From assembly GCA_947470805.1 (NCBI GenBank), contig CANIVU010000031.1, forward strand, positions 1 through 64,000: DNA of 64,000 nt. The letters are read 5' to 3'. This DNA comes from Acidobacteriota bacterium (GTDB lineage: Bacteria > Acidobacteriota > Terriglobia > Bryobacterales > Bryobacteraceae). The notes beneath the pieces are model-generated. The model did not search any database, was not told the origin of the DNA, and saw nothing but the letters and a program-made list of their open reading frames with translations. This document shows positions 1 to 64,000 of this stretch, piece by piece (position 1 is the stretch's first letter; each line of letters opens with the position of its first letter). Made by a program: the position numbers and the translations under genes.

Positions 1-28
1 GCTACGGAGAAGGCACGGGCCCTACCCG

Positions 29-34
29 TATACT
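29..34 (+). promoter_or_regulatory. Candidate -10 element before the lysine/DAP operon
   Basis: The hexamer TATACT matches five of six positions of a sigma-70 -10 box and lies 33 nt before the chosen dapE start. No convincing -35 is visible because the window begins 28 bases upstream. The operon may equally be read from a promoter outside the window. Confidence 0.3.
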
Positions 35-67
35 CTCCCGGCGTTTGGCTACCAGAGGATGGAGAGT

Positions 68-1093
68 ATGGACGTTTTCGCCCTCACAAAAACCCTCATC
101 GACATTGAATCGATCACCGGTAATGAGAAAGCCGTTGGCGATTGGGTGTACGACTATCTGCAGCCGCTGGTGACCGAGTACGGCGGCACGCTCGAGAAGA
201 TTGAAGTGGAGCCGGACCGGAACAATGTGCTCGCCATTTTTGGCGAGCCGGTTGTGACGCTGTCGACGCACCTCGATACGGTGCCCCCGTTCTTTGCTTC
301 GCGCGAGGATGACGAGTTCATCTGGGGCCGTGGGGCTTGCGATGTGAAGGGCATTATCGCGTCGATGATTTGCGCGGCGCGGACGCTGCTTGCCGAGGGG
401 CGGCGCGGGTTTGCGCTGTTGTTCGTTGTTGGCGAAGAACGGAATTCGGCGGGCGCCTATTACATGGCCAAGGATTCGCGCGGGTCGAAGTATTTGATCA
501 ATGGCGAGCCGACGTCGTGCAAGTTGGCGTTGGGTTCGAAGGGCGCGTTGCGGTATGAGCTGATTGCCTCCGGGCGGATGGCGCATTCGGCGTATCCGGA
601 GCTGGGAGAGTCGGCGATTGAGAAGTTGCTGGATGCCCTGGAACGGGTGCGGAAGATTGACTGGCCGGTGCACCCGATCCTGGGGCCGTCGACGTTGAAC
701 ATCGGCACGATCAAGGGCGGGCGGGCGCCGAATGTGGTTCCGGACGATGCGCGGGCGGAGTTGTTGATCCGCCTTGTGGACGATCCGACGCCGGTGCGGG
801 CCGCTGTTCTGGCGGCTTGCGAGGGGCTGGTGGAGGCCAAAGAGCAGCTTTGTATTCCGGCGATTCTGATGGAGTCGCGACCGGGATTTGAGACCGATGT
901 GATGAAGTACACGACGGACATTCCGGCGTTCGGCGGGGCGTGGGGAAAGCCGTTGTTATTGGGGCCGGGCACCATTCACGTGGCGCATACGAGCCAGGAG
1001 CGGGTCCCGAAATCTGAACTTTTGCAGGCCGTTGCGCTGTATGCGCAGCTGGTGCGGCAGTTACTTGAAGACGAAGGAAAGAGCGAAGCATGA
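68..1093 (+). CDS. dapE: M20 family deacylase, probable succinyl-diaminopimelate desuccinylase
   Basis: Predicted cytoplasmic zinc hydrolase of 341 aa, the usual size for M20 DapE/ArgE-type enzymes. The M20 signatures are visible: a metal-binding STHLDTVPP near residue 66, GRGACDVKG near 95, the catalytic GEE in VVGEERNSAG near 122, and a late histidine in HVAHTSQE. The family alone does not separate succinyl-DAP, acetylornithine and acetyl-lysine substrates. The downstream asd-lysC-dapB-dapA-dapD genes, and dapD in particular, make succinyl-DAP desuccinylase the most economical choice. The ATG at 68 is preferred over that at 59 because AGAGG (54-58) sits 9 nt before it but touches the earlier one. 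The stop overlaps the asd start (ATGA), which implies translational coupling. Confidence 0.8.
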   Translation: MDVFALTKTLIDIESITGNEKAVGDWVYDYLQPLVTEYGGTLEKIEVEPDRNNVLAIFGEPVVTLSTHLDTVPPFFASREDDEFIWGRGACDVKGIIASMICAARTLLAEGRRGFALLFVVGEERNSAGAYYMAKDSRGSKYLINGEPTSCKLALGSKGALRYELIASGRMAHSAYPELGESAIEKLLDALERVRKIDWPVHPILGPSTLNIGTIKGGRAPNVVPDDARAELLIRLVDDPTPVRAAVLAACEGLVEAKEQLCIPAILMESRPGFETDVMKYTTDIPAFGGAWGKPLLLGPGTIHVAHTSQERVPKSELLQAVALYAQLVRQLLEDEGKSEA

Positions 1094-2130
1094 AGATCCC
1101 AGTAGGCGTGCTTGGCGCCACCGGTATGGTGGGGCAGCACTTTGTGAAGTTTTTGCAGGGCCACCCGCAGTTCGAGTTGACTTGGGTGGGCGCGAGCGAC
1201 CGGAGCTCGGGGAAGAAGTATCGCGACGCGACGTCGTGGCGCCTGGACGGGGCGATGCCGGAATCGGTGGCGGATCTGACGGTGACCGACTGTAAGCCGG
1301 GGAATGCGCCGAAACTGATGTTTTCGGCGACGGACTCGTCGGTGGCGACTGAGATCGAGCAGGCGTTCGCGAAGGCGGGGCACGTTGTTGTTTCCAATTC
1401 GAAAAATCACCGCATGGACGAAGACGTTCCGCTGCTGGTGCCGGAGATCAATCCGCACCATTTGAGCATCGCCAAGCGGCAGAAGGAGACGCGCGGCTGG
1501 GATGGGTTGATTGTGACCAATCCGAACTGCTCGACGATTGTGCTGACGCTGGCGCTGGCTCCGCTGCAGCAGTTCGGGCTGGAGCGCGTGGTGGTGACGA
1601 CGATGCAGGCGATTTCCGGGGCGGGTTATCCGGGCGTGCCGTCGATGGATATTACGGCGAACGTTGTTCCCCATATTGGCGGCGAAGAAGACAAGGTGGA
1701 GACCGAGACGCAGAAGATCATGGGCGGCGTGGCGGACGGACGGTTCGTGCCGTTGACGACGCGCGTCAGCGCCCACTGCAACCGGGTGCAGGTGGTGGAT
1801 GGGCACATGGCGGCGGTGTCGGTGGAGTTGACGCGGAAGCCGAGCCTGGCCGAAGTGCGGGCGGCGTTTGATTCCTATCGCGGACGGCCGCAGGAGTTGG
1901 GGTTGCCGAGCGCGCCGGCGCGTCCGGTGATCTACATGGAGCAGCAGGACCGTCCGCAGCCGCGGCGGGACGTGGAGCGGGAGCGCGGGATGGCCGTGTT
2001 TGTGGGCCGTTTGCGCGAGTGCCCGGTGTTCGACTACAAGTTCATGGCGTTGGGGCACAATACGGTGCGCGGCGCGGCCGGCGCGGCGGTGCTGAACGCC
2101 GAGTTGATGCTGGCGGAGGGGATGCTGTAA
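1090..2130 (+). CDS. asd: Aspartate-semialdehyde dehydrogenase, archaeal/fungal-type
   Basis: Reduces aspartyl phosphate to aspartate semialdehyde with NADPH, the second step of the lysine, threonine and methionine pathway. The 346-aa protein has an N-terminal Rossmann loop GATGMVGQ (residues 9-16). The catalytic cysteine is Cys147 in TNPNCST, and a QAISGAGYPGVPS segment follows. That segment, together with GGEEDKVETET after it, resembles archaeal and fungal enzymes rather than the E. coli type; this is pattern recognition, not a tree. AAGGAAAGAG precedes the start. The start overlaps the dapE stop by 4 nt, and lysC begins directly after the stop codon. Confidence 0.93.
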   Translation: MKIPVGVLGATGMVGQHFVKFLQGHPQFELTWVGASDRSSGKKYRDATSWRLDGAMPESVADLTVTDCKPGNAPKLMFSATDSSVATEIEQAFAKAGHVVVSNSKNHRMDEDVPLLVPEINPHHLSIAKRQKETRGWDGLIVTNPNCSTIVLTLALAPLQQFGLERVVVTTMQAISGAGYPGVPSMDITANVVPHIGGEEDKVETETQKIMGGVADGRFVPLTTRVSAHCNRVQVVDGHMAAVSVELTRKPSLAEVRAAFDSYRGRPQELGLPSAPARPVIYMEQQDRPQPRRDVERERGMAVFVGRLRECPVFDYKFMALGHNTVRGAAGAAVLNAELMLAEGML

Positions 2131-3507
2131 ATGATCGTCATGAAGTTTGGCGGCACGTCGGTGGAATCGGCGGCCGCCATGGAGCGGGTGGCGGGGATCG
2201 TCAAGGCGCGTCTGGTCCGGAAGCCGGTGGTTGTTGTGTCGGCGATGGGCAAGACGACGAACCGGCTGCTGGCGATTGCCGAGAAGGCCTACAAGGGCGA
2301 CCGGGACGAGGCGGCACGATTGTTGGAAGAGCTGGCGGCTTACACGTTGCAAGAGGCGCGGCCGGTGTGCGAGGAGCGGGAGTGGGCCGAGGTTTCCTCG
2401 TTCATCGAAGCGCACTTTCACGAGCTGTCGGCGTTCCTGGATGAGCTGGCTGGATTGGGCGAATTCCCGGCGCAGTATGTGGACCTGGTTTCGAGCTACG
2501 GGGAGCGGTTGTCATCGCGGATTGTGGCGGCGGCGTTCCGGCATTTCGGCATGGACGGCGTGCATGTGGATGCGCGGGAGGTGATCGTCACCGACCGGCG
2601 GCATACGCAGGCGGCGCCGCTGTGCTCGCGGTGCTACGCGAAGCTGGAGGAGCGGGTGCGGCCGATGGCGCAGGCGGGGAAAGTGGTCGTCATGGGTGGG
2701 TTCATCGGATCCACGCAGGACGGGTTCACGACCACGCTGGGGCGCGGCGGATCCGATTTCAGCGCATCGATTGTGGGCGCGGGAATTGGCGCGGAAGAGA
2801 TTCAGATCTGGACCGATGTTGACGGTATGTTGACGTGCGACCCGCGCATCCTGCCGGGCGGGCACCGGGTGAAGATGATCTCGTTTGCCGAGGCGGCGGA
2901 GCTGGCCTATTTCGGGGCCAAGGTGTTGCATCCGGCGACCGTGGTGCCGGCAGTTGAGAAGAACATTCCGGTGTTGATTTTGAACTCGCGCAATCCGGAG
3001 AACGCCGGGACGCGGATTGTGGCCGAGCGGGTGCCTTGTGCCAATACCGTGAAGAGCATTGCGTGCAAGCGGAACATTGTTGTGCTGAATGTGCAGAGCT
3101 TGCGAATGCTGATGGCGCATGGGTTTTTGAAGCGGATTTTTGATGTGTTTGATCGGTATCAGACGCCAGTGGACATGGTGACGACGTCGGAGGTGAGCGT
3201 GTCGTTGACGATCGACAATACGACGCATCTGGACGAGATTTGCGCGGATTTGCGGAAGATCGCGGAGGTTTCGGTGGACGATACGTCGTCGCTGATCTGC
3301 CTGGTGGGCGACAATATTCGCGAAACGGCCGGGCTGGGCGCGCGGGTGTTTGGCGCGCTGCGCTCGATCAATGTCCGTATGATTGCGCAAGGGGCATCGC
3401 TGTTGAACCTGAGCGTGGTGGTGGCGGACGTGGATTTGAAGGCCGCCGTGGAAGCATTGCACGCGGAGTTCTTTTCGACTTTGGATGAAGAGGTTTTCGA
3501 GGCATGA
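2131..3507 (+). CDS. lysC: Aspartate kinase
   Basis: Phosphorylates aspartate, the committed step to lysine, threonine and methionine. The 458-aa protein is monofunctional. It begins with the kinase signature MKFGGTSV and carries the later motif TTLGRGGSDFSA, then WTDVDG and YFGAKVLHP in the second half of the kinase domain. The last 150 residues look like paired ACT domains, where lysine or threonine feedback usually acts. A good ribosome site, GGAGGGG, lies inside the end of asd 8 nt before the ATG. The gene overlaps dapB by 4 nt. A homoserine dehydrogenase, the next branch of this pathway, is encoded separately at 39.5-40.5 kb. Confidence 0.95.
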   Translation: MIVMKFGGTSVESAAAMERVAGIVKARLVRKPVVVVSAMGKTTNRLLAIAEKAYKGDRDEAARLLEELAAYTLQEARPVCEEREWAEVSSFIEAHFHELSAFLDELAGLGEFPAQYVDLVSSYGERLSSRIVAAAFRHFGMDGVHVDAREVIVTDRRHTQAAPLCSRCYAKLEERVRPMAQAGKVVVMGGFIGSTQDGFTTTLGRGGSDFSASIVGAGIGAEEIQIWTDVDGMLTCDPRILPGGHRVKMISFAEAAELAYFGAKVLHPATVVPAVEKNIPVLILNSRNPENAGTRIVAERVPCANTVKSIACKRNIVVLNVQSLRMLMAHGFLKRIFDVFDRYQTPVDMVTTSEVSVSLTIDNTTHLDEICADLRKIAEVSVDDTSSLICLVGDNIRETAGLGARVFGALRSINVRMIAQGASLLNLSVVVADVDLKAAVEALHAEFFSTLDEEVFEA

Positions 3508-4190
3508 AACTGGCGCTGATTGGTTACGGAAAGATGGGCAAGATGCTGGAGCAGCTGGCCCCGGAGTATGGGTTCCATGTGACGTTGATCCTGGACGTCC
3601 ACAACAACGCCGATGGGGCCTGGATCACGCGCGAGAACTTTGCGGGGATCGACGCGGCGATTGAGTTTTCGACGCCGGAAGCGGCCGTTTCGAATGTCGA
3701 GAAACTGGCGGCGATTGGCGTGCCGGTGGTGATTGGTACGACCGGCTGGTTGCACGAGATGGAACGGGTGAAGGCGGCGGTGGAGGCTGGTAAGTCGGCC
3801 GCAGTGTGGAGCCCGAATTACTCGGTTGGCGTGAACGTGTTTTTCCGGTTGGTGGCCGAGGCGGCGAAGCTGCTGGCTAAGCAGCCGGAGTACGGTTCGT
3901 ATGCCTGGGAGATTCACCACGATACGAAGAAAGACGCGCCGAGCGGCACACTGTTGAAGCTGGTGGACGAGATGAAGCAGGCCGGGTATGACCGGCAGAT
4001 TGATGTTTCGTCGAACCGTGCGGGGCGCGTGCCGGGGACGCATGAGATCGGGTTCGATTCGCACTCCGATACCATCACGTTGCGGCACACGGCGCGGAGC
4101 CGGGAAGGCTTTGCGCGGGGCGCGCTGCAGGCGGCCAAGTGGATTGTGGGCAAGCAGGGATTTTTCGAATTCAGCGAGACGTTGTTCTAG
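3504..4190 (+). CDS. dapB: 4-hydroxy-tetrahydrodipicolinate reductase
   Basis: Reduces the product of DapA with NAD(P)H to tetrahydrodipicolinate. At 228 aa it is shorter than the E. coli enzyme (273 aa). A compact N-terminal Rossmann fold has GYGKMGKM at residues 7-14. The conserved VIGTTGW is at 77-83, NYSVGVNVFF at 105-114, and the catalytic/substrate motif EIHHDTKKDAPSGT is around 137-149, with the expected His139 and Lys143. The start overlaps the lysC stop (ATGA). A 14-nt gap with a strong GGAGAAGG leads to dapA. Confidence 0.93.
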   Translation: MKLALIGYGKMGKMLEQLAPEYGFHVTLILDVHNNADGAWITRENFAGIDAAIEFSTPEAAVSNVEKLAAIGVPVVIGTTGWLHEMERVKAAVEAGKSAAVWSPNYSVGVNVFFRLVAEAAKLLAKQPEYGSYAWEIHHDTKKDAPSGTLLKLVDEMKQAGYDRQIDVSSNRAGRVPGTHEIGFDSHSDTITLRHTARSREGFARGALQAAKWIVGKQGFFEFSETLF

Positions 4191-4204
4191 GGAGAAGGTG
4201 GCAC

Positions 4205-5107
4205 ATGTTTCAAGGATGCGGCACAGCACTGGTTACGCCGTTCAAACAAGATTTGAGCCTGGATGAGGACGGGCTGCGGGCGCTGGTGCGCCGGCAGATT
4301 GCCGATGGAATCCACTTTCTGGTTCCGTGCGGTACGACGGGCGAGAGTCCGACGCTGACGCATAAAGAGCATCTGCGCGTGGTGGAGATCACGCTGGAAG
4401 AGGCGAAGGGAAAAGTCCCTGTGATGGCTGGTTGTGGCGGGTACGCGACGGCCGAGGTCTGCGAGTTGGCGAAAGAGTTGGAAGCGCTGGGGGCCGATGG
4501 GTTGCTGTCGGTGACGCCCTACTACAACAAGCCGACGCAGGAGGGCCTGTACCAGCACTATCGCGCGATTGCCGCATCGACGAAGCTGCCGATTGTTGTC
4601 TACAGCGTGCAGGGGCGCACGGGGATCAACGTGGAGCCGTCGACGCTGAAGCGGCTGGCGGCGATTGACAACATTGTGGGCGTGAAGGAAGCCAGCGGCA
4701 ACATCAGCCAGATGGCTTCGGTGCTGCACCATGTGCCATCCGATTTTGCTGTGTTGAGCGGCGATGATTCGATTACGATTCCGCTGGTGTCGCTGGGCGG
4801 GCGGGGGATTATCTCCGTGGTTTCGAACGAGATTCCGGGGCCGATGTCGCAGCTGGCGCAGAAGGCGTTGGACGGCGATTACGCCGGCGCGCGGGCGATT
4901 CAACGGCAGTATTTGCCGCTGATGGAGATTAACTTTGTGGAGTCCAATCCGGGGCCGGTGAAGTATGCCATGGCGCGGATGGGGCTGTTGGAACCGCTAT
5001 GGCGTCTGCCGCTGGTGCTGCCGAGCGAGGCGAGCCAGAAGAAGATTGATGCCGTGTTGACGCAGGTTGGCCTACTGGCCACGGAGGGCGCCGTTGCCGC
5101 GCATTGA
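4205..5107 (+). CDS. dapA: 4-hydroxy-tetrahydrodipicolinate synthase
   Basis: Condenses pyruvate with aspartate semialdehyde, the first step specific to the diaminopimelate/lysine branch. The 300-aa (beta/alpha)8 barrel carries GTTGESPTL (pyruvate binding), YYNKPTQEG, and the Schiff-base lysine in GVKEASGN. The usual YNVPGRT loop reads YSVQGRT here, a mild change that keeps the arginine and threonine. GGAGAAGG ends 4-5 nt before the ATG at 4205. An in-frame ATG further upstream, inside dapB, lacks such a site and is rejected. The 3' end overlaps the start of dapD. Confidence 0.95.
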
Positions 5108-5948
5108 AACATTGAAGCTGGCGGTGGAAGAGGCTTTTGACAACAAGCCCGCCGCCTATGGAGAAGAGCACTTCCGGTTGTTCGCCGAATTCAAGGCTGC
5201 GTTGAACGCGGGCGAGATTCGGGCGGCGTCGCCGGATGTGACGACCGCGACCGGTTGGCGCGTGAACGGTTGGGTGAAGAAGGGCATTTTGCTGGGGTTC
5301 CGGCTGGGTTCGATCGTCGACATGTCTGTCGATTCGGTGCGCCAGCCGTTCTTCGATAAGGCCACCTATCCGGTGAAGCAGTTCGCCGCCGATAGCGGCG
5401 TGCGGATTGTGCCCGGCGGCTCGTCGATTCGCGACGGCTGTTTTGTGGGCCGGTCGGTGACGTGCATGCCGCCGATGTACATCAACGTCGGCGCGTACGT
5501 GGACGAAGGCACGATGGTAGATTCGCATGCGCTGGTGGGCAGTTGCGCGCAGATCGGTGCGCGGTGCCACCTTTCGGCCGCCGTGCAGATTGGCGGCGTG
5601 CTGGAGCCGGTGGGCGCGATGCCGGTGATTATTGAAGAAGACGTTCTGGTGGGCGGCAATTGTGGCGTCTACGAAGGCACGGTGGTGAAGAAGCGCGCGG
5701 TGCTGGGAACCGGAACGATTCTGAACCGGTCGACACCTGTGTATGATTTGGTGAATGGCACTGTATTGCGGGCTACCGACGAGGAGCCGCTGGTGATTCC
5801 GGAGGGCGCCGTGGTGGTGGCCGGGTCGCGCGCGGTGACCAGCGGACCCGGCAAAGACTGGGGCATTTCCGTTTATACGCCGGTGATCGTGAAGTACCGC
5901 GACGCCAAGACCGACGCGCGGATTCAGTTGGAAGACTTGCTGCGATAG
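5094..5948 (+). CDS. dapD: Tetrahydrodipicolinate N-succinyltransferase, TTG start
   Basis: Transfers succinyl from succinyl-CoA to tetrahydrodipicolinate, which places this organism on the succinylase variant of the DAP pathway and fits dapE in the same operon. The protein (284 aa; E. coli 274 aa) shows the left-handed beta-helix hexapeptide region with [37 protein letters not shown] and [12 protein letters not shown] chose the TTG at 5094 because GGAGGG (5083-5088) lies 5 nt before it. This start overlaps the last 14 nt of dapA. The ATG at 5067, 27 nt earlier, is possible but has no comparable ribosome site. Confidence 0.93.
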
Positions 5949-5959
5949 GAGGCCGACAC

Positions 5960-6913
5960 ATGACGCGATGGGCAGTGCTGTTGATGAGTTTTGCAGGGCT
6001 GGCCATCGCGGAACCGTGTTCGACGGGGACGGCGGCTTGTGCCGAACCGTTGCCGATGGGCAAGGGGTTTGTGACGATCTATCGTTCGCATCCGCTGGCG
6101 AAGGGGCATTCAAAAGCAACTCGGGCGTTGGTGGTGATTCATGGCGCGAGCCGGAACGCCGACGATTATTTCCCGTCGGGGATGGCAGGGGCGTATCTTG
6201 CCGGTGGGCTGGACGACACCGTTGTGGTGGCGCCGCGGTTTGCTGGGACGGGCGGACGGAATTGCGACGACAAACTGGCCGCGGGCGAGATTGGGTTTGC
6301 CTGCGCGGGCGATGATTGGCGCGGAGGCGGGCCGGGCGTGGGACATGCCGCGGTTACCACGTACGACGTGATTGACGAGTTAGTCCGGCGATTCGCGGAC
6401 AAGAAGAAGTTTCCGAAGTTGAAGCATGTTGTGCTGATGGGTCATTCGGCCGGCGGGCAGTTTCTGAGTCGGTATGCGGCGGCGTCGAAGATGGAGCCGG
6501 CGGGTGTTTCGGTGCGGTATGTGGTGTCGAATCCGTCGAGCTATTTGTACCTGGATGCGTCGCGGCCAGGGCCGACGGCGGGGTGCGGCGGGTTCAACAG
6601 CTGGAAGTACGGGATGGAAAAGCGGACCGGCTATGCGGCCGGGTTGGCCGATGAAGTGATGCAGAAGAACCTGGTGCGGCGGGATGTGGTGTACCTGTTG
6701 GGTGAGTATGATGTGACGCCGCAGTTCGGGTTTGATTCGTCCTGTGGGGCGATGGCGCAGGGCCCGAACCGGTTGCAGCGCGGAATCGATTATTTTGGCT
6801 ACATCACGGGGAAATACGGCGCGAAGCATAAGCTGGTCAAAGTCCCCAATTGCGGGCACAACGGCCGGTGCATGCTGGTGGCGAATGAGGCACGGGAAAC
6901 GCTATTTCCGTAG
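5960..6913 (+). CDS. Secreted alpha/beta hydrolase
   Basis: A 317-aa protein with a clear signal peptide (about residues 1-18, ending AIAEP) and an alpha/beta-hydrolase fold. The oxyanion strand VVIHGASRNADDYF is near 58-71 and the nucleophile elbow GHSAGG has Ser163. Likely acid and base residues are the Asp in GEYDVTPQ and a His in the terminal NCGHNGRC segment. Several cysteine pairs suggest disulfides and a periplasmic or extracellular site. GGAGG precedes the start by 7 nt, and the gene lies 11 nt after dapD, so it may ride on the lysine operon without a shared function. Substrate unknown; esterase or PHB-depolymerase-like activity is possible. Confidence 0.75.
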   Translation: MTRWAVLLMSFAGLAIAEPCSTGTAACAEPLPMGKGFVTIYRSHPLAKGHSKATRALVVIHGASRNADDYFPSGMAGAYLAGGLDDTVVVAPRFAGTGGRNCDDKLAAGEIGFACAGDDWRGGGPGVGHAAVTTYDVIDELVRRFADKKKFPKLKHVVLMGHSAGGQFLSRYAAASKMEPAGVSVRYVVSNPSSYLYLDASRPGPTAGCGGFNSWKYGMEKRTGYAAGLADEVMQKNLVRRDVVYLLGEYDVTPQFGFDSSCGAMAQGPNRLQRGIDYFGYITGKYGAKHKLVKVPNCGHNGRCMLVANEARETLFP

Positions 6914-6919
6914 GTTCGC

Positions 6920-7333
6920 CTAGAGCGCCCAGAAGCCGGACGTCATGAGCTCGACGACGTGGTTATCGGGGTCCCGGAAATAGAGGCTGATGGCGCCACC
7001 GTCCCATCGGACTTCGCTTTCGATAGAGACCGAATGTTGTTGCAGCCGTCGGCGCCAATCGTCCACAGCGGTGGCCGGGATGGACAGGGCGAAGTGATGG
7101 ACGCCGGTGGTGCCGTGAGCGGGTATTGTGCCGCCGGAGAACGTGATCGGCTCGCTGGTGGCGCCGGAGCGGAAGAGGAGCAGGACACCGCGGCCGGCGA
7201 CGTTGAGGGCGATGAGCCGTTCGCTTTCGAGAAGCGTGGGGAATTCGAAGACGCGGCGATAGAACGTGGCGGCGCGTTCGAGATCGCTGACAGAGACGGC
7301 GGTTTCGAGCAGGCCGTTCAGGGGCGGTGTCAT
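6920..7333 (-). CDS. VOC-family (glyoxalase/bleomycin resistance-like) protein
   Basis: A 137-aa protein with two beta-alpha-beta-beta-beta modules of the vicinal oxygen chelate fold. It opens with ETAVSVSDLERAATFY, has GVHHFAL in the middle, and ends with YFRDPDNHVVELM, the usual C-terminal metal-ligand strand. The reaction cannot be read from this. The longer reading frame upstream of this ATG is the antisense-like frame of the neighbouring glycosyltransferase and is not part of the gene. The start overlaps the glycosyltransferase stop by 4 nt (ATGA), making it the last gene of a six-gene operon. Its 3' end faces the hydrolase, 6 nt away. Confidence 0.8.
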   Translation of the reverse strand: MTPPLNGLLETAVSVSDLERAATFYRRVFEFPTLLESERLIALNVAGRGVLLLFRSGATSEPITFSGGTIPAHGTTGVHHFALSIPATAVDDWRRRLQQHSVSIESEVRWDGGAISLYFRDPDNHVVELMTSGFWAL

Positions 7334-8433
7334 TGGGCGTTCTCCAGTGCGTTCAGTGTGATGCTGGCGGCGCGGTCCCAGGTGTAGGCGCGGGCGCGTT
7401 CGCGGGCCCTTTGGGCAAATGCGGCGCGGTCCTGCGGGCTGTTGGCAAAGCGCTCCATGGCGGCGGTGAGGGCGGCGGTATCGAGGGCGGGGAAGAGAAG
7501 TGCCGTGTCGCCGGCGATGTCCTTCATGGGGCGGAGATCCGAGGTGATTAAGGGCAAGCCGGCTGCCATGGCCTCCGGCACGGGCATGCCGAAGCCTTCG
7601 AAGGTGGAGGGGAAGACGGCGAAGCGGGCGCGGCGATAGAGGCTCAGAATTTCGGCGCGAGGGATCCAGCCGGTGACGCGCACCGATTGTTCCAGGCGGT
7701 GGTGCGCGATGCGGCGTTCGACCTGTTCGCCATGGAAGCCGCGCATGCCGGCGAGGACGAGTGTGTACTCGGGATGATTGGGCAGGAATGCCGCGAAGGC
7801 GTCGACGAGGCGCTCGATGTTTTTGTGGGGATGCAGCGTGGAGACGCACAGGATGAGGGGCTCTTCTTTGTCGCGCGGGAGGGCGAAGAACTCCGGCTCG
7901 ACGCCTGGTTCGGCGGTGTGAAGGCGGGAGAGGGGCACGCCGTAGACGGAGTGGATGTCTTCGCGGGAGGCGTCGGACACGGTGAGAATCTGGCTGGACT
8001 GGCGTGCCGACGCCCAGACCAGAAGACGCCAGGCTTGGAGGTCGCTCCACTTGAAGAATTCGGGATGGCGGTGGTGCTGGAGGTCGTGGATGATGGTGAC
8101 GTTGGGCCGGGGCAACCGGTAGGGAGAGGTGAAGCCGGGATTGAACATGACGTCGATTCCGGCGGCCACGGCTTCGCCGATGAAGCGGGTTTGTTCGTAG
8201 AGGATGCGGCGCGGGCGGGAGGTGGCGTCGATGCCGGTTGCGACCGTGCGGAAGCCGGGGGCGTTTGGCGTGAGATCGTCGCCGGTTTCGTTGTTACGAA
8301 AAATGACGAACTGATGGCCTCGGTTCTGTTTGGCGATTGCGGCAAGCAGATTGCGCAGATAGACCTCTGTACCGCCGACGCCCCCCGGGATGAGGAACAG
8401 CGCGTTGACGCCGATACAGAGGGGCTTCGCCAT
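7330..8433 (-). CDS. Glycosyltransferase family 4 (GT-B fold)
   Basis: A 367-aa glycosyltransferase that probably moves a nucleotide-sugar residue onto a lipid-linked or surface glycan in the cytoplasm. The N-terminal domain begins with GVNALFLIPGGVGGTEVYLRN. The C-terminal donor-binding domain has STLHPHKNIERLVDAF and the retaining GT4 signature FEGFGMPVPEAMAAG. The ATG at 8433 is chosen because the Rossmann start follows at once; the longer frame upstream is low-complexity, arginine-rich shadow. It lies 5 nt after the TPR/membrane gene and overlaps the VOC gene. Confidence 0.88.
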   Translation of the reverse strand: MAKPLCIGVNALFLIPGGVGGTEVYLRNLLAAIAKQNRGHQFVIFRNNETGDDLTPNAPGFRTVATGIDATSRPRRILYEQTRFIGEAVAAGIDVMFNPGFTSPYRLPRPNVTIIHDLQHHRHPEFFKWSDLQAWRLLVWASARQSSQILTVSDASREDIHSVYGVPLSRLHTAEPGVEPEFFALPRDKEEPLILCVSTLHPHKNIERLVDAFAAFLPNHPEYTLVLAGMRGFHGEQVERRIAHHRLEQSVRVTGWIPRAEILSLYRRARFAVFPSTFEGFGMPVPEAMAAGLPLITSDLRPMKDIAGDTALLFPALDTAALTAAMERFANSPQDRAAFAQRARERARAYTWDRAASITLNALENAQ

Positions 8434-8438
8434 GGGGA

Positions 8439-10217
8439 CTAGGGCTTGGCTGCCGCCGCGGCGGCTTTCTTCTCGGCGGCGCGTTTTTGAATGGCGAGCG
8501 CTTTGTCGAGGCCTTGGCGGGCGTTGGCTTCGTTGGGCTCGATGGCTACCGCTTTCTGATACTCGGCGACGGCGGCGTCCCACTCCTTACGGGCCATGTG
8601 GATGTTGCCGCGGTAGGCGTAGATCATGGCATAACGCGGGTTGATTTTCTCGCCTTGTGCCAGGGCTTCGAGGGCTCGGTCGTAGTCGCCCTGTTTGGCG
8701 CGGACCATGCCCATCATGGCCCAGGCGTGGGCGTTCTGTTCGAGGCGAATGGCGTCTTCCAAGCGGCTGAGGGCTTCGCCGGGTTTGTTGGCGCAATCGG
8801 CGGCGAGGGCCCAATCGGCGTAGAGTTCGTAGGTTGGTTGCGGGGTGAGTTTGGCGGCTTCGGCGTACTGCTGGGTGGCGTCGGCGCATTGGCCGGCCTG
8901 GTAGTAGGCGTAGGCGAGTTGGAAGCGCGGGCGGTACTTGGCGGGCGAGTTGGCGACGGAGTCCTTCCACAGCGGGATGGGGCTGGACCAGACGTAGTTC
9001 CGCTGCCAGGAGAGGAAGGCCAGGAACACGCAGACGACGCTGAGCGCGCCGGCGAGGGCGGTAGTTGCGAAGTTGCGGCGGCGCAGGACGTCGATGACGC
9101 AGAGCGTGAGCGCGAAGATGGGCAGGTACATGCGGCGTTCGACGAGGACGTCGCGAATGGGCACGAAGGACGATGTCGGCGCCAGGAAAATCAGGAAGAG
9201 CAGGAAGCCGTAGGCGGCGAGGGGGAACTGCTTGCGATAGATCCAGGCGGCGGCGGTGAGGGCGAGCAGGATGAGCAGGCAGAGCCAGGAGAGATGATCG
9301 CCGAGCGAATGGGAGAGGGGGACATCGTAATCGATGTTTTGGCCGGCGGGGAGGAAGAAGAGGCGCAGATAGGTGACGATGGAGCGCAGTTGGGTGTAGA
9401 AGTAATCGAGCGGGGTGAGGTCCTTCATGCCGAAGCCGGCGGAGGTGGAACGGGCGAGCACGACCTTGAAAATAACCACGGCGCCGAGGACAGAGCCGCC
9501 GATGATGGGCGCGTAGATGCGCCAGTTTTTGCGGATGCCTTCGAAGGTGAAGCCGGGGTTGAAGAAGTAGTCCGTGAGCAGGAGTACGGCCGGGAGGACC
9601 GCGGTGTGTTCCTTGGAGGTGATTGCGAACAGGAAGAATGTGAAGACGAGGATGACTTCACTAAACCGGATGGCGACTTCCTGGCGGTAGAGGAACGCGG
9701 CCCAGGCGATGAGGAAGAACAGGCCGCTCAAGACCTCTGATCGGCTGGCGACGTAGGCCACCGATTCCGATTGCAGCGGATGCAGCAGGAAGACGACGGC
9801 GGCGAAGGCGGAGTAGATGTTGAGCGCGGCCGATTCGAGTTTGACGTAGCTGAGCAGTTTGCGCGCGACGAGCCAGACGAAGTAGCCGGCGACGGCGTGG
9901 AGAACGAGGTTGACGATGTGGAAATAGTAGGAGTCCAGGCCGAAGAGGCGGTAGTTGAGCCAGTAGGTGACTTGCAGCGTGGGGCGGACGCCCTGCACCC
10001 AGTCGCGCAGCGGGTTTTGCGCGAAATTGGGGGTCATGAACGGGAGGTACACATCGTCGAACAGGAAGGGGCCGCTGAGTGCCGGCCGGTAGACTTCGAG
10101 CAGGACGAAGGCGAATAGAAACAGGCCGAGCAGCATGGGCCATCGGGCCTGGGCGAAGGAGGCTGGGGAATCGGTGGCGGCCGGTTTATTTTCGGCTGGG
10201 CGCTTGGAGCTTTTCAT
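8439..10217 (-). CDS. Polytopic membrane protein with C-terminal TPRs, TMTC/O-mannosyltransferase-like
   Basis: A 592-aa protein. Residues about 28-430 hold roughly ten or more hydrophobic segments. A periplasmic-loop FLFDDVYLP near residue 50 resembles the acidic loop of GT-C enzymes such as protein O-mannosyltransferases. Residues about 430-580 form three or four tetratricopeptide repeats (for example a repeat around ALEALAQGEKINPRYAMIYA). The tail is lysine/alanine-rich. The architecture matches TMTC-like proteins, so lipid-linked-sugar-dependent glycosylation of secreted proteins or surface polymers is a reasonable guess, but the acceptor is unknown. The gene overlaps DUF2304 by 32 nt and is followed after 5 nt by the GT4 gene. 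Confidence 0.75.
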   Translation of the reverse strand: MKSSKRPAENKPAATDSPASFAQARWPMLLGLFLFAFVLLEVYRPALSGPFLFDDVYLPFMTPNFAQNPLRDWVQGVRPTLQVTYWLNYRLFGLDSYYFHIVNLVLHAVAGYFVWLVARKLLSYVKLESAALNIYSAFAAVVFLLHPLQSESVAYVASRSEVLSGLFFLIAWAAFLYRQEVAIRFSEVILVFTFFLFAITSKEHTAVLPAVLLLTDYFFNPGFTFEGIRKNWRIYAPIIGGSVLGAVVIFKVVLARSTSAGFGMKDLTPLDYFYTQLRSIVTYLRLFFLPAGQNIDYDVPLSHSLGDHLSWLCLLILLALTAAAWIYRKQFPLAAYGFLLFLIFLAPTSSFVPIRDVLVERRMYLPIFALTLCVIDVLRRRNFATTALAGALSVVCVFLAFLSWQRNYVWSSPIPLWKDSVANSPAKYRPRFQLAYAYYQAGQCADATQQYAEAAKLTPQPTYELYADWALAADCANKPGEALSRLEDAIRLEQNAHAWAMMGMVRAKQGDYDRALEALAQGEKINPRYAMIYAYRGNIHMARKEWDAAVAEYQKAVAIEPNEANARQGLDKALAIQKRAAEKKAAAAAAKP

Positions 10218-10554
10218 GGATTGCGTTGAGTTGGTATTCGAGAATGGCCACCTTTTGGGTGAGCGCGATGTTGGCGTCTTTGAGCTCGGAGATGATGACC
10301 GAGAAGCGGAAGAAGACGATGAGGAACAGGGCTCCGACGACGAGGAGGAGCGCGATGGGTTGGTTGTTGACTCCGATCAGATGGCCCAATTGGGTGAGCA
10401 GCCAGGGGCTCTGGGAAAGGGCGAGCATGGAGGCGGCCGCGCCGAGCCAACTGACGGAGTATTCGACGCGGATGTGGGCGCGGCGGATATTGAGCAACAC
10501 GACGCCGATGAGCAGGATGCTGACGCCGGCGATGATGGATAGAAGTCGATCCAT
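10186..10554 (-). CDS. DUF2304 membrane protein
   Basis: A 122-aa protein with two or three hydrophobic segments (about residues 4-24, 35-52 and 66-87), then a basic, probably coiled-coil tail. This matches DUF2304, a small membrane family often found beside dolichol-phosphate-mannose-synthase-like GT2 genes, as here 5 nt downstream of one. A role as membrane partner of that transferase is inferred from neighbourhood only. The 3' end overlaps the TPR/membrane gene by 32 nt. Confidence 0.75.
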   Translation of the reverse strand: MDRLLSIIAGVSILLIGVVLLNIRRAHIRVEYSVSWLGAAASMLALSQSPWLLTQLGHLIGVNNQPIALLLVVGALFLIVFFRFSVIISELKDANIALTQKVAILEYQLNAIHEKLQAPSRK

Positions 10555-10559
10555 AGCAG

Positions 10560-11291
10560 TTAAAGCCGGCGCTTGCTCCCTTGATACTTGAGGATATTGA
10601 CGAGGACGCCCAGCAGGACATGCAGGACGTAGTAGAACGAACGCACGGCGGTGATGGTCGACACACCGGCCATGCGGGCCCGCATTTTTACCGGCACCTC
10701 TTCGAAGCGGAACGTCAGGCGCTGCAGCACGACGAGTGCTTCGATTTCCGGATACTCCAACGGAAAGCTACGGGCGAAGACTTCCAGCGCCTGGCGATTG
10801 ACGCCGACGTAGCCGGAGGTTGGGTCGTGCACCTCTTTGCGGAGGATGAGCGCCAGGAACCAGCGGAAGAAGACAATGCCGATGCCGCGGGCGACCGAGG
10901 TGTGCTTGCCATCGCCATTGACGTAACGGGAGCCGATGACCATCTGGGCACCGCTGGTTAGCAGGGTGTCGCGGATGAGGCCGACGTAGGCCGGGTCGTG
11001 CTGACCATCACCGTCGAGCCGGATGACGTATTGAAAGCCGAGATCGAAGGCGAGGCGGTAGCCGGCCTGGACGCAGCCGCCGAGCCCTAGGTGATAGGGC
11101 ACGGTGATGACGTCGGCACCGGCTTCCAGGGCGACCGTGCGGGTGCCATCGGCGGAGCAGTCGTCGACGACGAGAATCGGCAGTTCCGGGTGCTGTTCGC
11201 GCAGTTCGCCGATCACCGTGGCGATAGCGCCTTCCTCGTTGAACGCCGGAATGAGGATCATCAGGGGGTGCTGACCGGTAGCGGCGATCAC
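10560..11291 (-). CDS. Glycosyltransferase family 2, polyprenyl-phosphate sugar synthase-like, GTG start
   Basis: A 243-aa GT2 enzyme resembling dolichol/polyprenyl-phosphate mannosyl- or glucosyltransferases. It has LIPAFNEEGAIATVI at the nucleotide-binding start, VVDDCSADGT, and the metal-binding DxD in RLDGDGQHDP. The C-terminal part is hydrophobic (FYYVLHVLLGVLVNIL), consistent with membrane association. The chosen start is the GTG at 11291, which overlaps the stop of the upstream GT2 gene (GTGA). An internal ATG at 11261 would remove ten residues and is an alternative. It would supply an activated lipid-linked sugar to the GT-C-like protein in the same operon. Confidence 0.85.
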   Translation of the reverse strand: MIAATGQHPLMILIPAFNEEGAIATVIGELREQHPELPILVVDDCSADGTRTVALEAGADVITVPYHLGLGGCVQAGYRLAFDLGFQYVIRLDGDGQHDPAYVGLIRDTLLTSGAQMVIGSRYVNGDGKHTSVARGIGIVFFRWFLALILRKEVHDPTSGYVGVNRQALEVFARSFPLEYPEIEALVVLQRLTFRFEEVPVKMRARMAGVSTITAVRSFYYVLHVLLGVLVNILKYQGSKRRL

Positions 11292-12316
11292 AGTTCGGCC
11301 ACCTGCCGTAAGGAGATGGAGAACCGGTCCAACGCGCTTTGGAATTCGGTGCTGGAGAGCTTCGCGTTGCGGCGGATTTGGCGGCGCTGGCGCCAGGCGC
11401 GGGGCAGCATGGAGAGCGCCGAAACATGGGCGCGGAGCACGCAGGCGACGAGTGTCCAGGCGCTTTCGCCATCCTTCTGAAATTGCGCTGCTGCGCCCTG
11501 TCCACGGCGCATGGCCAGGAGATGGTGCAGGTAGCGGATGGGAGTGGCGAAGAGCGCTTTGACCAGGCGGAGGCCGGGGAATGTCTTCAGGATAAGAAGG
11601 AGCCGGTTGCGTTCGACGAAATAAGCCTTCAGCCGGGAGGCGCGGCCGGCCGAGTGCGAGTAACGGTGATAGACAACGGCGGTGGGCACATAGCGGCACG
11701 TCCAACCGGCCCAGCGGGCGCGGAGGCCGAGATCGGTGTCTTCGCAGTAGAGAAAGAAGTCGTCGTCGAAACCGCCGGTTTCGGCGAGCATGGCGCTTCG
11801 ATAAATCGCCGCCGATCCGCTGGCGAGCAGTGCCTCTTCGGCGTCCGGAAATTGGGCGGGCGGCGCACCGTGGCCCCGCTGTTTGCTGGTTCCGTCGGCG
11901 GCGATCAACATCGCTGCCGAATCCAGCATGGCCGGGGTGACGCCGTGAAAGCGGACCTGCGAGGCGGCGGAGCCCGCACGCGGATGGGCGTCGAGCGTGG
12001 CGGCGAGTTCCTGGAGCCACGTGGATTCGGCGGTCGCGTCGTCGTTGAGGACGGCAACAAAGTCAGCCGGCGCCTCGCGGGCGGCCAAATTCACGGCGGA
12101 ACCGAAGCCGACGTTGTGGCCGGGGTGGAGGATCGATACATTGGCGCGCGAGGATTCCCGTGGCCAAGTGGTGTCCACGAGTCTGCTGCCGCTGTTATCG
12201 ACGATCACAATTCGAAAATCCCGAAACGTTTGCCGGTGCAGGCTTTCGACACATTCCCACAACGCCGGCCCGGCGGAGAGCGTAGGAATAACGACGGTGA
12301 CCCGTGACGGCTGCAA
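11288..12316 (-). CDS. Glycosyltransferase family 2, rhamnosyltransferase-like, TTG start
   Basis: A 342-aa inverting GT2 enzyme. VTVVIPTLSAG opens the fold, VDNSGS follows near residue 40, AVLNDDATAE near 92 is the DxD-like metal site, and the ED in YCEDTDLGLRARWAGW is the usual acceptor-side motif of WbbL/RfbN-type rhamnosyltransferases. A TACAAT (12323-12328) lies only 6 nt before the TTG, so the mRNA may be leaderless. It is the first gene of the glycosylation operon, divergent from rsmB, and its stop overlaps the next GT2 gene. Confidence 0.85.
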   Translation of the reverse strand: MQPSRVTVVIPTLSAGPALWECVESLHRQTFRDFRIVIVDNSGSRLVDTTWPRESSRANVSILHPGHNVGFGSAVNLAAREAPADFVAVLNDDATAESTWLQELAATLDAHPRAGSAASQVRFHGVTPAMLDSAAMLIAADGTSKQRGHGAPPAQFPDAEEALLASGSAAIYRSAMLAETGGFDDDFFLYCEDTDLGLRARWAGWTCRYVPTAVVYHRYSHSAGRASRLKAYFVERNRLLLILKTFPGLRLVKALFATPIRYLHHLLAMRRGQGAAAQFQKDGESAWTLVACVLRAHVSALSMLPRAWRQRRQIRRNAKLSSTEFQSALDRFSISLRQVAEL

Positions 12317-12376
12317 TTCCGTATTGTACGCCGCGCGGATGCCTCCAGGGTTGCGCTACTTTAGATTCTTACTCGT
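12317..12376. promoter_or_regulatory. Divergent promoter region between glycosylation operon and rsmB
   Basis: The 60-nt gap contains TACAAT on the minus strand (12323-12328), 6 nt before the GT2 TTG, and TAGATT on the plus strand (12362-12367), 9 nt before the rsmB ATG. Neither gene has a Shine-Dalgarno site. Both elements fit -10 boxes of leaderless or nearly leaderless transcripts; no good -35 was identified. Confidence 0.45.
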
Positions 12377-13417
12377 ATGCCGCTCAATGCCCGAAGTTTT
12401 GCCTTCGATGTTCTGGACGCCGTGGAGCACGGCGGATTCGCCGATGATCTGTTGCGCGCCAAGTCCTTGGAGCCGCAGGAGGCGAATTTAGCGAATGAGC
12501 TAGTGTTCGGTGTGCTGCGGCACCGCGGGCAGTTGGACTATCTCATAAGCCACTATTCCGGGAAGACCGGGAAACTGGATAAGGAAGTCCGTAACGCGCT
12601 GCGGCTGGGGATTTACCAGATTCGCTACCTGGATCGGGTGCCGCCCCACGCGGCGGTTTCGACCAGCGTCGATCTGGTGAAGAGGGCGCGAAAAGCCTCG
12701 GCCGTGGGATTCGTGAATGCTGTACTGCGGAAGGTGAATCGGGACCCGGTGCCGTATCCGAACGACGCCGTGTCGCTGGCGATGCCGGAGTGGTTGTTGG
12801 CGAAATGGGAATCGCAGTTCGGCGCGGCGGCGGCCCAGGCCGCGGCGCTGTACTTCCTGAACAAGCCGCCGGCGCATGTGCGCGGGGAGCGGCAGATGGA
12901 CATTGGCGCGCAGCAGATCGTGCCGCTGCTGCGTTTAGAGGCACATCATCGATTCCTGGACGTCTGCGCCGCGCCGGGAAACAAGACCCTGCAGGCCGCC
13001 GAGTGCGGTGCGGTGCCGGTGGCCTGCGACCGCTCGCGCAAGCGGTTGGCGGCGATCGCGGTAACGCGCCGTGTGCAACTGGATGCGTCGCAACCGTTGC
13101 CCTTTCGCCCTGTGTTCGACCGGATTCTGGTAGACGCGCCTTGTTCGGGCACCGGCACGCTTGGACGAAACCCGGAGATCAAGTGGCGCGTCACTCCAGA
13201 GGAGTTCGCGCGTCAAGCGGAGCGACAGTTGCAAATTCTTCGTTCGGCGCTCGACGTGCTGGCGCCGGGCGGACGACTGGTTTATGCGACATGTTCGTTG
13301 GAACGTGAGGAAAATGAAGAGGTTGTCAGCCAATTCGCCGGTCGCGTGCAGGAGCAGGGCTACCGGTTGCCGGGCCGTGAAGCCGGGGACGGGTTTTTCC
13401 ACGCCGTGTTAGCATGA
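12377..13417 (+). CDS. rsmB: 16S rRNA (cytosine-C5)-methyltransferase, Sun/RsmB type, shortened
   Basis: SAM-dependent methylation of a cytosine in 16S rRNA (C967 in E. coli). Residues 1-125 are the NusB-like N-terminal domain. The SAM loop FLDVCAAPGNKT is at 193-204. The two catalytic cysteines are Cys256 in VDAPCSGTG and Cys306 in YATCSLEREEN. At 346 aa it is much shorter than typical RsmB (about 430 aa). The missing part lies between the NusB-like domain and the SAM loop, where the spacing from NKPPAHVRGERQ to the catalytic domain is compressed. All catalytic motifs remain, so it is probably active. The stop overlaps the rpe start (ATGA). Confidence 0.88.
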   Translation: MPLNARSFAFDVLDAVEHGGFADDLLRAKSLEPQEANLANELVFGVLRHRGQLDYLISHYSGKTGKLDKEVRNALRLGIYQIRYLDRVPPHAAVSTSVDLVKRARKASAVGFVNAVLRKVNRDPVPYPNDAVSLAMPEWLLAKWESQFGAAAAQAAALYFLNKPPAHVRGERQMDIGAQQIVPLLRLEAHHRFLDVCAAPGNKTLQAAECGAVPVACDRSRKRLAAIAVTRRVQLDASQPLPFRPVFDRILVDAPCSGTGTLGRNPEIKWRVTPEEFARQAERQLQILRSALDVLAPGGRLVYATCSLEREENEEVVSQFAGRVQEQGYRLPGREAGDGFFHAVLA

Positions 13418-14106
13418 CAGATAGCGTCCAAATGATTGAAATACTGCCATCTTTGCTGTCGGCGGACTTCGCCCGGCTAGGGGCTCACATCGCGGAAGTA
13501 GAGGCGGCGGGCGCCACCATGCTGCATTTCGATGTGATGGACGGCCATTTCGTACCCAATTTAACCATGGGCACGCCGGTGCTGCAGTCGATCCGCAAGA
13601 TCACGCGGGCGCACCTGGATGTCCATTTGATGATCACCAACCCGGACGCGTTCGTGCCTGTGTTTGTTGAAGCGGGCGCCGACAGCGTGTCGGTGCATCA
13701 GGAAGCGTGCCCGCACCTGGACCGAACGCTGCGGCTGATTCAATCCGAAGGAGCGCAGGCGGGCGTGGTGTTGAATCCATCGACGCCGGTGTCGACGCTG
13801 GACGAGGTGCTGGACGTCGTCGACTTCGTGTTGATCATGTCGGTAAACCCGGGCTTCGGTGGTCAGAAGTTCTTACAGAATTCCTTGAATAAGGTTCGGC
13901 AGTTAGCCGAACGGCGGCACCGCTTGGGGCTGTCTTTCAAAATTGAGATTGATGGCGGGATCGGTGCGTCGAACGCGGCCGATGTCGTACGGGCCGGCGC
14001 CGAATGGTTGGTGGCCGGGAATAGTGTTTTTGGCGCGCCCGACCCTGGCGCTGCCTTGGTGGCCCTGCGTGAGACCGCGCAAACGGGCCTGCAACAAATT
14101 GCGTAA
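13414..14106 (+). CDS. rpe: Ribulose-phosphate 3-epimerase
   Basis: Interconverts ribulose 5-phosphate and xylulose 5-phosphate in the pentose phosphate pathway. The 230-aa TIM barrel has LPSLLSADFARLG, HFDVMDGHFVPN (metal-binding His and catalytic Asp), LDVHLMI, SVNPGFGGQKF and the second catalytic Asp in EIDGGIG. Translation may start at 13414 (overlapping rsmB) or at the in-frame ATG at 13432, from which the protein would begin MIEILPSLLSAD like most homologues; the overlap favours 13414 only weakly. A 16-nt gap separates it from bamD. Confidence 0.95.
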   Translation: MTDSVQMIEILPSLLSADFARLGAHIAEVEAAGATMLHFDVMDGHFVPNLTMGTPVLQSIRKITRAHLDVHLMITNPDAFVPVFVEAGADSVSVHQEACPHLDRTLRLIQSEGAQAGVVLNPSTPVSTLDEVLDVVDFVLIMSVNPGFGGQKFLQNSLNKVRQLAERRHRLGLSFKIEIDGGIGASNAADVVRAGAEWLVAGNSVFGAPDPGAALVALRETAQTGLQQIA

Positions 14107-14122
14107 GGGAGCTGTTGTTTAC

Positions 14123-15403
14123 ATGATCGTGAAGAGCAAAATTTGTGTATTGACGCTGGCGACGGTGGTGGCGATGACCTCGCTCACCGGTTGTTTCCGG
14201 AAGAAGAAGTATGAAAACCCGATCGGCAAAGACACACAGCAGCCCGATAAAGTTCTCTTCGACAAGGCCGTGGCCGACATCGAACGCGGCCGCTACGAAG
14301 TGGCCCGCCTGACTTTGAACACGCTCATCAACACCTACGACACCAGCGAATTCCTGGCGAAGGCGAAGCTGGCGATCGCCGACAGCTGGATGCGTGAAAG
14401 CGGCTCCCACGGTTTGGCTCAGGCCGAAGCCGAATACAAAGACTTCATTCTGTTCTACCCGACCATGGAAGAGTCCGCCGAAGCGCAGGAGAAGGTTTGC
14501 ACCATCCATCTGCGCCAGATGGAGAAGCCGGACCGCGACAACAAGCACGCCTTCCGCGCCGAAGACGAGTGCCGCCAGTTGCTGGTCCAGTGGCCGAATT
14601 CCAAGTTCGCACCTCGCGTGCAGCAGTTGCTCCGTAACATTCAGGAAGTGGAAGCCGAAGGCGAGATGCGCACGGCGCGCTTCTATTTCAGCAAGGGCTC
14701 CAACCCGGCCGCGGCCAACCGCCTGCAGGGCATTGTGGATCAGTACCCGATCTATTCGGCGGCCGATGAGGCTTTGTGGATGTTGGGCGGCGCTTACGAC
14801 AAGATGGGTGCGCGCTTCAAGCCGCAGTCGGTGAAGTCGTATCAGCGTCTGGTCAAGGACTATCCGCTTTCTTCCTATGTCGACCCCGCCAAGAAGCGCC
14901 TGAAGGAGATGGAAGCCGAAGTTCCGGAGGCCGATCCCGTCGCCGTGGCGCGCATGAAGTACGAGCTGGAAAACAAGACGAAGACCGGCATGATGCACGA
15001 CTTCTGGGCGATTTTCAAGAAGTCTCCCGACATGACGGCGGCGGCCAAGAGCGGCGCGCCGGCGATGACCTCGTTGCGTCCGTCGATTCCCGTCAGCGTG
15101 CCTGTTCCGGCCGGCGTGCCGGGCGGCGTGAATGACCTTGGCGGCACCGTGATCACGGGGCCGAGCGACCTGGACAAGAAGCCGGATGACCGGATGAGCG
15201 TGCAGAACAAGGCCGCCGCCGCAGGCACGCCTGAAAAGCCCGCTGCCACGCCCGAGAAGAAGGAAGAAACGCCCGCCGCCGCAGCGACCCCTGCCGCCGC
15301 GCCTGCCGCGGAACCTGCGCAACAAAGCCTGCCGAGCAACCGCCAGCCGATCAAGGGCAAAAAGGTGAAAACCCCGAAGCCCCCGAAGAGCAGCGGAAAA
15401 TGA
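14123..15403 (+). CDS. bamD: Outer membrane assembly lipoprotein BamD-like
   Basis: A 426-aa lipoprotein with a signal peptide ending in the lipobox LTGC (Cys near residue 24). The YfiO/BamD TPR region follows, with about five TPR-like units over residues 40-280 (for example FDKAVADIERGRYEVARLTL and EDECRQLLVQWPNSKFAP). It should sit on the periplasmic side of the outer membrane with BamA. It is much longer than E. coli BamD (245 aa) because of a C-terminal tail of about 120 residues rich in Pro, Ala, Lys and Glu, ending in a basic KGKKVKTPKPPK stretch. The ATG at 14123 is set by the signal peptide. The stop overlaps the following response regulator (ATGA). Confidence 0.85.
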   Translation: MIVKSKICVLTLATVVAMTSLTGCFRKKKYENPIGKDTQQPDKVLFDKAVADIERGRYEVARLTLNTLINTYDTSEFLAKAKLAIADSWMRESGSHGLAQAEAEYKDFILFYPTMEESAEAQEKVCTIHLRQMEKPDRDNKHAFRAEDECRQLLVQWPNSKFAPRVQQLLRNIQEVEAEGEMRTARFYFSKGSNPAAANRLQGIVDQYPIYSAADEALWMLGGAYDKMGARFKPQSVKSYQRLVKDYPLSSYVDPAKKRLKEMEAEVPEADPVAVARMKYELENKTKTGMMHDFWAIFKKSPDMTAAAKSGAPAMTSLRPSIPVSVPVPAGVPGGVNDLGGTVITGPSDLDKKPDDRMSVQNKAAAAGTPEKPAATPEKKEETPAAAATPAAAPAAEPAQQSLPSNRQPIKGKKVKTPKPPKSSGK

Positions 15404-16134
15404 GCCGTATTTTGCTGGCGGACGATAGTCCGCACGCACAACGGATGGGAGAACGCCTGTTGCGGGATGAGGGCCACGAAGTGGTCACCATCACCGATGG
15501 CGACACCGTGTTTGTTCGCCTTCCCGACGTCGATCCTGACATCCTGATTCTCGACGCCAACCTGCCCATGCGGAGCGGTTACGAGATCACGAAGTTCGTC
15601 AAAGGGTCTTCGTTTTATCGGCACGCCGCGGTGCTGCTAACCGGCAGCGTGGCGGAACCGGTGGACGAAAAATTGGCTCGCGAGGCCGGCGCGGACGGCA
15701 TGATTCACAAGCCGTTTGAATCGAAGGCGCTGTTGTCGCTCGTTGGACCGCTGTCGGTGAAGGCCGCCGAACTGCGTGAACTGCGCCCGGCTGGTCCGCC
15801 GCCGCCTCCGCCCGGCGAAGAGCCGAAGTTTGTCAGCGGCGCCGTCTCCGCGGAACCGGAGCCGGAGTTCGCCGTGGACCCCGAAGCCGATGCCGTGCCG
15901 GTTCCGGCGAAGCCTGTGGCCGTCGTAGCCGCGCCTGCGCCCCAGTTGGCCCCCTTGGGTGTAAAGCCCATCCCCGAGTCCGACCCCGATCCGATCCCCT
16001 CCCCGGCAGCGCCAGTTACCGTCTCCGAACAGGAACGAGTGCGCGCCGCGGTGACTCTCGCGCTCGACGCCGCCATGCCGCGGTTGATCGACGAGTTGAC
16101 ACAGCAGGTCCTCCGCGCGTTGGATAGTAAGTAG
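15400..16134 (+). CDS. Receiver-domain protein with proline-rich linker and C-terminal helix
   Basis: The 244-aa protein starts with a CheY-like receiver: acidic pocket LLADDSP at residues 5-11, phospho-acceptor Asp in ILILDANLPM near 50, Thr in LLTGS and Lys in IHKPFE. No DNA-binding domain follows. Residues about 130-205 are Pro/Glu/Ala-rich (PPPPPPGEEP and similar), and the final 35 residues form a predicted amphipathic helix (LDAAMPRLIDELTQQVL). A receiver, disordered linker and helix suggest a scaffold or polarity-type regulator rather than a transcription factor; this is inferred. The gene is translationally coupled to bamD. Confidence 0.8.
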   Translation: MSRILLADDSPHAQRMGERLLRDEGHEVVTITDGDTVFVRLPDVDPDILILDANLPMRSGYEITKFVKGSSFYRHAAVLLTGSVAEPVDEKLAREAGADGMIHKPFESKALLSLVGPLSVKAAELRELRPAGPPPPPPGEEPKFVSGAVSAEPEPEFAVDPEADAVPVPAKPVAVVAAPAPQLAPLGVKPIPESDPDPIPSPAAPVTVSEQERVRAAVTLALDAAMPRLIDELTQQVLRALDSK

Positions 16135-16140
16135 AACCGT

Positions 16141-16641
16141 ATGCCTGATAACAGTTTTGACATCGTCTCGAAAATCGAACTTCCCGAAGTGAGCAACGCC
16201 ATTCAGCAGGCGTTGAAGGAGGTCATCACCCGTTACGATTTGAAGGACTCCAAGTCGACCATCGAGCTGAAGGAAAAGGACAACAAGATCCTGCTCGCTT
16301 CCTCCGACGATTTCAAGTTGAAGGCTGTCATTGAAATTCTGCAGTCGAAACTGGTGAAGCGCAATGTGCCGATCAAGGGGTTGCAGTACGGCACTTTGAT
16401 CCAGGGCTCCGGCGGCTCCGTCCGCCAGGAGATCACGCTCCAGCAGGGGATTCCCATGGAGAAGGCCAAAGACATCGTCCGCGTCATCAAAGACAGCAAG
16501 AAGAAGGCGCAGGCGGCCATTCAGGGCGATCTGGTGCGCGTGTCGGCAAAGGATCGCGACATTCTGCAGGAAGTCATTGCGCTGCTGCGCAACCAGGATT
16601 TCGGCATCGACATGCAGTTCACCAACTACCGGTCGAACTAG
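16141..16641 (+). CDS. yajQ: YajQ family nucleotide-binding protein
   Basis: A 166-aa UPF0234/YajQ protein that begins SFDIVSKIELPEVSNA, followed by DLKDSKSTIELKEKD and a C-terminal half with GIPMEKAKDIVRVIKDSKKK. In other bacteria YajQ-type proteins bind nucleotides, and a Xanthomonas member binds cyclic di-GMP. That ligand is family knowledge, not visible here. It starts 6 nt after the receiver protein and ends 2 nt before the next hydrolase, so it belongs to the same transcription unit. Confidence 0.93.
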   Translation: MPDNSFDIVSKIELPEVSNAIQQALKEVITRYDLKDSKSTIELKEKDNKILLASSDDFKLKAVIEILQSKLVKRNVPIKGLQYGTLIQGSGGSVRQEITLQQGIPMEKAKDIVRVIKDSKKKAQAAIQGDLVRVSAKDRDILQEVIALLRNQDFGIDMQFTNYRSN

Positions 16642-16643
16642 CC

Positions 16644-17279
16644 GTGCCGCGGAAGATCGAAAGCCCTCTCATCGCCGGCCCGTCCGGGAAGTTGGAAGCG
16701 CTACTTGAGGAGCCGGAGGAAGGCTCTCCGCGCTTTGCCGCGTTGGTCTGCCATCCCCACCCGCAGCACGGCGGGACCATGCACAACAAGGTGGTCTATC
16801 GCCTCGCGCGCGGCTTGCGGAAGGCGGGCGCCGTGGTGCTGCGCTTCAACTACCGTGGTGTGAATCTAAGCGAGGGCGTCTACGATCACGGCATCGGTGA
16901 GACGGAGGACGCGCGGGCTTGTCTCGAATGGTTGCGTTCGCGCTATCCGCACCTGCCGGCGATGATTGCGGGCTTCTCCTTCGGCTCTCGCATTGCGCTG
17001 CGGATCGGTGCGCAGCGGCCTGATCTCCGAAAGGTCATCGCCGCTGGATTTCCGACGGTCTACAAGGATCGCTCCTACCTCGATCCGTGCTCGGTTGCGC
17101 GCACGTTCATCCACTCCACGAACGACGAGTTCGGCCCGAAGGACGAACTGGCAGCGGTGGTCGCTGAGTTGGACGGTCCGCCGGAGTTGGTCTTCATCGA
17201 GTCGAAGGATCACTTCTTCGTCGACGCGCTGGATGCGTTTGAACAGGCTGTCATCAACGCCGCCCCGCGCATCGGCTAG
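16644..17279 (+). CDS. Small alpha/beta hydrolase, GTG start
   Basis: A 211-aa cytosolic hydrolase with CHPHPQHGGTMHNK near the start (the oxyanion region typical of this dienelactone-hydrolase-like subgroup), FNYRGVNLSEG, the nucleophile elbow GFSFGS (Ser), FIHSTNDEFGP near the acid, and KDHFF with the catalytic His. The start is a GTG 2 nt after the yajQ stop. Substrate unknown. Homologues are often annotated as general esterases or acyl hydrolases. Confidence 0.8.
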   Translation: MPRKIESPLIAGPSGKLEALLEEPEEGSPRFAALVCHPHPQHGGTMHNKVVYRLARGLRKAGAVVLRFNYRGVNLSEGVYDHGIGETEDARACLEWLRSRYPHLPAMIAGFSFGSRIALRIGAQRPDLRKVIAAGFPTVYKDRSYLDPCSVARTFIHSTNDEFGPKDELAAVVAELDGPPELVFIESKDHFFVDALDAFEQAVINAAPRIG

Positions 17280-17307
17280 CCGCGGTGCGATACGCTAAGG
17301 GGCTGAA

Positions 17308-18186
17308 ATGCTCCGTCGCAAATTCCTCTACGCTCTCGCCGCCTCGCGCTTTTCTCAAACGCTGGGGCTGAGCCTGTACACCGTTCGCACGCCCTTGGCC
17401 ACCAAGCCGGAAGAGACCTACAAGGCTCTCGCCGCAGCCGGGATCAAAGAACTCGAAGTGCGGCCGGATCAACTGACCAACCACGCCGCCTTCATTAAAT
17501 CCGCAGGGCTGCGGCCGATGCACATGTTTGTCGACGCCCCGGTCATTACCGGCGCGTGGGACGAATGGCAAGCATTCATGGCGCAGATGGCGACGCGTAT
17601 GAAGTTGAAAATGCCGGCCACGCCGCCTCCGCGCCAGGAGTTGCCGGAGTTGATTCGCCTGGCCAAGGCGCACGGTGTGCGGCGTGTCGGCGTAAGCTAC
17701 CTGTTGCCCGGCGAACGCGCCAACTCCATCGCCAAGCTCAACGAAGCCGCCGAAATCTGCCAACGCGCCGGCATCGGGTTTTACTATCACAACCACGCCT
17801 TTGAGTTCGAAGGCGAGCCGGGCGCGCGCTTCATCGACCGGCTCCACAAGGAACTTCATCCGCACGCCCGCCTGGAGATGGACGTGTTCTGGGTCGCCAT
17901 CGGAGGCGATGATCCGGTCCAGTTGCTGCGAAAGTGGAAAGGGCGCGTCGGGTCACTGCATCTGAAGGACGTGGCCGCGTCGGCGCCGAGGAAGACGGCT
18001 GAATTCTCCATGCCGCCCAGCGCGTTCAAAGAAGTGGGTCTCGGAACTCTCGATTGGCCGGCGATCCTCACCGCCGCGCGCGAATCTAAGATCGATCATT
18101 ACTTCATCGAACAGGACTCCACTCCCGGCGACCCGCTCGATAGCATTCGCGCCAGCATCGGCTATCTCCGCGGACTGTCGTTCTAA
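17308..18186 (+). CDS. Sugar phosphate isomerase/epimerase-like TIM barrel
   Basis: A 292-aa xylose-isomerase-like barrel (AP endonuclease 2 superfamily). Probable metal ligands are Glu in FYYHNHAFEFE, Asp in LEMDVFWV, His in GSLHLKDV and Glu in YFIEQDS. The first 20 residues (LRRKFLYALAASRF) look like a weak or vestigial twin-arginine leader, as in many acidobacterial members. AAGGGG lies before the ATG. A TACGCT (17291-17296) may be its own -10, so it could be read separately from the rsmB-yajQ unit. The stop overlaps the convergent gene by 4 nt. Substrate not known. Confidence 0.75.
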   Translation: MLRRKFLYALAASRFSQTLGLSLYTVRTPLATKPEETYKALAAAGIKELEVRPDQLTNHAAFIKSAGLRPMHMFVDAPVITGAWDEWQAFMAQMATRMKLKMPATPPPRQELPELIRLAKAHGVRRVGVSYLLPGERANSIAKLNEAAEICQRAGIGFYYHNHAFEFEGEPGARFIDRLHKELHPHARLEMDVFWVAIGGDDPVQLLRKWKGRVGSLHLKDVAASAPRKTAEFSMPPSAFKEVGLGTLDWPAILTAARESKIDHYFIEQDSTPGDPLDSIRASIGYLRGLSF

Positions 18187-18458
18187 CCAGCTAACATTCG
18201 CGCCGCCGGCAGGACCGTCGGCACCAGCAGCGCGCCCAACGCAACCTGCCGGATCCGCCGGTCCTCGGTGAAGTGAAACACCGCTGCGTCAATCGCCAGT
18301 AGCAGGCTCATCGTGACCGCCAGCGCGACCAGGATCGGGCCATCGCCAACGCCGTGGCCCGCCTCAAATTGCGCTCGTCTTCCCACCCAGATGACGACAG
18401 ACGCTTCGGCCGCGAACAGCAGCCAGTACAGGGGAACGATTGTTATCTTCGAAAGCAC
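18183..18458 (-). CDS. Small hypothetical membrane protein
   Basis: A 91-aa protein of unknown function with two clear hydrophobic segments (about residues 7-25 and 41-62) and a third at the C-terminus. A basic VGRRAQFEAG loop and FHFTEDRRIRQ connect them. It lies 34 nt downstream of the OFA-type transporter on the same strand and may be co-transcribed with it. It ends in a 4-nt overlap with the convergent TIM-barrel gene. No family recognised. Confidence 0.6.
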   Translation of the reverse strand: MLSKITIVPLYWLLFAAEASVVIWVGRRAQFEAGHGVGDGPILVALAVTMSLLLAIDAAVFHFTEDRRIRQVALGALLVPTVLPAARMLAG

Positions 18459-18492
18459 TCATTGGAATAGTGCATTTCCGAGCGGATTCGTC

Positions 18493-19749
18493 TCACGCCG
18501 CGCTGGAATTTGTTGGTTTTTGCAGGAAATAGTTGATCAGCAACCCGGCCGCGGCCAGTCCGGCCAGCGTGTAGAACATCTGGTCGTATCCGGCGCCCAC
18601 CTGGCCCATCTTTTTCTTCGTCTCCAGAATGGTCGCAATGTATCGCGGAATCGTAAACCCAGCCGCGCCCCACGCCGTAAACAACAGCCCATAGTTAGCG
18701 CCGATGTTTGTCGCACCGTAATACTCGGCGGTAAGCGACGGCATCAACGCCAGATATCCGCCGTAACAGAATCCAACGACGCAGATCCCCGCCAGAACAC
18801 GCCAGAAATCGGTAGTTCCCGGCAGTAACAACGCGCACGTTAAAGCCGACAGTGCGAACATCGTGTACACCACTTTTTGCTTCCCCATCTTGTCGGACGC
18901 CGTTCCCCAGATCAGCCGTCCCACGCCGTTGAAAAGCGACATCACGCCCAGCGCCACACCGCCCGTCATCACTGCCGCGCTCCCGGCCAGTTCTTTTACC
19001 AACGGCGCCGATTCGCCAATCGCCGTCAACCCGATCGAGCTCCCCAGGAAGTACACCAGCCACAGAATCCAGAACTGCCACGTCCGCAGCATCTCGCCCG
19101 GCGTGTAGTCCACGCGCGTTCCCTGCGCCGCTACCGGCGCCGTCCAGCCTTCCGGCTTCCATCCTGCCGGCGGCACTTTGTACATCTGCGCGCACCCAAT
19201 CACCACGACAAAGAAAATCGCCGAAAGAATGAGAAACGTCCGCGGCAGCGTCACCGCGTACTGCGCCGGATCCTTGCCCAGCAAGGCTTCCAGCAATGGC
19301 GCAAACACCAGCGACCCGATGCCAAACCCCATCACCGCCATGCCCACAACAAACCCGCGCTTATCCGGAAACCACTTCACGCAGGTCGCAATCGGCGTCA
19401 CATACGCGAAGCCAACGCCCAATCCGGCCACCACGCCGTAAGCCACATTCAACCCCATCGGCGTGTCTCCAACGAAAGCCGCCAGCAGACACCCGGCGCC
19501 CAGTAACAGCCCGCCCACGCTCCCCACCAATCGCGGCCCCTTCTTGTCCTGCCAGAACCCGGCCACAATCATTGCGAGCGTGAAGAACAGAATCGACCAG
19601 CGATAAGGAGCGATGGATTCCGTTTTTGACCACCCGTAGTGTTGTTCGAGCGGTCCGCGAAAAACGGACCATGCGTAGATAATTCCCAGGCAAACCTGCA
19701 TTAATACGGCGGCGCCGGCCAGTCGCCAGCGATTCGTTGTCGAAGTCAT
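18493..19749 (-). CDS. MFS transporter, OFA (oxalate/formate antiporter) type
   Basis: A 418-aa inner-membrane protein with twelve predicted transmembrane segments. The N-terminal signature LAGAAVLMQVCLGIIYAWSV and the following EQHYGWSK are characteristic of the OFA family. GFWQDKKGPRLVG is the MFS loop 2-3 motif, and a second copy-like motif DKMGKQKV lies near 280. Known OFA members exchange small carboxylates; the substrate here is open. A TACAAT at 19760-19765 lies 10 nt before the ATG. It is divergent from the zinc dehydrogenase, which suggests shared control. Confidence 0.85.
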   Translation of the reverse strand: MTSTTNRWRLAGAAVLMQVCLGIIYAWSVFRGPLEQHYGWSKTESIAPYRWSILFFTLAMIVAGFWQDKKGPRLVGSVGGLLLGAGCLLAAFVGDTPMGLNVAYGVVAGLGVGFAYVTPIATCVKWFPDKRGFVVGMAVMGFGIGSLVFAPLLEALLGKDPAQYAVTLPRTFLILSAIFFVVVIGCAQMYKVPPAGWKPEGWTAPVAAQGTRVDYTPGEMLRTWQFWILWLVYFLGSSIGLTAIGESAPLVKELAGSAAVMTGGVALGVMSLFNGVGRLIWGTASDKMGKQKVVYTMFALSALTCALLLPGTTDFWRVLAGICVVGFCYGGYLALMPSLTAEYYGATNIGANYGLLFTAWGAAGFTIPRYIATILETKKKMGQVGAGYDQMFYTLAGLAAAGLLINYFLQKPTNSSAA

Positions 19750-19759
19750 GTACCCGGCA

Positions 19760-19771
19760 ATTGTATGCTAA
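19760..19771. promoter_or_regulatory. Overlapping divergent -10 elements
   Basis: The sequence ATTGTATGCTAA holds TACAAT on the minus strand (19760-19765, 10 nt before the OFA transporter ATG) and TATGCT on the plus strand, about 85 nt before the dehydrogenase. Because the two elements share bases, expression from one strand may exclude the other. No operator was recognised. Confidence 0.35.
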
Positions 19772-19853
19772 ATTCCTCCGTCCGTTCTCGTTTCCATGCG
19801 ATTGCGATAGACGCGCCCGGCTCCTTCCCATTAGAATCATCAGGAGACCCTTT

Positions 19854-20870
19854 ATGCGAGCACTCTACATTCGGAAACCACTGGAAGCGGAAGTTGGAGA
19901 AGTGGAAGCCCCGAACTTGAACGCCGGAGAAGTGTTACTTCGAGTGCGCTTTGTGGGTATGTGCGGGTCGGACCTCAGCAGTTTCCGCGGTAAGAACCCG
20001 CTGGTGGGCTATCCCCGCATCCCAGGCCACGAAATCGCCGCCACCATTGAAGCCGTTGGAGAAGGTGTTCCCGATAAGTACCAGACCGGTCTTGCCGTCA
20101 CGCTCTCTCCCTACACCAACTGCGGTAAATGCGCCTCCTGCCTTCGCGAACGCCCGAACGCGTGCAAATTCAATCAGACGCTCGGCGTCCAGCGCGATGG
20201 TGCAATGACGGATTACATCACCGTCCCCTACCAAAAACTGATCATCGCCGAACGCCTGCAACTGCGCGATCTCAGCCTGGTCGAACCACTCACCGTCGGC
20301 TATCACGCCGCTCGCCGCGGCCGCGTCTCGCCCACCGATCAGGTCCTGGTCCTGGGCTGCGGCGCCGTCGGCCTCGGCGCCATCGCGGCCGCCGCGTTCC
20401 ATGGTGCCACCGTGATCGCCGTCGATGTTGACGACCGCAAACTCGCCCTCGCCCAGCGCGCCGGCGCCCATGTCGGCATCAACAGCAAAACCCAGAATCT
20501 CGCCGAACGGCTCCAGTCGCTCACCGAAGGCCTCGGCCCCGACGTCGTCATCGAAGCCATCGGTACTCCGGAAACGTTCCGCCTCGCCGTGGAACTCGTC
20601 GCCTTCACCGGCCGCGTTGTCTACATCGGCTACGCCAAGGACGAAGTGCACTACGACACCCGCCTGTTCGTGCAAAAGGAGCTCGACATTCTCGGCTCCC
20701 GCAACGCGCTGCCGGAAGATTTCGAAGGCGTCATCCGCATGTTGAGCGAAACGAAATTCCCGCTCGAAGAGATGGTCTCCCGCGTCGTTTCCCTCGACCA
20801 GGTGCCACAGGCCCTGCAGGACTGGTACGCCGCCCCCGCCTCCATCAGCAAGATCCTCGTGGAGCTCTAA
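19854..20870 (+). CDS. Zinc-dependent medium-chain alcohol/polyol dehydrogenase
   Basis: A 338-aa MDR-family enzyme. Catalytic zinc ligands are the Cys in GMCGSD, the His-Glu in IPGHEI and a later Glu. Four cysteines in CGKCASCLRERPNACK bind the structural zinc. The NAD-binding loop is LGCGAVGLGAI, and the Asp in AVDVDDRK suggests NAD rather than NADP. The closest recognisable group is sugar-acid or polyol dehydrogenases of the RspB/LgoD/sorbitol dehydrogenase kind. The ATG at 19854 has AGGAG 7-8 nt before it; in-frame codons further upstream fall in the intergenic region. It is followed after 3 nt by an M24-like gene. Confidence 0.88.
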   Translation: MRALYIRKPLEAEVGEVEAPNLNAGEVLLRVRFVGMCGSDLSSFRGKNPLVGYPRIPGHEIAATIEAVGEGVPDKYQTGLAVTLSPYTNCGKCASCLRERPNACKFNQTLGVQRDGAMTDYITVPYQKLIIAERLQLRDLSLVEPLTVGYHAARRGRVSPTDQVLVLGCGAVGLGAIAAAAFHGATVIAVDVDDRKLALAQRAGAHVGINSKTQNLAERLQSLTEGLGPDVVIEAIGTPETFRLAVELVAFTGRVVYIGYAKDEVHYDTRLFVQKELDILGSRNALPEDFEGVIRMLSETKFPLEEMVSRVVSLDQVPQALQDWYAAPASISKILVEL

Positions 20871-20873
20871 TCC

Positions 20874-22232
20874 ATGGCGCGGCTGATCGAACTCGACTGG
20901 CCGCACTTCGGACCCGAACCCGTCCGCCCGCCCGTCACCGCCGCCGAATTGGAGGCGCGCATCAACCGCGTTCGCACCGCCATGGTCGCCCGCGGCCTCA
21001 CCCACCTCGTCCTCTACGCCGACCGCGAACACTTCGCCAACGTCGCCTGGCTCACCAACTTCGACCCGCGTTTCGAAGAAGCCCTGTTGATCCTCTCTCA
21101 CGACAACACCCCGCTCCTGCTCGCCGGCAACGAGTGTATGTCGTATCTGCCCATCAGCCCCCTCCGCAAGTCCGGCCAGCTTCGCGCCGAACGTTACCAG
21201 CCCTTCTCTCTCCTCGATCAACCCCGCGACGCCAGCCGCCCGCTCGACGACATCCTCCACGCCGAGCGCATCGATGCCAATAGCCGCATCGGCTGCGTCG
21301 GCTGGAAATACTACGGCGACCCCTTCGCAAGCGACCTCCCCTCCTACCTCATCGATACACTCCGCCGCCTCGGCGGCCACGCCCACGTCACCAACGAAAC
21401 GGCACTCATCGTCCGCCTCCGCGCCATCTGCACGGCCTCGGAAATCGCCTTCTTCGAATACACCAATCACAAGGCCTCCGAAGCCATGCGCCGCCTGCAG
21501 TTCGCCCTCCGCGAAGGTATGACGGACCAGGAACTGATCGCCCAAGCCGGCTACGATGGCCTGCCGCTCTCCTGCCACATCACCTGCAAAACCGGGCCGA
21601 ATCGCATCAGTCTGGCCAGCGCCAGCGGCGAGACGTTCCGCCGCGGCTTCCCCTGGTCGGCCAACATCGCCTACTGGGGCGCCAACATCTGCCGTGCCGG
21701 CTGGGTGGCCGAATCGGAAGCCGATCTCCCGGCCGCCGCCCGCGACTATGTGCCCAACTTCGCCGGCCCGTACATGGACGCCATGGGCGCCTGGCTCGCC
21801 AATCTTCACATCGGCGCCACCGGCGGCACACTCCACTCGCTCATCCAGCGCCGCCTGCCGTTCGATAAGTACGGCATCTTCCTCAACGCCGGCCACCTCA
21901 TCCATCTCGACGAATGGCTGAGTTCCCCCATCTACGCCGATTCCACCGAGCCCATTCAATCCGGCATGGTGTTCCAAACCGACGTAATTCCTGGCAATCC
22001 CGTCTATTTCTCCACCCGTATGGAAGACGGCCTGGCCATTGCCGATCTCGAACTCCGCGCCGATCTCGCCACCCAATTCCCCGACACCTGGCAACGCATC
22101 CAGGCCCGCCGCGCTTTCGCGCACGACACGCTCGGCTTCCCACTCGCCGAAGAACACCTGCCGCTCTCGAACACCTTCGGCATCGTCGCGCCCTTCGCCC
22201 TCAACCCGCGCCGCGTGTTTGCGATACCGTAA
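20874..22232 (+). CDS. M24-fold (aminopeptidase P/creatinase-like) protein, degenerate metal site
   Basis: A 452-aa protein. Residues about 20-200 look like a creatinase N-terminal domain (VRTAMVARGLTHLVLYADREHFANVAWLTN). The rest looks like the pita-bread C-terminal domain, with late motifs GHLIHLDEW, SGMVFQTDVIPG and STRMEDGL. In active M24 peptidases the ligands are Asp, Asp, His, Glu, Glu. Here the first two Asp are not found at their usual place (SANIAYWGANICRAGW) and the first Glu appears to be Asp. It may be a non-metallo enzyme like creatinase or a non-catalytic protein. It is 3 nt after the dehydrogenase and 4 nt before the DUF1080 gene. Confidence 0.75.
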   Translation: MARLIELDWPHFGPEPVRPPVTAAELEARINRVRTAMVARGLTHLVLYADREHFANVAWLTNFDPRFEEALLILSHDNTPLLLAGNECMSYLPISPLRKSGQLRAERYQPFSLLDQPRDASRPLDDILHAERIDANSRIGCVGWKYYGDPFASDLPSYLIDTLRRLGGHAHVTNETALIVRLRAICTASEIAFFEYTNHKASEAMRRLQFALREGMTDQELIAQAGYDGLPLSCHITCKTGPNRISLASASGETFRRGFPWSANIAYWGANICRAGWVAESEADLPAAARDYVPNFAGPYMDAMGAWLANLHIGATGGTLHSLIQRRLPFDKYGIFLNAGHLIHLDEWLSSPIYADSTEPIQSGMVFQTDVIPGNPVYFSTRMEDGLAIADLELRADLATQFPDTWQRIQARRAFAHDTLGFPLAEEHLPLSNTFGIVAPFALNPRRVFAIP

Positions 22233-22236
22233 TTAG

Positions 22237-23088
22237 ATGCTCTTTCGCCCCGTCGCACTGGCCCTGTTGCTGGCCACGCTCTGCTCCGCGCAAAACAAAA
22301 ACGCGGACAAAAAAGATTGGCTCCAACTCTTCAACGGCAAGAACCTGAAGGGCTGGTCGCCGAAAATCACCGGCTACCCCTACAACGAAAACTACGCCAA
22401 CACCTTCCGTGTCCGCGATGGCCAACTGCAGGTCCGCTACGACGGCTACGAAGAGTTCAAGGATCGCTTCGGCCACCTCTTCTACAAGAACCCGTACTCC
22501 TACTACGTCATCGCCGTCGAGTACCGTTTTGTGGGCGATCAGGCCAAAGGCGGCGCCGGTTGGGCGACCCGCAACAGCGGCATCATGATCCACGGCCAGG
22601 ACCCCGCCACCATGGGCAAGGACCAGAACTTCCCCATCTCGATCGAAGTACAATTGCTCGGCGGCCTCGGCAAAGGCCCGCGCACAACGGCCAATCTCTG
22701 CACGCCCGGCACCAACGTCGAACGCGACGGCAAGCTCTTCACCCCGCACTGCCTCAACTCCAAATCCAAGACCTACGATGGCGACCAGTGGGTTCGTGTA
22801 GAAGTGAAAGTGCTCGGCAGTGAGAAGGTGGAACACCTCATCGACGGTGAAGTGGTGCTCTCCTACGAGAAGCCCCAGATGGGCGGCGGCGCCGTTAATA
22901 ACCTCACCCCCGGCGTCTTCCAGGAAGGCAAAATCCTCACCGGCGGCTCCATCTCCCTCCAAAGCGAAAGCCACCCCGTCGACTTCCGCAAAGTCGAACT
23001 CCTCGATCTCGAAGGCTGCATGGACACCAAGGCGAAGAACTTCAAGAGCTACTTTGTGAAGGCTGCCAACGACCGCTGTAAGTACTGA
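22237..23088 (+). CDS. Secreted DUF1080 (3-keto-disaccharide hydrolase-like) protein
   Basis: A 283-aa protein with a signal peptide (about 1-20, LALLLATLCSAQ) and a jelly-roll DUF1080 domain. Signatures are WLQLFNGKNLKGW, FRVRDGQLQV, GGAGWATRNSGIMIHGQDP and the late EGKILTGGSISLQSES. The domain is related to concanavalin-like glucanases, and several members hydrolyse 3-keto-glycosides, so a periplasmic role in sugar breakdown is plausible. A C-terminal GCMDTKAKNFKSYFVKA segment is common in acidobacterial and planctomycete members. Its last 47 nt overlap the convergent MFS gene. TACCGT 6 nt before the ATG suggests an internal leaderless start. Confidence 0.85.
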   Translation: MLFRPVALALLLATLCSAQNKNADKKDWLQLFNGKNLKGWSPKITGYPYNENYANTFRVRDGQLQVRYDGYEEFKDRFGHLFYKNPYSYYVIAVEYRFVGDQAKGGAGWATRNSGIMIHGQDPATMGKDQNFPISIEVQLLGGLGKGPRTTANLCTPGTNVERDGKLFTPHCLNSKSKTYDGDQWVRVEVKVLGSEKVEHLIDGEVVLSYEKPQMGGGAVNNLTPGVFQEGKILTGGSISLQSESHPVDFRKVELLDLEGCMDTKAKNFKSYFVKAANDRCKY

Positions 23089-24205
23089 TCCAGAACGCGG
23101 CGGCGCCGGCCAGTGCGAACGACACCGACCACACCGCCGCATCCCATCCCCATCGCGCCGCGATCCACGGCATCAATAGTGGCGCCACAAACTGCCCCGC
23201 GTTGCCGATGCCGTTGGCCAATCCATAACCGGTCCCTGGGCTCTCCGCCGAATTCGTCAGCACCGCCCACCAGAAGGCCCCTTCGCAGGCCACCACCAGC
23301 CCGTAGGACGCCGTTATGAGTGTCAACACGGCCACCGGGCTCATCGCCCATGTCGACGCCGCCAGCGTAGCACCGCTCGCGAGCAGCCCCGCAACCACGG
23401 GTCCCACCCGTCCCCATCGCGGCGCCGCAAGGTCCATCAGCCAGCCGCCCACCGGCATCATCACGCCGCCCGCAATCTGCAGCAGCGTCGCGAACAGCGC
23501 GCTCTGTTCTTCCGGAAAATGGCGGATCTCCCGGAAGTAGTAATAGCTCCACGAATCCCCGAAGCTGTAGACGTAGCTGATGCAGAAATACTGCAACGAA
23601 AGCAGCACCAGCGGCCGCGTCAGCCGGAACCGCTCCCGCTGCGCCGCCGGCGCGATATGCGTCATCGGTACCCGCCAGCACCACAGCCCGAAGAACACGA
23701 GCGTCAATCCCGCCACCGCCAGGAACGCCCCCTGCCATCCCCACCAACGCGCCAGGCCCAACACCAGCACCGGCGCCAGCGCCGAACCTACGTTGGCGCC
23801 CGCACCCACCATCCCCTGCACGCTGGCGAACTTCTCGCTCGGAAACGTCATCGTCAGGTTGCCGCAAGCCGGATAGAAAACGGCGGACGCCACGCCGAAA
23901 GCCACTCGCAGAACAAGAAACCCGGCCAGCGCCGAAACGCCGGCATTCCCCGCCAACGCCACAGCCGTAATCAACCCGCAAATCCCCAACACGCGCGCCG
24001 CCCCGAACCGGTCGGCCATCCAGCCGGCGGGCCACATCATCAACGCGTAGCCCAGCCAGAACGCCGCGAAGATCCGTCCCAGTTCCGCCTCGCTGAACCC
24101 GTACTGCCGCGTCAGGTCCGGCCCCGCCACGCTCATTGCCATCCGCCCCAGATAGTTCAGCGCGATCGTGCCCACCATCCACGCCAGCAGTTGCTTCCGC
24201 CCCAT
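23042..24205 (-). CDS. MFS transporter, sugar-acid/anion:cation symporter-like
   Basis: A 387-aa, twelve-helix transporter. YLGRMAMSVAGPDLTRQYGFSEAELG and GWMADRFGAARVLG are typical of the ACS family (hexuronate and phthalate permeases). The ATG at 24205 is chosen; the TTG two codons earlier is unlikely. The 3' end runs 47 nt into the convergent DUF1080 gene, an unusually long overlap. TACACT (24214-24219) lies 8 nt before the start and shares bases with the -10 of the divergent DUF4197 gene. Substrate probably a sugar acid or small carboxylate, by family only. Confidence 0.82.
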   Translation of the reverse strand: MGRKQLLAWMVGTIALNYLGRMAMSVAGPDLTRQYGFSEAELGRIFAAFWLGYALMMWPAGWMADRFGAARVLGICGLITAVALAGNAGVSALAGFLVLRVAFGVASAVFYPACGNLTMTFPSEKFASVQGMVGAGANVGSALAPVLVLGLARWWGWQGAFLAVAGLTLVFFGLWCWRVPMTHIAPAAQRERFRLTRPLVLLSLQYFCISYVYSFGDSWSYYYFREIRHFPEEQSALFATLLQIAGGVMMPVGGWLMDLAAPRWGRVGPVVAGLLASGATLAASTWAMSPVAVLTLITASYGLVVACEGAFWWAVLTNSAESPGTGYGLANGIGNAGQFVAPLLMPWIAARWGWDAAVWSVSFALAGAAAFWISTYSGRWQPSQSSS

Positions 24206-24229
24206 AGGCAAGCAGTGTATCGTGGTCCC
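24206..24229. promoter_or_regulatory. 24-nt divergent promoter region
   Basis: The only DNA between the MFS ATG (minus) and the DUF4197 ATG (plus) contains TACACT on the minus strand (24214-24219, 8 nt from its start) and TATCGT on the plus strand (24218-24223, 6 nt from its start). The elements overlap, leave no room for ribosome sites, and place the -35 regions inside the opposite genes. Confidence 0.45.
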
Positions 24230-24913
24230 ATGACCCGCCGCCGAGTTCTTCTCTTCACCGCCGTCCCGCTAACGGCCCAATTCCCCGGCGGCATCTTTTC
24301 AAAACTGAAAACGAATCCCAAACTCGCCGACGGCCTAAAAGAAGCGCTCCGCATCGGCACCAACAACGCCGTCTCCATCACCGGCCGCCTCGATGGCTAT
24401 TTCGCCAACGAAGTCATCAAAATCCTGCTCCCCGAGCCCATCCGCAAAATCGAAAAAGCCCTCAGAATAGCCGGATTCGGCCGAAAACTCGACGAACTCG
24501 TCCTCGGCATGAACCGCGCCGCCGAAGCCGCCGCCCCCTTCGCCAAAGACATCTTCGGCGACGCCATTCGCCAAATGACCTTCGCCGACGCCCAGAAAAT
24601 CTTTAAAGGCTCCGACACCGCCGCCACCGATTACTTCCGCGAAAAAACCACCCCGCAACTCACGACGCTCTTCCGCCCGCCCGTAGCGAAAGTCATGGGC
24701 GAAGTCGGCGTCACGCAGCAGTTCCAGCAGTTTTTCACGCAGATCTCGAAACTCCCCTTTATGAAAATGGAGAAGCTCGATCTCGAAGCCTACGTCGTCG
24801 ATCGCTCCCTCTTCGGCCTCTTCCACGTCCTCGGCCAAGAGGAAACGAAAATCCGCCGCGACCCCGCCGCCCGCGTCACCGCCATCCTCAAAGACGTCTT
24901 CGGCCAGCGTTAG
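24230..24913 (+). CDS. DUF4197 domain protein, secreted
   Basis: A 227-aa protein with a short hydrophobic leader (TRRRVLLFTAVPLTAQ) and a DUF4197 domain. Features are GLKEALRIGTNNAVSI, a helical middle with LDELVLGMNRAAEAAAPFAK, and a late LDLEAYVVDRSLFGLFHVLGQEE. The family is widespread in Bacteroidetes, Proteobacteria and Acidobacteria and has no known reaction. TATCGT 6 nt before the ATG and no Shine-Dalgarno point to a leaderless message. The 3' end overlaps the convergent sulfatase by 4 nt. It is the only non-sugar gene in this cluster. Confidence 0.8.
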   Translation: MTRRRVLLFTAVPLTAQFPGGIFSKLKTNPKLADGLKEALRIGTNNAVSITGRLDGYFANEVIKILLPEPIRKIEKALRIAGFGRKLDELVLGMNRAAEAAAPFAKDIFGDAIRQMTFADAQKIFKGSDTAATDYFREKTTPQLTTLFRPPVAKVMGEVGVTQQFQQFFTQISKLPFMKMEKLDLEAYVVDRSLFGLFHVLGQEETKIRRDPAARVTAILKDVFGQR

Positions 24914-26313
24914 CCCGGCAATGGCAGCGGCAGGAAATCGTAGTCCAGAATCATCTTTTCCTGCAGCGCTCGCAGCAGTTCATCCTGGATCGCCGCATGC
25001 TCCGGCTTGCCGATCAGGTTGTTCAATTCCGACGGGTCGCTATCCAGGTCAAACAACTCCAGCACCGGCCGCGGCAGCGTGAAATAGGCGCGGTCCAACT
25101 CCGCCGGCAGGCTCCGCGCATCGTGCGCCGCCTTCACCTGCCGCCATCCCGGATCGTTCGCCGAGTCCACCGGCGAATACTCCATTTGCGGCGTGCAGTT
25201 GTAGATCAGCTTCCAACGCGGCGTCCGCACACAACGCGAAAGATCGAAAGTCGAAGATTTCGTCGTCGCCGTCATCGGCGCGTTCCCATGCGGTCCGCGC
25301 TGGCCGAAGATATACCGTCGCCCCTCATACCGCTCGCCCTTCAACAGCGGCACAAAGCTCCGCCCCGACATCTGCTTCGGAGGCGCAATCCCCACGGCCT
25401 CCAGCACCGTCGGCGCAATATCTTCGCCCGACAGCAACTCCGTCGTCGCCCGCCCGCTGCGCACCACGCCCGGCCACTGCACCAGGAACGGCACGTGCAA
25501 CCCCGGGTCGTAAAGCGAACCCTTTCCATGCGGTAGCGCCATCCCGTTATCGCCCATGAACAGGACGATCGTGTTCTCCCGGAACCCGCGACGCGTCAAC
25601 ACATCCAGCACCGTCTTGAACTCATCATCGGCCCGTGAAATCTCGCCCAGATACTTCGCGAAATCCTCGCGCAACCCCGGCACATCCGGGAAGTGTTTCG
25701 GCAACGGCAGCGTCTTCGGGTCGTAGGGCTCGGCAATCGCATCGGCATCCCACACATGGTGCGGATCGTTGAAATTCACCCACAAAAAGAACGGTTTCTC
25801 CGCAGGTTTCTTGTCGAAGAACTCATTCATCTTCGCCGCCGTCTGCGCCCGCGTCGAACCCTTGTCCACCCAATCCATCCGCGGCGCAAACGTCTGCATC
25901 CCATACTTGTCGAATGTCGGCTTCGAATTCGGCGCTTGCATTGGTCCGTCCAGGTGATAGTAACGCCGGCACACGCCCGTGAAATAGCCCGCCTGTTTCA
26001 TCAACTCCGGAAACGTCACCACATCTGGCGGCAGCGGGGAAGAGAAGCGTCCCATCCGGATCGCCACCGGCGTCCGCCCCGACATGATTGCCGATCGCGA
26101 CGGCACACACTGCGGCGCCGCCGTGAACATGCGGTCGCAGCGCAACCCGTCTTTGGCGAACTGGTCCAGCACCGGCGTGCGCATCGGATACCCATAACAA
26201 CCCAGATACGGGTAGCTATGATCGTCGCTCAACACCAGTAGCACGTTTAGCCGCTTCGCCTGCGCCTGCATCGGCAACAGCGCCGCCGTTCCAAGTAGCT
26301 CTCTTCGCGTCAT
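24910..26313 (-). CDS. Sulfatase (type I, formylglycine-dependent)
   Basis: A 467-aa secreted arylsulfatase-superfamily enzyme that removes sulfate esters, probably from glycans. A twin-arginine-like leader is visible (TRRELLGTAALLPMQAQA). LVLSDDHSYPYLGCYG carries calcium-binding Asp residues. The CxPSR motif is CVPSRSAIMSGR, whose Cys is converted to formylglycine. FMGDNGMALPHGKGSLYD holds further ligands. A formylglycine-generating enzyme must be encoded elsewhere. The start is set by the leader; in-frame sequence further upstream is antisense to the next gene and is rejected. Start codons of this and the divergent esterase-lactonase gene are only about 21 nt apart. Confidence 0.9.
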   Translation of the reverse strand: MTRRELLGTAALLPMQAQAKRLNVLLVLSDDHSYPYLGCYGYPMRTPVLDQFAKDGLRCDRMFTAAPQCVPSRSAIMSGRTPVAIRMGRFSSPLPPDVVTFPELMKQAGYFTGVCRRYYHLDGPMQAPNSKPTFDKYGMQTFAPRMDWVDKGSTRAQTAAKMNEFFDKKPAEKPFFLWVNFNDPHHVWDADAIAEPYDPKTLPLPKHFPDVPGLREDFAKYLGEISRADDEFKTVLDVLTRRGFRENTIVLFMGDNGMALPHGKGSLYDPGLHVPFLVQWPGVVRSGRATTELLSGEDIAPTVLEAVGIAPPKQMSGRSFVPLLKGERYEGRRYIFGQRGPHGNAPMTATTKSSTFDLSRCVRTPRWKLIYNCTPQMEYSPVDSANDPGWRQVKAAHDARSLPAELDRAYFTLPRPVLELFDLDSDPSELNNLIGKPEHAAIQDELLRALQEKMILDYDFLPLPLPG

Positions 26314-26334
26314 TGCGATAGCATGACCCAAGTC

Positions 26335-28068
26335 ATGCATCGTCGCAACTTTGTCTCCGCGCTCGCCGCCGCCGCGCCCCTTTTCGCCCAGGAAGAATAC
26401 AAGCAGGGCCCCGATTCTTTCCGCCAGGACGGCGTCCCCAAAGGTGCCATCACCGCCCACAAAGCCTCCAGCAAACTCTACCCCGGCACCGTCCGCGACT
26501 ACTGGGTCTACACCCCCGCCCAGCTCGATCGCAATACCCCCGCCCCCGTCATGATCTTCCAGGACGGCGGCGGCATGATCCGCGAAGACGGCAACGGCTA
26601 CAAAGTCCCCGTCGTGCTCGATAACCTCATTCACAAACGCGACATCCCACCCATGGTCGCTATCTTCATCAACCCCGGCATCCTCCCCGCCGCCAACGCC
26701 AACGCCCAAGGCCGCTACAACCGCAGCCTCGAATACGACGGCCTCGGCGACCTCTACGCCCGCTTCCTCATCGAAGAGATCCTGCCCGAAATCGCCAAGT
26801 CCCACAACCTCTCCCAGAACCCCGATCATTGGGGCCTCGCGGGCTCCTCTAGTGGCGGCATCGCCGCCTTCAACGCCGCCTGGAGCCGCCCCGATAAGTT
26901 CCGCCGCGTCCTCAGCTTCATCGGCAGTTTCGTCAATCTCCGCGGCGCCAATAACCTGCCCGCGCTCATCCGCAAGTACGAACCCAAACCCCTCCGCGTC
27001 TTCCTCCAGGACGGCTCCAACGATAACGACATCTACGGCGGCAGTTGGTGGATCGCGAATCAGGATATGGCTCGATCTCTCGAATGGTCCGGCTACGACG
27101 TCAAGTTCGTCAAAGGCACCGAAGCCCACAACGCCAAGCACGGCTCGGCCGTCCTCCCCGACGCTCTCCGTTGGCTCTGGCGCGATTTCCCCAAACCCAT
27201 CCCAACCCCCATAAACAAAAGCGATAAGCACTACCTGAGCACCGCCCTCATCCCCGGCAAGGACTGGGAACTGGTCGGCTCCGGCTACCGTTTCGCCGAA
27301 GGTCCCGCCGTCGACAAATCGGGCCAGGTCTTCTTCACCGACATCCCCAACAACCGCATCCACAAGATCTCGCTTGATGGCAAAGTCTCCGTTTTCAAGG
27401 AAAACAGCGGCGGCACCAACGGCCTCATGTTCGGCCCCGATGGCCGCCTCTACGGCTGCCAGAACGGCAAGAAACAAATCGTCGCCTGGGCCATGGACGG
27501 CGCCGAGACCGTCCTCGCCACCGGTGTCGAATCAAACGATCTCTGCCTGAACGCCAAGGGTGAAATCTGGTTCACCGACCCAAAAAATCATAAGGTCTGG
27601 TTCCTCGACTCCAAGGGCAACAAACGCGTCGTCCACGAAGGCATCGAATTCCCCAACGGCGTCATTCTCTCCACCGATCAGACGCTCCTCATGGTCAACG
27701 ACTCCCGCGGTCGCTGGGTCTGGTCCTTCACCGTCAACGCCGATGGCTCACTCTCCAACGGTCAGGCCTACCATCATCTCGAATCCCCCGACGACAGCTC
27801 CGCCACCAGTGCCGACGGCATGACCGTCGATACCGATGGCCACCTCTACGTCACCACCAAAATTGGCCTGCAAATCTGCGATCAACCCGGCCGCGTCGTG
27901 GCCATCTTGAACAAGCCCCACGGCGGCGCGCTCTCGAACGTCGTCTTCGGCGGTCCCGAGTTGAACACCCTCTACGTCACCGCCGGCGACCGCGTCTACA
28001 AACGCCAAATCAACCGCAAAGGCCTCACCGCCTGGACGCCCATGAAGCCGCCCATGCCGCGCCTATAG
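26335..28068 (+). CDS. Secreted esterase fused to SMP-30/gluconolactonase-like domain
   Basis: A 577-aa two-domain protein with a leader (HRRNFVSALAAAAPLFAQ). Residues about 20-290 are an enterochelin-esterase-like alpha/beta hydrolase: oxyanion region VMIFQDGGGM, nucleophile elbow GLAGSSSGGIAAF and a His in GTEAHNAKHG. Residues about 300-577 are an SMP-30/gluconolactonase beta-propeller (RFAEGPAVDKSGQVFFTDI, GTNGLMFGPDGRLYG, FPNGVILSTDQ, DGMTVDTDGHLYV). The ATG at 26335 is preferred because the leader begins there and TAGCAT (26319-26324) lies 10 nt before it; an ATG at 26323 would add four residues. Ester or lactone hydrolysis during plant-glycan breakdown is likely but unproven. The stop overlaps the convergent fucosidase. 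Confidence 0.82.
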   Translation: MHRRNFVSALAAAAPLFAQEEYKQGPDSFRQDGVPKGAITAHKASSKLYPGTVRDYWVYTPAQLDRNTPAPVMIFQDGGGMIREDGNGYKVPVVLDNLIHKRDIPPMVAIFINPGILPAANANAQGRYNRSLEYDGLGDLYARFLIEEILPEIAKSHNLSQNPDHWGLAGSSSGGIAAFNAAWSRPDKFRRVLSFIGSFVNLRGANNLPALIRKYEPKPLRVFLQDGSNDNDIYGGSWWIANQDMARSLEWSGYDVKFVKGTEAHNAKHGSAVLPDALRWLWRDFPKPIPTPINKSDKHYLSTALIPGKDWELVGSGYRFAEGPAVDKSGQVFFTDIPNNRIHKISLDGKVSVFKENSGGTNGLMFGPDGRLYGCQNGKKQIVAWAMDGAETVLATGVESNDLCLNAKGEIWFTDPKNHKVWFLDSKGNKRVVHEGIEFPNGVILSTDQTLLMVNDSRGRWVWSFTVNADGSLSNGQAYHHLESPDDSSATSADGMTVDTDGHLYVTTKIGLQICDQPGRVVAILNKPHGGALSNVVFGGPELNTLYVTAGDRVYKRQINRKGLTAWTPMKPPMPRL

Positions 28069-29385
28069 CGTCTCCCGGTAGACTCCCAACTCCTTCCACA
28101 CAACGGGCCCCGACGATCGCTGCACCCGCACGCGCACCTTCGGCGCCCGTTGCATTTCCGGCAGCCGGATCAGCCGGCACGCGCCAATACTCGTCCCCTC
28201 GGCCACCGTCTTCCAATCCCCGCCAACCCACGCATCCACCGCGAACGCGTCCACCCGCTGCCCCTGCCCAATCTCCTCCCGCAGCCGCACTATGTTCCAC
28301 TCCCCATGCACGCGCACCGTCATGTCCCGATCCATCTTCCCCGCCAGATTCTTCGCAAACGTGCCCTTCACCCGCCGTCCGAAATCCCGCAGCGAAGCCA
28401 CATCGGCCTCATGCAACAGCCCCCGCCGGTCCGGCGGAACGTTCAGCAAAAAGCTAGCCCCACGTCCCACGGACTTATAGTACAGGTCCATCAACTCCGT
28501 CCCCGTCTTCACCTTCGCGTTCTGATTCTCATGCCAGAACCAACCCGGCCGGATCGAAACGTCGCACTCCGCCGGCAGCCACTGCGCCGCGTCCCTGTGC
28601 CCCGTCATGCCCTCTTTATCTCGAGTAAAACCCGGTGCCGGCGCGCCGCCATCCGGGCCCACCGGCGCATACGTCGCCCAACACGTCTCGTTTGCAAACC
28701 CCTTCTCATTGCCCACCCAACGAATGTCCGGCCCCACGTCGCTGAAGATCACCGCGTCCGGCTGCAGCTTCCGAACAAGCGCCCACGTCCCCGGCCAATC
28801 GTAGTAGCTCTTCTTGTCGATCATCCGCTTCTCACGCGCCCCGCCGTAGAACCCGTCGCCCCCGTTGGCCCCGTCGTGCCACACCTCAAACACCGGCCCG
28901 TAGTTCGTCAGCAACTCCGTCAACTGCGCCCGGTACACGTCCACATACCCCGGCTTCCCATACAGCGCGTGGTTTCGGTCCCACGGCGATAAATACACGC
29001 CAAACTTCATCTTCCGCCGCGCCGCCGCCTCTGAGATCTCCTTCACCACATCACGCTTAAAACCCGCCATCACCGAATGTGCTGTCGTCTTCGTCGGCCA
29101 CAGGCAGAACCCGTCGTGGTGTTTGCAAGTCAGGATCACGCCCCGCATCCCGCCCGCCGCCAGCGCGTCGATAATCGCGTCGGCATCAAACGCCGTCGGC
29201 GCAAACAGCCTCGGATCCTCGTCCCCGTAGCCCCACTCTTTATCAGTGAACGTGTTCATCGTAAAGTGCAGAAACGCGTACGTCTCCATCCGATGCCAAA
29301 GCAGCTGCCGCGGCGACGGCCGCGCCCCTCCCGCCTGTGCCAACAATGCGCTGCTGAACAACATCTGCCGCCGTGTCATTCCCAT
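28063..29385 (-). CDS. GH29 alpha-L-fucosidase, secreted
   Basis: A 440-aa glycoside hydrolase with a twin-arginine-like leader (TRRQMLFSSALLAQAGG). GH29 landmarks are WHRMETYAFLHFTMNTFTDK near residue 30, LTCKHHDGFCLWPTKTTAHS, the nucleophile Asp in EVWHDGANGGDG, and VGRGASFLLNVPPDRRG near 330. It retains fucose configuration and probably acts in the periplasm. It lacks the C-terminal carbohydrate-binding module of many GH29 enzymes. TACATT (29392-29397) is 6 nt before the ATG. It is divergent from the Oar-like receptor, so hydrolase and uptake may be co-regulated. Its 3' end overlaps the esterase-lactonase gene by 6 nt. Confidence 0.9.
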   Translation of the reverse strand: MGMTRRQMLFSSALLAQAGGARPSPRQLLWHRMETYAFLHFTMNTFTDKEWGYGDEDPRLFAPTAFDADAIIDALAAGGMRGVILTCKHHDGFCLWPTKTTAHSVMAGFKRDVVKEISEAAARRKMKFGVYLSPWDRNHALYGKPGYVDVYRAQLTELLTNYGPVFEVWHDGANGGDGFYGGAREKRMIDKKSYYDWPGTWALVRKLQPDAVIFSDVGPDIRWVGNEKGFANETCWATYAPVGPDGGAPAPGFTRDKEGMTGHRDAAQWLPAECDVSIRPGWFWHENQNAKVKTGTELMDLYYKSVGRGASFLLNVPPDRRGLLHEADVASLRDFGRRVKGTFAKNLAGKMDRDMTVRVHGEWNIVRLREEIGQGQRVDAFAVDAWVGGDWKTVAEGTSIGACRLIRLPEMQRAPKVRVRVQRSSGPVVWKELGVYRETL

Positions 29386-29418
29386 TCTTCTAATGTAGTA
29401 CCCGCTATCCTGAAAGCA
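29386..29418. promoter_or_regulatory. 33-nt divergent promoter region, fucosidase / Oar-like receptor
   Basis: TACATT on the minus strand (29392-29397) lies 6 nt before the fucosidase ATG. TATCCT on the plus strand (29406-29411) lies 7 nt before the receptor GTG. No ribosome-binding sequence is present for either, which fits two leaderless transcripts from back-to-back promoters. Confidence 0.45.
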
Positions 29419-32052
29419 GTGCCCCTGTTCGTCCTGTTCTTACTGCTAACCCCGTTCGCCGCCGCGCAAACCACCGCCTCCACCGGCACCCTCCAAGGCG
29501 CCGTGCGCGACCGCTCCGGCGCCCTCGTGCCCGCCGCCCAAATCACCGTCCGCAACCAGGACACCGCCAACGAACGCCGCGCCGCCACGAACGCCAATGG
29601 ACAATTCACCCTCCGCGGCCTCCTCCCCGGCAGCTACACAATCTCCATCGCCGCCCCCGGTTTCGCCCCCGTCAAAACCGCCGAATTTCCCCTATCCGTC
29701 GGCCAGGTTCTCCAGCGTGATTTCGAACTCGCTCCCGCCGGCCTCACCGAAAGCATTGAGGTCAACGAAACCCCCGAAGCCATCGATCTCACCGCCTCCA
29801 GCGCCAGCGTCGCCATGGGCAACGAACGCATCGAAGAGGCCCCCGCCCGCAGCCGCAACTATCTCAACTTCGTCCTCGCCGCCCCCGCCGTCGCCCCCTC
29901 GGCCGGCAGTAGTTCCCAACGCACCATGACCGGCACCCGCACCGCCATGGGCGACAGCGGCTTCACCTCCGGCGGCATGCGCCCGCGCAACAACGCCATC
30001 CTCATCGATGGCATGGACAACCGCGACGAAACCACCGGCGGCAACCGCGTCGCCGTCGGCCTGGAAATGGTGCAGGAGTTCCGCGTCGCCACCGCCGCCT
30101 TCGGTGCCGAACTCGGCGGCGCCGCCGGTGGCCTCCTCAACATGGTCACCCGCTCGGGCGTCAACATCTGGCACGGCGATTTCACCTTCTTTACCCAAAA
30201 CGAAATCACCAACGCCCAGCGCTCCGAAGTAGCATCGGCCAAGCGCCCCCGCTTCCGCCGCTACCAACCCGGCGTCTCCGCCAACGGCCCCTTAAAGGCC
30301 CACAAAACCTTCATCGCCGGTGCCGTCGAATACGAATCGGAATCGGCCGAAGAGTGGTCCAATGTGGCCGCCAACGTCGTCGCCCGCGTCCCCGGCCTCT
30401 ACCGGGGCCTCTACCCCACCAGCACCCGCGGCACCGAACTCTCCCTCAAGCTCAACCACCAGTTCAACGAACGCGACACCCTCTCGGCCCGCTACGCCTT
30501 CTCCCGCGGCCGCACCATCGGCGAAGTCCAAGGCCCCGACAACTTTGCCGACCGCTCCGCCCAGGGCAACAGCCTCACCGCCGATCACTCGCTCGTCGCC
30601 AACTGGCTCCGCGTCATCACCCCCGCCGTCGTCAACGACGTTCGCCTCCAGGTCGCCGAACGCACCTCCCAGCTCACCCCCAACGGCTCCGGCCCGCTCG
30701 TCGAAGTCCCCGGCGTCGTCACCTACGGTTCCTACCATCGCTTCAACACGGACCGTACCGAACGCCACTATCAATTCATCGATAGCTTCAACGCCGCCAT
30801 CGGCCACCACCGCTTCAGCCTCGGCGCCGATGCCCACTTCGTCAATCTCAACGCCGCCATCCGTCACCGCTACAGCGGCATCTTCGTCTTCCCCACTCTC
30901 GAAAATCTCCTCCAAGGCCGCCCCGATCTCTACATCCAGGCCTTCGGCAATCCCAACACCAAACTCACCACCCTCCCCTTCGGCCTCTGGCTCCAGGACC
31001 GCTGGCAACTCCACCCGCGCCTGCTCCTCGAAATCGGCGCCCGCTTCGACCGCCAGCGCATGCCCACCGGCATCTCTCCCAGCAGCAACAACGTCTCCCC
31101 CCGCGCCGGCCTCGCCTGGCGGCCCACCGCCAAACGCCCTCTCGTCGTCCGCGCCGGCTTCGGCTTCTTCTACGACCGCTACCCGCTCGCCTGGCTAAAC
31201 GACGCCATCCAGAAGGACGGCGCGCAGGGCTACGAACAATACGGTGCCGGACCGGACGCCATTCGCGCCTGGCAACTCCCCCGCACCCAACCCGTCCCCG
31301 GCCTGCCCCAACTCACCTACAAAACCGCCGCCGACTTCCCCAGCACCTACAGCCGCAAATGGAGCACCGGCTTCGAATACGGCTTCGGTGCCGACACCTC
31401 GCTCAGCGTCGAAGCCAACGCCATCCGCGGCGTCCATCTCCCCCGCACCCGCGCCTACCAACTCGAGCAAACCGGCCGCTCCCAATACGAAGGCGTCGCC
31501 GTCACGCTCAACCGCCGCCTCACAAAGGAACTCGCCTACCTCGCGACCTACAACTACGGCCGCACCCGCGACGATGGCTCGGACTTCGACGAACAACCCA
31601 GCGACCCCGCCAATATCCGCAAAGACTGGGCCCTCTCCCGCCAGCACCAATCCAACCGCCTGGCCCTCAGCGCCCTCTTCGAGTTCCCCTGGTTCATCGA
31701 GCGCCTGACAATCGCCCCCATCTTCACCCTAGGCTCCGGCCGGCCTTTGAACACCCTTCTCAACACCGACCCCAACCGCACCGGCGCCTACCCCCTCACA
31801 GCCCGCCCCGCCGGCATGGCCCGCAACACCAACCTCGGCCCGCCCACGGCCAGCCTCGACCTCCGCGTCATGAAAACCATCCCCATGATGGACGAACGCG
31901 CCGTCCTCCAGTTCGGTGTCGAAAGCTTCAACCTCACCAACCACACCAACGTCGAACGCCTCAGCCCCTACTACGGCATGCCCAGCTACCGGGGCATCCT
32001 CGAAAGCCTCCCCGGCCGCCAGTTCCAATTCCTCGTCCAGTTCGAATACTAA
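29419..32052 (+). CDS. Oar-like TonB-dependent outer membrane protein
   Basis: An 877-aa outer-membrane protein. A hydrophobic leader (PLFVLFLLLTPFAAAQ) is followed by a carboxypeptidase-regulatory-like domain (GTLQGAVRDRSGALVPAAQI, residues about 22-105). The plug-like region has RNYLNFVLAAPAV, and the long beta-barrel ends in FQFLVQFEY with the C-terminal aromatic expected for Bam recognition. These Oar/CarboxypepD_reg proteins are expanded in Solibacter-like acidobacteria and probably import oligosaccharides or bind polymers. I chose the GTG at 29419; a CTG three codons earlier would add Lys to the leader. It is somewhat short for the family (often about 1,000-1,200 aa). Confidence 0.85.
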   Translation: MPLFVLFLLLTPFAAAQTTASTGTLQGAVRDRSGALVPAAQITVRNQDTANERRAATNANGQFTLRGLLPGSYTISIAAPGFAPVKTAEFPLSVGQVLQRDFELAPAGLTESIEVNETPEAIDLTASSASVAMGNERIEEAPARSRNYLNFVLAAPAVAPSAGSSSQRTMTGTRTAMGDSGFTSGGMRPRNNAILIDGMDNRDETTGGNRVAVGLEMVQEFRVATAAFGAELGGAAGGLLNMVTRSGVNIWHGDFTFFTQNEITNAQRSEVASAKRPRFRRYQPGVSANGPLKAHKTFIAGAVEYESESAEEWSNVAANVVARVPGLYRGLYPTSTRGTELSLKLNHQFNERDTLSARYAFSRGRTIGEVQGPDNFADRSAQGNSLTADHSLVANWLRVITPAVVNDVRLQVAERTSQLTPNGSGPLVEVPGVVTYGSYHRFNTDRTERHYQFIDSFNAAIGHHRFSLGADAHFVNLNAAIRHRYSGIFVFPTLENLLQGRPDLYIQAFGNPNTKLTTLPFGLWLQDRWQLHPRLLLEIGARFDRQRMPTGISPSSNNVSPRAGLAWRPTAKRPLVVRAGFGFFYDRYPLAWLNDAIQKDGAQGYEQYGAGPDAIRAWQLPRTQPVPGLPQLTYKTAADFPSTYSRKWSTGFEYGFGADTSLSVEANAIRGVHLPRTRAYQLEQTGRSQYEGVAVTLNRRLTKELAYLATYNYGRTRDDGSDFDEQPSDPANIRKDWALSRQHQSNRLALSALFEFPWFIERLTIAPIFTLGSGRPLNTLLNTDPNRTGAYPLTARPAGMARNTNLGPPTASLDLRVMKTIPMMDERAVLQFGVESFNLTNHTNVERLSPYYGMPSYRGILESLPGRQFQFLVQFEY

Positions 32053-32155
32053 CTTGGCGCAATCGGTCAAGCCGTTGGCGCTTCCGGTCATTCTCGATTT
32101 CCGCGTTTGACGGCAATCTGGAGTGGCATCGCTGCGCGGTGCCTCATCCAACACC

Positions 32156-32728
32156 ATGACCAACAAACTCTACCTCGCGGCCGCCCTGCTGGCCACCCTC
32201 TCCCTCTCCGCGGAAACCCCGAAAGCCTCCATCGCCGTCGAAGCCGATGCGCTCGCCTACGGCCTGCCCGGCTACTCCGCCATCGTCAACGTATCCCTGC
32301 GCAACAAGCTACAATTCGCCGCCGGCACCGGCCGCTACGACGTCCCCGGCTTCCTGCTGAAAGGCGACTCCCACTACAACGACGTGAAATGGAAAGCCAC
32401 CGCCACCTCCCTCCAGGTCTACCGCGTCGGCTATCGGTTCAAAGGTCCCATGAAAAACGGCCCCGTCCTCGGCGCCATCGTCATGAATCAGAACTGGCGC
32501 CTCCGCGCTGAAAAACTCACCGGCGAAACCCGCTTCCGCCCGCTCAGCACCGGTGTCACCGGCGGCTACTACTTCCACATCGGAAAACACTTCTACATCT
32601 ATCCCACCGCTGCGTATACCTACAACACCGTCATCTCCGGCCAGTCCTCGCTCCAGGGCGTCGACTACAAAGTCAAAAAATACGGACCCATCGGCTCCGT
32701 CCACGTTGGCTGGGAGTGGGGCCTGTAA
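32156..32728 (+). CDS. Hypothetical secreted protein, small outer-membrane barrel-like
   Basis: A 190-aa protein with a signal peptide (about 1-18, LAAALLATLSLSAE). An alternating beta-strand pattern rich in Tyr and Gly (LQVYRVGYRFKG, GYYFHIGKHFYIYPTAAYTYN) and a terminal VHVGWEWGL fit an eight-stranded outer-membrane barrel, possibly OmpW/DUF3575-like. No family is firmly recognised. It follows the Oar-like receptor by about 100 nt with no evident gene between, and faces the AraC regulator with a 9-nt gap. Confidence 0.65.
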   Translation: MTNKLYLAAALLATLSLSAETPKASIAVEADALAYGLPGYSAIVNVSLRNKLQFAAGTGRYDVPGFLLKGDSHYNDVKWKATATSLQVYRVGYRFKGPMKNGPVLGAIVMNQNWRLRAEKLTGETRFRPLSTGVTGGYYFHIGKHFYIYPTAAYTYNTVISGQSSLQGVDYKVKKYGPIGSVHVGWEWGL

Positions 32729-32737
32729 CCGGCCCGC

Positions 32738-33760
32738 TCAGGCCGATTGAAACTGCGTCGGAGTCGTGCCCGTCCAGCGCCGGAACGCCCGTGTGAAGGC
32801 GCTCGGCTCCGAAAAACCCAATAAAAATGCGGCTTCCGATGCAGACGCTCCCGGTTGCGCCAAATACTGCACCGCCACTTCCCGCCGCACATCTTCCACC
32901 ACCTGCCGGAACGTCGTCGCCTCCAACCGCAGTTCCCGCTGCAGCGTTCGCTCGCTCATCGCCAACTCAACCGCCACCGCCTCCAGTGTCGGCGCCGCCG
33001 CCGTAACGCGCCGTGCCAATAGCGCCATCACCCGCCGGCTCACCGGCCCGCGCTGGTTCAGATGATCCAATATCTGCTGTGCCTGCGCCTCGAACATCGC
33101 CAGCAACGCCGGGTTCGCCGAAAGCAATCCTGCCGATAGATCCGCGGTCCGGAACGCCATCAGGTTTTCCGCCTGTCCGAACTTCACCACGGGCCCAAAG
33201 ATGCGCAAGTGCTCGCTCGTATCCGCCGGCGCCGCATGTTGAAACGCCACCGCTACCGGCTCAATCGCCGTCGTAGTCAACCGGCGCATGGTAACCAGCG
33301 TGCCGCAAATCATCGCCTCCAGCCCCTGCCGCGGCGCGTTCCGCAAGTAGTTGTCGCCGCTCTCCACCACGGCAAACCGGCACTCGGTCAACCCATCGCT
33401 ATCGGCCACGCTCACGCGCATTCCATCGTTCAGCAGCGCGGAGTATGTCACCAGCCGCCCCAACGCCTCCCGCGCCGTCCGGCAGCTCAGTAGCACGTAT
33501 CCCAGGATGTGCAGCGCCCCCGGGTTAAAGTTCTCCGCCGTGTGCAGGCCCAAGTGGTCGTCGCCCGTCACCCTCGCGGTGTACTCCCAGAGCCGTCCCA
33601 TTAACGAACTCGGTATCCGCCCGCCGGGGTTCTCCATCACCACCGCATCAATTCCCAACGCTCGGCAGACATCGTCCAACACCACTCCGGCCCGCTCCAA
33701 ATACCGGACCAGATCGATCAAAACAGCAGCGGCGATCGTACTCTCCCGCTGCCGGTTCAT
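32738..33760 (-). CDS. AraC family transcriptional regulator (Arabinose_bd type)
   Basis: A 340-aa regulator. Residues about 15-205 match the N-terminal ligand/dimerisation domain of OruR/ArgR-like AraC proteins (LERAGVVLDDVCRALGID, FNPGALHILGYVLLSC). The last 100 residues are the double helix-turn-helix: LAMSERTLQRELRLEATTF for the first and AAFLLGFSEPSAFTRAFRRW for the second. Position 3 nt downstream of the pentaheme cytochrome suggests co-transcription with the GMC oxidoreductase genes, which it might control. The sugar cluster on the other side is also a candidate target. Confidence 0.88.
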   Translation of the reverse strand: MNRQRESTIAAAVLIDLVRYLERAGVVLDDVCRALGIDAVVMENPGGRIPSSLMGRLWEYTARVTGDDHLGLHTAENFNPGALHILGYVLLSCRTAREALGRLVTYSALLNDGMRVSVADSDGLTECRFAVVESGDNYLRNAPRQGLEAMICGTLVTMRRLTTTAIEPVAVAFQHAAPADTSEHLRIFGPVVKFGQAENLMAFRTADLSAGLLSANPALLAMFEAQAQQILDHLNQRGPVSRRVMALLARRVTAAAPTLEAVAVELAMSERTLQRELRLEATTFRQVVEDVRREVAVQYLAQPGASASEAAFLLGFSEPSAFTRAFRRWTGTTPTQFQSA

Positions 33761-33763
33761 CCC

Positions 33764-34252
33764 CTAATTCCGCTGCTCATGGCAGAACGTGCAATCGTTG
33801 GACACCTTCTTCTTCTGGTGGCAATCCATGCACGAACCCATGTTCGTCGGAAACTCTTTAAACAGCGCGTCCCGCGTCTCCACGGCCCCATGGCAATCCG
33901 CGCACTTGTTCACCGCGCCCTGCAAATGCGTCTGGTGCGAAAAGAACACATACGCCGGAATCTGATAAATCCGCTTCCACGGCACCGGCCGGTTGCTCTC
34001 GGCAAACCCCGCCAGCTTCTGAATATGCGGAGAATCCGTCTTGATGGACTTGTGGCACCCCATGCACTTCGAAGCTGCCGGAATGCCCATCAACTCGCCC
34101 GGCTCTTTATTCTCGTGGCAGAACTTGCACTGCAGTTTCATCCTCCCCACGTGGTGCTTATGGCTGTAGGGAATCGGCTGCTCCGGCGGCGTCTGAGCCA
34201 CCACAAGCCACGCCGCCATCACCATCCCCAAAACCAGCACCACCGTCCGCAT
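33764..34252 (-). CDS. Periplasmic pentaheme cytochrome c
   Basis: A 162-aa protein with a signal peptide (about 1-20) and five CxxCH sites: CKFCH, CMGCH, CADCH, CMDCH and CTFCH. Several lone His residues (SHKHHVG, FFSHQTHL) could serve as distal ligands. The arrangement, with FFSHQTHLQGAVNKCADCHG, resembles pentaheme subunits of the ActA/QrcA kind and cytochrome c7/c3-like proteins. The ATG shares one base with the GMC oxidoreductase stop (TAATG), so the flavoprotein very probably passes electrons to this cytochrome. AraC follows 3 nt later. Confidence 0.88.
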   Translation of the reverse strand: MRTVVLVLGMVMAAWLVVAQTPPEQPIPYSHKHHVGRMKLQCKFCHENKEPGELMGIPAASKCMGCHKSIKTDSPHIQKLAGFAESNRPVPWKRIYQIPAYVFFSHQTHLQGAVNKCADCHGAVETRDALFKEFPTNMGSCMDCHQKKKVSNDCTFCHEQRN

Positions 34253-35835
34253 TACAGCTGCCCCTTCTTCTTCTGATCAATCAGGTATTCCGACGCCCGC
34301 ACCGTCAACGCCAGCAGCGTCAACGTCGGATTCTGCACGCCGCCAGACACAAATGCCGACCCGTCAATCACGAACAGGTTCTTCACGTCATGTGTCTGAT
34401 TGAACGCGTTCAAAACAGACTTCTTCGGATCCGCGCCCATCCGGCAGGTACCCAGTTCGTGAATACTCTCGCCCGGCGGCACCATCTCCCAGTGCTTGGC
34501 CAACACCTCGAACCCGGCGCCCTCGCAAGCCGCCGCGCCCGTCTCCATGGCGTCCTTGGCCATGTTGAACTCGTTCTCCGTGTACTTCTGCTCGATATGC
34601 AGACATGGCACGCCCCAGGCGTCCTTCAACGTCGGATGAATGCTGACTTTGTTCTCATATCGCGGCAGCGCCTCGCCCATCGTCGTCATGGTGAACGCTG
34701 CGCCCTGCAACTCGTCCATCGCCTTCATCAGGTCGCTGCCATAGGCCGGCAACAGCTCCGGATTCGGCGTCCCGCCGCTGCCGAAATCGTAGGCGTACCC
34801 GCGGATAAAATTCTTCTTCTCGCCCTTCAAATTGCGGAACCGCGGAATGTAGCCCGCCCCGCCCATCAGCGTCCGGCCGCCCTTGCCGCCGCGAGCCTCC
34901 GGCACAATCGCCACCACCGTGTTCTTCACATAAAACTGATCGAACAGGTAATGCCCCAACACGCCGCTCGAATTCGCCAGCCCATTCGGAAACAGCCGCG
35001 ACCGCGAATTCAACAACAGCCGCGTGCTCTCCAGTGTCGACGCGCCCAGCATCAGCGCCTTCGCCGGCACACTGTACTCCCGCTTGTTCCGCCGGTCCAG
35101 GAAATGGACCGCGTTCACGCGCCCCGTCTTCGGGTCCACGCCGATCTCCCGTACAATCGCGTTCGGAACGATCGTCAAGTTGCCCGTCGCCATCGCCTCC
35201 GGCAACAGCAGGTTCACCGAAGAAGCCAGCGTCCCCGTCGCCCGCCGTGGCTTAGTCGTCGGCACGCCCAGCTTCGCCGCCGAAGCCTTGAACCGCTGAA
35301 TGCTCAGCGAATCGCGCGACTCGTCCAACGTGATCTTCCCATCGGGCATCTGCGCCCAGCCTTCGTTCTTGCCCGCCACGCGGAACAGCGGCTCCACGCG
35401 GTCGTAGAACGGCGATAGCTCTTCCAGCGTCACCGGCCAGTTCTCGCCAAACCCGTCGTGGTCCTTGCCCTTGAACTCGTAGTTGCTCAGCCGCCACGAA
35501 GCCCTGCCCCACCGCAGCGTCTTGCCGCCCACCATGCGGATCCGCACCCAGTAGTAGGGGTCGTTTTCCGGGTAGCTGTACGGGTTCTTCTTCTCGTCGA
35601 TCCACACGTTGGCGTCAAACTCCGACGCCTGCGTGATGTGCGGGAACCGTCCCGGCTCATTGAATCCGCGATACGGCAGCTCGTAGACCGCCTTCATCGT
35701 CCGGTGCCGCGCAATGTCGATCATCGGCCCGGCTTCCAACATCAGGCACTTCACGCCGGCCTTGCACAACGTGTACGCGGCCATCCCGCCGCTCGCGCCC
35801 GACCCAATAATTACGACGTCGTAGTCTTGTTGCAT
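34252..35835 (-). CDS. GMC family FAD-dependent oxidoreductase
   Basis: A 527-aa GMC oxidoreductase. The FAD-binding start is [18 protein letters not shown]. The substrate domain follows, and the C-terminal part has [12 protein letters not shown], with the catalytic His, and [20 protein letters not shown]. The Q-N-P form and the adjacent subunit-3 gene place it with periplasmic gluconate/2-ketogluconate/sugar dehydrogenases rather than fungal oxidases. It has no leader of its own and may be exported by hitchhiking on the twin-arginine leader of the upstream subunit 3. Electrons probably go to the pentaheme cytochrome. Substrate is a sugar or sugar acid, by inference. Confidence 0.9.
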
Positions 35836-35838
35836 CGC

Positions 35839-36429
35839 TTAATCAATCACGTCCCAATACGTATTCACACCCGTCGCGCGGCGCAATCCAGCGCCCGCAT
35901 CGGCATACACTTTGCTGTTCACGGTGGCCCGCATCACGTCGGCCTTGGCCTCGCGCAGGAACCGCGCCATCGGTTCCGCCGGCGCCTTCCAAGTCCACTT
36001 TGCTTTCAACGGCGCCAGCAGTCCTGCCGCCTCGCCATCGCTCAGCGCAGCGAACGCCTTGCCCTTCTGCAGCCGCGCGTCGATGTCCAACTGGTTCAGC
36101 CCCTGCGCATACAGCACCTGCCGCTCCGTGGGCGACTTCGACAACAGGAAATCCAGGAACTGCGGCGCCTCTGCCTGCTTCGCCGAAGGCTTGCCGTTGT
36201 AGGCCGGCCCCAGCAGGTCGCACAGCCGTTCCAGCGTTTGATACTGCTCCGGGGAAAAGAACTTGTGCCGTGGCGTCGCCACCGCGTCCGCTGTGGTCAG
36301 GTCAAACTTCGCGGCGTCGTCCGCCGTCGGTTGATTGGATCCCTGAGGAGTCTGTGCCGCTGCCACCGGCGCCAATGCCGACGCGCCCAGCAGCGACTTG
36401 AAAACGCTTCTCCGCTTCATCGTTTTCAA
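35839..36429 (-). CDS. Gluconate 2-dehydrogenase subunit 3-like protein
   Basis: A 196-aa protein with a twin-arginine-like leader (KRRSVFKSLLGASALAPVAAAQ) and a subunit-3 domain. FFSPEQYQTLERLCDLLGP is at about 57-75, followed by helices (FLDFLLSKSP, FAALSDGEAAGLLAPL) and a terminal YADAGAGLRRATGVNTYWD. In known enzymes this small subunit assists export and assembly of the GMC flavoprotein. It lies 3 nt before the GMC gene. Start at 36429 or at the in-frame ATG at 36420, which gives MKRR. Confidence 0.85.
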   Translation of the reverse strand: MKTMKRRSVFKSLLGASALAPVAAAQTPQGSNQPTADDAAKFDLTTADAVATPRHKFFSPEQYQTLERLCDLLGPAYNGKPSAKQAEAPQFLDFLLSKSPTERQVLYAQGLNQLDIDARLQKGKAFAALSDGEAAGLLAPLKAKWTWKAPAEPMARFLREAKADVMRATVNSKVYADAGAGLRRATGVNTYWDVID

Positions 36430-36459
36430 CCTATCACAAACGGGCGAAATCTCTTAATT

Positions 36460-37593
36460 TCACGGCGTCAGCCGGTAGTTGACGTCGATCATCGTCTGCA
36501 CGTAAACCGGTTTGCCGTTCAACATCGTCGGCTTGTAGCGCCACTGCCGCACCGCCTGCACGCTCTCCGGAACCAGCAGCGGCGGCCCGCTCACCAACTG
36601 CATGTAAGCAATCGCCCCATCCAGCCCCACAATCACTTCAAATAGAACGGTCCCCTCAATCCCGTTCTGCCGCGCCAAGGCCGGATACCGCGGCGGAACC
36701 GACTTGTCGATGTTCTTAGCCATCACATTGCCGCCCACCCGAATGGTCTGCGGCGGCCGCTCCCCGCGCGCCGGCAATGCAGTCGGCAGCGTCGCCAGCC
36801 ACGGGCCCTCGGCGCCCTGCGCCTTTGCCCGAAACAAGAGCGCGCGCCCGAACTGTAAGTAGTCCCAATCCAACTTGCCATCGGCCCACAAGTTGGCCCC
36901 CGCCTGCAGCATCGTCCGCGCCGCCCACTCCAGCATGTCCTTGTCCGTCGTCGTCGCCAGTGCCTTCTTCGCCGCCTCCGCAAACGGACTCACTCGCAGC
37001 GCGGCGTCCGTCCCTGATGCGTCGCTCCCCGTGTAGCTCCGCCCCGCGACGCCCAAAATGGCATTGGCGTACAACCGCCCCAGTCCGGCGTTGTCACAAA
37101 ACTCAATCAAAATCCGCTCCGCCTCCTCGGGCTGGCAAAACTCGGCCGCAGCAACAGCCCGGTCCCTGAGCTTCCGCTCCACCGGGTTCGCCCGCATCTT
37201 TTCCATCCACGCGCCAATCACTTTCCCCGCCCCCTGCGCATCGGCCAATTGGTCCCCGCGGCAGTTGATCCGCTGCACACCCGTCGCCACCTGATGCAAA
37301 CCAAAACCATCGACGGGATCCCCCTCGATCAGCCACAAAACATGTTTCACCCGCGCCGCCTTAACCGCCGTTAGCTCCAGTCCCGCCGGGACTGTCGCAT
37401 AGAACGACAGCAACTGAATGCGCGCCTGTGGATCGTCCGGCTTCTTCGCCAGCCGTTCCTCCAGCTTGGCCGCCTCGGGCGCGGACAGCGCCGCACCCTT
37501 CTTCAGCAGTTCAAAAACCTTGCTGACTTCAATGGGCGCGGCCGCCACCAGCGGCGCCATCGCCAGGACGAGGGAAAGTGCTCTTCCAATCAC
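36460..37593 (-). CDS. Secreted protein with C-terminal TonB domain, GTG start
   Basis: A 377-aa protein with a leader (about 1-18) and a helical middle of unknown fold. The C-terminal TonB_C domain is at about 290-377 (RYPALARQNGIEGTVLFEVIVGLDG, VQAVRQWRYKPTMLNGKPV). It lacks an ExbB/ExbD partner nearby and has no proline-rich spanning segment, so it is probably a periplasmic TonB_C protein rather than an energy transducer. The middle may be helical repeats. The start is a GTG preceded by TAGAAT (37601-37606) at 7 nt, which suggests an internal leaderless promoter. It lies 30 nt upstream of subunit 3. Confidence 0.75.
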   Translation of the reverse strand: MIGRALSLVLAMAPLVAAAPIEVSKVFELLKKGAALSAPEAAKLEERLAKKPDDPQARIQLLSFYATVPAGLELTAVKAARVKHVLWLIEGDPVDGFGLHQVATGVQRINCRGDQLADAQGAGKVIGAWMEKMRANPVERKLRDRAVAAAEFCQPEEAERILIEFCDNAGLGRLYANAILGVAGRSYTGSDASGTDAALRVSPFAEAAKKALATTTDKDMLEWAARTMLQAGANLWADGKLDWDYLQFGRALLFRAKAQGAEGPWLATLPTALPARGERPPQTIRVGGNVMAKNIDKSVPPRYPALARQNGIEGTVLFEVIVGLDGAIAYMQLVSGPPLLVPESVQAVRQWRYKPTMLNGKPVYVQTMIDVNYRLTP

Positions 37594-37612
37594 ACCCGGT
37601 ATTCTACCGGAG

Positions 37613-38290
37613 TTACTTCTGCGGCTTCTCCCGCTTCACATTCTTCGGCAGTGTCAGCTGTACATCGGCGTCCTTCAACAGCGGGTTCACCTTCACGTCC
37701 ATATAGGTCGAAAGCGTGTAATCCCCCGATGGCTGCAAAAACTTCTGCTGAATCGGATTCCCGTCGTTCATCGGAATCCAAATCTCCACCAGCTTCAAAT
37801 GCTCCTTCACGCTCGCCAGCTTCGGCCGTAGTTCCACCCGCGTCGTCTGCTTGCCGTCGATCGTCTCCGTCCCCGCCACCACCATGTCGTAGCTCTTGGT
37901 GATGTCCCGCACCGGCGTCCCGAACCCCAGCAACAGGAACTGGTCCACCAGCCGCCCGTACTGCGTCAGGTCGTACTCCTGCACCGTGTTGATCTTCGGC
38001 AGAAAGATCTCGTACTTCTTCCGCGACAACGCTATCGACCGAGCATCCGGCTTATCGATTTCCATCCGCACCCGCACGTCGCCCGGCTTCACTTTCTTGA
38101 TCATGAACGTGCCGGACTCCGCCGACGAGTCCTTGATCACCGCCGTATAGCTGACCTTCTTCACCCGCGCCGACAACCCCGCAAACTCCGCGGCCGACTT
38201 GTCCATGCGCGCCTGCACCGCGCCCAGCGTTTCCGCCGCCGGGAGCGCGGCCACACCCAACAACGCGAGTACTGCGATCGGTAGTTTCAT
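37613..38290 (-). CDS. LolA-like outer membrane lipoprotein-sorting family protein
   Basis: A 225-aa periplasmic protein with a leader (about 1-18, LALLGVAALPAAE) and the concave beta-sheet pattern of LolA/LolB-like proteins: FAGLSARVKKVSYTAVI, GTFMIKKVKPGDVRVRMEI, KKYEIFLPKINTVQEYDL and LVEIWIPMNDGNPIQQKFL. It probably binds a lipid or lipoprotein acyl chain. Whether it is a true LolA cannot be told; acidobacteria carry several paralogues. It lies 19 nt before the TonB_C gene. Confidence 0.75.
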   Translation of the reverse strand: MKLPIAVLALLGVAALPAAETLGAVQARMDKSAAEFAGLSARVKKVSYTAVIKDSSAESGTFMIKKVKPGDVRVRMEIDKPDARSIALSRKKYEIFLPKINTVQEYDLTQYGRLVDQFLLLGFGTPVRDITKSYDMVVAGTETIDGKQTTRVELRPKLASVKEHLKLVEIWIPMNDGNPIQQKFLQPSGDYTLSTYMDVKVNPLLKDADVQLTLPKNVKREKPQK

Positions 38291-38324
38291 TTCACTCTCT
38301 TGGATGTTTAGTCGCGCGAACCGG

Positions 38325-38681
38325 TTACTTCACAACCCGCGTATAGGCCATGAATCCGGTGGTTTCCTTCTCCGCGTCCAACAGGGGCGTCAGCTTGTAC
38401 AACTGCAGCTTCTTCCCGTCGCGCCGTTCCAGCATATGCGCCACTTGTTGAAACCGCTCGCTCTCCGTCACGCCCACCAACTGCTTCGGCTCCAGATAGA
38501 AAACCTCAACGCCCGGCGTATCCGTCTGCACCAGCACAATGCTCTGCGCCTTCGGCTGGTCTTTGAAGATCTCCCGCGGCGTCAGAAAGATGAACGCCAG
38601 AATGCCAACGACAATCACGTCATACTGCCACGACGCGCGCGGGAAATCCCAAAAAATTACTCGTTTTAAAACAGAGGTCAC
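38325..38681 (-). CDS. Hypothetical membrane-anchored protein
   Basis: A 118-aa protein with one transmembrane segment (about residues 21-37, DVIVVGILAFIFLTPREIF) and a soluble tail of about 75 residues with EVFYLEPKQLVGVTESERFQQ. The region before the helix (VIFWDFPRASWQYD) looks cytoplasmic, so the tail is likely periplasmic. No named family recognised. It lies 34 nt upstream of the LolA-like gene and 12 nt downstream of the FAH gene, within the same run of minus-strand genes. Confidence 0.65.
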   Translation of the reverse strand: MTSVLKRVIFWDFPRASWQYDVIVVGILAFIFLTPREIFKDQPKAQSIVLVQTDTPGVEVFYLEPKQLVGVTESERFQQVAHMLERRDGKKLQLYKLTPLLDAEKETTGFMAYTRVVK

Positions 38682-38693
38682 AATACTCCCAGT

Positions 38694-39530
38694 TTAGCGA
38701 ACCGTCGCCGAAATAGCGCCCACGCCTTCCACGCGCCCGCCCACAACGTCGCCCTTCTTAATCCGAACGCCCTTCGGGCAGCCCGTCGAAATGATGTCAC
38801 CGGGATGCAGCGTCTGATAGTCGCTGTGGAAACGAACCAGCTCCAACGGCCGCGTCTTCATGTTCTTCACGAAGTCCCGCGAAAACACTTCCCCGTTGCT
38901 CTCCGTGATCACTTCCAACTCATCCACATCGGCAATCTCGTCCTTGGTCACAATCACCGGGCCAAAGCTGAAGAACGTGTCGAAGCTCTTCGACCGCGTC
39001 AAATACCGCGGATTCTTCGCCAACACGTCCAACGCCGTCAGGTCCAACGTCACCGTGTAGCCAAAGATCGCATCCAACGCCTCGGCGTGGTCTTTCAGAT
39101 ACTGCACTTTCTTCCCCATCACCACCGCCAGTTCGCCCTCGGCGTCCACGTCGTTGGTAATGTGCGCCGGCGGCAGAATGATCTCGCCCCCGGGCCGCGT
39201 CATGCACGACGCCGGCTTCATGAACGATCCCGGCTCGTCCGGCTGCACGGCCTTGATGTCCACCGCGTGCGAATGATAGTTCAACCCGATGCACCAGATC
39301 TTCGGCGGCACCGGATACGGCAACAGCGGCAGCACGTCGGAGAAGGGAATTGCGGGCATCCCCTCGGCGGCCTTCAGCGGCTCCAGGTCCCCGGATTCAA
39401 TGATCCCAAGCACCGAATCCGGCACCTTCGAACCCGTGTACAAATTAATCGCCGGCACCGGCACCACACCCGCGGCCGTCACCACGCCCGCGTGCACTTC
39501 GTCATGAAAGGAGTATCGAATCAGTTTCAT
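38694..39530 (-). CDS. Fumarylacetoacetate hydrolase family protein
   Basis: A 278-aa FAH-fold enzyme. The N-terminal lid has YSFHDEVHAGVV. The catalytic domain has WCIGLNYHSHAVD, FMKPASCMTRPG, the metal-ligand strand DVDAEGELAVVMGK and the terminal STGCPKGVRIKKGD. Family members hydrolyse acylpyruvates, ureidoglycolate-like or keto-acid substrates with Mg2+; the substrate here is open. The start overlaps the homoserine dehydrogenase stop by 4 nt, which couples their expression. Confidence 0.88.
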   Translation of the reverse strand: MKLIRYSFHDEVHAGVVTAAGVVPVPAINLYTGSKVPDSVLGIIESGDLEPLKAAEGMPAIPFSDVLPLLPYPVPPKIWCIGLNYHSHAVDIKAVQPDEPGSFMKPASCMTRPGGEIILPPAHITNDVDAEGELAVVMGKKVQYLKDHAEALDAIFGYTVTLDLTALDVLAKNPRYLTRSKSFDTFFSFGPVIVTKDEIADVDELEVITESNGEVFSRDFVKNMKTRPLELVRFHSDYQTLHPGDIISTGCPKGVRIKKGDVVGGRVEGVGAISATVR

Positions 39531-40474
39531 AAGGTCCTCGTAATATCCACCAGATCGCTCAGTACGCCGTAGGCGGTTTGCTCCACCCGCGGCTCTATCG
39601 AAATCGTTCCCACCGTGCCCATCAGGTCCGTGTGCAACAGTAGCAAATTGGACGTGCCCTGCACCGTCGCCAGCGGGTCGCTCATCGCCAGTCGTTCGGG
39701 GCTCACCCGCATCCGCACCCGCCCGTCATCGCCGATCGACGCCCGGCTGATCAATACATAAATCTCGCCCGCCGCCCGCGCCGCCCGCACATCTTCGGCC
39801 GTCAACGCCCCAATCCCTTCCCGCTCCACATCCTGCGGCCGTACCCCGGCGTCCATCAACACATTCGCCAGCGCCGCCGCCTTCACCGCCGAGTCCCACC
39901 CGTCCACGTCGTACGCCGGGTCGGCCTCGGTGATCCCCAGCGCCCGCGCCTCCGCCACGCCCTCGTCGAACGTCCGCCCCTCTTCCATCGCCCGCAGAAT
40001 AATCTTCGACGTGCTGTTCAACGCCCCGCTGAACCCCAGCACCTTCACACCCGGCAAACAGTTCCGCACCATGTTGAACACGGGCGACCCATCCATCACC
40101 GTTGATTCATACCGGAACTCCACGCCCCGCGCCGCCGCCTCCGCCCGCAACGCCCCAAACGCGTGCGCCAACGGCCCCTTGTTCGCCGTGACAACATGCA
40201 TCCCCCGCGCAAACGCCTCCCGGATGTGCGTCAACGCCGGCTCGCCCGTCTCCGGCGACAGCGACGAAAGCTCGACTAGCACCTCCGCCTGCGCCCGATC
40301 CAGAAACTCCCCCACGCTCCCCGCCACTGGCCCGAACTCCAACACCGGCCCATACGCCGTCCCCCGCCGCGTATGCGCCCCGGCGATCCGAAACGGGAAC
40401 CGCTTCTGCTGTTCAGCCACCAACGCCGCAAAGGCGCGGGCCACGCTGCCATACCCGATCAGCGCGACCCGCAC
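39527..40474 (-). CDS. hom: Homoserine dehydrogenase
   Basis: Reduces aspartate semialdehyde to homoserine for threonine and methionine, the branch opposite to the dap operon at the left of this window. The 315-aa protein has the Rossmann loop LIGYGSVARAFA, ANKGPLAH and the catalytic region GALNSTSKII, EADPAYDVDGWDSAVKAA with the acidic and lysine residues expected. It lacks a C-terminal ACT domain, so direct threonine feedback is unlikely. At 315 aa it is the short form seen in archaea and some bacteria. It starts 18 nt after the DUF4139 gene. Confidence 0.9.
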   Translation of the reverse strand: MRVALIGYGSVARAFAALVAEQQKRFPFRIAGAHTRRGTAYGPVLEFGPVAGSVGEFLDRAQAEVLVELSSLSPETGEPALTHIREAFARGMHVVTANKGPLAHAFGALRAEAAARGVEFRYESTVMDGSPVFNMVRNCLPGVKVLGFSGALNSTSKIILRAMEEGRTFDEGVAEARALGITEADPAYDVDGWDSAVKAAALANVLMDAGVRPQDVEREGIGALTAEDVRAARAAGEIYVLISRASIGDDGRVRMRVSPERLAMSDPLATVQGTSNLLLLHTDLMGTVGTISIEPRVEQTAYGVLSDLVDITRTL

Positions 40475-40492
40475 TAGGCTCGCTCCAATCGG

Positions 40493-42490
40493 CTAAAACT
40501 CCAACTTCTCCAACATCGCATTGAGTTCCGATTCTAACGCAGACTTCTTCGTCCGCTGTTCCGCCGCCTGGTCGCGCAGCGTCACAATCTGCTGCTCCCG
40601 CGCCGCCAGGTCCCGTGCATACCGCTGCACAACCTCCTGCTGGCCCGAAATCGAGTTCAAGCTGGAGATGTTCTGCCGCAGCCGCTCCTGGTCGGTCGCC
40701 AGCGATTGAATGCGTTGTTCCGCGCCCCGAATCGTCCGGTCGGCCTCGGCCACGGCCCTCTTCTGCGCGGCGATCCGTTCCAACTGCTGCTTTGCCGCGG
40801 CCGATAGCGCCCGGTTCTGCGTCATCGCCAAAATCGCGTCCGGCGTCATCGACGACACGTATTCGAACTCATCGTGCACGTAGTCTTCCTTCACTACGAA
40901 CGTCTCTGTCGACGCCGGCTTCAGCGCCACGCTGAACCGCTGCATGGTTCCGGTCACTTCCACCGGCTTCTGGTTCAGCAGCTTATACTGCGGTCGCAAC
41001 GGATGCTCAATCACCAACGTCTTGGCCCGATTATCGATGTTCTTGATCGTATACGTCGTCGTCTCTTCAATCCCCGTCTTGATGATCAACGAACCCCGCG
41101 TCGCCCGGTACTCCAGGTACCGCTGATTCCCCGAATCAATGCCCGTCGTCACCCGCGTACCCAGGTCGATGCCATAGCTAATCAGTCGCTTATCGCCCGT
41201 CTTCACCGTCTCCACCAACGCCTCGCCCGCATACGCATTGGAGTCGAAAACAGTGATCGGCCCGCCATCCAGCGTCTTGCCGGTCTTATTGGTCAGCTCC
41301 GCCGCCGTCCGCGGATTCGGGCTCGACCGGTCGGAATAGATCAACAGCTTCCGCGCATCAATCGGCTGCTGCAAAAACGGCAACATCGCCGACTGGTTCC
41401 GCCGCACCGTCACCGGCTGGCCAAAGGCGTACTCAAACAGCTCGCCCAGCTCCCGCCCTTCCGTCTGCACCGAAACGTTGCTCACCCGGTCCATCATCGG
41501 CTCCGCCGCCGCGGCCTCGGTCATCATCGCCCGCCCGCGACCCGCGCCCATTTTCGACATCGCCTGCATCGGCGCGGGTGCCGGCGGCGGAGGAGGCGGC
41601 ATAGCCCCACCCACCGCACCGGCATACAACACCGGCGCCGCCGCCTGCTCGTCGGGCAACTCGGCAAACGGTCGCTCAATAAACTTCGGATCGTACAACC
41701 GGCTCTGGAACGAAATCGGCTTCCCCGATACCAGCGACAGCGAAATATTCGTCCAGTCGTCGTTGGTCGTGTTGTCGATAATCGCCCAGCCCTCCAGCAA
41801 TGGCTGCGGCGCATTCTGGAAAATCAGCCGGTACGACGACTTCCAAATCGGCGTCGGGATCAGATACGAAGCCGCCACCTTCCGCCCCTTCGCATCCGTC
41901 GAGTCAATATAAACCGACCGCTGCTCCCGCGTCCGCGCCCCCGCCAGCGCACCCAAATAATCGCGCAACTGCCGCTGCAACACCCCATCGGCCAGCTTCA
42001 ACGACGTCACCGCCGACAAATCCACCGTCTTCAACTCATTGGCGTCCGTCAGCAACACCACCAAATCACGCTGCGGCTGCTGCTCGGTTGCCGCCACCAC
42101 GCGCCCGCTCACAATTGCCCCAGCCGACTTCTGCCCGGCCGATTCCATCTCAATCCGCGCGCCCTTGAACTGGTCCAGGAACTGTGCCAACGGCACCTGC
42201 GCCCCCACCGAAAACGAGTACTCCCCCAACCGCCGGTCCAGCGGCGTCGACGAGTCATACCGCAACCCGCTCACCTTCCCCCCGCCCGTCTCCACCACCG
42301 ACAGCGATTTCAAAACGTCATTCATCTCCGACGCCTTGAAATCCAACCGCGCCGACTCGCCGCTGGCCAGATCGCCGCTCCGCTCAAAATACCCAACCCC
42401 GTGCTTGTATAGCACCACGCGCTTCACCGGCAACTCCGCCGCCATCAATGAGGACGCAGCCATCACCGCCGGTACGATTCTCTGGTTCAT
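40493..42490 (-). CDS. DUF4139 domain secreted protein
   Basis: A 665-aa protein with a leader (about 1-20). The N-terminal half begins VKRVVLYKHGVGYFERSG. The middle has DUF4139 features (YLIPTPIWKSSYRLIF, WAIIDNTTNDDWTNISLSLVSG), interrupted by a flexible insert PPPPPPAPAPMQ. The last 110 residues form a long coiled coil (RTIRGAEQRIQSLATDQERL). The start at 42490 is fixed by a strong AAGGAG 6 nt before it; the upstream in-frame extension is rejected. Related proteins are called mucoidy inhibitor A-like in eukaryotes and bacteria, without a known reaction. Probably periplasmic or outer-membrane-associated. Confidence 0.82.
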   Translation of the reverse strand: MNQRIVPAVMAASSLMAAELPVKRVVLYKHGVGYFERSGDLASGESARLDFKASEMNDVLKSLSVVETGGGKVSGLRYDSSTPLDRRLGEYSFSVGAQVPLAQFLDQFKGARIEMESAGQKSAGAIVSGRVVAATEQQPQRDLVVLLTDANELKTVDLSAVTSLKLADGVLQRQLRDYLGALAGARTREQRSVYIDSTDAKGRKVAASYLIPTPIWKSSYRLIFQNAPQPLLEGWAIIDNTTNDDWTNISLSLVSGKPISFQSRLYDPKFIERPFAELPDEQAAAPVLYAGAVGGAMPPPPPPAPAPMQAMSKMGAGRGRAMMTEAAAAEPMMDRVSNVSVQTEGRELGELFEYAFGQPVTVRRNQSAMLPFLQQPIDARKLLIYSDRSSPNPRTAAELTNKTGKTLDGGPITVFDSNAYAGEALVETVKTGDKRLISYGIDLGTRVTTGIDSGNQRYLEYRATRGSLIIKTGIEETTTYTIKNIDNRAKTLVIEHPLRPQYKLLNQKPVEVTGTMQRFSVALKPASTETFVVKEDYVHDEFEYVSSMTPDAILAMTQNRALSAAAKQQLERIAAQKRAVAEADRTIRGAEQRIQSLATDQERLRQNISSLNSISGQQEVVQRYARDLAAREQQIVTLRDQAAEQRTKKSALESELNAMLEKLEF

Positions 42491-42553
42491 AGGGTCTCCT
42501 TGGAGTGTAGATGCCGCATCGTCTGCGATCCTTTCATCCGAATCCGCCATTTC

Positions 42554-42967
42554 TCACTCTCCCATCACTTTGATAATGACGCGTTTCTTCCGCCGTCCGT
42601 CGAACTCGGCGTAATAGATCTGCTGCCACGTCCCCAAATCCAGCTTCCCCTTCGTCACCGGAACGATCACCTGATGGTGTACCAACAGGCTTTTCAAATG
42701 CGCATCCCCGTTCGTCTCCCCCGTCCGATGATGCCTGTAATTCTTCTTGAACGGCGCCAGATGCTCCAGCCATTCGTCAATATCGGCCAACAACCCGTCC
42801 TCGGCGTCGTTCACCCACACTCCGGCTGTTATATGCATCGCCGAAACCAGAATCATCCCCTCGGCGATCCCGCTCGTCCGCAATGCCGACTCCACCTGCC
42901 CCGTAATATTTATGAACTCCCGCAATTTCCCGGTCGAAAAATGCAGGTATTCCGTGTGGAACTTCAT
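42554..42967 (-). CDS. yjbQ: YjbQ/UPF0047 family protein
   Basis: A 137-aa protein matching the UPF0047/YjbQ family: [61 protein letters not shown] and a terminal [13 protein letters not shown]. The conserved histidines form a metal-like site. E. coli YjbQ has weak thiamine phosphate synthase activity, but the physiological role is uncertain. It is the first gene of the long minus-strand run and is divergent from the beta-barrel gene 137 nt away. Confidence 0.92.
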
Positions 42968-43104
42968 CTCGTCCCCCGCCTCTCCAGGCGGCGCGCCCGG
43001 GGTTTACATCTGTTAGTCTGGTAATACGTCCGACCGCGCGTCAACTGCCCCCTTTTCAGGTAAAGTAGTTCCCCGATTGCGCCGATACTACGGATGGAGG
43101 CCGA
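42968..43104. promoter_or_regulatory. Divergent intergenic region yjbQ / beta-barrel gene
   Basis: The 137-nt, less GC-rich gap separates two divergent genes. A plus-strand GATACT lies at 43084-43089, 15 nt before the TTG start of the barrel gene, with GGAGG between them. No operator or RNA structure was recognised. Confidence 0.3.
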
Positions 43105-44445
43105 TTGTCTTTCGCACTGAGAGTTTCTGCGTTTGTTCTTCTTGCCGTTGCCGTCCGCCCTCTGGCGGCGCAACCGGGCGTTGCCGGTGATTACGATGGC
43201 CCTTCAATTCTAGGCCGCGCCGGTTCCTCCGCAGGCCGTCACGGGACGGAGTCGATTCCCATCCACGTCCAGGCCTCTCTCAATGGCACCTACGATTCCA
43301 GCATCCTCGGCTACTCCGTTGATTCCCGCGGCGCCTTCAAGCCCGGCTCCAGTACAGGTCTCGACGCCTCTGTCGGCGTATCCGGTCGCAAATTGTGGCA
43401 TCGGTCGTACCTCGGGCTCGACTATGGCGGCAATATCAGCCACTACTTCACCAACTCGTTCTACAACGGCACCAACCACCAGATGAATCTCGGCTGGGGC
43501 ACGCAAATCGGCAAAAAAATCCAGCTTTCTTCTCAAATCGGCGCCGGCACTTCGAACCGTTTCCTCGGTGGCCCTTCGGTCTTTCAGAGCAGTGAATTCG
43601 AATTCCTTACTGCTCCTGTAGGGGAACTGTTCGACTCCCGGAATTACTTCATCGGCACCACGACCTCGATGGGATATGCCATCAACAAACGCCAGTCGGT
43701 TCGTTTCTCCGGTACCGGCTCCACCACGCGCCGTAGGGCCCGCGGCTTGGCGGATATGCGCTCCTACGGTGGCGGCGCCGATTGGGTTTATCGCCTCAGC
43801 CGGCGCTCAAGCCTCGGCGTCAGCTACCACTTCAGCCACTACGATTTCGAAAAGATCTTCGGCGATACCGATGTACACACCTTCGGGGCGCACGCCGGCC
43901 GGAAAATCGGCCGCGATTGGGACGTTGCCGCGTCGCTCACCCTGTCCAAACAGTCCACCGTCGGCGTTCGTTCCTTTTCTCTCGATCCGGTTCTCTCCGC
44001 CATTCTCGGCAGGAACTCCGGTTCGGAGGTCTTTGAAACCAACAATCTGCTCGCCGGTGGATCGCTCGGTATCAACCGCAAAATCCGCCGCTCCTCAATC
44101 GGCCTCAACGCTCAGCGCGGCGTCACCCCGGGCAATGGCTACTTCCTTACCTCCATCAACGAGGGCGTTGGCTTCAATGGTACCCACAACGTCAGCCGCG
44201 ATCTGTCGTTCAGCGGCAACGTCAACTACACCAAGCTCACTAGCCTTGGCTTTACCTCTGGCGCCTATACCGGTTGGAATGCCGGCGCTGGCGTTACTTA
44301 CAAGTTGGCAGAGAGCGTTGGCGTCAACGCCCGCTTTGACTGGCGTACGTTTGACCTGAAGCAGACTACGTTCGGCCGGACAGGCAATCGCGTTACCGTC
44401 GGTATCTCCTACTTCCCCCGCCAAGGCCCCGCTGGCCTCTGGTAA
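43105..44445 (+). CDS. Outer-membrane beta-barrel protein, TTG start
   Basis: A 446-aa secreted protein with a leader (about 1-23, VLLAVAVRPLAAQ). An extended pattern of alternating hydrophobic residues and Gly/Ser/Tyr/Asn turns follows (SLGVSYHFSHYDFEKIF, GRNSGSEVFETNNLLAGGSLG, LAESVGVNARFDWRTFDL), ending near VTVGISYFPRQ. This is what a 14-18-stranded outer-membrane barrel looks like. No specific porin family is recognised. The TTG at 43105 has GGAGG 5 nt upstream. A small receiver protein follows after 13 nt. Confidence 0.7.
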   Translation: MSFALRVSAFVLLAVAVRPLAAQPGVAGDYDGPSILGRAGSSAGRHGTESIPIHVQASLNGTYDSSILGYSVDSRGAFKPGSSTGLDASVGVSGRKLWHRSYLGLDYGGNISHYFTNSFYNGTNHQMNLGWGTQIGKKIQLSSQIGAGTSNRFLGGPSVFQSSEFEFLTAPVGELFDSRNYFIGTTTSMGYAINKRQSVRFSGTGSTTRRRARGLADMRSYGGGADWVYRLSRRSSLGVSYHFSHYDFEKIFGDTDVHTFGAHAGRKIGRDWDVAASLTLSKQSTVGVRSFSLDPVLSAILGRNSGSEVFETNNLLAGGSLGINRKIRRSSIGLNAQRGVTPGNGYFLTSINEGVGFNGTHNVSRDLSFSGNVNYTKLTSLGFTSGAYTGWNAGAGVTYKLAESVGVNARFDWRTFDLKQTTFGRTGNRVTVGISYFPRQGPAGLW

Positions 44446-44458
44446 AACAGACGTAGCG

Positions 44459-44857
44459 ATGACTGCGCTCCGCATTCTTCTGGTCGACGATGAAAAAGCG
44501 CTCCTAGCGCTCCTGAAACGCCACCTGGAACGTTGCGGTCACTCGGTCGTCGATGCCTTGTCGGCTGAACTCGCCCGCGCCGCCCTATCCAGCGCGGCGG
44601 AGGCGCACTCCTGGCTGCCGGACATCCTCATCGCCGATGAGACTCTGCCCGGCGACCCTGGCTCCCAACTGGCCCGCGAACTGCTGGAGCGCTTCCCGGC
44701 CATGCTCTGCCTGCTCTGCAGCGGCTATCCGCTCTCGCTCGATACCTTACCGGAAGCCATGCGCTCCCGCGCCGCGATTCTCCAGAAACCCTATATGCCG
44801 GCCGCGCTCGAACGGGCCATCACCGAACTGATGGCCTCCGCTCCCCCGTCAATCTAG
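44459..44857 (+). CDS. Stand-alone receiver-domain protein
   Basis: A 132-aa single-domain response regulator. The acidic pair is in ILLVDDEKALLALLKRH, the phospho-acceptor Asp in DILIADETLPGDPGS (in the I-A-D position), Ser in LLCSGYP and Lys in LQKPYMP. No output domain or histidine kinase is next to it, so the partner is unknown. It lies 13 nt after the barrel gene and ends in a 4-nt overlap with the convergent carbonic-anhydrase-like gene. Confidence 0.85.
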   Translation: MTALRILLVDDEKALLALLKRHLERCGHSVVDALSAELARAALSSAAEAHSWLPDILIADETLPGDPGSQLARELLERFPAMLCLLCSGYPLSLDTLPEAMRSRAAILQKPYMPAALERAITELMASAPPSI

Positions 44858-45510
44858 CGCCCCGCCGCTCCCTGTTCGTGCGGCGCCACCCGCTCGGTGC
44901 TCGTGTCCAAATCCATCCACTTCACCAGCAGGTGCCCTTCGCCGGTCTTGGCCCGGATCGTCGGACGCTCCAGGAATTCCTGAAACCGGTGTTCCCGCTC
45001 GTCCACCGCCTTCACCAGATTCGGATACAGTGCCCGTTGCGCTGGATTCTTCGCCGCCTTCTCCGCCGCGCAGTCGGTGTGCGTCGTGAACACCACCACC
45101 TCCACGCCGTTGTTCACCGCCAACTCCAGCATCTCTTCCTCTTTTTCCGATAGTACCGACCCGGCCAGTCGCAGCACATAGTAGTACCGCCGCGTGTCGC
45201 CGGCGATCTCGTTGGTGTCCAATCGCCCATCCATACACGTCACCAGCGCGATCACCGGATGCCGGCTCGTCCGTGGCCACTTCTGCCGGACCTCCGCCGC
45301 CATGTGGTTCTGCTGCAGGAACTCCTCCCAGATCAACTTCGGCTCCATGTGTTCATGCACGAAGTCAAAGTTTGCCACCGGGTCCTGCAGCCGGTACCCC
45401 ACGTTGATCAGCGCCCCGCCCATGGCAAACTGCAACTTGTCGCCCCCGAGCACCCAGGCGCCCGCCGCCACCGCGGCCACTGCCAGTACAGCGATTCCCA
45501 GACGTTTCAT
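44854..45510 (-). CDS. Membrane-anchored or secreted beta-carbonic-anhydrase-like protein
   Basis: A 218-aa protein with an N-terminal hydrophobic segment (about 4-20, LGIAVLAVAAVAAGAWVLG). Zinc-site motifs of beta-carbonic anhydrases follow: TCMDGRL (Cys, Asp-Arg dyad) near residue 92 and TTHTDCAAEK (His-x2-Cys) near 141. The segment YYYVLRLAGSVLSEKEEEMLELAVNNG replaces the usual hydrated-Asn stretch. The true start at 45510 has GGAGAGAG ahead of it; a longer frame upstream is rejected. Activity as a periplasmic carbonic anhydrase is plausible but unproven. The gene is divergent from the nonaheme cytochrome operon. Confidence 0.75.
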   Translation of the reverse strand: MKRLGIAVLAVAAVAAGAWVLGGDKLQFAMGGALINVGYRLQDPVANFDFVHEHMEPKLIWEEFLQQNHMAAEVRQKWPRTSRHPVIALVTCMDGRLDTNEIAGDTRRYYYVLRLAGSVLSEKEEEMLELAVNNGVEVVVFTTHTDCAAEKAAKNPAQRALYPNLVKAVDEREHRFQEFLERPTIRAKTGEGHLLVKWMDLDTSTERVAPHEQGAAGR

Positions 45511-45687
45511 CGCTCTCTCCTTGCCGGCTTCCGGCGGTCTTTTCCTGCTACCCGCCACGTCTTACCCCTAAATGTACACGATTGTTTAGCCCGCTCCCAG
45601 AATAATTTCGCGACAAGACCGGTATTACATCAAAAAGACACTATCGGTTGCTTTCCACAGCGTATAACTTACTAAGAACCACGCAAA

Positions 45688-45726
45688 AGTGGGCGATTTC
45701 CCCACTCGGGTCACCCGGAAGTGGGG
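45688..45726. promoter_or_regulatory. Nested inverted repeats, candidate operator
   Basis: AGTGGG (45688-45693) and CCCACT (45701-45706) form one inverted pair. CCCCACT (45700-45706) pairs again with AGTGGGG (45720-45726), enclosing CGGGT/ACCCG (45707-45711 and 45713-45717). AAGTGGG thus occurs twice in direct orientation 32 bp apart with one inverted copy between. The cluster lies about 95-130 bp upstream of the candidate -10 of the cytochrome operon, a normal distance for an activator site. The regulator is unknown. Confidence 0.5.
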
Positions 45727-45797
45727 CAAATAACCCAAGTCTTTTCTAATACTTCCGAGTCAGTTAAATCCTGTCCATAAAGAGTAAGTTGGATGGT

Positions 45798-45824
45798 TTG
45801 AAATGACTATGAGAGGTGTATACT
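45798..45824 (+). promoter_or_regulatory. Candidate promoter of the nonaheme/hexaheme cytochrome operon
   Basis: TTGAAA (45798-45803, five of six match to TTGACA) and TATACT (45819-45824, five of six) are separated by 15 nt, slightly short of the optimum. A start site near 45831 would leave GAGGGAAGG and then the ATG at 45845. It would also exclude the in-frame ATG at 45803 as a translation start. Confidence 0.45.
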
Positions 45825-45844
45825 CTAATTTGAGGGAAGGCCAA

Positions 45845-47605
45845 ATGGGAGTCCCGTACATCGCTTCACTGCAACTAGATGCCTCCGGCCGTAGTAACTT
45901 CCGGATGCTCCTCCGCCAGGAAGGGATAGCCGTCGGCCGCACCGGAATCCGTCCGCTTGGGCTCCTCGGAGCTCTTCTCTTCGGCGCCGCCGTTGCCCTC
46001 GCGCAGCCGTCCGCTCCGGTCGATTGCCTCTCCTGTCACGAGGATCAGGCCAAGGTTCTCGCCCCCTCGGCGCACGCCAAGGTCACCTGCGCCCAGTGCC
46101 ACACCAAGCACGCCGACTACCCCCACGCCGAAAAACTCCCCAAGCCGGAGTGCAACTCCTGCCACGCCGCGCAGGTCGGCGACCATCGCCGTTCCGTTCA
46201 TGGCGAGCAGATCCGCGCCGGCAATACCTCCGCCCCCGATTGCGCCGTCTGCCACGACAAGGCCCACGAAACCAAGCTCACAAAAGCCGCCGAGTTCCAC
46301 AAGAACGTCCCCGAACTCTGCGGCCTCTGCCACGCCGAAGTCCTTGCCGATTATCAGACCAGCGTCCACGGCAAAGCCCTCGCCTCGGGCATCGCCGAAG
46401 CTCCCGTCTGCACCGATTGCCACGGCGAACACTCCATCCTCCGCCCCAAGACCGCCGGCTCCTCCGTCGGCCCCGCCGCTGTCAGCGAAACCTGCGGCCG
46501 CTGCCATGGCGATCTCCGCCTCACCCGCCGCTTCGGCCTCCCCTCGGACCGAATCACCACCTTCGGCAACTCCTTCCACGGGCTCGCCTCCAAAACCGGC
46601 ACCCAGACCGTCGCCAACTGCTCCTCCTGCCACGGCTTCCACAAGATCCTCCCCTCATCGGACCCCAAGTCCACCGTCAATGCCAAAAACCTTCCGCAAA
46701 CCTGCGGCAACTGCCACCCCGGCGCCGGTTCCCGCTTCTCCATCAGTCCCATCCACGTCTCTGAGGGTGGAGCCGAGCCCTGGCAAACCCGCTTCCCTCG
46801 CCTCTTCTACCTCTTCGTCATCCCCATCACCATCGGCCTCATGCTCCTGCATAACGCCGGCGACTGGATCCGCAAATTCCGCGTCCTCCGTCTGCAGCCG
46901 CGCCACGCGCAGCCCGATGCCACCCTCGTCGCCGGTCAACTCCGCATGTACCCCTGGGAGCGGTTCCAACACGGCCTCCTCGCCGTTTCCTTCCTCATCC
47001 TCGTCTGGACCGGCTTCGCCCTCAAATACCCCGATCAGATCTGGGCCCGCCCCCTGCTCGCCCTCGAAGGCTTCTTCCCCGTTCGCGGCGTTGTCCACCG
47101 CGTCGCCGGCGTCGCCATGGTCCTCGTCTCCCTGCTCCATGTCTTCCTGCTCGCCACCAATCGCCAACTGCGGGAACACTGGTTCGAATTGGCCCCGAAA
47201 TGGCGCGATTTACCGGAAGCCTGGAACATGTTCTGTTACAATTTAGGTCTGCGAGCCAACCGCCCCGCGATCTCTTCGCATAGCTACATTGAGAAAGCGG
47301 AATACTGGGCTGTCGTCTGGGGTACCGGATTGATGGCCGTCACTGGAGTCATGCTTTGGGCCAACAATTGGATGTTAGCCTGGCTGCCCAAAGTCTGGTT
47401 GGACTTTGTCATCACGGTCCATTTATACGAAGCCATTCTGGCCACACTCGCCATAGTGGTCTGGCATTTCTACGGGGTCATTTTCGATCCCGACGTTTAT
47501 CCCATGGATACCGCCTGGCTCACCGGCCGGACGGTTCGCAAGCACGCCGATCATAATCCCCCTACGGAGTCAGTTCCCGATGAGCTCAGAGAACCCGGTA
47601 AGTAA
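45845..47605 (+). CDS. Nonaheme cytochrome c fused to b561-type membrane domain
   Basis: A 586-aa protein. A signal anchor (about residues 37-54, LGLLGALLFGAAVALAQ) leads to nine CxxCH sites over residues about 60-300: CLSCH, CAQCH, CNSCH, CAVCH, CGLCH, CTDCH, CGRCH, CSSCH and CGNCH. A membrane domain with five or so helices follows, with likely b-heme ligands in RFQHGLLA, GVVHRVAG, SLLHVFLL and VVWHFYGVIF. This resembles a quinol-reactive cytochrome b561/FdnI-like module joined to its own periplasmic heme wire. Start 45845 is supported by GAGGGAAGG and the promoter; 45905 is an alternative that shortens the leader. It overlaps the NapC-type gene by 26 nt. Confidence 0.85.
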   Translation: MGVPYIASLQLDASGRSNFRMLLRQEGIAVGRTGIRPLGLLGALLFGAAVALAQPSAPVDCLSCHEDQAKVLAPSAHAKVTCAQCHTKHADYPHAEKLPKPECNSCHAAQVGDHRRSVHGEQIRAGNTSAPDCAVCHDKAHETKLTKAAEFHKNVPELCGLCHAEVLADYQTSVHGKALASGIAEAPVCTDCHGEHSILRPKTAGSSVGPAAVSETCGRCHGDLRLTRRFGLPSDRITTFGNSFHGLASKTGTQTVANCSSCHGFHKILPSSDPKSTVNAKNLPQTCGNCHPGAGSRFSISPIHVSEGGAEPWQTRFPRLFYLFVIPITIGLMLLHNAGDWIRKFRVLRLQPRHAQPDATLVAGQLRMYPWERFQHGLLAVSFLILVWTGFALKYPDQIWARPLLALEGFFPVRGVVHRVAGVAMVLVSLLHVFLLATNRQLREHWFELAPKWRDLPEAWNMFCYNLGLRANRPAISSHSYIEKAEYWAVVWGTGLMAVTGVMLWANNWMLAWLPKVWLDFVITVHLYEAILATLAIVVWHFYGVIFDPDVYPMDTAWLTGRTVRKHADHNPPTESVPDELREPGK

Positions 47606-49013
47606 GTTCGACAGTCTTTTGACGCCGTTGATTCGGCTTTCCAGAAACTGGGTCAGCCGCGCCGGAGTCTTCATCGTCACTGCCGTCACGGTTTGTTTCA
47701 TCTTCCTGCTGCCCACGATGTTCTCGGGTTCCGTCTCCCACCCCTATCTGGGCATCCTCAGCTTCGTCGTCCTGCCGGGGATCTTCCTCTTCGGCCTTCT
47801 GCTGATCCCCGCCGGCCTCTATCTCGATCGCCGCCGCGGCGGCCCGCAAGTCCTCGAACCCGGTGAACGCACCTGGAGCCATCCCATGCTCCGCCAACTC
47901 GTCGGCTTCATCGGCGTCGCCACCGTCATCAACATCGTCATCTTCAGCCAACTCACCTACCGCGCCGTTCACTTCATGGACAGCACCAGTTTCTGCGGCG
48001 GCGCCTGCCACCAGGTCATGTCGCCCGAGTTCGCCTCCTACCAGAACTCCCCCCACTCCCGCGTCGATTGCGTCCAATGCCACATTGGCCCCGGCGCTGC
48101 CTGGGAAGTGAAGGCCAAGATCTCCGGCATCCGCCAGGTTTTCAAGGTCATCTTCAATACCTACTCGCGCCCCACTCCCGCTCCGGTCCACGACCTGCGC
48201 CCGGCCCGCGACACCTGCGAAGGCTGCCACTGGCCCCAGAAGTTCGGGACCGACCGTGTTCGCGTGATCTCCAAATTCGCCGAGGATGAAACCAACTCCG
48301 TCACCCGCAGCGTCCTGCTCATGCGCATCGGCGGCGGCCATGTGCGCAAGGGTATCCACGGCGCCCACCTCGAAAACGGCGTCACCATCCGCTACCGCCC
48401 GGCCGACGACAAACGCCAGAACATCCCCTGGGTCGAACGCACCAAGGCCGGCGAAGCGCCCACCGTCTACCTCGGCAAAGACGTCAAGGAAGAGGACGTC
48501 AAGAAGTTCGAACTCCGCGAAATGGACTGTGTCGATTGCCACAATCGCCCCACCCATACCTACGATCTGCCCGACGCCGGCATCGACCGCGCCCTCGCCG
48601 ACGGCCGTATGAACGCCGAACTTCCCTTCGCCAAAAAGGCCGCGCTCGAGATCGTCAAGAAGGAGTACAAACAAGGAGCCGACAAAGAGGTGTCCGCCGC
48701 CTTCGTCGACTTCTACCGCTCCAAGTACCCCGACATCTTCGCCAAACAAAAGGCGTCCATCGAAGCCTCCGCCGAAAATCTCCGCGCCATCTACGCCCGC
48801 AACATCTTCCCCGACATGAAGGTCACCTGGGGAACGTATCCGAATAACATCGGCCACATGGACTTCCCCGGCTGCTTCCGCTGCCACGACGATGACCACA
48901 AGGCGGCCTCCGGCAAGACCATCGCCCAGGACTGCAGCGCCTGCCACGAACTCCTCGCCACCGACGAGAAAGAACCCAAAGTCCTCGCTGACTTCGGGTA
49001 TGTCAACAAGTAA
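47580..49013 (+). CDS. NapC/NirT-type multiheme cytochrome c (six heme sites)
   Basis: A 477-aa membrane-anchored cytochrome. Three hydrophobic segments (about 27-50, 58-82 and 102-122) precede the heme region. Heme sites are an atypical CGGACH (CxxxCH) followed by five CxxCH: CVQCH, CEGCH, CVDCH, CFRCH and CSACH. The sequence FCGGACHQVMSPEFASYQNSPH matches in overall pattern the NapC/NirT quinol dehydrogenase family. It probably relays electrons from menaquinol, or from the fused b561/nonaheme protein, into the periplasm, a role like that of CymA in Shewanella; this is inferred. Translation is coupled to the upstream cytochrome by a 26-nt overlap. Confidence 0.85.
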   Translation: MSSENPVSKFDSLLTPLIRLSRNWVSRAGVFIVTAVTVCFIFLLPTMFSGSVSHPYLGILSFVVLPGIFLFGLLLIPAGLYLDRRRGGPQVLEPGERTWSHPMLRQLVGFIGVATVINIVIFSQLTYRAVHFMDSTSFCGGACHQVMSPEFASYQNSPHSRVDCVQCHIGPGAAWEVKAKISGIRQVFKVIFNTYSRPTPAPVHDLRPARDTCEGCHWPQKFGTDRVRVISKFAEDETNSVTRSVLLMRIGGGHVRKGIHGAHLENGVTIRYRPADDKRQNIPWVERTKAGEAPTVYLGKDVKEEDVKKFELREMDCVDCHNRPTHTYDLPDAGIDRALADGRMNAELPFAKKAALEIVKKEYKQGADKEVSAAFVDFYRSKYPDIFAKQKASIEASAENLRAIYARNIFPDMKVTWGTYPNNIGHMDFPGCFRCHDDDHKAASGKTIAQDCSACHELLATDEKEPKVLADFGYVNK

Positions 49014-49233
49014 GCCGCCCGCCCAGGAACACGTCCCGCCCGCACTGTCCCGCCCGCCCGGGGACATTGCGGGCAGGACCCCAACAAATCCACCCCTGTT
49101 CGACCCGGCAGCATTGTCCCCCAGCCCTTCCATCCCGTCCGTCCGCCTCGCCCAGGTACATCGCAAGCCGCATCCGAACAAAAAAACTACCCACTCCTCC
49201 AACAAAATCTCCCAACAGTAAAATAATCACAAC
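49014..49233. other. Non-coding gap after the cytochrome operon
   Basis: These 220 nt contain the long hairpin listed separately and then an A/C-rich stretch before the next gene. No gene or ribosome-binding site is evident; the ATG at 49234 is preceded by a purine-poor sequence. A reading frame exists across it but has the composition of random C-rich DNA. Confidence 0.5.
49033..49079. other. Long GC-rich hairpin
   Basis: GTCCCGCCCGCA (49033-49044) pairs with TGCGGGCAGGAC (49068-49079) with one mismatch. Inside, TGTCCC (49046-49051) pairs with GGGACA (49061-49066). The hairpin begins 20 nt after the NapC-type stop codon but no T-run follows. It may stabilise the mRNA end or act in Rho-dependent termination. 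Confidence 0.45.
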
Positions 49234-50136
49234 ATGCTACGGCGTCACTTCCTGGCCACCGCCACCACCGCCGCGGCGACACCAGCGAAAAGCATCCTAA
49301 CCCACGAACATATCCTCGTCGATTTCGTCGGCGCCGACGAAATCCGCCCTGGCCGCTACGATCCCGATGCGGTCTTCCGCCTGGCCCTACCGAAACTGCG
49401 GGAACTCCGCGCCTTCGGCTGCCGCCGCCTGCTCGAATGCCCGCCGAACTTCCTCGGCCGGGATCCCCGTTTGCTCCGCCGCCTCGCCAAAGCCGCCAAC
49501 CTCGAAATCTGGACCAACACCGGCCTCTACGGCGCTGCCGATTTCAAATTCCTGCCCGCCTACGCAAAGTTAGAAACCGCCACCCAACTCGCCCAACGCT
49601 GGATCGCCGAAGCCCGTGCCGGCGTCGACGGAGAACGCGTTCGGTTCATTAAAACCGGCGTCAATCGCGGACCCCTCCACCCGCTGGACCGCAAGCTGAT
49701 CGAGGCGGCCATCCAAACCTCCCACGCCACCGGACTCACTGTGGCCGTCCACACCGGCGATGGCCGCGCCGCGCTCGATCAACTCGCCCTCGTCGAACAA
49801 GCCGGCCTCCCGGCCCGTAAATGGGTGTGGGTCCACGCCCAGAACGAGCCCGATCTGGAAATCCACGAACGTGTCGCCCGTGCCGGCGGTTGGGTATCGC
49901 TCGACGGCGTCAGTCTGCGCTCCGGCGCCTGGCACCTCCAGGCGGTCAAGCACCTGGCGGCCAAAGGACTCCTCGGCCGTGTCTTGATCTCCCAGGATTC
50001 CGGCTGGTACCACGTCGGCGAACCCGGCGGTGGCCGTTTCAACAGCTACACGTTTCTCTATACCGATTTCCTGCCGCGCCTGGAACCGCTTTGGCGCAAG
50101 CAACTCCTTTGGGACAACCCCCGCGCCGCGTTTTGA
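49234..50136 (+). CDS. Phosphotriesterase-family metal-dependent hydrolase
   Basis: A 300-aa amidohydrolase-superfamily protein with a short leader (LRRHFLATATTAAATPAK). Metal-site residues in order are HEH in LTHEHILVD, the carbamylated Lys candidate in VRFIKTGVN, His in LTVAVHTGDG, His in WVWVHAQNE and the terminal Asp in VLISQDSGWY. This is the PTE/lactonase pattern; lactones or phosphoesters are possible substrates. It lies between two facing cytochrome operons and has no obvious link to them. Confidence 0.82.
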   Translation: MLRRHFLATATTAAATPAKSILTHEHILVDFVGADEIRPGRYDPDAVFRLALPKLRELRAFGCRRLLECPPNFLGRDPRLLRRLAKAANLEIWTNTGLYGAADFKFLPAYAKLETATQLAQRWIAEARAGVDGERVRFIKTGVNRGPLHPLDRKLIEAAIQTSHATGLTVAVHTGDGRAALDQLALVEQAGLPARKWVWVHAQNEPDLEIHERVARAGGWVSLDGVSLRSGAWHLQAVKHLAAKGLLGRVLISQDSGWYHVGEPGGGRFNSYTFLYTDFLPRLEPLWRKQLLWDNPRAAF

Positions 50137-50179
50137 TCCCGCCTCGCCATCGGGGCAGGGAAGCCCTCAAACGCAGAAA

Positions 50180-50205
50180 AGCCCGGGACCGTCAGGTCCC
50201 GGGCT
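50180..50205 (-). terminator. Rho-independent terminator of the Mtr-like operon
   Basis: A perfect 11-bp stem, AGCCCGGGACC (50180-50190) with GGTCCCGGGCT (50195-50205), and a 4-nt loop. On the minus strand it is followed by TTTTC. It lies 20 nt past the stop of the monoheme gene and ends the minus-strand operon that faces the hydrolase gene. Confidence 0.85.
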
Positions 50206-50225
50206 CTCTCAAAATCCAACCGAAG

Positions 50226-50444
50226 TTAGCTCTTGCACTTCTTCAAGTCGGGCGTCGCCTTGTAGCACGTGCCAACCTTGCCCAGACCCGGCGCGGCCTT
50301 CGTCGGCTTCGCCACGTCATGGCAGGTCTTGCAGGCCGTCTTTTCCTTCTTGGAAAACTCCGGCGTCGCCGTCACATTAGACGTCGTCATAATGAAGCCG
50401 AACGAAACTACGGCAATCGGAAGCAGGATACGAATGAGTTTCAT
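50226..50444 (-). CDS. Small monoheme cytochrome c-like protein
   Basis: A 72-aa exported protein: signal peptide about 1-26 (LLPIAVVSFGFIMTTSNVTA) and one heme site CKTCH at about 38-42. Two further cysteines in GTCYKATPDLKKCKS could form a disulfide. Lysine-rich, with a mature part of only about 45 residues and no obvious distal Met in the mature part, so the sixth ligand is unclear. AGGAGG lies 4-5 nt before the ATG. It is the last gene before the terminator and about 56 nt downstream of the barrel gene, so it belongs to the Mtr-like operon. A soluble periplasmic shuttle is a reasonable guess. Confidence 0.8.
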   Translation of the reverse strand: MKLIRILLPIAVVSFGFIMTTSNVTATPEFSKKEKTACKTCHDVAKPTKAAPGLGKVGTCYKATPDLKKCKS

Positions 50445-50500
50445 GGAACCCTCCTCTATGGGGTAGATGTCGTAACTTGGAAATTTGTTACTACGGACTG

Positions 50501-52465
50501 TTATTGGATCAACCGAATACCCGCCAGAAACTGGTGAGTCCGGAAAAGTTCGACGCGATAGAACGGCTGCGAAAACGAAAACCATCGGTATTCGGCGATC
50601 ACGTGCATGTGCTTGTTCACGGGCGCTGTCAACCGCACTTGTGGCTGGTGGAACGATGTCGGCCGGCTGCCGGAGGACTGATACGAAGACCCTCCCACTG
50701 CCAGCGTTGCCGCCCCAGGCAACCGGACATCCAGAAACGCCGATACGGTGTGCCCGTTGTCGGCATACTCGGAACGTTCCCGCGTCAACAACTGCGGCAC
50801 CGTATAGTCAATCACGGATCGCATGCTGCTGCGGGCATATTCACCAAGTAACTTTATATGCTTTCCGCCCCGCGGGAGCCACTGAATCGCGGCCGCCGCC
50901 TGGCGTTGCTTCAAATCGAACAACCCGAACTGCGGCGGATTCTCATTGCGTAAGGACGAAAAGTTGATCTGCACATTCAGGTTTGCCGTTACGTCGTACT
51001 TCGCCCGCAGGCGATACTTGTCGAAATCGCCCAGGCTGGTCCGAAACAGGATGGCTGTCGACCTCGCCATCTCCACGTCTCCAAACAACGTCAGCCGCGG
51101 ACGGACCCGTACCGTCCCGCCCGCCGTCCATGTGTTCCGCCGCAACTTGCCGGCGTCAAAAATCCCGTTTGTGCTGAATAGAGCCCCGCGCGACGAACCA
51201 TCGCCCCATGTATAGCGATGGCCGCCGCGCAGGGTGAGCCAGCGGGAGGCATCGACCATGACATCGATTTGTTGCTGACTCTGATTCCAGACCAAACGGT
51301 CCAGGGTCGATGCATTGTGGAAGCGGTCCGTAAACACGCTCTCCAGAATGCGAATGCGTTGATGCGGCCGAATCTCGGCGGTCACCGTGCCCGTCGAATG
51401 CGGTTGCCGCGCCGCCGCTGCCCAGCGCAGCGACTGCTGATCGGCAAAAATCAAAGTGTCCAGATCCGTAAACAACCCTTTGTTCGTCTGGTTGTACAGA
51501 ATGTCGGACTTCGGCTGGCTGTACAGGAAACTCCCCGTCACGTCCAACCATGAGGTCGGCTGCCAGCCCGCCAGAGCCTTGCTGTAGATGCTGTGCCCGC
51601 TCACCAGGTATGTCTGCAACAGGTCGCCCAGGAACAGCTGCCGCCCCAGAAACGGGGTCTGCCGGTTCCCCGGATTCCGCGTCGTGTTGGAGACGCTTTG
51701 GTTGTCGTCAAATACCATCCCGCCCTGTTCCAAGGTCAGATGGCCTTTGCCGATCGTCCACTCCACGCCGCCGCGTACGTTGTGCGTCCGGTCGTCCAAA
51801 GTGTTTGCCACCGGATACTCATTCCCATCGGTCACAAACGTGGTCACTCCACGCCCATCGCCCGAATCGCGCGTATAGCCGAAGTAGGGAGTGAAGTTCT
51901 TCCCCGGCCGCATCACCAGCGACAGGTCGGTATACTTCCGCCGCGTGTCAAACGCCCGCTGGTTCAGGAACACGCCCTTGTCCAGCAGCGGATTGGCGAA
52001 CGACGGCATCGCATTGAAATACGATGTGTCCCGATGGTCCAGCCGCAACCGGTAGGTGGATATCTTGCTCGCGTCCAGACGGAACCACGCCGCCGGATCG
52101 CCACCCCAGCCCTGCGCGCTCATGTCCAATCGGTCCCAGATCTTCGCCGGCGCTTCCATCAGCGTGTAATGGAAACCCATCACCCGCGGACCCTCTCCCA
52201 GATTCACAATGCTCCGGTAGGTGTCGTAGGATCCCGTCACGCCCGAGTTCCAACGGTACCCCAGGTCAATCGACCCGCCCGTTTTCGGCTCCTCGGCCGT
52301 CGGTGGCGGGGCCACCTCCGGTTCCTTTTTCTTCTTTTCCTCAGCCGCAGGCGCCGCCGCCGCGGCTGCCTCCGGAGCTTTCTTTTCTTCCGGCTTCGCC
52401 GCCTCTTGCCCGGCCAGTAGGATCGGCAGCAGGAAGCCTATTGAGATTGCCTGTAGGTGTCTCAT
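50501..52465 (-). CDS. MtrB/PioB-type decaheme-associated outer-membrane porin
   Basis: A 654-aa outer-membrane protein. A leader (about 1-18) is followed by an Ala/Glu/Lys/Pro-rich linker (about 20-62) and then about 26 predicted beta strands with Tyr/Trp/Arg turns (GSIDLGYRWNSGVTGSYDTY, LRLDHRDTSYFNAMPS, YTRDSGDGRGVTTF, FLGDLLQTYLVSGHS), ending in FRTHQFLAGIRLIQ. Order and spacing beside two decaheme genes match MtrB/PioB barrels that sheath an MtrA-type cytochrome across the outer membrane. No CxxC pair near the N-terminus, unlike Shewanella MtrB. The start overlaps the decaheme gene stop (ATGA). Confidence 0.87.
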   Translation of the reverse strand: MRHLQAISIGFLLPILLAGQEAAKPEEKKAPEAAAAAAPAAEEKKKKEPEVAPPPTAEEPKTGGSIDLGYRWNSGVTGSYDTYRSIVNLGEGPRVMGFHYTLMEAPAKIWDRLDMSAQGWGGDPAAWFRLDASKISTYRLRLDHRDTSYFNAMPSFANPLLDKGVFLNQRAFDTRRKYTDLSLVMRPGKNFTPYFGYTRDSGDGRGVTTFVTDGNEYPVANTLDDRTHNVRGGVEWTIGKGHLTLEQGGMVFDDNQSVSNTTRNPGNRQTPFLGRQLFLGDLLQTYLVSGHSIYSKALAGWQPTSWLDVTGSFLYSQPKSDILYNQTNKGLFTDLDTLIFADQQSLRWAAAARQPHSTGTVTAEIRPHQRIRILESVFTDRFHNASTLDRLVWNQSQQQIDVMVDASRWLTLRGGHRYTWGDGSSRGALFSTNGIFDAGKLRRNTWTAGGTVRVRPRLTLFGDVEMARSTAILFRTSLGDFDKYRLRAKYDVTANLNVQINFSSLRNENPPQFGLFDLKQRQAAAAIQWLPRGGKHIKLLGEYARSSMRSVIDYTVPQLLTRERSEYADNGHTVSAFLDVRLPGAATLAVGGSSYQSSGSRPTSFHQPQVRLTAPVNKHMHVIAEYRWFSFSQPFYRVELFRTHQFLAGIRLIQ

Positions 52466-53328
52466 CGCAGTAGCGCCCGATTCACGTGCGAACCATGGAT
52501 CTTAACGTGGCACGTCGTGCAGTTCTTGATCCGCGGGTCGCGCAGGTTATGGAAAGCCGGAGGCGTCGTGCCGGAGACGCTCGCGTTGTTGGTGGTGTTC
52601 GTATGGCACTCCAGGCATTGCAGGTGCACCTGCGCCCGGTTGAGCATTCTGGGGTTGGCCGAGCCGTGCGGTTCGTGGCAGCTGCTGCAGCCCTCCTGCC
52701 GCACCGGCGCATGTTCGAAGACGAACGGCCCGCGCTTGTTGCCGTGGCACTTAAAGCACCCCGGTTCGTTCGCGCTGGTCGCCGCAAACGAGTTGGAAAG
52801 CGTTCTCCCGTGCACGTTGTGGCAATCGGCACATTTCACCGCGCCCGTCGCCAGGCCATGTTTATAAGGACGTTGGAACTCCGCCACCGTCCCTGCGTGG
52901 CACTGCCCGCAGTTGTCCGGTTTCTTCGCCGTCGTGTGAATCGAGTGGCACGTCACGCAGGTCACCGCGCTCCGCGCATGTCCGCCGCGAATCCGCCCGG
53001 CATGCGTCGCCTGGTTCTGGTGGCAGCTCAGACAGTTCTTGTCCGCCGCCAGCCCGTTCAGCTTCACCGGGTTCTGCACATCGGCCGGATCCACGCTTTC
53101 CGAATGTTTCCGCGCGCCCGTGTGGCAGGAGTCGCAGGAGTTCTTCACCCCCGCGTGCCGGATCTTTCCAAAGGCGCCGACAATCTCGTCGTGGCAGCCG
53201 GCGCAGGCGTCCGGAGCTTTGTACTCCGGCTGTTCAGCCTCCTTCTTCTCCTGGCTGAGGAGGGCCATGGGGAGAGCCACCAGAAGAAGAAGGAGGTGAC
53301 AACGTGTGTGGGCCATGTTATTGCGCAT
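52462..53328 (-). CDS. MtrA/DmsE-type periplasmic decaheme cytochrome c
   Basis: A 288-aa protein with a leader (about 8-25, HLLLLLVALPMALLSQ) and ten CxxCH sites: CAGCH, CDSCH, CLSCH, CVTCH, CGQCH, CADCH, CFKCH, CSSCH, CLECH and CTTCH. Length and heme number match the MtrA/DmsE family, whose heme wire runs through the MtrB barrel. The ATG at 53328 (overlapping the upstream gene by 11 nt) has AAGG just before it and is preferred over 53316, which has no ribosome site. It is coupled to the barrel gene by a 4-nt overlap. Confidence 0.92.
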   Translation of the reverse strand: MRNNMAHTRCHLLLLLVALPMALLSQEKKEAEQPEYKAPDACAGCHDEIVGAFGKIRHAGVKNSCDSCHTGARKHSESVDPADVQNPVKLNGLAADKNCLSCHQNQATHAGRIRGGHARSAVTCVTCHSIHTTAKKPDNCGQCHAGTVAEFQRPYKHGLATGAVKCADCHNVHGRTLSNSFAATSANEPGCFKCHGNKRGPFVFEHAPVRQEGCSSCHEPHGSANPRMLNRAQVHLQCLECHTNTTNNASVSGTTPPAFHNLRDPRIKNCTTCHVKIHGSHVNRALLR

Positions 53329-55309
53329 GTACCTTATCCACGCTGAATTCAGCATTCGGTCCGTGACACACAGCGCAACTCTCCCCAACTGCCGCTGTGT
53401 GGATAAAGGCGTGCGACACAGCCGCTGTCGATGCATGGCAGCTTGTGCACGCGTTGGTTTCGGGCTTCCGGCTCGTAATCGGGCCGGCCGGTTCTTGAAT
53501 ATCTCTCAGTCCCGCCGCGAGCGGTAACTGCTGCGAATTGTTCACGTGGCACCCGTTGCAGTTGGACCGGATCCCCGGATAGCCAACTTCTTTCCACGTC
53601 AGGTTCGCCAGCGTGTACGGCGCGGCCAGTTCTTTGCCGCTATGAATGCGGTGGATCATCGTGGCAAACTGCGCGCTCTGTTTCGAGGTGCCGTCCACCA
53701 GATCCGAGTTATGACACATCACACATTGCTCCACCCTGTTCTGCGTCCCGTGGAAGGTCAGCTGCACGTGGCACGCATTGCACTTGGCCGTATCCACCAC
53801 CTGCCGCCGTGCCGCCACCGGGCTCCCATCGACGGAGAACGTCATCTGCGCGTTCACCGCGATATCGTCCGCCTGCCGCTGTTTTTCGGTCCCGGCTGCC
53901 AGCTGTAGCCGCTTCCGGCCCGCGAAGGAGACTCGATAGCTGCCCCGCGCCGTCGCCGCGATCGCCGTCGGGTAGGTGATCCGATACACCCCATTCCCCA
54001 CCGCCGTCGCCAGCTTGGCGTCCGTGCTGGTCTGTCCCAGATAGTCCGCCGTCGGGCCGGACAGATAGAGGACCAGCCGGTCCAGGCTCGCCAGCGGAAT
54101 CGGCGCCCCGGCCTTGTCTTTCACAGTAAAGGTGACGATCGGCCGCTTCCCGGCCACGCCGTCATCGACGCTCTGAATCGCTACAACCATCCCGGTCAGC
54201 GTTTCACTGAAGTTCGAAACCACGTGCGCTCCGGAGATCGACGCGTCAAATTCGCTGTCGCCCTGCGGAATGTGGCAGCGCGAACAGTTCGCATCGGTCG
54301 CCTGCGCCAGGTTGCGGTGCCCCGCGCCGGTGGCGAAGTTGATATCGTCGTGGCAGGAGCCGCAATTGGCCCGGCTCGGATTCGTCAGGAACGACATCGC
54401 CTGCGCCGGCCGCTTCTTTTCGTCCGGATCCATCCGGTGGCACGTTACGCAGTTCTTCGTCCCGCCATTGGCCGGCGTGTTGATCTTGCTGTAGTCCACC
54501 AGGCCGGCAAATCCGTTGATCTGATACTTCCCGCCCGCCTTCACGCTCGGCAGGCTCGCGCCGGTGTGAATCTTATGGACCATCAATCCCAGATCCAGCA
54601 CGTTGCCCGTCACCGGGTCGCTCGTCTGTGGCTGATGGCACAGGACACACATCTCTACGCCGCGCCGGCTCCCGCCATGGAAGTTCAAGTCCTCGTGGCA
54701 GCCGTTGCAGCTTTCCGTGCGGATAATGTCGTGCGTCTGGGTCACCGCCCCGCCCGCCGGTACAAAGCTGTACACGTTGCTGGCATAGTTGGTGCCCAGT
54801 TCAAATTCCGTCAAATTCCGGCTCGCATATACGCCAATCGTGTGCGTCGCGCTGCGGTCAATCCCGGCCGGCGCCGTTGTGCGGAACGTGTATCTATAAA
54901 GGCCGTCTTCCACTTTTGTGAATGTTCCGCCCGCATCGGCTGCTGCCTGTGTTGCCTGTTTGCCCGTCGTCGCTGCCACTCGCACCCGTGTCGTGTAGGC
55001 GTTGTACCGGTTCTCACCCTTCGGCAGAACCGCCGCGATGAAACTCAAAGAGACCGGTCCCGGCGTATAAACGCCGTCCCGGTCGAGCGCCAACCCCCGT
55101 GGATCCGTTACCCGGACATCCGCGGTAATCGTTCCATTTGCGGCAACTGACGCCGCGGTTACCTTGACGACCAACCCCGGCCGTACAAAGGAAATGATAT
55201 TTGCGTCTGCGTAGAAGGCCTTTTCTGTCTCCCGGAACAGTCCCTCGTGTTCCGCTGCCCACGCGAGCAGAAAGGTCAACACTAGCCCAATCGCACCGGC
55301 TCTCCTCAT
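53318..55309 (-). CDS. OmcA/MtrC-type surface decaheme cytochrome c
   Basis: A 663-aa exported protein with ten CxxCH sites in two pentaheme groups. Group one (about residues 200-350) has CNGCH, CVLCH, CVTCH, CGSCH and CSRCH; group two (about 505-650) has CNACH, CVMCH, CNGCH, CTSCH and CAVCH. Beta-sandwich-like segments precede each group (VRPGLVVKVTAASV; RPIVTFTVKDKAGAPIP). This I-II-III-IV layout is that of OmcA/MtrC outer-surface reductases. The leader (RRAGAIGLVLTFLLAWAAEH) has no lipobox Cys, unlike Shewanella MtrC, so attachment must differ. AGAGAGGAG lies 8 nt before the ATG. First gene of the operon. Confidence 0.92.
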   Translation of the reverse strand: MRRAGAIGLVLTFLLAWAAEHEGLFRETEKAFYADANIISFVRPGLVVKVTAASVAANGTITADVRVTDPRGLALDRDGVYTPGPVSLSFIAAVLPKGENRYNAYTTRVRVAATTGKQATQAAADAGGTFTKVEDGLYRYTFRTTAPAGIDRSATHTIGVYASRNLTEFELGTNYASNVYSFVPAGGAVTQTHDIIRTESCNGCHEDLNFHGGSRRGVEMCVLCHQPQTSDPVTGNVLDLGLMVHKIHTGASLPSVKAGGKYQINGFAGLVDYSKINTPANGGTKNCVTCHRMDPDEKKRPAQAMSFLTNPSRANCGSCHDDINFATGAGHRNLAQATDANCSRCHIPQGDSEFDASISGAHVVSNFSETLTGMVVAIQSVDDGVAGKRPIVTFTVKDKAGAPIPLASLDRLVLYLSGPTADYLGQTSTDAKLATAVGNGVYRITYPTAIAATARGSYRVSFAGRKRLQLAAGTEKQRQADDIAVNAQMTFSVDGSPVAARRQVVDTAKCNACHVQLTFHGTQNRVEQCVMCHNSDLVDGTSKQSAQFATMIHRIHSGKELAAPYTLANLTWKEVGYPGIRSNCNGCHVNNSQQLPLAAGLRDIQEPAGPITSRKPETNACTSCHASTAAVSHAFIHTAAVGESCAVCHGPNAEFSVDKVHAQ

Positions 55310-55504
55310 GGTGCAAGCTCCTCTCTGACAGTTACAGTGTAAGCGTATTAAGTGGAAAAAAGGAGCTAGTAAATGAAGGAAAGTTATGGCAGAGTGGTAG
55401 GTGTAGATTGTTGAATCAAGGACACTTTTAGTCCAATAGGATCAAATTAGTCGTATCGGGTGCTTTTGGTCCTATATCGCTCCGTAAGCCGTAATGCACT
55501 TACA
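55310..55504. other. AT-rich intergenic region upstream of the Mtr-like operon
   Basis: This 195-nt stretch is unusually AT-rich for the window. It contains the promoter candidate listed separately and, at its left-hand gene's distal end, a perfect 6-bp inverted repeat GTAATG/CATTAC (55491-55496 and 55503-55508). No gene is visible in either strand. Confidence 0.5.
55345..55373 (-). promoter_or_regulatory. Candidate promoter of the Mtr-like operon
   Basis: Reading the minus strand, TTTACT (55373-55368) and TAATAC (55350-55345) are 17 nt apart, with a T-rich spacer. Matches to sigma-70 consensus are moderate (four and three of six). Transcription would start near 55338, giving a leader of about 30 nt that includes the strong AGAGAGGAG ribosome site. 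Confidence 0.35.
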
Positions 55505-56107
55505 TTACGCAAGCGCTTGCAGCGTCGCGTCCCACGCCTCTCCAATCTCCTCCGCCCGCGCCACCGCCTCCCCGCGCAGCATCCACGACGATGTCAACGC
55601 CGTTGTCCCCCCGCAAGGCTCCAAAAACAGCGCAAACGCCCCAGCTTCCTCCAAACTGACAATCAAATATCCCGGCGCCCGCTCAAACAACACTTCCCCC
55701 CGAAACACTAGTCCCTCGCCTAAACGGAGCGATATCCCGCCATCTTCCCGCGTAAATGAAAGCGCTCTTATTACCGCAGCCTGCCATTCGCCCCGGTCCC
55801 CGCCGAATCGATCCCGGTTTCAAAGGAGACATCCATTCCCAACCGCGAATGGACCAGCAGCAAGACCGTTTTCCCCCCGCCCCCGGCCTCCAACGTAATC
55901 GTGATCACCCGTCCCGAACTTTCCGTCCACTCGAAGCGCGGCCCCGGCTCCGCGCGATAGCAGAACCGTCCCGCCCACCCCCGGCGTGACCCGCGTCTCC
56001 GGCGCAAACCACCGCGAGATCCCCTCCCCCTCCGTCAGCAGCCGCGCCAACCCCGCCGCCGGCTCCTTATCTTGCACGATTCCCAACCAAATCATCTCCC
56101 CCCTCAA
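55505..56107 (-). pseudogene. SRPBCC/AHSA1-like gene broken by two compensating frameshifts
   Basis: Three consecutive minus-strand frames together read as one SRPBCC (START/Bet v1-like) protein. The first frame gives LLTEGEGISRWFAPETRVTP near the N-terminus. The second gives PRFEWTESSGRVITITLEAG and KTVLLLVHSRLG. The third gives GLVFRGEVLFERAPGYLIVS up to the stop at 55505. Frames one and three are in the same phase. A +1 shift near 55945-55970 and a -1 shift near 55770-55785 restore it, but stops lie between. Either two real indels have inactivated the gene or the assembly has two errors. It lies 20 nt after the ankyrin gene. Confidence 0.7.
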
Positions 56108-56127
56108 ACTGCTGAAAGCGAAATAAG

Positions 56128-56589
56128 CTATCGGTTGAGCGACTCCAAATACCCCACCACCTCCTCCGCCCCGCCCCGTTTCGCATGCGCCAACAACGGA
56201 ATCTTGTGCGGCCCCAACGACCTCTCAATCCCCGGAAACGCCTTCACCAACGCCTTCACCACCTCCAACTGCCCCAACATCGCCGCAGAAAAGATATCCG
56301 TCCTTGCCCCCTGGCCAATCAGAAACAGCGCAATTTCCCGGTTCCCCATATGCGCCGCGCCCCCCAGCCCGGTCTCAAAATCCCCGCCGCCCCAGTCCCA
56401 TGTCGCGTTCAGCAGCGTCGGCCGCTCCGCCAGCATCTCCTTCGTCCGGTCCAGCTTGGAGTGCGCTGCCCCCACAAATTCCTTAACAAGCGCGCCCTCC
56501 AACGGCGGCCCCTTATCGAGCTTCTTCTTCTCCTGACCAATCAACAGCGCCGCCGGCGCCAGAAGTAACGAAACACGTCGAGTGTGCAT
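56128..56589 (-). CDS. Secreted ankyrin-repeat protein
   Basis: A 153-aa protein with a leader (about 1-18, RRVSLLLAPAALLIGQ) and three ankyrin-like repeats: LDRTKEMLAERPTLLNATWDWGGGDFETG, then GAAHMGNREIALFLIGQGA, SAAMLGQLEVVKALVKAFPG and HAKRGGAEEVVGYL. Signal-bearing ankyrin proteins are common in acidobacteria; they bind partners rather than catalyse. The ATG at 56589 is set by the leader. The BON-gene terminator lies 30 nt upstream, so it has its own promoter. Confidence 0.75.
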   Translation of the reverse strand: MHTRRVSLLLAPAALLIGQEKKKLDKGPPLEGALVKEFVGAAHSKLDRTKEMLAERPTLLNATWDWGGGDFETGLGGAAHMGNREIALFLIGQGARTDIFSAAMLGQLEVVKALVKAFPGIERSLGPHKIPLLAHAKRGGAEEVVGYLESLNR

Positions 56590-56618
56590 GGTTGATACTA
56601 CGCGCGAAAACGAAAAAA

Positions 56619-56642
56619 GCCCCGGCCAAAATTGACCGGGGC
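56619..56642 (-). terminator. Rho-independent terminator of the BON gene
   Basis: GCCCCGG (56619-56625) pairs with CCGGGGC (56636-56642) across a 10-nt loop. On the minus strand the stem is followed by TTTTTTCG. It begins 18 nt past the BON gene stop codon. Confidence 0.85.
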
Positions 56643-56659
56643 CGTTAGTGCGGAGCAAA

Positions 56660-57205
56660 TTATCGGGAAACGCGCAGGTTGTTGGTCACCGAGAACACTC
56701 CGGAGACGCCATTGGCCTGGATGTTGGCGATGTTCCGCGACATCGTGTTGTCCACCACGCCTTCCAGCGTCACGTTACCGTTCTTGACGATGATGCGAAT
56801 CGAAGGATTCGCGCCCAGCGCGTAACGGTTCATCGCCGGCTGCCCGTAGACCGCCCGCGCCACCGCCACCCGCAGCCGGTCGTCAAACGGCGACAGCGGC
56901 AGCACTTCAATGTGATTTTCGACGTGCGTGATCCCTTCCAACCGCGCCACGCGCGCCGCCGCCTGCGATTGCAGCGTCGGCCGGATCACCTGCCCATACA
57001 GGTGGACGGTGCTGCCGTCGACCCGGTACGACAGGTTGTCAAAGATGGTGAGAAACGGCATCGTCAGAAGTTCTTTACGGATCGCGTTCTGCGTCCGTTC
57101 TTCTGTCGATTGCGGCGTCGGCACTGCTCCGTGGACGGGCAGCAGGGTTGCTCCCGCCACCAGCAGGGCCATCGTCATTTTCTTGATTGTGTTTGTGAGT
57201 TTCAT
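56660..57205 (-). CDS. Periplasmic protein with two BON domains
   Basis: A 181-aa protein with a leader (about 1-26, MALLVAGATLLPVHGA) and two BON modules. The first is at about 40-105 (IRKELLTMPFLTIFDNLSYR, GSTVHLYGQVIRP, ARVARLEGITHVENHIEVLP). The second is at about 108-178 (NPSIRIIVKNGNVTLEGVVDN, ANGVSGVFSVTNNLRV). The OsmY-like family binds membranes or phospholipids and is often stress-induced. The ATG at 57205 has AGGAGG 5 nt before it, the strongest ribosome site in this part of the window, which suggests high expression. Confidence 0.88.
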   Translation of the reverse strand: MKLTNTIKKMTMALLVAGATLLPVHGAVPTPQSTEERTQNAIRKELLTMPFLTIFDNLSYRVDGSTVHLYGQVIRPTLQSQAAARVARLEGITHVENHIEVLPLSPFDDRLRVAVARAVYGQPAMNRYALGANPSIRIIVKNGNVTLEGVVDNTMSRNIANIQANGVSGVFSVTNNLRVSR

Positions 57206-57298
57206 ACTGCCTCCTGTCCATATGACGCGCGAACAGGAGGAAGTGGATGTCACGAAAACGGGGCTTTACAAAACTTTGACAAAGCCCACACAGTCGGC

Positions 57299-59695
57299 CT
57301 AGCCCATCGGCGGAGCGGGCGGCGGCGGAGCGGGCGCAGAGAACAGCATGGCCGGCAACGGTTCCGCCGCCGGTGCTGTCGGGATCGCCGGCGGCGGAGC
57401 CACAACCGCAGTGCTATTCGTGGCGACGGCCGGAGCCTCCACCTTAGCCGCAGCCGGCGCCACCACCGGAGGAGCCGCCTTCACCTCAGCCACCGGAGCA
57501 ACAGCCTTCACCTCAACCACCGGAGCCGCAGCCGCAACCGGTGCCACCACCGGAGGAGCCGCCTTCACCTCAGCCACCGGAGCAACAGCCTTCACCTCAA
57601 CCACGGGAGCCGCAGCCGCAACCGGCGCAACCACCGGAGGAGCCGATTTAACCTCAGCAACCGGAGCAACCGCCTTCGTCTCAACCACCGGAGCCGCCGC
57701 CGCAACCGGCGCAACCACCGGAGGAGCCGTCTTCACTTCAACAACCGGAGCAACCGCCTTCGCCTCAACCACCGGAGCCGCAGCTGCAACCGGTGCCACC
57801 ACCGGAGGAGCCGATTTAACCTCAGCAACCGGACCAACCGCCTTCACCTCAACCACCGGAGCCGCAACCACCGCCACCTCCCCCTTCGGCGGCAATGCAA
57901 CCTCTACCAACTCGATATCCCCACCGCCACCCTTCCCCAGCAACGCCCCAACCCCATTCGGCCTCCCCGCCCGCGCCACAACCGTCTCCGCCGGCTTCGC
58001 AACGACCGCTGCCGAGCCAGTAGCCGGAGCCGGAACCGCCGGCACATTCACTCGAGCCATAACAGTAGGAGCAACAGGCGCAACCCGCGCCGCCTCCGCC
58101 ACAACCATCGGCTTCGCCACACCAACAGCCGCAAACTCCCCCAACGCCATCATCTTCGTTTCTTCCACCTGCTCGGTCGCCTCGGCCAACAAATGCAACG
58201 ACCGCGGCGTCGTGTCCACCGGAGGCAACGACACAATCTCGTCCCCCGTCGACGCGCCCAACTCCCGCAACCGCCGCGCCGCCGGCATCACGCTCGATTC
58301 AAAACTCCCCACCGTCCGGTTAAAAGCCACCGTCGTCCGCGTCAAGCTCCGCTGCACTTCCGTAAAGTTCTCGGCCAACCCGCGCAACCGGTCATACAGC
58401 GCCTTGCCCAGGTCGCGAATCTCCTTCGCGTTCGTCGACACCAACTCCTGCTTCCAACCCCACGCCACTGCCCGTAACAGCGCAATCAGCGTCGTCGGCG
58501 TAGCCAGAATCACCCGCCGCTCCACGCCAAATTCCAACAACTCCGGATCATGTTCCAACGCCGCGCTGAAGAACGCCTCGCCCGGCAAAAACGCAACAAC
58601 AAACTCCGGACTCTGCGGAAACTGATCCCAATATCCCTTCGCGCTCAACTGTTCCACATGCGCCCGAACCTGCGCCGCATGCTGCCGTCGCTTCTCGCTC
58701 CGCACGCTCTCATCGGTAGCGTCATTCGCCTCCAAATAAGCAGCCAAAGAGACCTTCGAATCCACAACAATCTGCCGCTGATTCGGCAACTGCACAATCA
58801 CATCCGGCCGGCTCGCCCCGCCGTCAGCCGCCCCATGCGACTCCACAAAATCGCAATGCGAAATCATCCCGGCCAATTCCACCACGCGCCGCAACTGCAC
58901 CTCGCCCCAACGTCCCCGCGACGACGGAGTCCGCAGCGCGCTAGCCAGGTGCGACGTCTCCGCCTGCAGGCTCGCCTGCGTCCGCATCATGCTCTCCACC
59001 TGCTGCTGCAGGCCCGCATATGCGGTCGCCCGTTCTTTTTCCAATTCGCTGATCCGCGCGTCCACCCGGTCCAGCGAACTCTTCAGCGGCTCCATAATCG
59101 CGCCAAACTGCGTTTGCCGGTGGTCCAGGTCGCCCTTCGCCGAATCCTGCAACCGCGCCAACGCATCCCCCGCCAGCTCCAAAAAGGCCTTATTATTGCT
59201 CACCAGCGCCTCGGCGCTCATCGATTGGAACGATTCGGCCACCCGCGACTGCAACGCCTGAATGGCATTGATCTTGTCCTCGGCCGTCTTTTTCGATTCC
59301 TCCAGCCGCGCGCTCATCTCCGACACCGCCACATGCAACTGCGTCAACTCCCGCTGCTGCTCACCAATCTTGCTCCCGCGCGCCTCCAGTTCCGTCTCGT
59401 ACTTCGGCAACAACGACAATCGCGCCTCGGCCACCGTTCGCCGGTCGGTCTCGTGCCGCAACTCCGCCTCCAGTCGCGTCGTCGTCTCCACGCCCGCCTC
59501 CGCCCGCGCCCGGGCTTCATTAAACTGTTGGTCCCGGCCGTTCAGCCGCTCCTGCAGCGCGGCAATCTCCGCCGCCGATTCGTTCCGGCCCTTCTCATAG
59601 GCCACCTGCGCCCGCAGGCGCATCGCTATATAGCCGGCCGCACAGCCGACCCAAAAAGCCGCAAACAAAATAAGCGCCAGACCAATTTGTTCCAT
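57299..59695 (-). CDS. rmuC: RmuC family DNA recombination protein with long repeat tail
   Basis: A 798-aa protein. An N-terminal membrane segment (about 4-24, LALILFAAFWVGCAAGYIAM) is followed by a coiled coil (about 30-240) and the RmuC nuclease-like domain (about 240-470): SSRGRWGEVQLRRVVELAGM, RPDVIVQLPNQRQIVVDSKV, YWDQFPQSPEFVVAFLPGEAFF and RVILATPTTLIALLRAVAWGW. This core is normal for RmuC. It is then extended by about 280 residues of Ala/Pro/Val/Lys/Glu-rich sequence with five 28-aa repeats and a proline-rich end. RmuC limits DNA inversion at short repeats in E. coli; the tail's role is unknown. Confidence 0.85.
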   Translation of the reverse strand: MEQIGLALILFAAFWVGCAAGYIAMRLRAQVAYEKGRNESAAEIAALQERLNGRDQQFNEARARAEAGVETTTRLEAELRHETDRRTVAEARLSLLPKYETELEARGSKIGEQQRELTQLHVAVSEMSARLEESKKTAEDKINAIQALQSRVAESFQSMSAEALVSNNKAFLELAGDALARLQDSAKGDLDHRQTQFGAIMEPLKSSLDRVDARISELEKERATAYAGLQQQVESMMRTQASLQAETSHLASALRTPSSRGRWGEVQLRRVVELAGMISHCDFVESHGAADGGASRPDVIVQLPNQRQIVVDSKVSLAAYLEANDATDESVRSEKRRQHAAQVRAHVEQLSAKGYWDQFPQSPEFVVAFLPGEAFFSAALEHDPELLEFGVERRVILATPTTLIALLRAVAWGWKQELVSTNAKEIRDLGKALYDRLRGLAENFTEVQRSLTRTTVAFNRTVGSFESSVMPAARRLRELGASTGDEIVSLPPVDTTPRSLHLLAEATEQVEETKMMALGEFAAVGVAKPMVVAEAARVAPVAPTVMARVNVPAVPAPATGSAAVVAKPAETVVARAGRPNGVGALLGKGGGGDIELVEVALPPKGEVAVVAAPVVEVKAVGPVAEVKSAPPVVAPVAAAAPVVEAKAVAPVVEVKTAPPVVAPVAAAAPVVETKAVAPVAEVKSAPPVVAPVAAAAPVVEVKAVAPVAEVKAAPPVVAPVAAAAPVVEVKAVAPVAEVKAAPPVVAPAAAKVEAPAVATNSTAVVAPPPAIPTAPAAEPLPAMLFSAPAPPPPAPPMG
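57455..57882 (-). repeat. Five tandem 84-bp repeats coding the RmuC tail
   Basis: The marker CCACCGGA recurs at 57463, 57547, 57631, 57715 and 57799, an exact 84-bp period, equal to 28 codons. The protein unit reads approximately VVEVKAVAPVAEVK then APPVVAPVAAAAP, with small substitutions among copies. High DNA similarity suggests recent expansion by slippage or recombination and predicts length variation between strains. Confidence 0.92.
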
Positions 59696-59862
59696 AACTC
59701 TCCGTGTGAGTTGATTATGCGGAACCACACGCCATACGCGAATCGGGGATTCACGTCGATCCTTCCAGCATTCCCACTGACCGCGACTCTAAGGTGGGCC
59801 TTAGAACCCGCGTCCCACCACCCGTCCCCCATGGGCCATTTTGTCAGTGTCATCCTGTAAAG

Positions 59863-62226
59863 ATGTCCCGGACGCTGCTCTTCTTCACTTGCGCCGCTAT
59901 TGCGTGTGCCCAGTCTGCATACAAGAAGCCGCCCGAAGCCATTCTCAAAGTTCTCAACGCCCCCGCTACCCCGGTGGCCAACGTCAACCCAACCAAATCC
60001 CATCTCCTGCTCCTCGAGCCGGACCGCTATCCCCCCATCGCCGAACTCGCCGAGCCCATGCTCCGCCTCGCCGGCCTCCGCATCAACCCCCGTAACAACG
60101 GCCCCCGCGGCGGGATCACTTTCGCCAAAGCCCAACTCGTCAACCTGACAACTCTCTCCAAATCCTCCCTCGCCATCCCAGCCGGCGCCAAAATCGGCAC
60201 CCCCCAATGGAGCCCCGACGGCAAAACCGCCGCCCTCCTCGCCTATCACCCCGACCGCATCGAGGTCTTACTGCTCAACACCGCCACCGGCGCCATCCGC
60301 GCCCTCCCCGGTCTCCGTGCCAACGCCGCCGACGGCGACCCTCTCGACTGGCTCCCCGACGGCAAACACCTCCTCCTCCGCGCCGTCGTCGCCAACCGCG
60401 GCCCCGCCCCCGCCGAGCCCCAAACCCCCACCGGCCCCGATATCCAGGAGTCGTTCGGCAAAGCCACCCCCGCCCCCACGTTCCAGGACTTACTCAAAAG
60501 TGAACACGACGAAAAGTTACTCGATTACTACTGCACTTCTCAACTAACCCTAATCGATGTAACCACCGGCCGCGCCACCCCCCTCGGGAAACCCGGCCTC
60601 TTTACTAACTCAAACCCCTCCCCGGACGGTAAGTTCATTCTCACCCAACGGGTCCACCGTCCCTACTCCTGGGTCCTCCCCCTCATGCGTTTCCCCGTCG
60701 ATATCGAAGTCCTCCGCCTCGACGGCTCGCTGGCCAAGCAAATCGCCGCCCAGCCCCTGGCCGACCGCGTCCCCATCAACGGCGTCCGCACCGGCCCCCG
60801 CAACACCAATTGGGTCCCCGGCCAGCCCGCGACAATCTCCTGGTGGGAAGCCATGGACGGCGGCAACCCCCGCGAAAAGGTCCCCCACCGCGACCGCATG
60901 ATGCTCTCCGCCGCTCCCTTCAACGAGCCCCGCGAGTTCACCAAAATCGAGGAACGCGTCATGGGCCCCGCCCTCTGGACTAGCGATGGCCGCATGTGGG
61001 TCAACGAATCCGAACGCCGCACCCGCCGCCTCCGGACTTTCGTCGTCGACCCCTCCGGCAAGCCCACCCAGATCGAATCCCGTAACCAGCAGGACCGCTA
61101 CCGCGACATCGGCACCCCCGTCACCACCCAGTCCGGCGACGCCGCCCGAACGGTAACCGTCACCGATGGCGCCATCCTTCTAACCGGCGCCGGCGCCAGC
61201 CCCGCCGGGGACCGCCCCTTCCTCGACCGCCTGACCATCGAGACCAAGGAAAAGACCCGCCTCTTCCAATCCGCCCCCGACGTCTACGAGACCGTAGTGA
61301 CAACCCTGTCCAACGACGGCCAGCGTCTCCTCACCCGGCGCGAGAGCCCTTCCGAACCGCCGAATTACTATCTAATCGACCACGGCAAGCGAACGGCCCT
61401 AACTAACTTCACCGACCCCGCTCCCGAACTCCGCCGGGTAACCAAGAAGTTAGTCAAATACAACCGCCCCGACGGCGTCCCCTTAAGCTTCACCCTCTAC
61501 CTCCCGCCGGACTATAAAGAAGGGACCGCCCTGCCAACCGTGGTCTGGGCCTACCCCCGCGACTTCTCCGACGCCGACACCGCCGGCCAGGTCACCGGTT
61601 CCCCCAACCGTTTCACAACGCTCAGCGGAACCTCCCACCTCTTCTTCCTCCTGGAGGGGTACGCCATCCTCGACGACGCGTCGCTCCCCGTAGTCGGCGA
61701 CCAGGAAACGTTCAACAACACCTACATCGAACAAGTCGTAGCCGGCGCCAAAGCGGCGATCGACAAGGCAGTCGAACTCGGCGTAACCGACCCCAAGCGA
61801 GTCGGCGTCGGCGGCCACAGCTACGGCGCCTTCATGACGGCCAACCTGTTAGCCCATTCCGACCTCTTCGCCGCCGGCATCGCCCGCAGCGGAGCCTACA
61901 ACCGCACGCTAACCCCGTTCGGCTTCCAAACCGAACAGCGGACCATCTGGGAGTCGCCGGAGACCTACCTGAAGATGTCGCCGTTCCTAAGCGCCAACAA
62001 AATCAACGAGCCCATCTTGCTGATCCACGGCGCCGCGGACAATAACACCGGAACGTTCCCCATCCAATCGGAGCGCATGTACACCGCCATCCGCGGCAAC
62101 GGCGGCACCGTCCGATTCGTGCTGTTACCCCACGAATCCCACGGCTACGCCGGCCGCGAATCAGTCCAGCACACGCTAGCCGAAATGGTGGAGTGGTTCA
62201 ACAAACACGTAAAACAAAAGCAATAA
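59863..62226 (+). CDS. Secreted S9 prolyl-oligopeptidase-family peptidase
   Basis: A 787-aa protein with a leader (about 1-17, LLFFTCAAIACAQ). A beta-propeller-like region (about 40-520; PQWSPDGKTAALLAY, NPSPDGKFILTQRV) precedes a C-terminal alpha/beta-hydrolase peptidase domain. Catalytic residues are Ser in GVGGHSYGAFM, Asp in LIHGAADNNTG and His in LLPHESHGYAG. It resembles bacterial and plant glutamyl endopeptidase-like S9D members. The ATG at 59863 is set by the leader. The gene is divergent from rmuC. Confidence 0.88.
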   Translation: MSRTLLFFTCAAIACAQSAYKKPPEAILKVLNAPATPVANVNPTKSHLLLLEPDRYPPIAELAEPMLRLAGLRINPRNNGPRGGITFAKAQLVNLTTLSKSSLAIPAGAKIGTPQWSPDGKTAALLAYHPDRIEVLLLNTATGAIRALPGLRANAADGDPLDWLPDGKHLLLRAVVANRGPAPAEPQTPTGPDIQESFGKATPAPTFQDLLKSEHDEKLLDYYCTSQLTLIDVTTGRATPLGKPGLFTNSNPSPDGKFILTQRVHRPYSWVLPLMRFPVDIEVLRLDGSLAKQIAAQPLADRVPINGVRTGPRNTNWVPGQPATISWWEAMDGGNPREKVPHRDRMMLSAAPFNEPREFTKIEERVMGPALWTSDGRMWVNESERRTRRLRTFVVDPSGKPTQIESRNQQDRYRDIGTPVTTQSGDAARTVTVTDGAILLTGAGASPAGDRPFLDRLTIETKEKTRLFQSAPDVYETVVTTLSNDGQRLLTRRESPSEPPNYYLIDHGKRTALTNFTDPAPELRRVTKKLVKYNRPDGVPLSFTLYLPPDYKEGTALPTVVWAYPRDFSDADTAGQVTGSPNRFTTLSGTSHLFFLLEGYAILDDASLPVVGDQETFNNTYIEQVVAGAKAAIDKAVELGVTDPKRVGVGGHSYGAFMTANLLAHSDLFAAGIARSGAYNRTLTPFGFQTEQRTIWESPETYLKMSPFLSANKINEPILLIHGAADNNTGTFPIQSERMYTAIRGNGGTVRFVLLPHESHGYAGRESVQHTLAEMVEWFNKHVKQKQ

Positions 62227-62229
62227 TGT

Positions 62230-62250
62230 GGTGTCAGACACCTCATTTTT
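62230..62250 (+). terminator. Palindrome plus T-run after the S9 peptidase
   Basis: GGTGTCAGACACC (62230-62242) is a 5-bp stem with a 3-nt loop, followed by TCATTTTTTT. It begins 3 nt after the S9 stop. The stem is short, so it may be a weak terminator or a copy of a dispersed palindrome. Confidence 0.5.
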
Positions 62251-62277
62251 TTCCGTAAAACGTACCACAACAAAAAA

Positions 62278-62309
62278 GGGGCGCCGATTCCAACCGGAAC
62301 CGGCGCCCC
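62278..62309 (-). terminator. Rho-independent terminator of the mannonate-dehydratase-like gene
   Basis: GGGGCGCCGATTCC (62278-62291) pairs with GGAACCGGCGCCCC (62296-62309) with one mismatch and a 4-nt loop. On the minus strand TTTTTTG follows. It begins 16 nt past the stop codon of the gene it ends. Confidence 0.88.
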
Positions 62310-62325
62310 AAACTAAATCCAAAAA

Positions 62326-63465
62326 CTACCCCTTCCGTTCCGCCGCCTTCAGCATCGAGTTCATGCACCCAAGCAAATAGGACAACCCAACAGAAGGCCG
62401 GTACTCCGCATTCCGCGCCGCCCCACGGCTCGTATCCGCAGCCGCGGGAGACATACCCAGCGCCGGAATGTGATCCGGAATCACAATCCCGTCGAACTTC
62501 ACATCCACCAGCGCCTGCATGACTTTACTCATATCGTAATAGCCATCATCAATCAGCGCCTCCGTGAAATGAGGCAGCGGCGCACTCACATTCCGGAAGT
62601 GGATCTTAAATAACTTCTTCTTGGAAGCAAAGTACTTAATGGCTTCCACCGGATCCGCCCCGGTAACAGCCGTCCCGCCCTCCAGCCACGACCCCACACA
62701 GAAACAAACCCCGATATTCGGGCTGTTGGCGATCTCAATGGCCTTCTTGTAACCGGCGAAATTGCTGAAGATGCACCGCGGCACTCCGGCCAGCATCCGC
62801 TTCGGCGGATCGTCCGGATGGATGCCAATTCGTACCCCTGCCTCCTCAGCCACCGGCACGACTTTCTTAATAAAATACGTGTAATTATCCCAAATCTCCT
62901 GCTCGCTATACACCCTCCCGTGCGACAACGGCTCGGCATAGGTCTTCCCGCCCCAGAACCCTTTCCACTCCGGACTGTTCGCGTTGCCGTCCCGCGCGCT
63001 GTACCCGCGCGGACTGGTCACCCGGCCGCTCGACCAGATTCCGTTCCCCATATGGGCATACGTGGAATAGGGAACCTTCGCCTTGCCCAGATACCGGATG
63101 TAATTCAGATACTCTTCAATCTTCTGGTCGCGTCCCGGCAGGTTCAGAGTAACTTCCGGCATATTATGCAGGCTGCCGCTCGGCCCCGCCCCACTGCCGA
63201 TGTTATAAACCCCGAACCCTTCTTTTTCCCATTCGGCCTTCTGTTGAATGAAGTCCTCCGCGGTCGACTTCGCCGGGTTCACAGCCAGGCTCAGCCACTT
63301 CACACCCAGTTGCTTCAAATACGCCATGTGCTCCGGGCTCGGAGTATTGGCGCTCACGCCAATCTTGATGCCCGGAGGAATCGGTGTCATAGGCTTGGCG
63401 GCCGCCGCGGAGGCCGAAGCCCCCGCCAGCGCCGCCGCCCCGCCAATTAGCTCTCGTCTGTTCAT
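62326..63465 (-). CDS. Mannonate dehydratase (UxuA)-like TIM-barrel protein, exported
   Basis: A 379-aa protein with a twin-arginine leader (NRRELIGGAAALAGASASAAAAK). The UxuA-like barrel has RIGIHPDDPPKRMLAGVPR, NIGVCFCVGSW, FKIHFRNVSAPLPHF and GIVIPDHIPALG, the usual metal-binding Cys/His/Asp positions. True UxuA is cytoplasmic; the leader suggests periplasmic action, so the substrate may be another sugar acid. It begins 2 nt after the stop of an Oar-like receptor gene and so is probably co-transcribed with it, linking uptake and processing. Confidence 0.8.
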   Translation of the reverse strand: MNRRELIGGAAALAGASASAAAAKPMTPIPPGIKIGVSANTPSPEHMAYLKQLGVKWLSLAVNPAKSTAEDFIQQKAEWEKEGFGVYNIGSGAGPSGSLHNMPEVTLNLPGRDQKIEEYLNYIRYLGKAKVPYSTYAHMGNGIWSSGRVTSPRGYSARDGNANSPEWKGFWGGKTYAEPLSHGRVYSEQEIWDNYTYFIKKVVPVAEEAGVRIGIHPDDPPKRMLAGVPRCIFSNFAGYKKAIEIANSPNIGVCFCVGSWLEGGTAVTGADPVEAIKYFASKKKLFKIHFRNVSAPLPHFTEALIDDGYYDMSKVMQALVDVKFDGIVIPDHIPALGMSPAAADTSRGAARNAEYRPSVGLSYLLGCMNSMLKAAERKG

Positions 63466-63467
63466 AA

Positions 63468-64000
63468 TTAAAACTCCGCTCGAATCGACATCTGCAGGTT
63501 CGCTTGGCCCGTGCCAAAGTTGGAGAAGTCACCCACCACGCCCGTATAACGGCCCCAGGCGTTCTGAGCATTCAAATTATACGTGGTGTTCGGCGCGCTC
63601 AGGTTGGGCCGTTTGTGCGGCAGGTTGTGCCCGTCCAAACGGAAGCTCAACATGAACTTCTCGCCCACCGGATGCCAGCTCTTCGTCACGAACGTCTGCA
63701 TCCACACCAGCGCCGGCGCCTGCAACACGCGCGAGCCCAAAGACCCGATCGTGTACGCCGCCGGATAGGCGAACGAACTCTGGTTGAAGTACGGATTCTG
63801 TGCCGCCGTCGGGAAGCGCTGACCCATATCCCAGTTCTGCACCTGCGCCTGCTCCACCGTCGTCAACGGATTCACGCGCGCCGCCGTCAAATAGCGGTTC
63901 GGGCTCCCCGCATAAGTCACCGAAAGCGGCACACCGGAATTGATGTTCTCGCTCATGTTGACCTTCCATCCGCCCAGCACCGCATTGATCAGGCCGCCCT
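63468..64000 (-). CDS. Oar-like TonB-dependent outer membrane protein, 3' end only
   Basis: The frame is open to the window edge, so only the last 177 or so residues are present. The segment reads LGGWKVNMSENINSGVPLSV, then a barrel end with WMQTFVTKSWHPVGEKFMLSFRLDGHNLPH and a terminal QMSIRAEF with the C-terminal Phe needed for outer-membrane insertion. This is the end of a carboxypeptidase-regulatory/Oar-type receptor like the one at 29.4 kb. It is 2 nt upstream of the mannonate-dehydratase-like gene. Confidence 0.8.
   Translation of the reverse strand, partial: GGLINAVLGGWKVNMSENINSGVPLSVTYAGSPNRYLTAARVNPLTTVEQAQVQNWDMGQRFPTAAQNPYFNQSSFAYPAAYTIGSLGSRVLQAPALVWMQTFVTKSWHPVGEKFMLSFRLDGHNLPHKRPNLSAPNTTYNLNAQNAWGRYTGVVGDFSNFGTGQANLQMSIRAEF

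Follow-up and report, generated by a model that had tools for sequence, protein, structure and literature searches.

The window, by which we mean the whole 64-kb stretch of acidobacterial DNA analyzed here, contains just five stop-to-stop frames with two or more CxxCH motifs (9, 5, 10, 5 and 10 motifs), and the genes of interest fall into two convergent operons (Table 1). An earlier note on this DNA had described the minus-strand operon as encoding a decaheme MtrC, a decaheme MtrA, a barrel and a monoheme protein, and CxxCH counts of 10, 10, 0 and 1 bear this out (for MtrA, counted on the longer frame 52462-53436). The 4-nt overlap that it reported is present at 52462-52465, and the 11-nt overlap (53318-53328) exists if mtrA starts at the ATG at 53328 and is lost if the in-frame ATG at 53316 is used. 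The strong terminator that it proposed is backed by folding of the hairpin (-30.7 kcal/mol, z -3.9), which was absent from the output of a simple pattern-based terminator scan. The promoter candidate did not hold up: a sigma-70 scan of 45400-56000 returned no matching site for the operon, its single match lying on the plus strand at 52203, against 2.3 matches expected by chance over the scanned region. The inner-membrane half of the locus, consisting of the CbcL-like and ImcH-like neighbors on the plus strand, had been overlooked.

Table 1. Positions of the genes and other features at the cytochrome locus, in window coordinates.
Feature	Position	Strand	Description
mtrC-like gene	53318..55309	-	secreted decaheme cytochrome, 663 aa, 10 CxxCH
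mtrA-like gene	52462..53328	-	periplasmic/barrel-lining decaheme cytochrome, 288 aa, 10 CxxCH
mtrB-like gene	50501..52465	-	outer-membrane beta-barrel, 654 aa, 0 Cys, 0 CxxCH
small secreted monoheme protein gene	50226..50444	-	72 aa, 1 CxxCH
intrinsic-terminator-like hairpin, strong	50177..50204	-	at the end of the operon, where the two operons converge; from folding
conserved leader, likely regulatory	55310..55445	-	upstream of mtrC, ~136 nt, imperfect palindrome inside
cbcL-like gene	45803..47605	+	600 aa; nine-CxxCH c-type domain and b-type cytochrome domain
imcH-like gene	47580..49013	+	477 aa; 3 N-terminal hydrophobic segments, CX3CH, five CX2CH
phosphotriesterase-family gene	49234..50136	+	between the two cytochrome operons; PF02126 108 bits

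By direct profile search, the family assignments of the earlier note held for MtrC (457 vs 209 bits), fell just under the cut-off for MtrA and failed for the barrel. The note had named placement of the barrel outside MtrB/PioB as a refuting outcome, and on this count the check spoke half against it. The MtrC-like protein scored 457.2 bits against TIGR03507 (OmcA/MtrC; curated cut-off 209.3) and 187 bits against the Pfam MtrC/MtrF domain II/IV, and its best sequence match in the PDB was MtrF (8.6e-34). All 20 of its cysteines lie inside heme motifs; there is no lipobox cysteine, and no cysteine at all ahead of heme 1. Among 27 MtrC relatives checked, with starts picked mechanically, two carried a lipobox, both from tandem copies of one genome. 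In Shewanella-type MtrC, a lipobox cysteine anchors the protein at the surface. An outer surface lipoprotein cytochrome is also mentioned in PMC6148476. Since the window MtrC lacks a lipoprotein cysteine, its surface attachment would differ from that in Shewanella.

The MtrA-like protein reached 185.3 bits against TIGR03508 (DmsE/MtrA), just short of the curated cut-off of 192.2. Its best PDB sequence match was 6r2q_A, the MtrA of the Mtr complex (5e-27), which was also the best structural match (3.4e-9) of its low-confidence AlphaFold model (pLDDT 65). The second-best NCBIfam model, at 150 bits, came from the GSU2203/GSU2204 pair (NF041028/NF041027), from which the window pair differs in scoring below all cut-offs and in falling in a different clade of the decaheme tree; one CxxCH is present in each of the GSU2204-type barrels encountered, and none in the window barrel. 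In decaheme MtrA trees, the split coincided exactly with barrel type (window type, TIGR03509 type and GSU2204 type), and Shewanella MtrA grouped with the TIGR03509 type, apart from the window lineage. As input, three of the 20 TIGR03509 loci were without usable MtrA (L089, L094 and L095), and L064, L097, L098 and L102 were also left out, as was the second of two MtrA rows for each of L069 and L077. From this exact correspondence we conclude that MtrA and the barrel of the window were inherited together and form a third lineage of MtrAB, beside the Shewanella/PioB and GSU2204 types.

In a direct profile scan the window barrel gave no NCBIfam match, including to TIGR03509, and no match to Pfam MtrB_PioB (PF11854), nor did it match any PDB sequence up to E 1. 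None of 21 barrel relatives matched TIGR03509, four matched PF11854 weakly (best 0.0038) and ten matched NF041027 weakly (best 3e-7); searches of the window's own genome with the TIGR03509 profile and for the GSU2204 family found no match. Screens relying on TIGR03509 would thus miss such barrels, as they did for all 21 scanned. With direct profile matches of no use, we turned to profile-profile and fold comparison. The window barrel family aligned with TIGR03509 barrels in hhalign at 99.2% (E 2.7e-19, 580 columns), whereas the controls reached 6.8% (Porin_O_P) and 1.5% (MtrB reversed). As a repeat artefact, the family also scored 88% against its own profile read in reverse, and Porin_O_P was matched at 61% by TIGR03509, so that hhalign alone is no proof of MtrB kinship. 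The AlphaFold model of the window barrel (pLDDT 80) placed 6r2q_B (MtrB) at rank 1 in Foldseek (E 1.3e-15, TM 0.65/0.66; next match 2.6e-8). Judged by profiles and predicted fold, the barrel is a distant MtrB homolog, of a sister lineage rather than MtrB/PioB proper. The reading of the operon as an Mtr-like outer-membrane conduit is supported, with MtrC over its cut-off, MtrA and the barrel closest to 6r2q_A and 6r2q_B, and the gene order kept.

The operon recurs in two named acidobacterial MAGs, with barrel identities of 97% and 94%, and more distant copies occur across the phylum; this recurrence and the scarcity of multi-CxxCH frames in the window speak against a chance arrangement. The C-A-B order, claimed earlier to be conserved, was found in 18/18 phylum loci and 20/20 family loci fetched, all of them chosen for an MtrC near the barrel; a barrel match occurred in 61 genomes besides the window's, and the phylum loci come from 18 of these, picked for MtrC beside the barrel. 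Of 121 genomes in the window's family, 115 matched the barrel profile, and at least 64 have MtrC next to the barrel.

On the plus strand, the CbcL-like protein combines nine CX2CH motifs with a subsequent cytochrome b domain (PF01292, 48.7 bits, cut-off 30.1, residues 384-562), the arrangement of the CbcL/MtoC/MtrH pattern (3-23 CX2CH plus cytochrome b); its C-terminal half has four hydrophobic segments above the hydropathy threshold, where that pattern has six transmembrane segments. The imcH-like gene overlaps cbcL by 26 nt, and its product matches PF03264 (NapC/NirT, 41.7 bits, cut-off 24.1), with hydrophobic segments at 30-48, 58-76 and 107-125 and an atypical CX3CH at 139 that is invariant in 11/11 aligned sequences. 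The hallmarks of ImcH given by Zhong 2018 (PMC6295460), namely three N-terminal transmembrane segments, a CX3CH beside them and 5-9 CX2CH, are all found in the window protein, which has five CX2CH. By such described features, the two window proteins resemble Geobacter ImcH (3 TM, CX3CH, five CX2CH) and CbcL (nine CX2CH and a cytochrome b domain), but differ in that their genes adjoin mtrCAB. Relatives of both genes adjoin mtrCAB in other genomes; Zhong et al. 2018 (PMC6295460) found no mtrAB/mtoAB adjacent to imcH. One relative has the gate fused to a 12-heme arm, which might span the periplasm as far as MtrA.

The gene imcH lay no more than 7 kb from mtrCAB in 6 of 19 genomes, belonging to six families; with the window's genome left out, this amounts to 5/18 vs 0.08 expected, a Poisson figure that ignores shared ancestry among genomes that are not independent. 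In the window's family, imcH lay within 20 kb of MtrC or the barrel in at least 26 of 98 ImcH-bearing genomes, a lower bound for which 129 MtrC rows were entered and weaker rows left out, with about 2 expected under the same treatment of ancestry. The expectations assume averages of 2.5 loci and 1.1 imcH in a genome of 6.3 Mb, with 5.3 Mb taken for the phylum set. In the remaining 13 of the 19 mtrCAB genomes imcH lies elsewhere, and in the window the operons converge with an unrelated gene between them, as would be expected if they were neighbors by chance and other inner-membrane enzymes fed the conduit. Against this, which we consider unlikely, the clustering is far above expectation, with differing arrangements in the six families, and imcH sits within the mtr operon itself, between mtrC and mtrA, in L073 and L178, loci that are not related to each other.

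The account that we favor, and regard as likely, is that the two convergent operons form a quinol-to-outside circuit, running outward from quinol through CbcL/ImcH and the MtrA-barrel pair to MtrC. The CbcL-like and ImcH-like proteins would oxidize (mena)quinol at the inner membrane, each probably in its own range of potential, and pass the electrons on to the periplasm, where the monoheme protein is a possible accessory. Decaheme MtrA inside the MtrB-like barrel would then carry them across the outer membrane to cell-surface MtrC, which would deliver them to an acceptor outside the cell, such as Fe(III)/Mn(IV) minerals or humic quinones. The sequences themselves establish the gene content, heme motifs, homology, predicted fold, co-inheritance and clustering in genomes. 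We infer the assembly, electron flow, direction and acceptor of this conduit and, in keeping with the earlier note, an exchange of electrons between the organism and solids.

The same conduit could instead run inward, as in iron oxidizers with MtoAB/PioAB: electrons from Fe(II) or another extracellular donor would enter via MtrC, MtrA and the barrel, and the CbcL/MtoC-like protein would reduce quinone with them. CbcL/MtoC/MtrH homologs are implicated in both directions in PMC6295460, MtrA/MtrB homologs work inward in Rhodopseudomonas according to PMC8805035, and a MAG with the locus bears the sample code MaE; even so, the presence of MtrC, together with the role of ImcH, so far implicated in quinol oxidation only (PMC6295460), makes inward flow decidedly unlikely. 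A dedicated extracellular terminal reductase module, in which a DmsE-like MtrA and the barrel feed a non-MtrC surface enzyme (for DMSO or iodate, for example) with MtrC as a side branch, would fit the DmsE family name of the best NCBIfam model for the window MtrA, but is very improbable, as no molybdopterin oxidoreductase occurred among the ORFs scanned around the operon and MtrC is the first operon gene and adjoins this barrel type throughout the fetched loci. That the barrel is an unrelated porin standing by chance beside MtrC and MtrA, with no membrane-spanning wire, would agree with its failure to match MtrB/PioB profiles directly or PDB sequences up to E 1, but is scarcely credible and already largely refuted by the profile-profile, fold and co-inheritance evidence.

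If the outward conduit works, it supplies a predicted route for extracellular electron transfer in a large acidobacterial group that is poorly represented in culture, gene clustering being what links the inner-membrane gate to the outer-membrane wire, and the imcH-mtrCAB linkage yields a testable prediction of which quinol oxidase feeds the conduit. Bryobacterales are an order common in soils, and it is Geobacter, Shewanella and their relatives that usually get the credit when metals and humics are reduced in soils and lakes. Tentatively, and as a possibility we would not yet call probable, Bryobacterales may inherit as a family trait Geobacter-type gates (CbcL, ImcH) joined to the third, separately evolved MtrAB lineage, so that mineral and humic respiration would be a default rather than a specialist ability, missed as the barrel escapes standard profiles.

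With Shewanella MtrCAB (6r2q), the window cluster shares the C-A-B order, two decaheme cytochromes plus a large barrel, and the best structural matches; it differs in that its barrel and MtrA belong to another tree lineage, the barrel is without cysteine, and MtrC is without both lipobox and non-heme cysteine. The occurrence of mtrCAB in acidobacteria is not new, Bryobacterales mtrCAB having been reported as Group 5 in the sections available of Baker et al. 2022 (PMC8805035). Set side by side by description, the window cluster, from the same bacterial order and with the same gene cluster, is probably the same thing. Those sections say that a tetraheme follows mtrB and report no quinone oxidoreductase beside the cluster, whereas the window has a monoheme after mtrB and CbcL-like and ImcH-like genes (45803-49013) alongside; a tetraheme directly follows mtrB in 11/20 family loci fetched. 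An Mtr conduit expressed together with ImcH/CbcL homologs in one organism is described for Desulfuromonas acetexigens in part of PMC12133095, which describes no single gene cluster and concerns Desulfobacterota, as opposed to the Acidobacteriota of the window.

Turning to the remaining features, the monoheme protein has no His or Met beyond CxxCH after its signal-like stretch. Homologs were found only in L001 and L002, where they are conserved, and weakly in L168, making it a weak candidate for a conserved component. We rejected the phosphotriesterase as a conduit part: in L001 it is present as just two diverged fragments, with the cytochromes there ~97% identical, and by this comparison of sequences the gene probably lies outside the conduit. 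The leader is identical to that of L002 at 132 of 136 positions, a comparison in which mtrC reaches 86% identity overall and 74% at third positions. The imperfect palindrome inside the leader, GGACTAAAAGTGTCC at 55420-55434, was rejected as a regulon site: with up to 3 mismatches allowed it has a single occurrence in the genome, and it was not found in the mtrC upstream regions of 16 family loci. Separately, mtrC of L180 contains one GGAC-GTCC site that differs from it.

The locus is a real Mtr-like electron conduit that probably works. The minus-strand operon described in the earlier note was borne out, with ten CxxCH motifs in each of the two large cytochromes and a strong hairpin 3' of the operon, after the monoheme gene; the promoter candidate was not recovered, as a sigma-70 scan returned no promoter-like match for the operon. 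The G+C contents of the operon (61.0%) and the window (62.2%) are alike.

Features of the conduit locus and its plus-strand neighbours (window coordinates)
Feature	Position	Strand	Motifs and domains
cbcL-like	45803-47605	plus	nine CxxCH + cytochrome b561-type domain
imcH-like	47580-49013	plus	three N-terminal hydrophobic segments, atypical CX3CH, five CX2CH
monoheme gene	50226-50444	minus	
barrel gene	50501-52465	minus	
mtrA-like	52462-53328	minus	ten CxxCH
mtrC-like	53318-55309	minus	ten CxxCH

At 457 bits, MtrC exceeded the cut-off of the OmcA/MtrC model (209), with MtrF as its best solved relative by sequence. MtrA narrowly missed the DmsE/MtrA cut-off (185 bits against 192); its best solved relative by sequence was 6r2q_A, a chain deposited as cystathionine beta-synthase in an entry that the structure search titles 'Structure of the Mtr complex'. 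The AlphaFold model of MtrA was weak (pLDDT 65), and 6r2q_A was its sole structure match below E 0.001 (3.4e-9; next 0.11). Every cysteine of the window MtrC lies inside a heme motif, and the protein therefore lacks both a lipid anchor and a disulfide, unlike Shewanella MtrC, which has a cysteine outside its heme motifs. Elsewhere in the same genome (8.7 Mb, 220 contigs), two tandem MtrC-like genes on contig C5 (L063:5874-10357) are ~49% identical to the window MtrC, each with a lipobox-like LLGC; no MtrA or barrel was found near them in the 20-kb stretch, and a neighbour (L063:253-2574) encodes PSCyt1/PSCyt2/PSD1 domains.

The barrel, which had been called MtrB/PioB-type, matched neither TIGR03509 nor PF11854 directly, the first of the two outcomes that the earlier note had set as refuting. 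Among 21 related barrels taken from beside MtrC and MtrA, none matched TIGR03509, ten weakly matched the GSU2204 model and four weakly matched PF11854. Profile-profile comparison of these 21 gave 99.2% (E 2.7e-19, 580 columns) against 15 true TIGR03509 barrels and 98.5% against GSU2204 barrels, compared with 6.8% for the unrelated Porin_O_P family and at most 1.5% for reversed versions, to be read with the caution that the barrel family scored 88% against its own reversal and TIGR03509 61% against Porin_O_P. The AlphaFold model (pLDDT 80, pTM 0.72, 29 strand segments) had its closest structural match in the MtrB chain of the Mtr complex (6r2q_B, E 1.3e-15, TM 0.65/0.66), followed by a TonB-type receptor (E 2.6e-8, TM 0.35). 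From the profile-profile result and the model match to 6r2q_B, we infer that the barrel is a distant MtrB homologue forming a separate subfamily.

In a tree of decaheme partners, one branch parted 31 window-type from 18 TIGR03509-type rows (support 100/100). When 19 GSU2204-type rows and Shewanella MtrA were added, a single branch again set each barrel type apart from the rest (100/99, 100/100, 96/85), and Shewanella MtrA grouped with the TIGR03509 type. Since the trees split by barrel type, decaheme and barrel were inherited as a pair, and on these phylogenies the window type is a third MtrAB lineage. Across 297 acidobacterial genomes, TIGR03509 matched 62 (24 above cut-off) and NF041027, the GSU2204 barrel model, matched 89 (27 above cut-off); searches of the window's genome with both profiles gave no match. 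Genome G131 (contig C107, L069:5909-10192 and L084) carries a window-type conduit alongside a TIGR03509-type MtrA-MtrB pair, and the window's genome has a second, diverged MtrA-barrel pair without MtrC (contig C23, L064:8950-11939).

MtrC exceeded its cut-off in 43 of the 297 genomes, 24 of which belong to one family (f23). No window-type barrel match was found in those 24; the type was present in 18 of the 19 MtrC-bearing genomes outside f23. Within the window's own family, MtrC was above cut-off in 92 of 121 genomes and lay within 4 kb of a barrel in at least 64; the barrel profile matched 115 of 121, a count that does not equal the number of full conduits because the profile includes the L064 barrel. 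The nearest named MAGs by barrel identity were 'Acidobacteria bacterium RE-9nov16-96' (97%) and 'Candidatus Sulfopaludibacter sp. SbA3 MaE-04nov19-199' (94%), Sulfopaludibacter being placed in Acidobacteriota, Bryobacterales.

The conduit is of a known kind, from a lineage already on record for mtrCAB. The passages available from Baker et al. 2022 (PMC8805035) place the mtrCAB of five Acidobacteriia in Group 5, with a tetraheme 3' of mtrB and no quinone oxidoreductase near the cluster. Of the 20 loci taken from the window's family, 11 have a tetraheme after mtrB, so the window-type conduit very probably belongs to Group 5, although the window itself departs from that description in lacking the tetraheme and in having quinone oxidoreductases nearby.

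Of these neighbours, whose genes overlap by 26 nt, the first has the layout of CbcL and the second the ImcH features listed in the text available from Zhong et al. 2018 (PMC6295460). Among 19 conduit genomes, 21 ImcH-like genes were found (two short or weak matches); six genomes, from six families, had such a gene no more than 7 kb from mtrCAB, and six had a CbcL-like gene within ~2.5 kb. In 98 ImcH-bearing family genomes, an ImcH-like match lay within 20, 10 and 5 kb of MtrC or the barrel in at least 26, 24 and 23 genomes, against ~2, ~1.1 and ~0.7 expected from assumed mean locus numbers and genome sizes. Two loci, L073 and L178, carry the imcH-like gene between mtrC and mtrA. The ImcH-like protein of L178 (9316-11949; G359, contig C1) has a fused C-terminal extension that adds 12 CX2CH (877 aa, 17 CX2CH plus CX3CH), and may bridge the way from quinol towards the outer membrane in one chain.

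In the proposed mechanism, electrons pass from quinol to CbcL/ImcH, reach the barrel-enclosed MtrA by way of a periplasmic carrier, and go on through MtrC to the acceptor. The Geobacter text available (PMC6148476) assigns acceptors below about -0.1 V to CbcL and higher-potential ones to ImcH, so the locus would supply one wire with two gates. Electrons may instead flow inward through the conduit; outward flow is favoured by the presence of MtrC and by the role of ImcH, which according to PMC6295460 has been implicated solely in quinol oxidation. The available parts of the same study report no mtrAB adjoining imcH, and those of a 2025 study describe Mtr together with ImcH/CbcL in Desulfuromonas (PMC12133095). 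Among the papers listed by searches for acidobacterial cases outside subscription journals, judged mostly from their listings, we recognised none describing an imcH-mtrCAB link. The conduit is a distinct variant that has been under-recognised, and its recurrent inner-membrane partner goes undescribed in the accessible portions of both surveys (Baker et al. 2022; Zhong et al. 2018).

The mtrC leader is unusually conserved between species, beyond the coding sequence: 132 of 136 bases (window 55310-55445) are shared with the related locus L002, compared with 86% identity across the mtrC coding sequence and 74% at third codon positions. It contains an imperfect palindrome, GGAC-N7-GTCC, that occurs once in the genome. 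Upstream of mtrC, a minus-strand gene (55504-56200) seems broken across reading frames and is probably decayed. A minus-strand five-CxxCH protein with weak QrcA likeness (33764-34252; 86 bits, cut-off 180) adjoins a GMC-type oxidoreductase (34252-35835), the two possibly forming a membrane or periplasmic dehydrogenase unit. In the related locus L001, the phosphotriesterase gene survives as two diverged pieces (7219-7941), flanked by cytochrome genes ~97% identical to those of the window.
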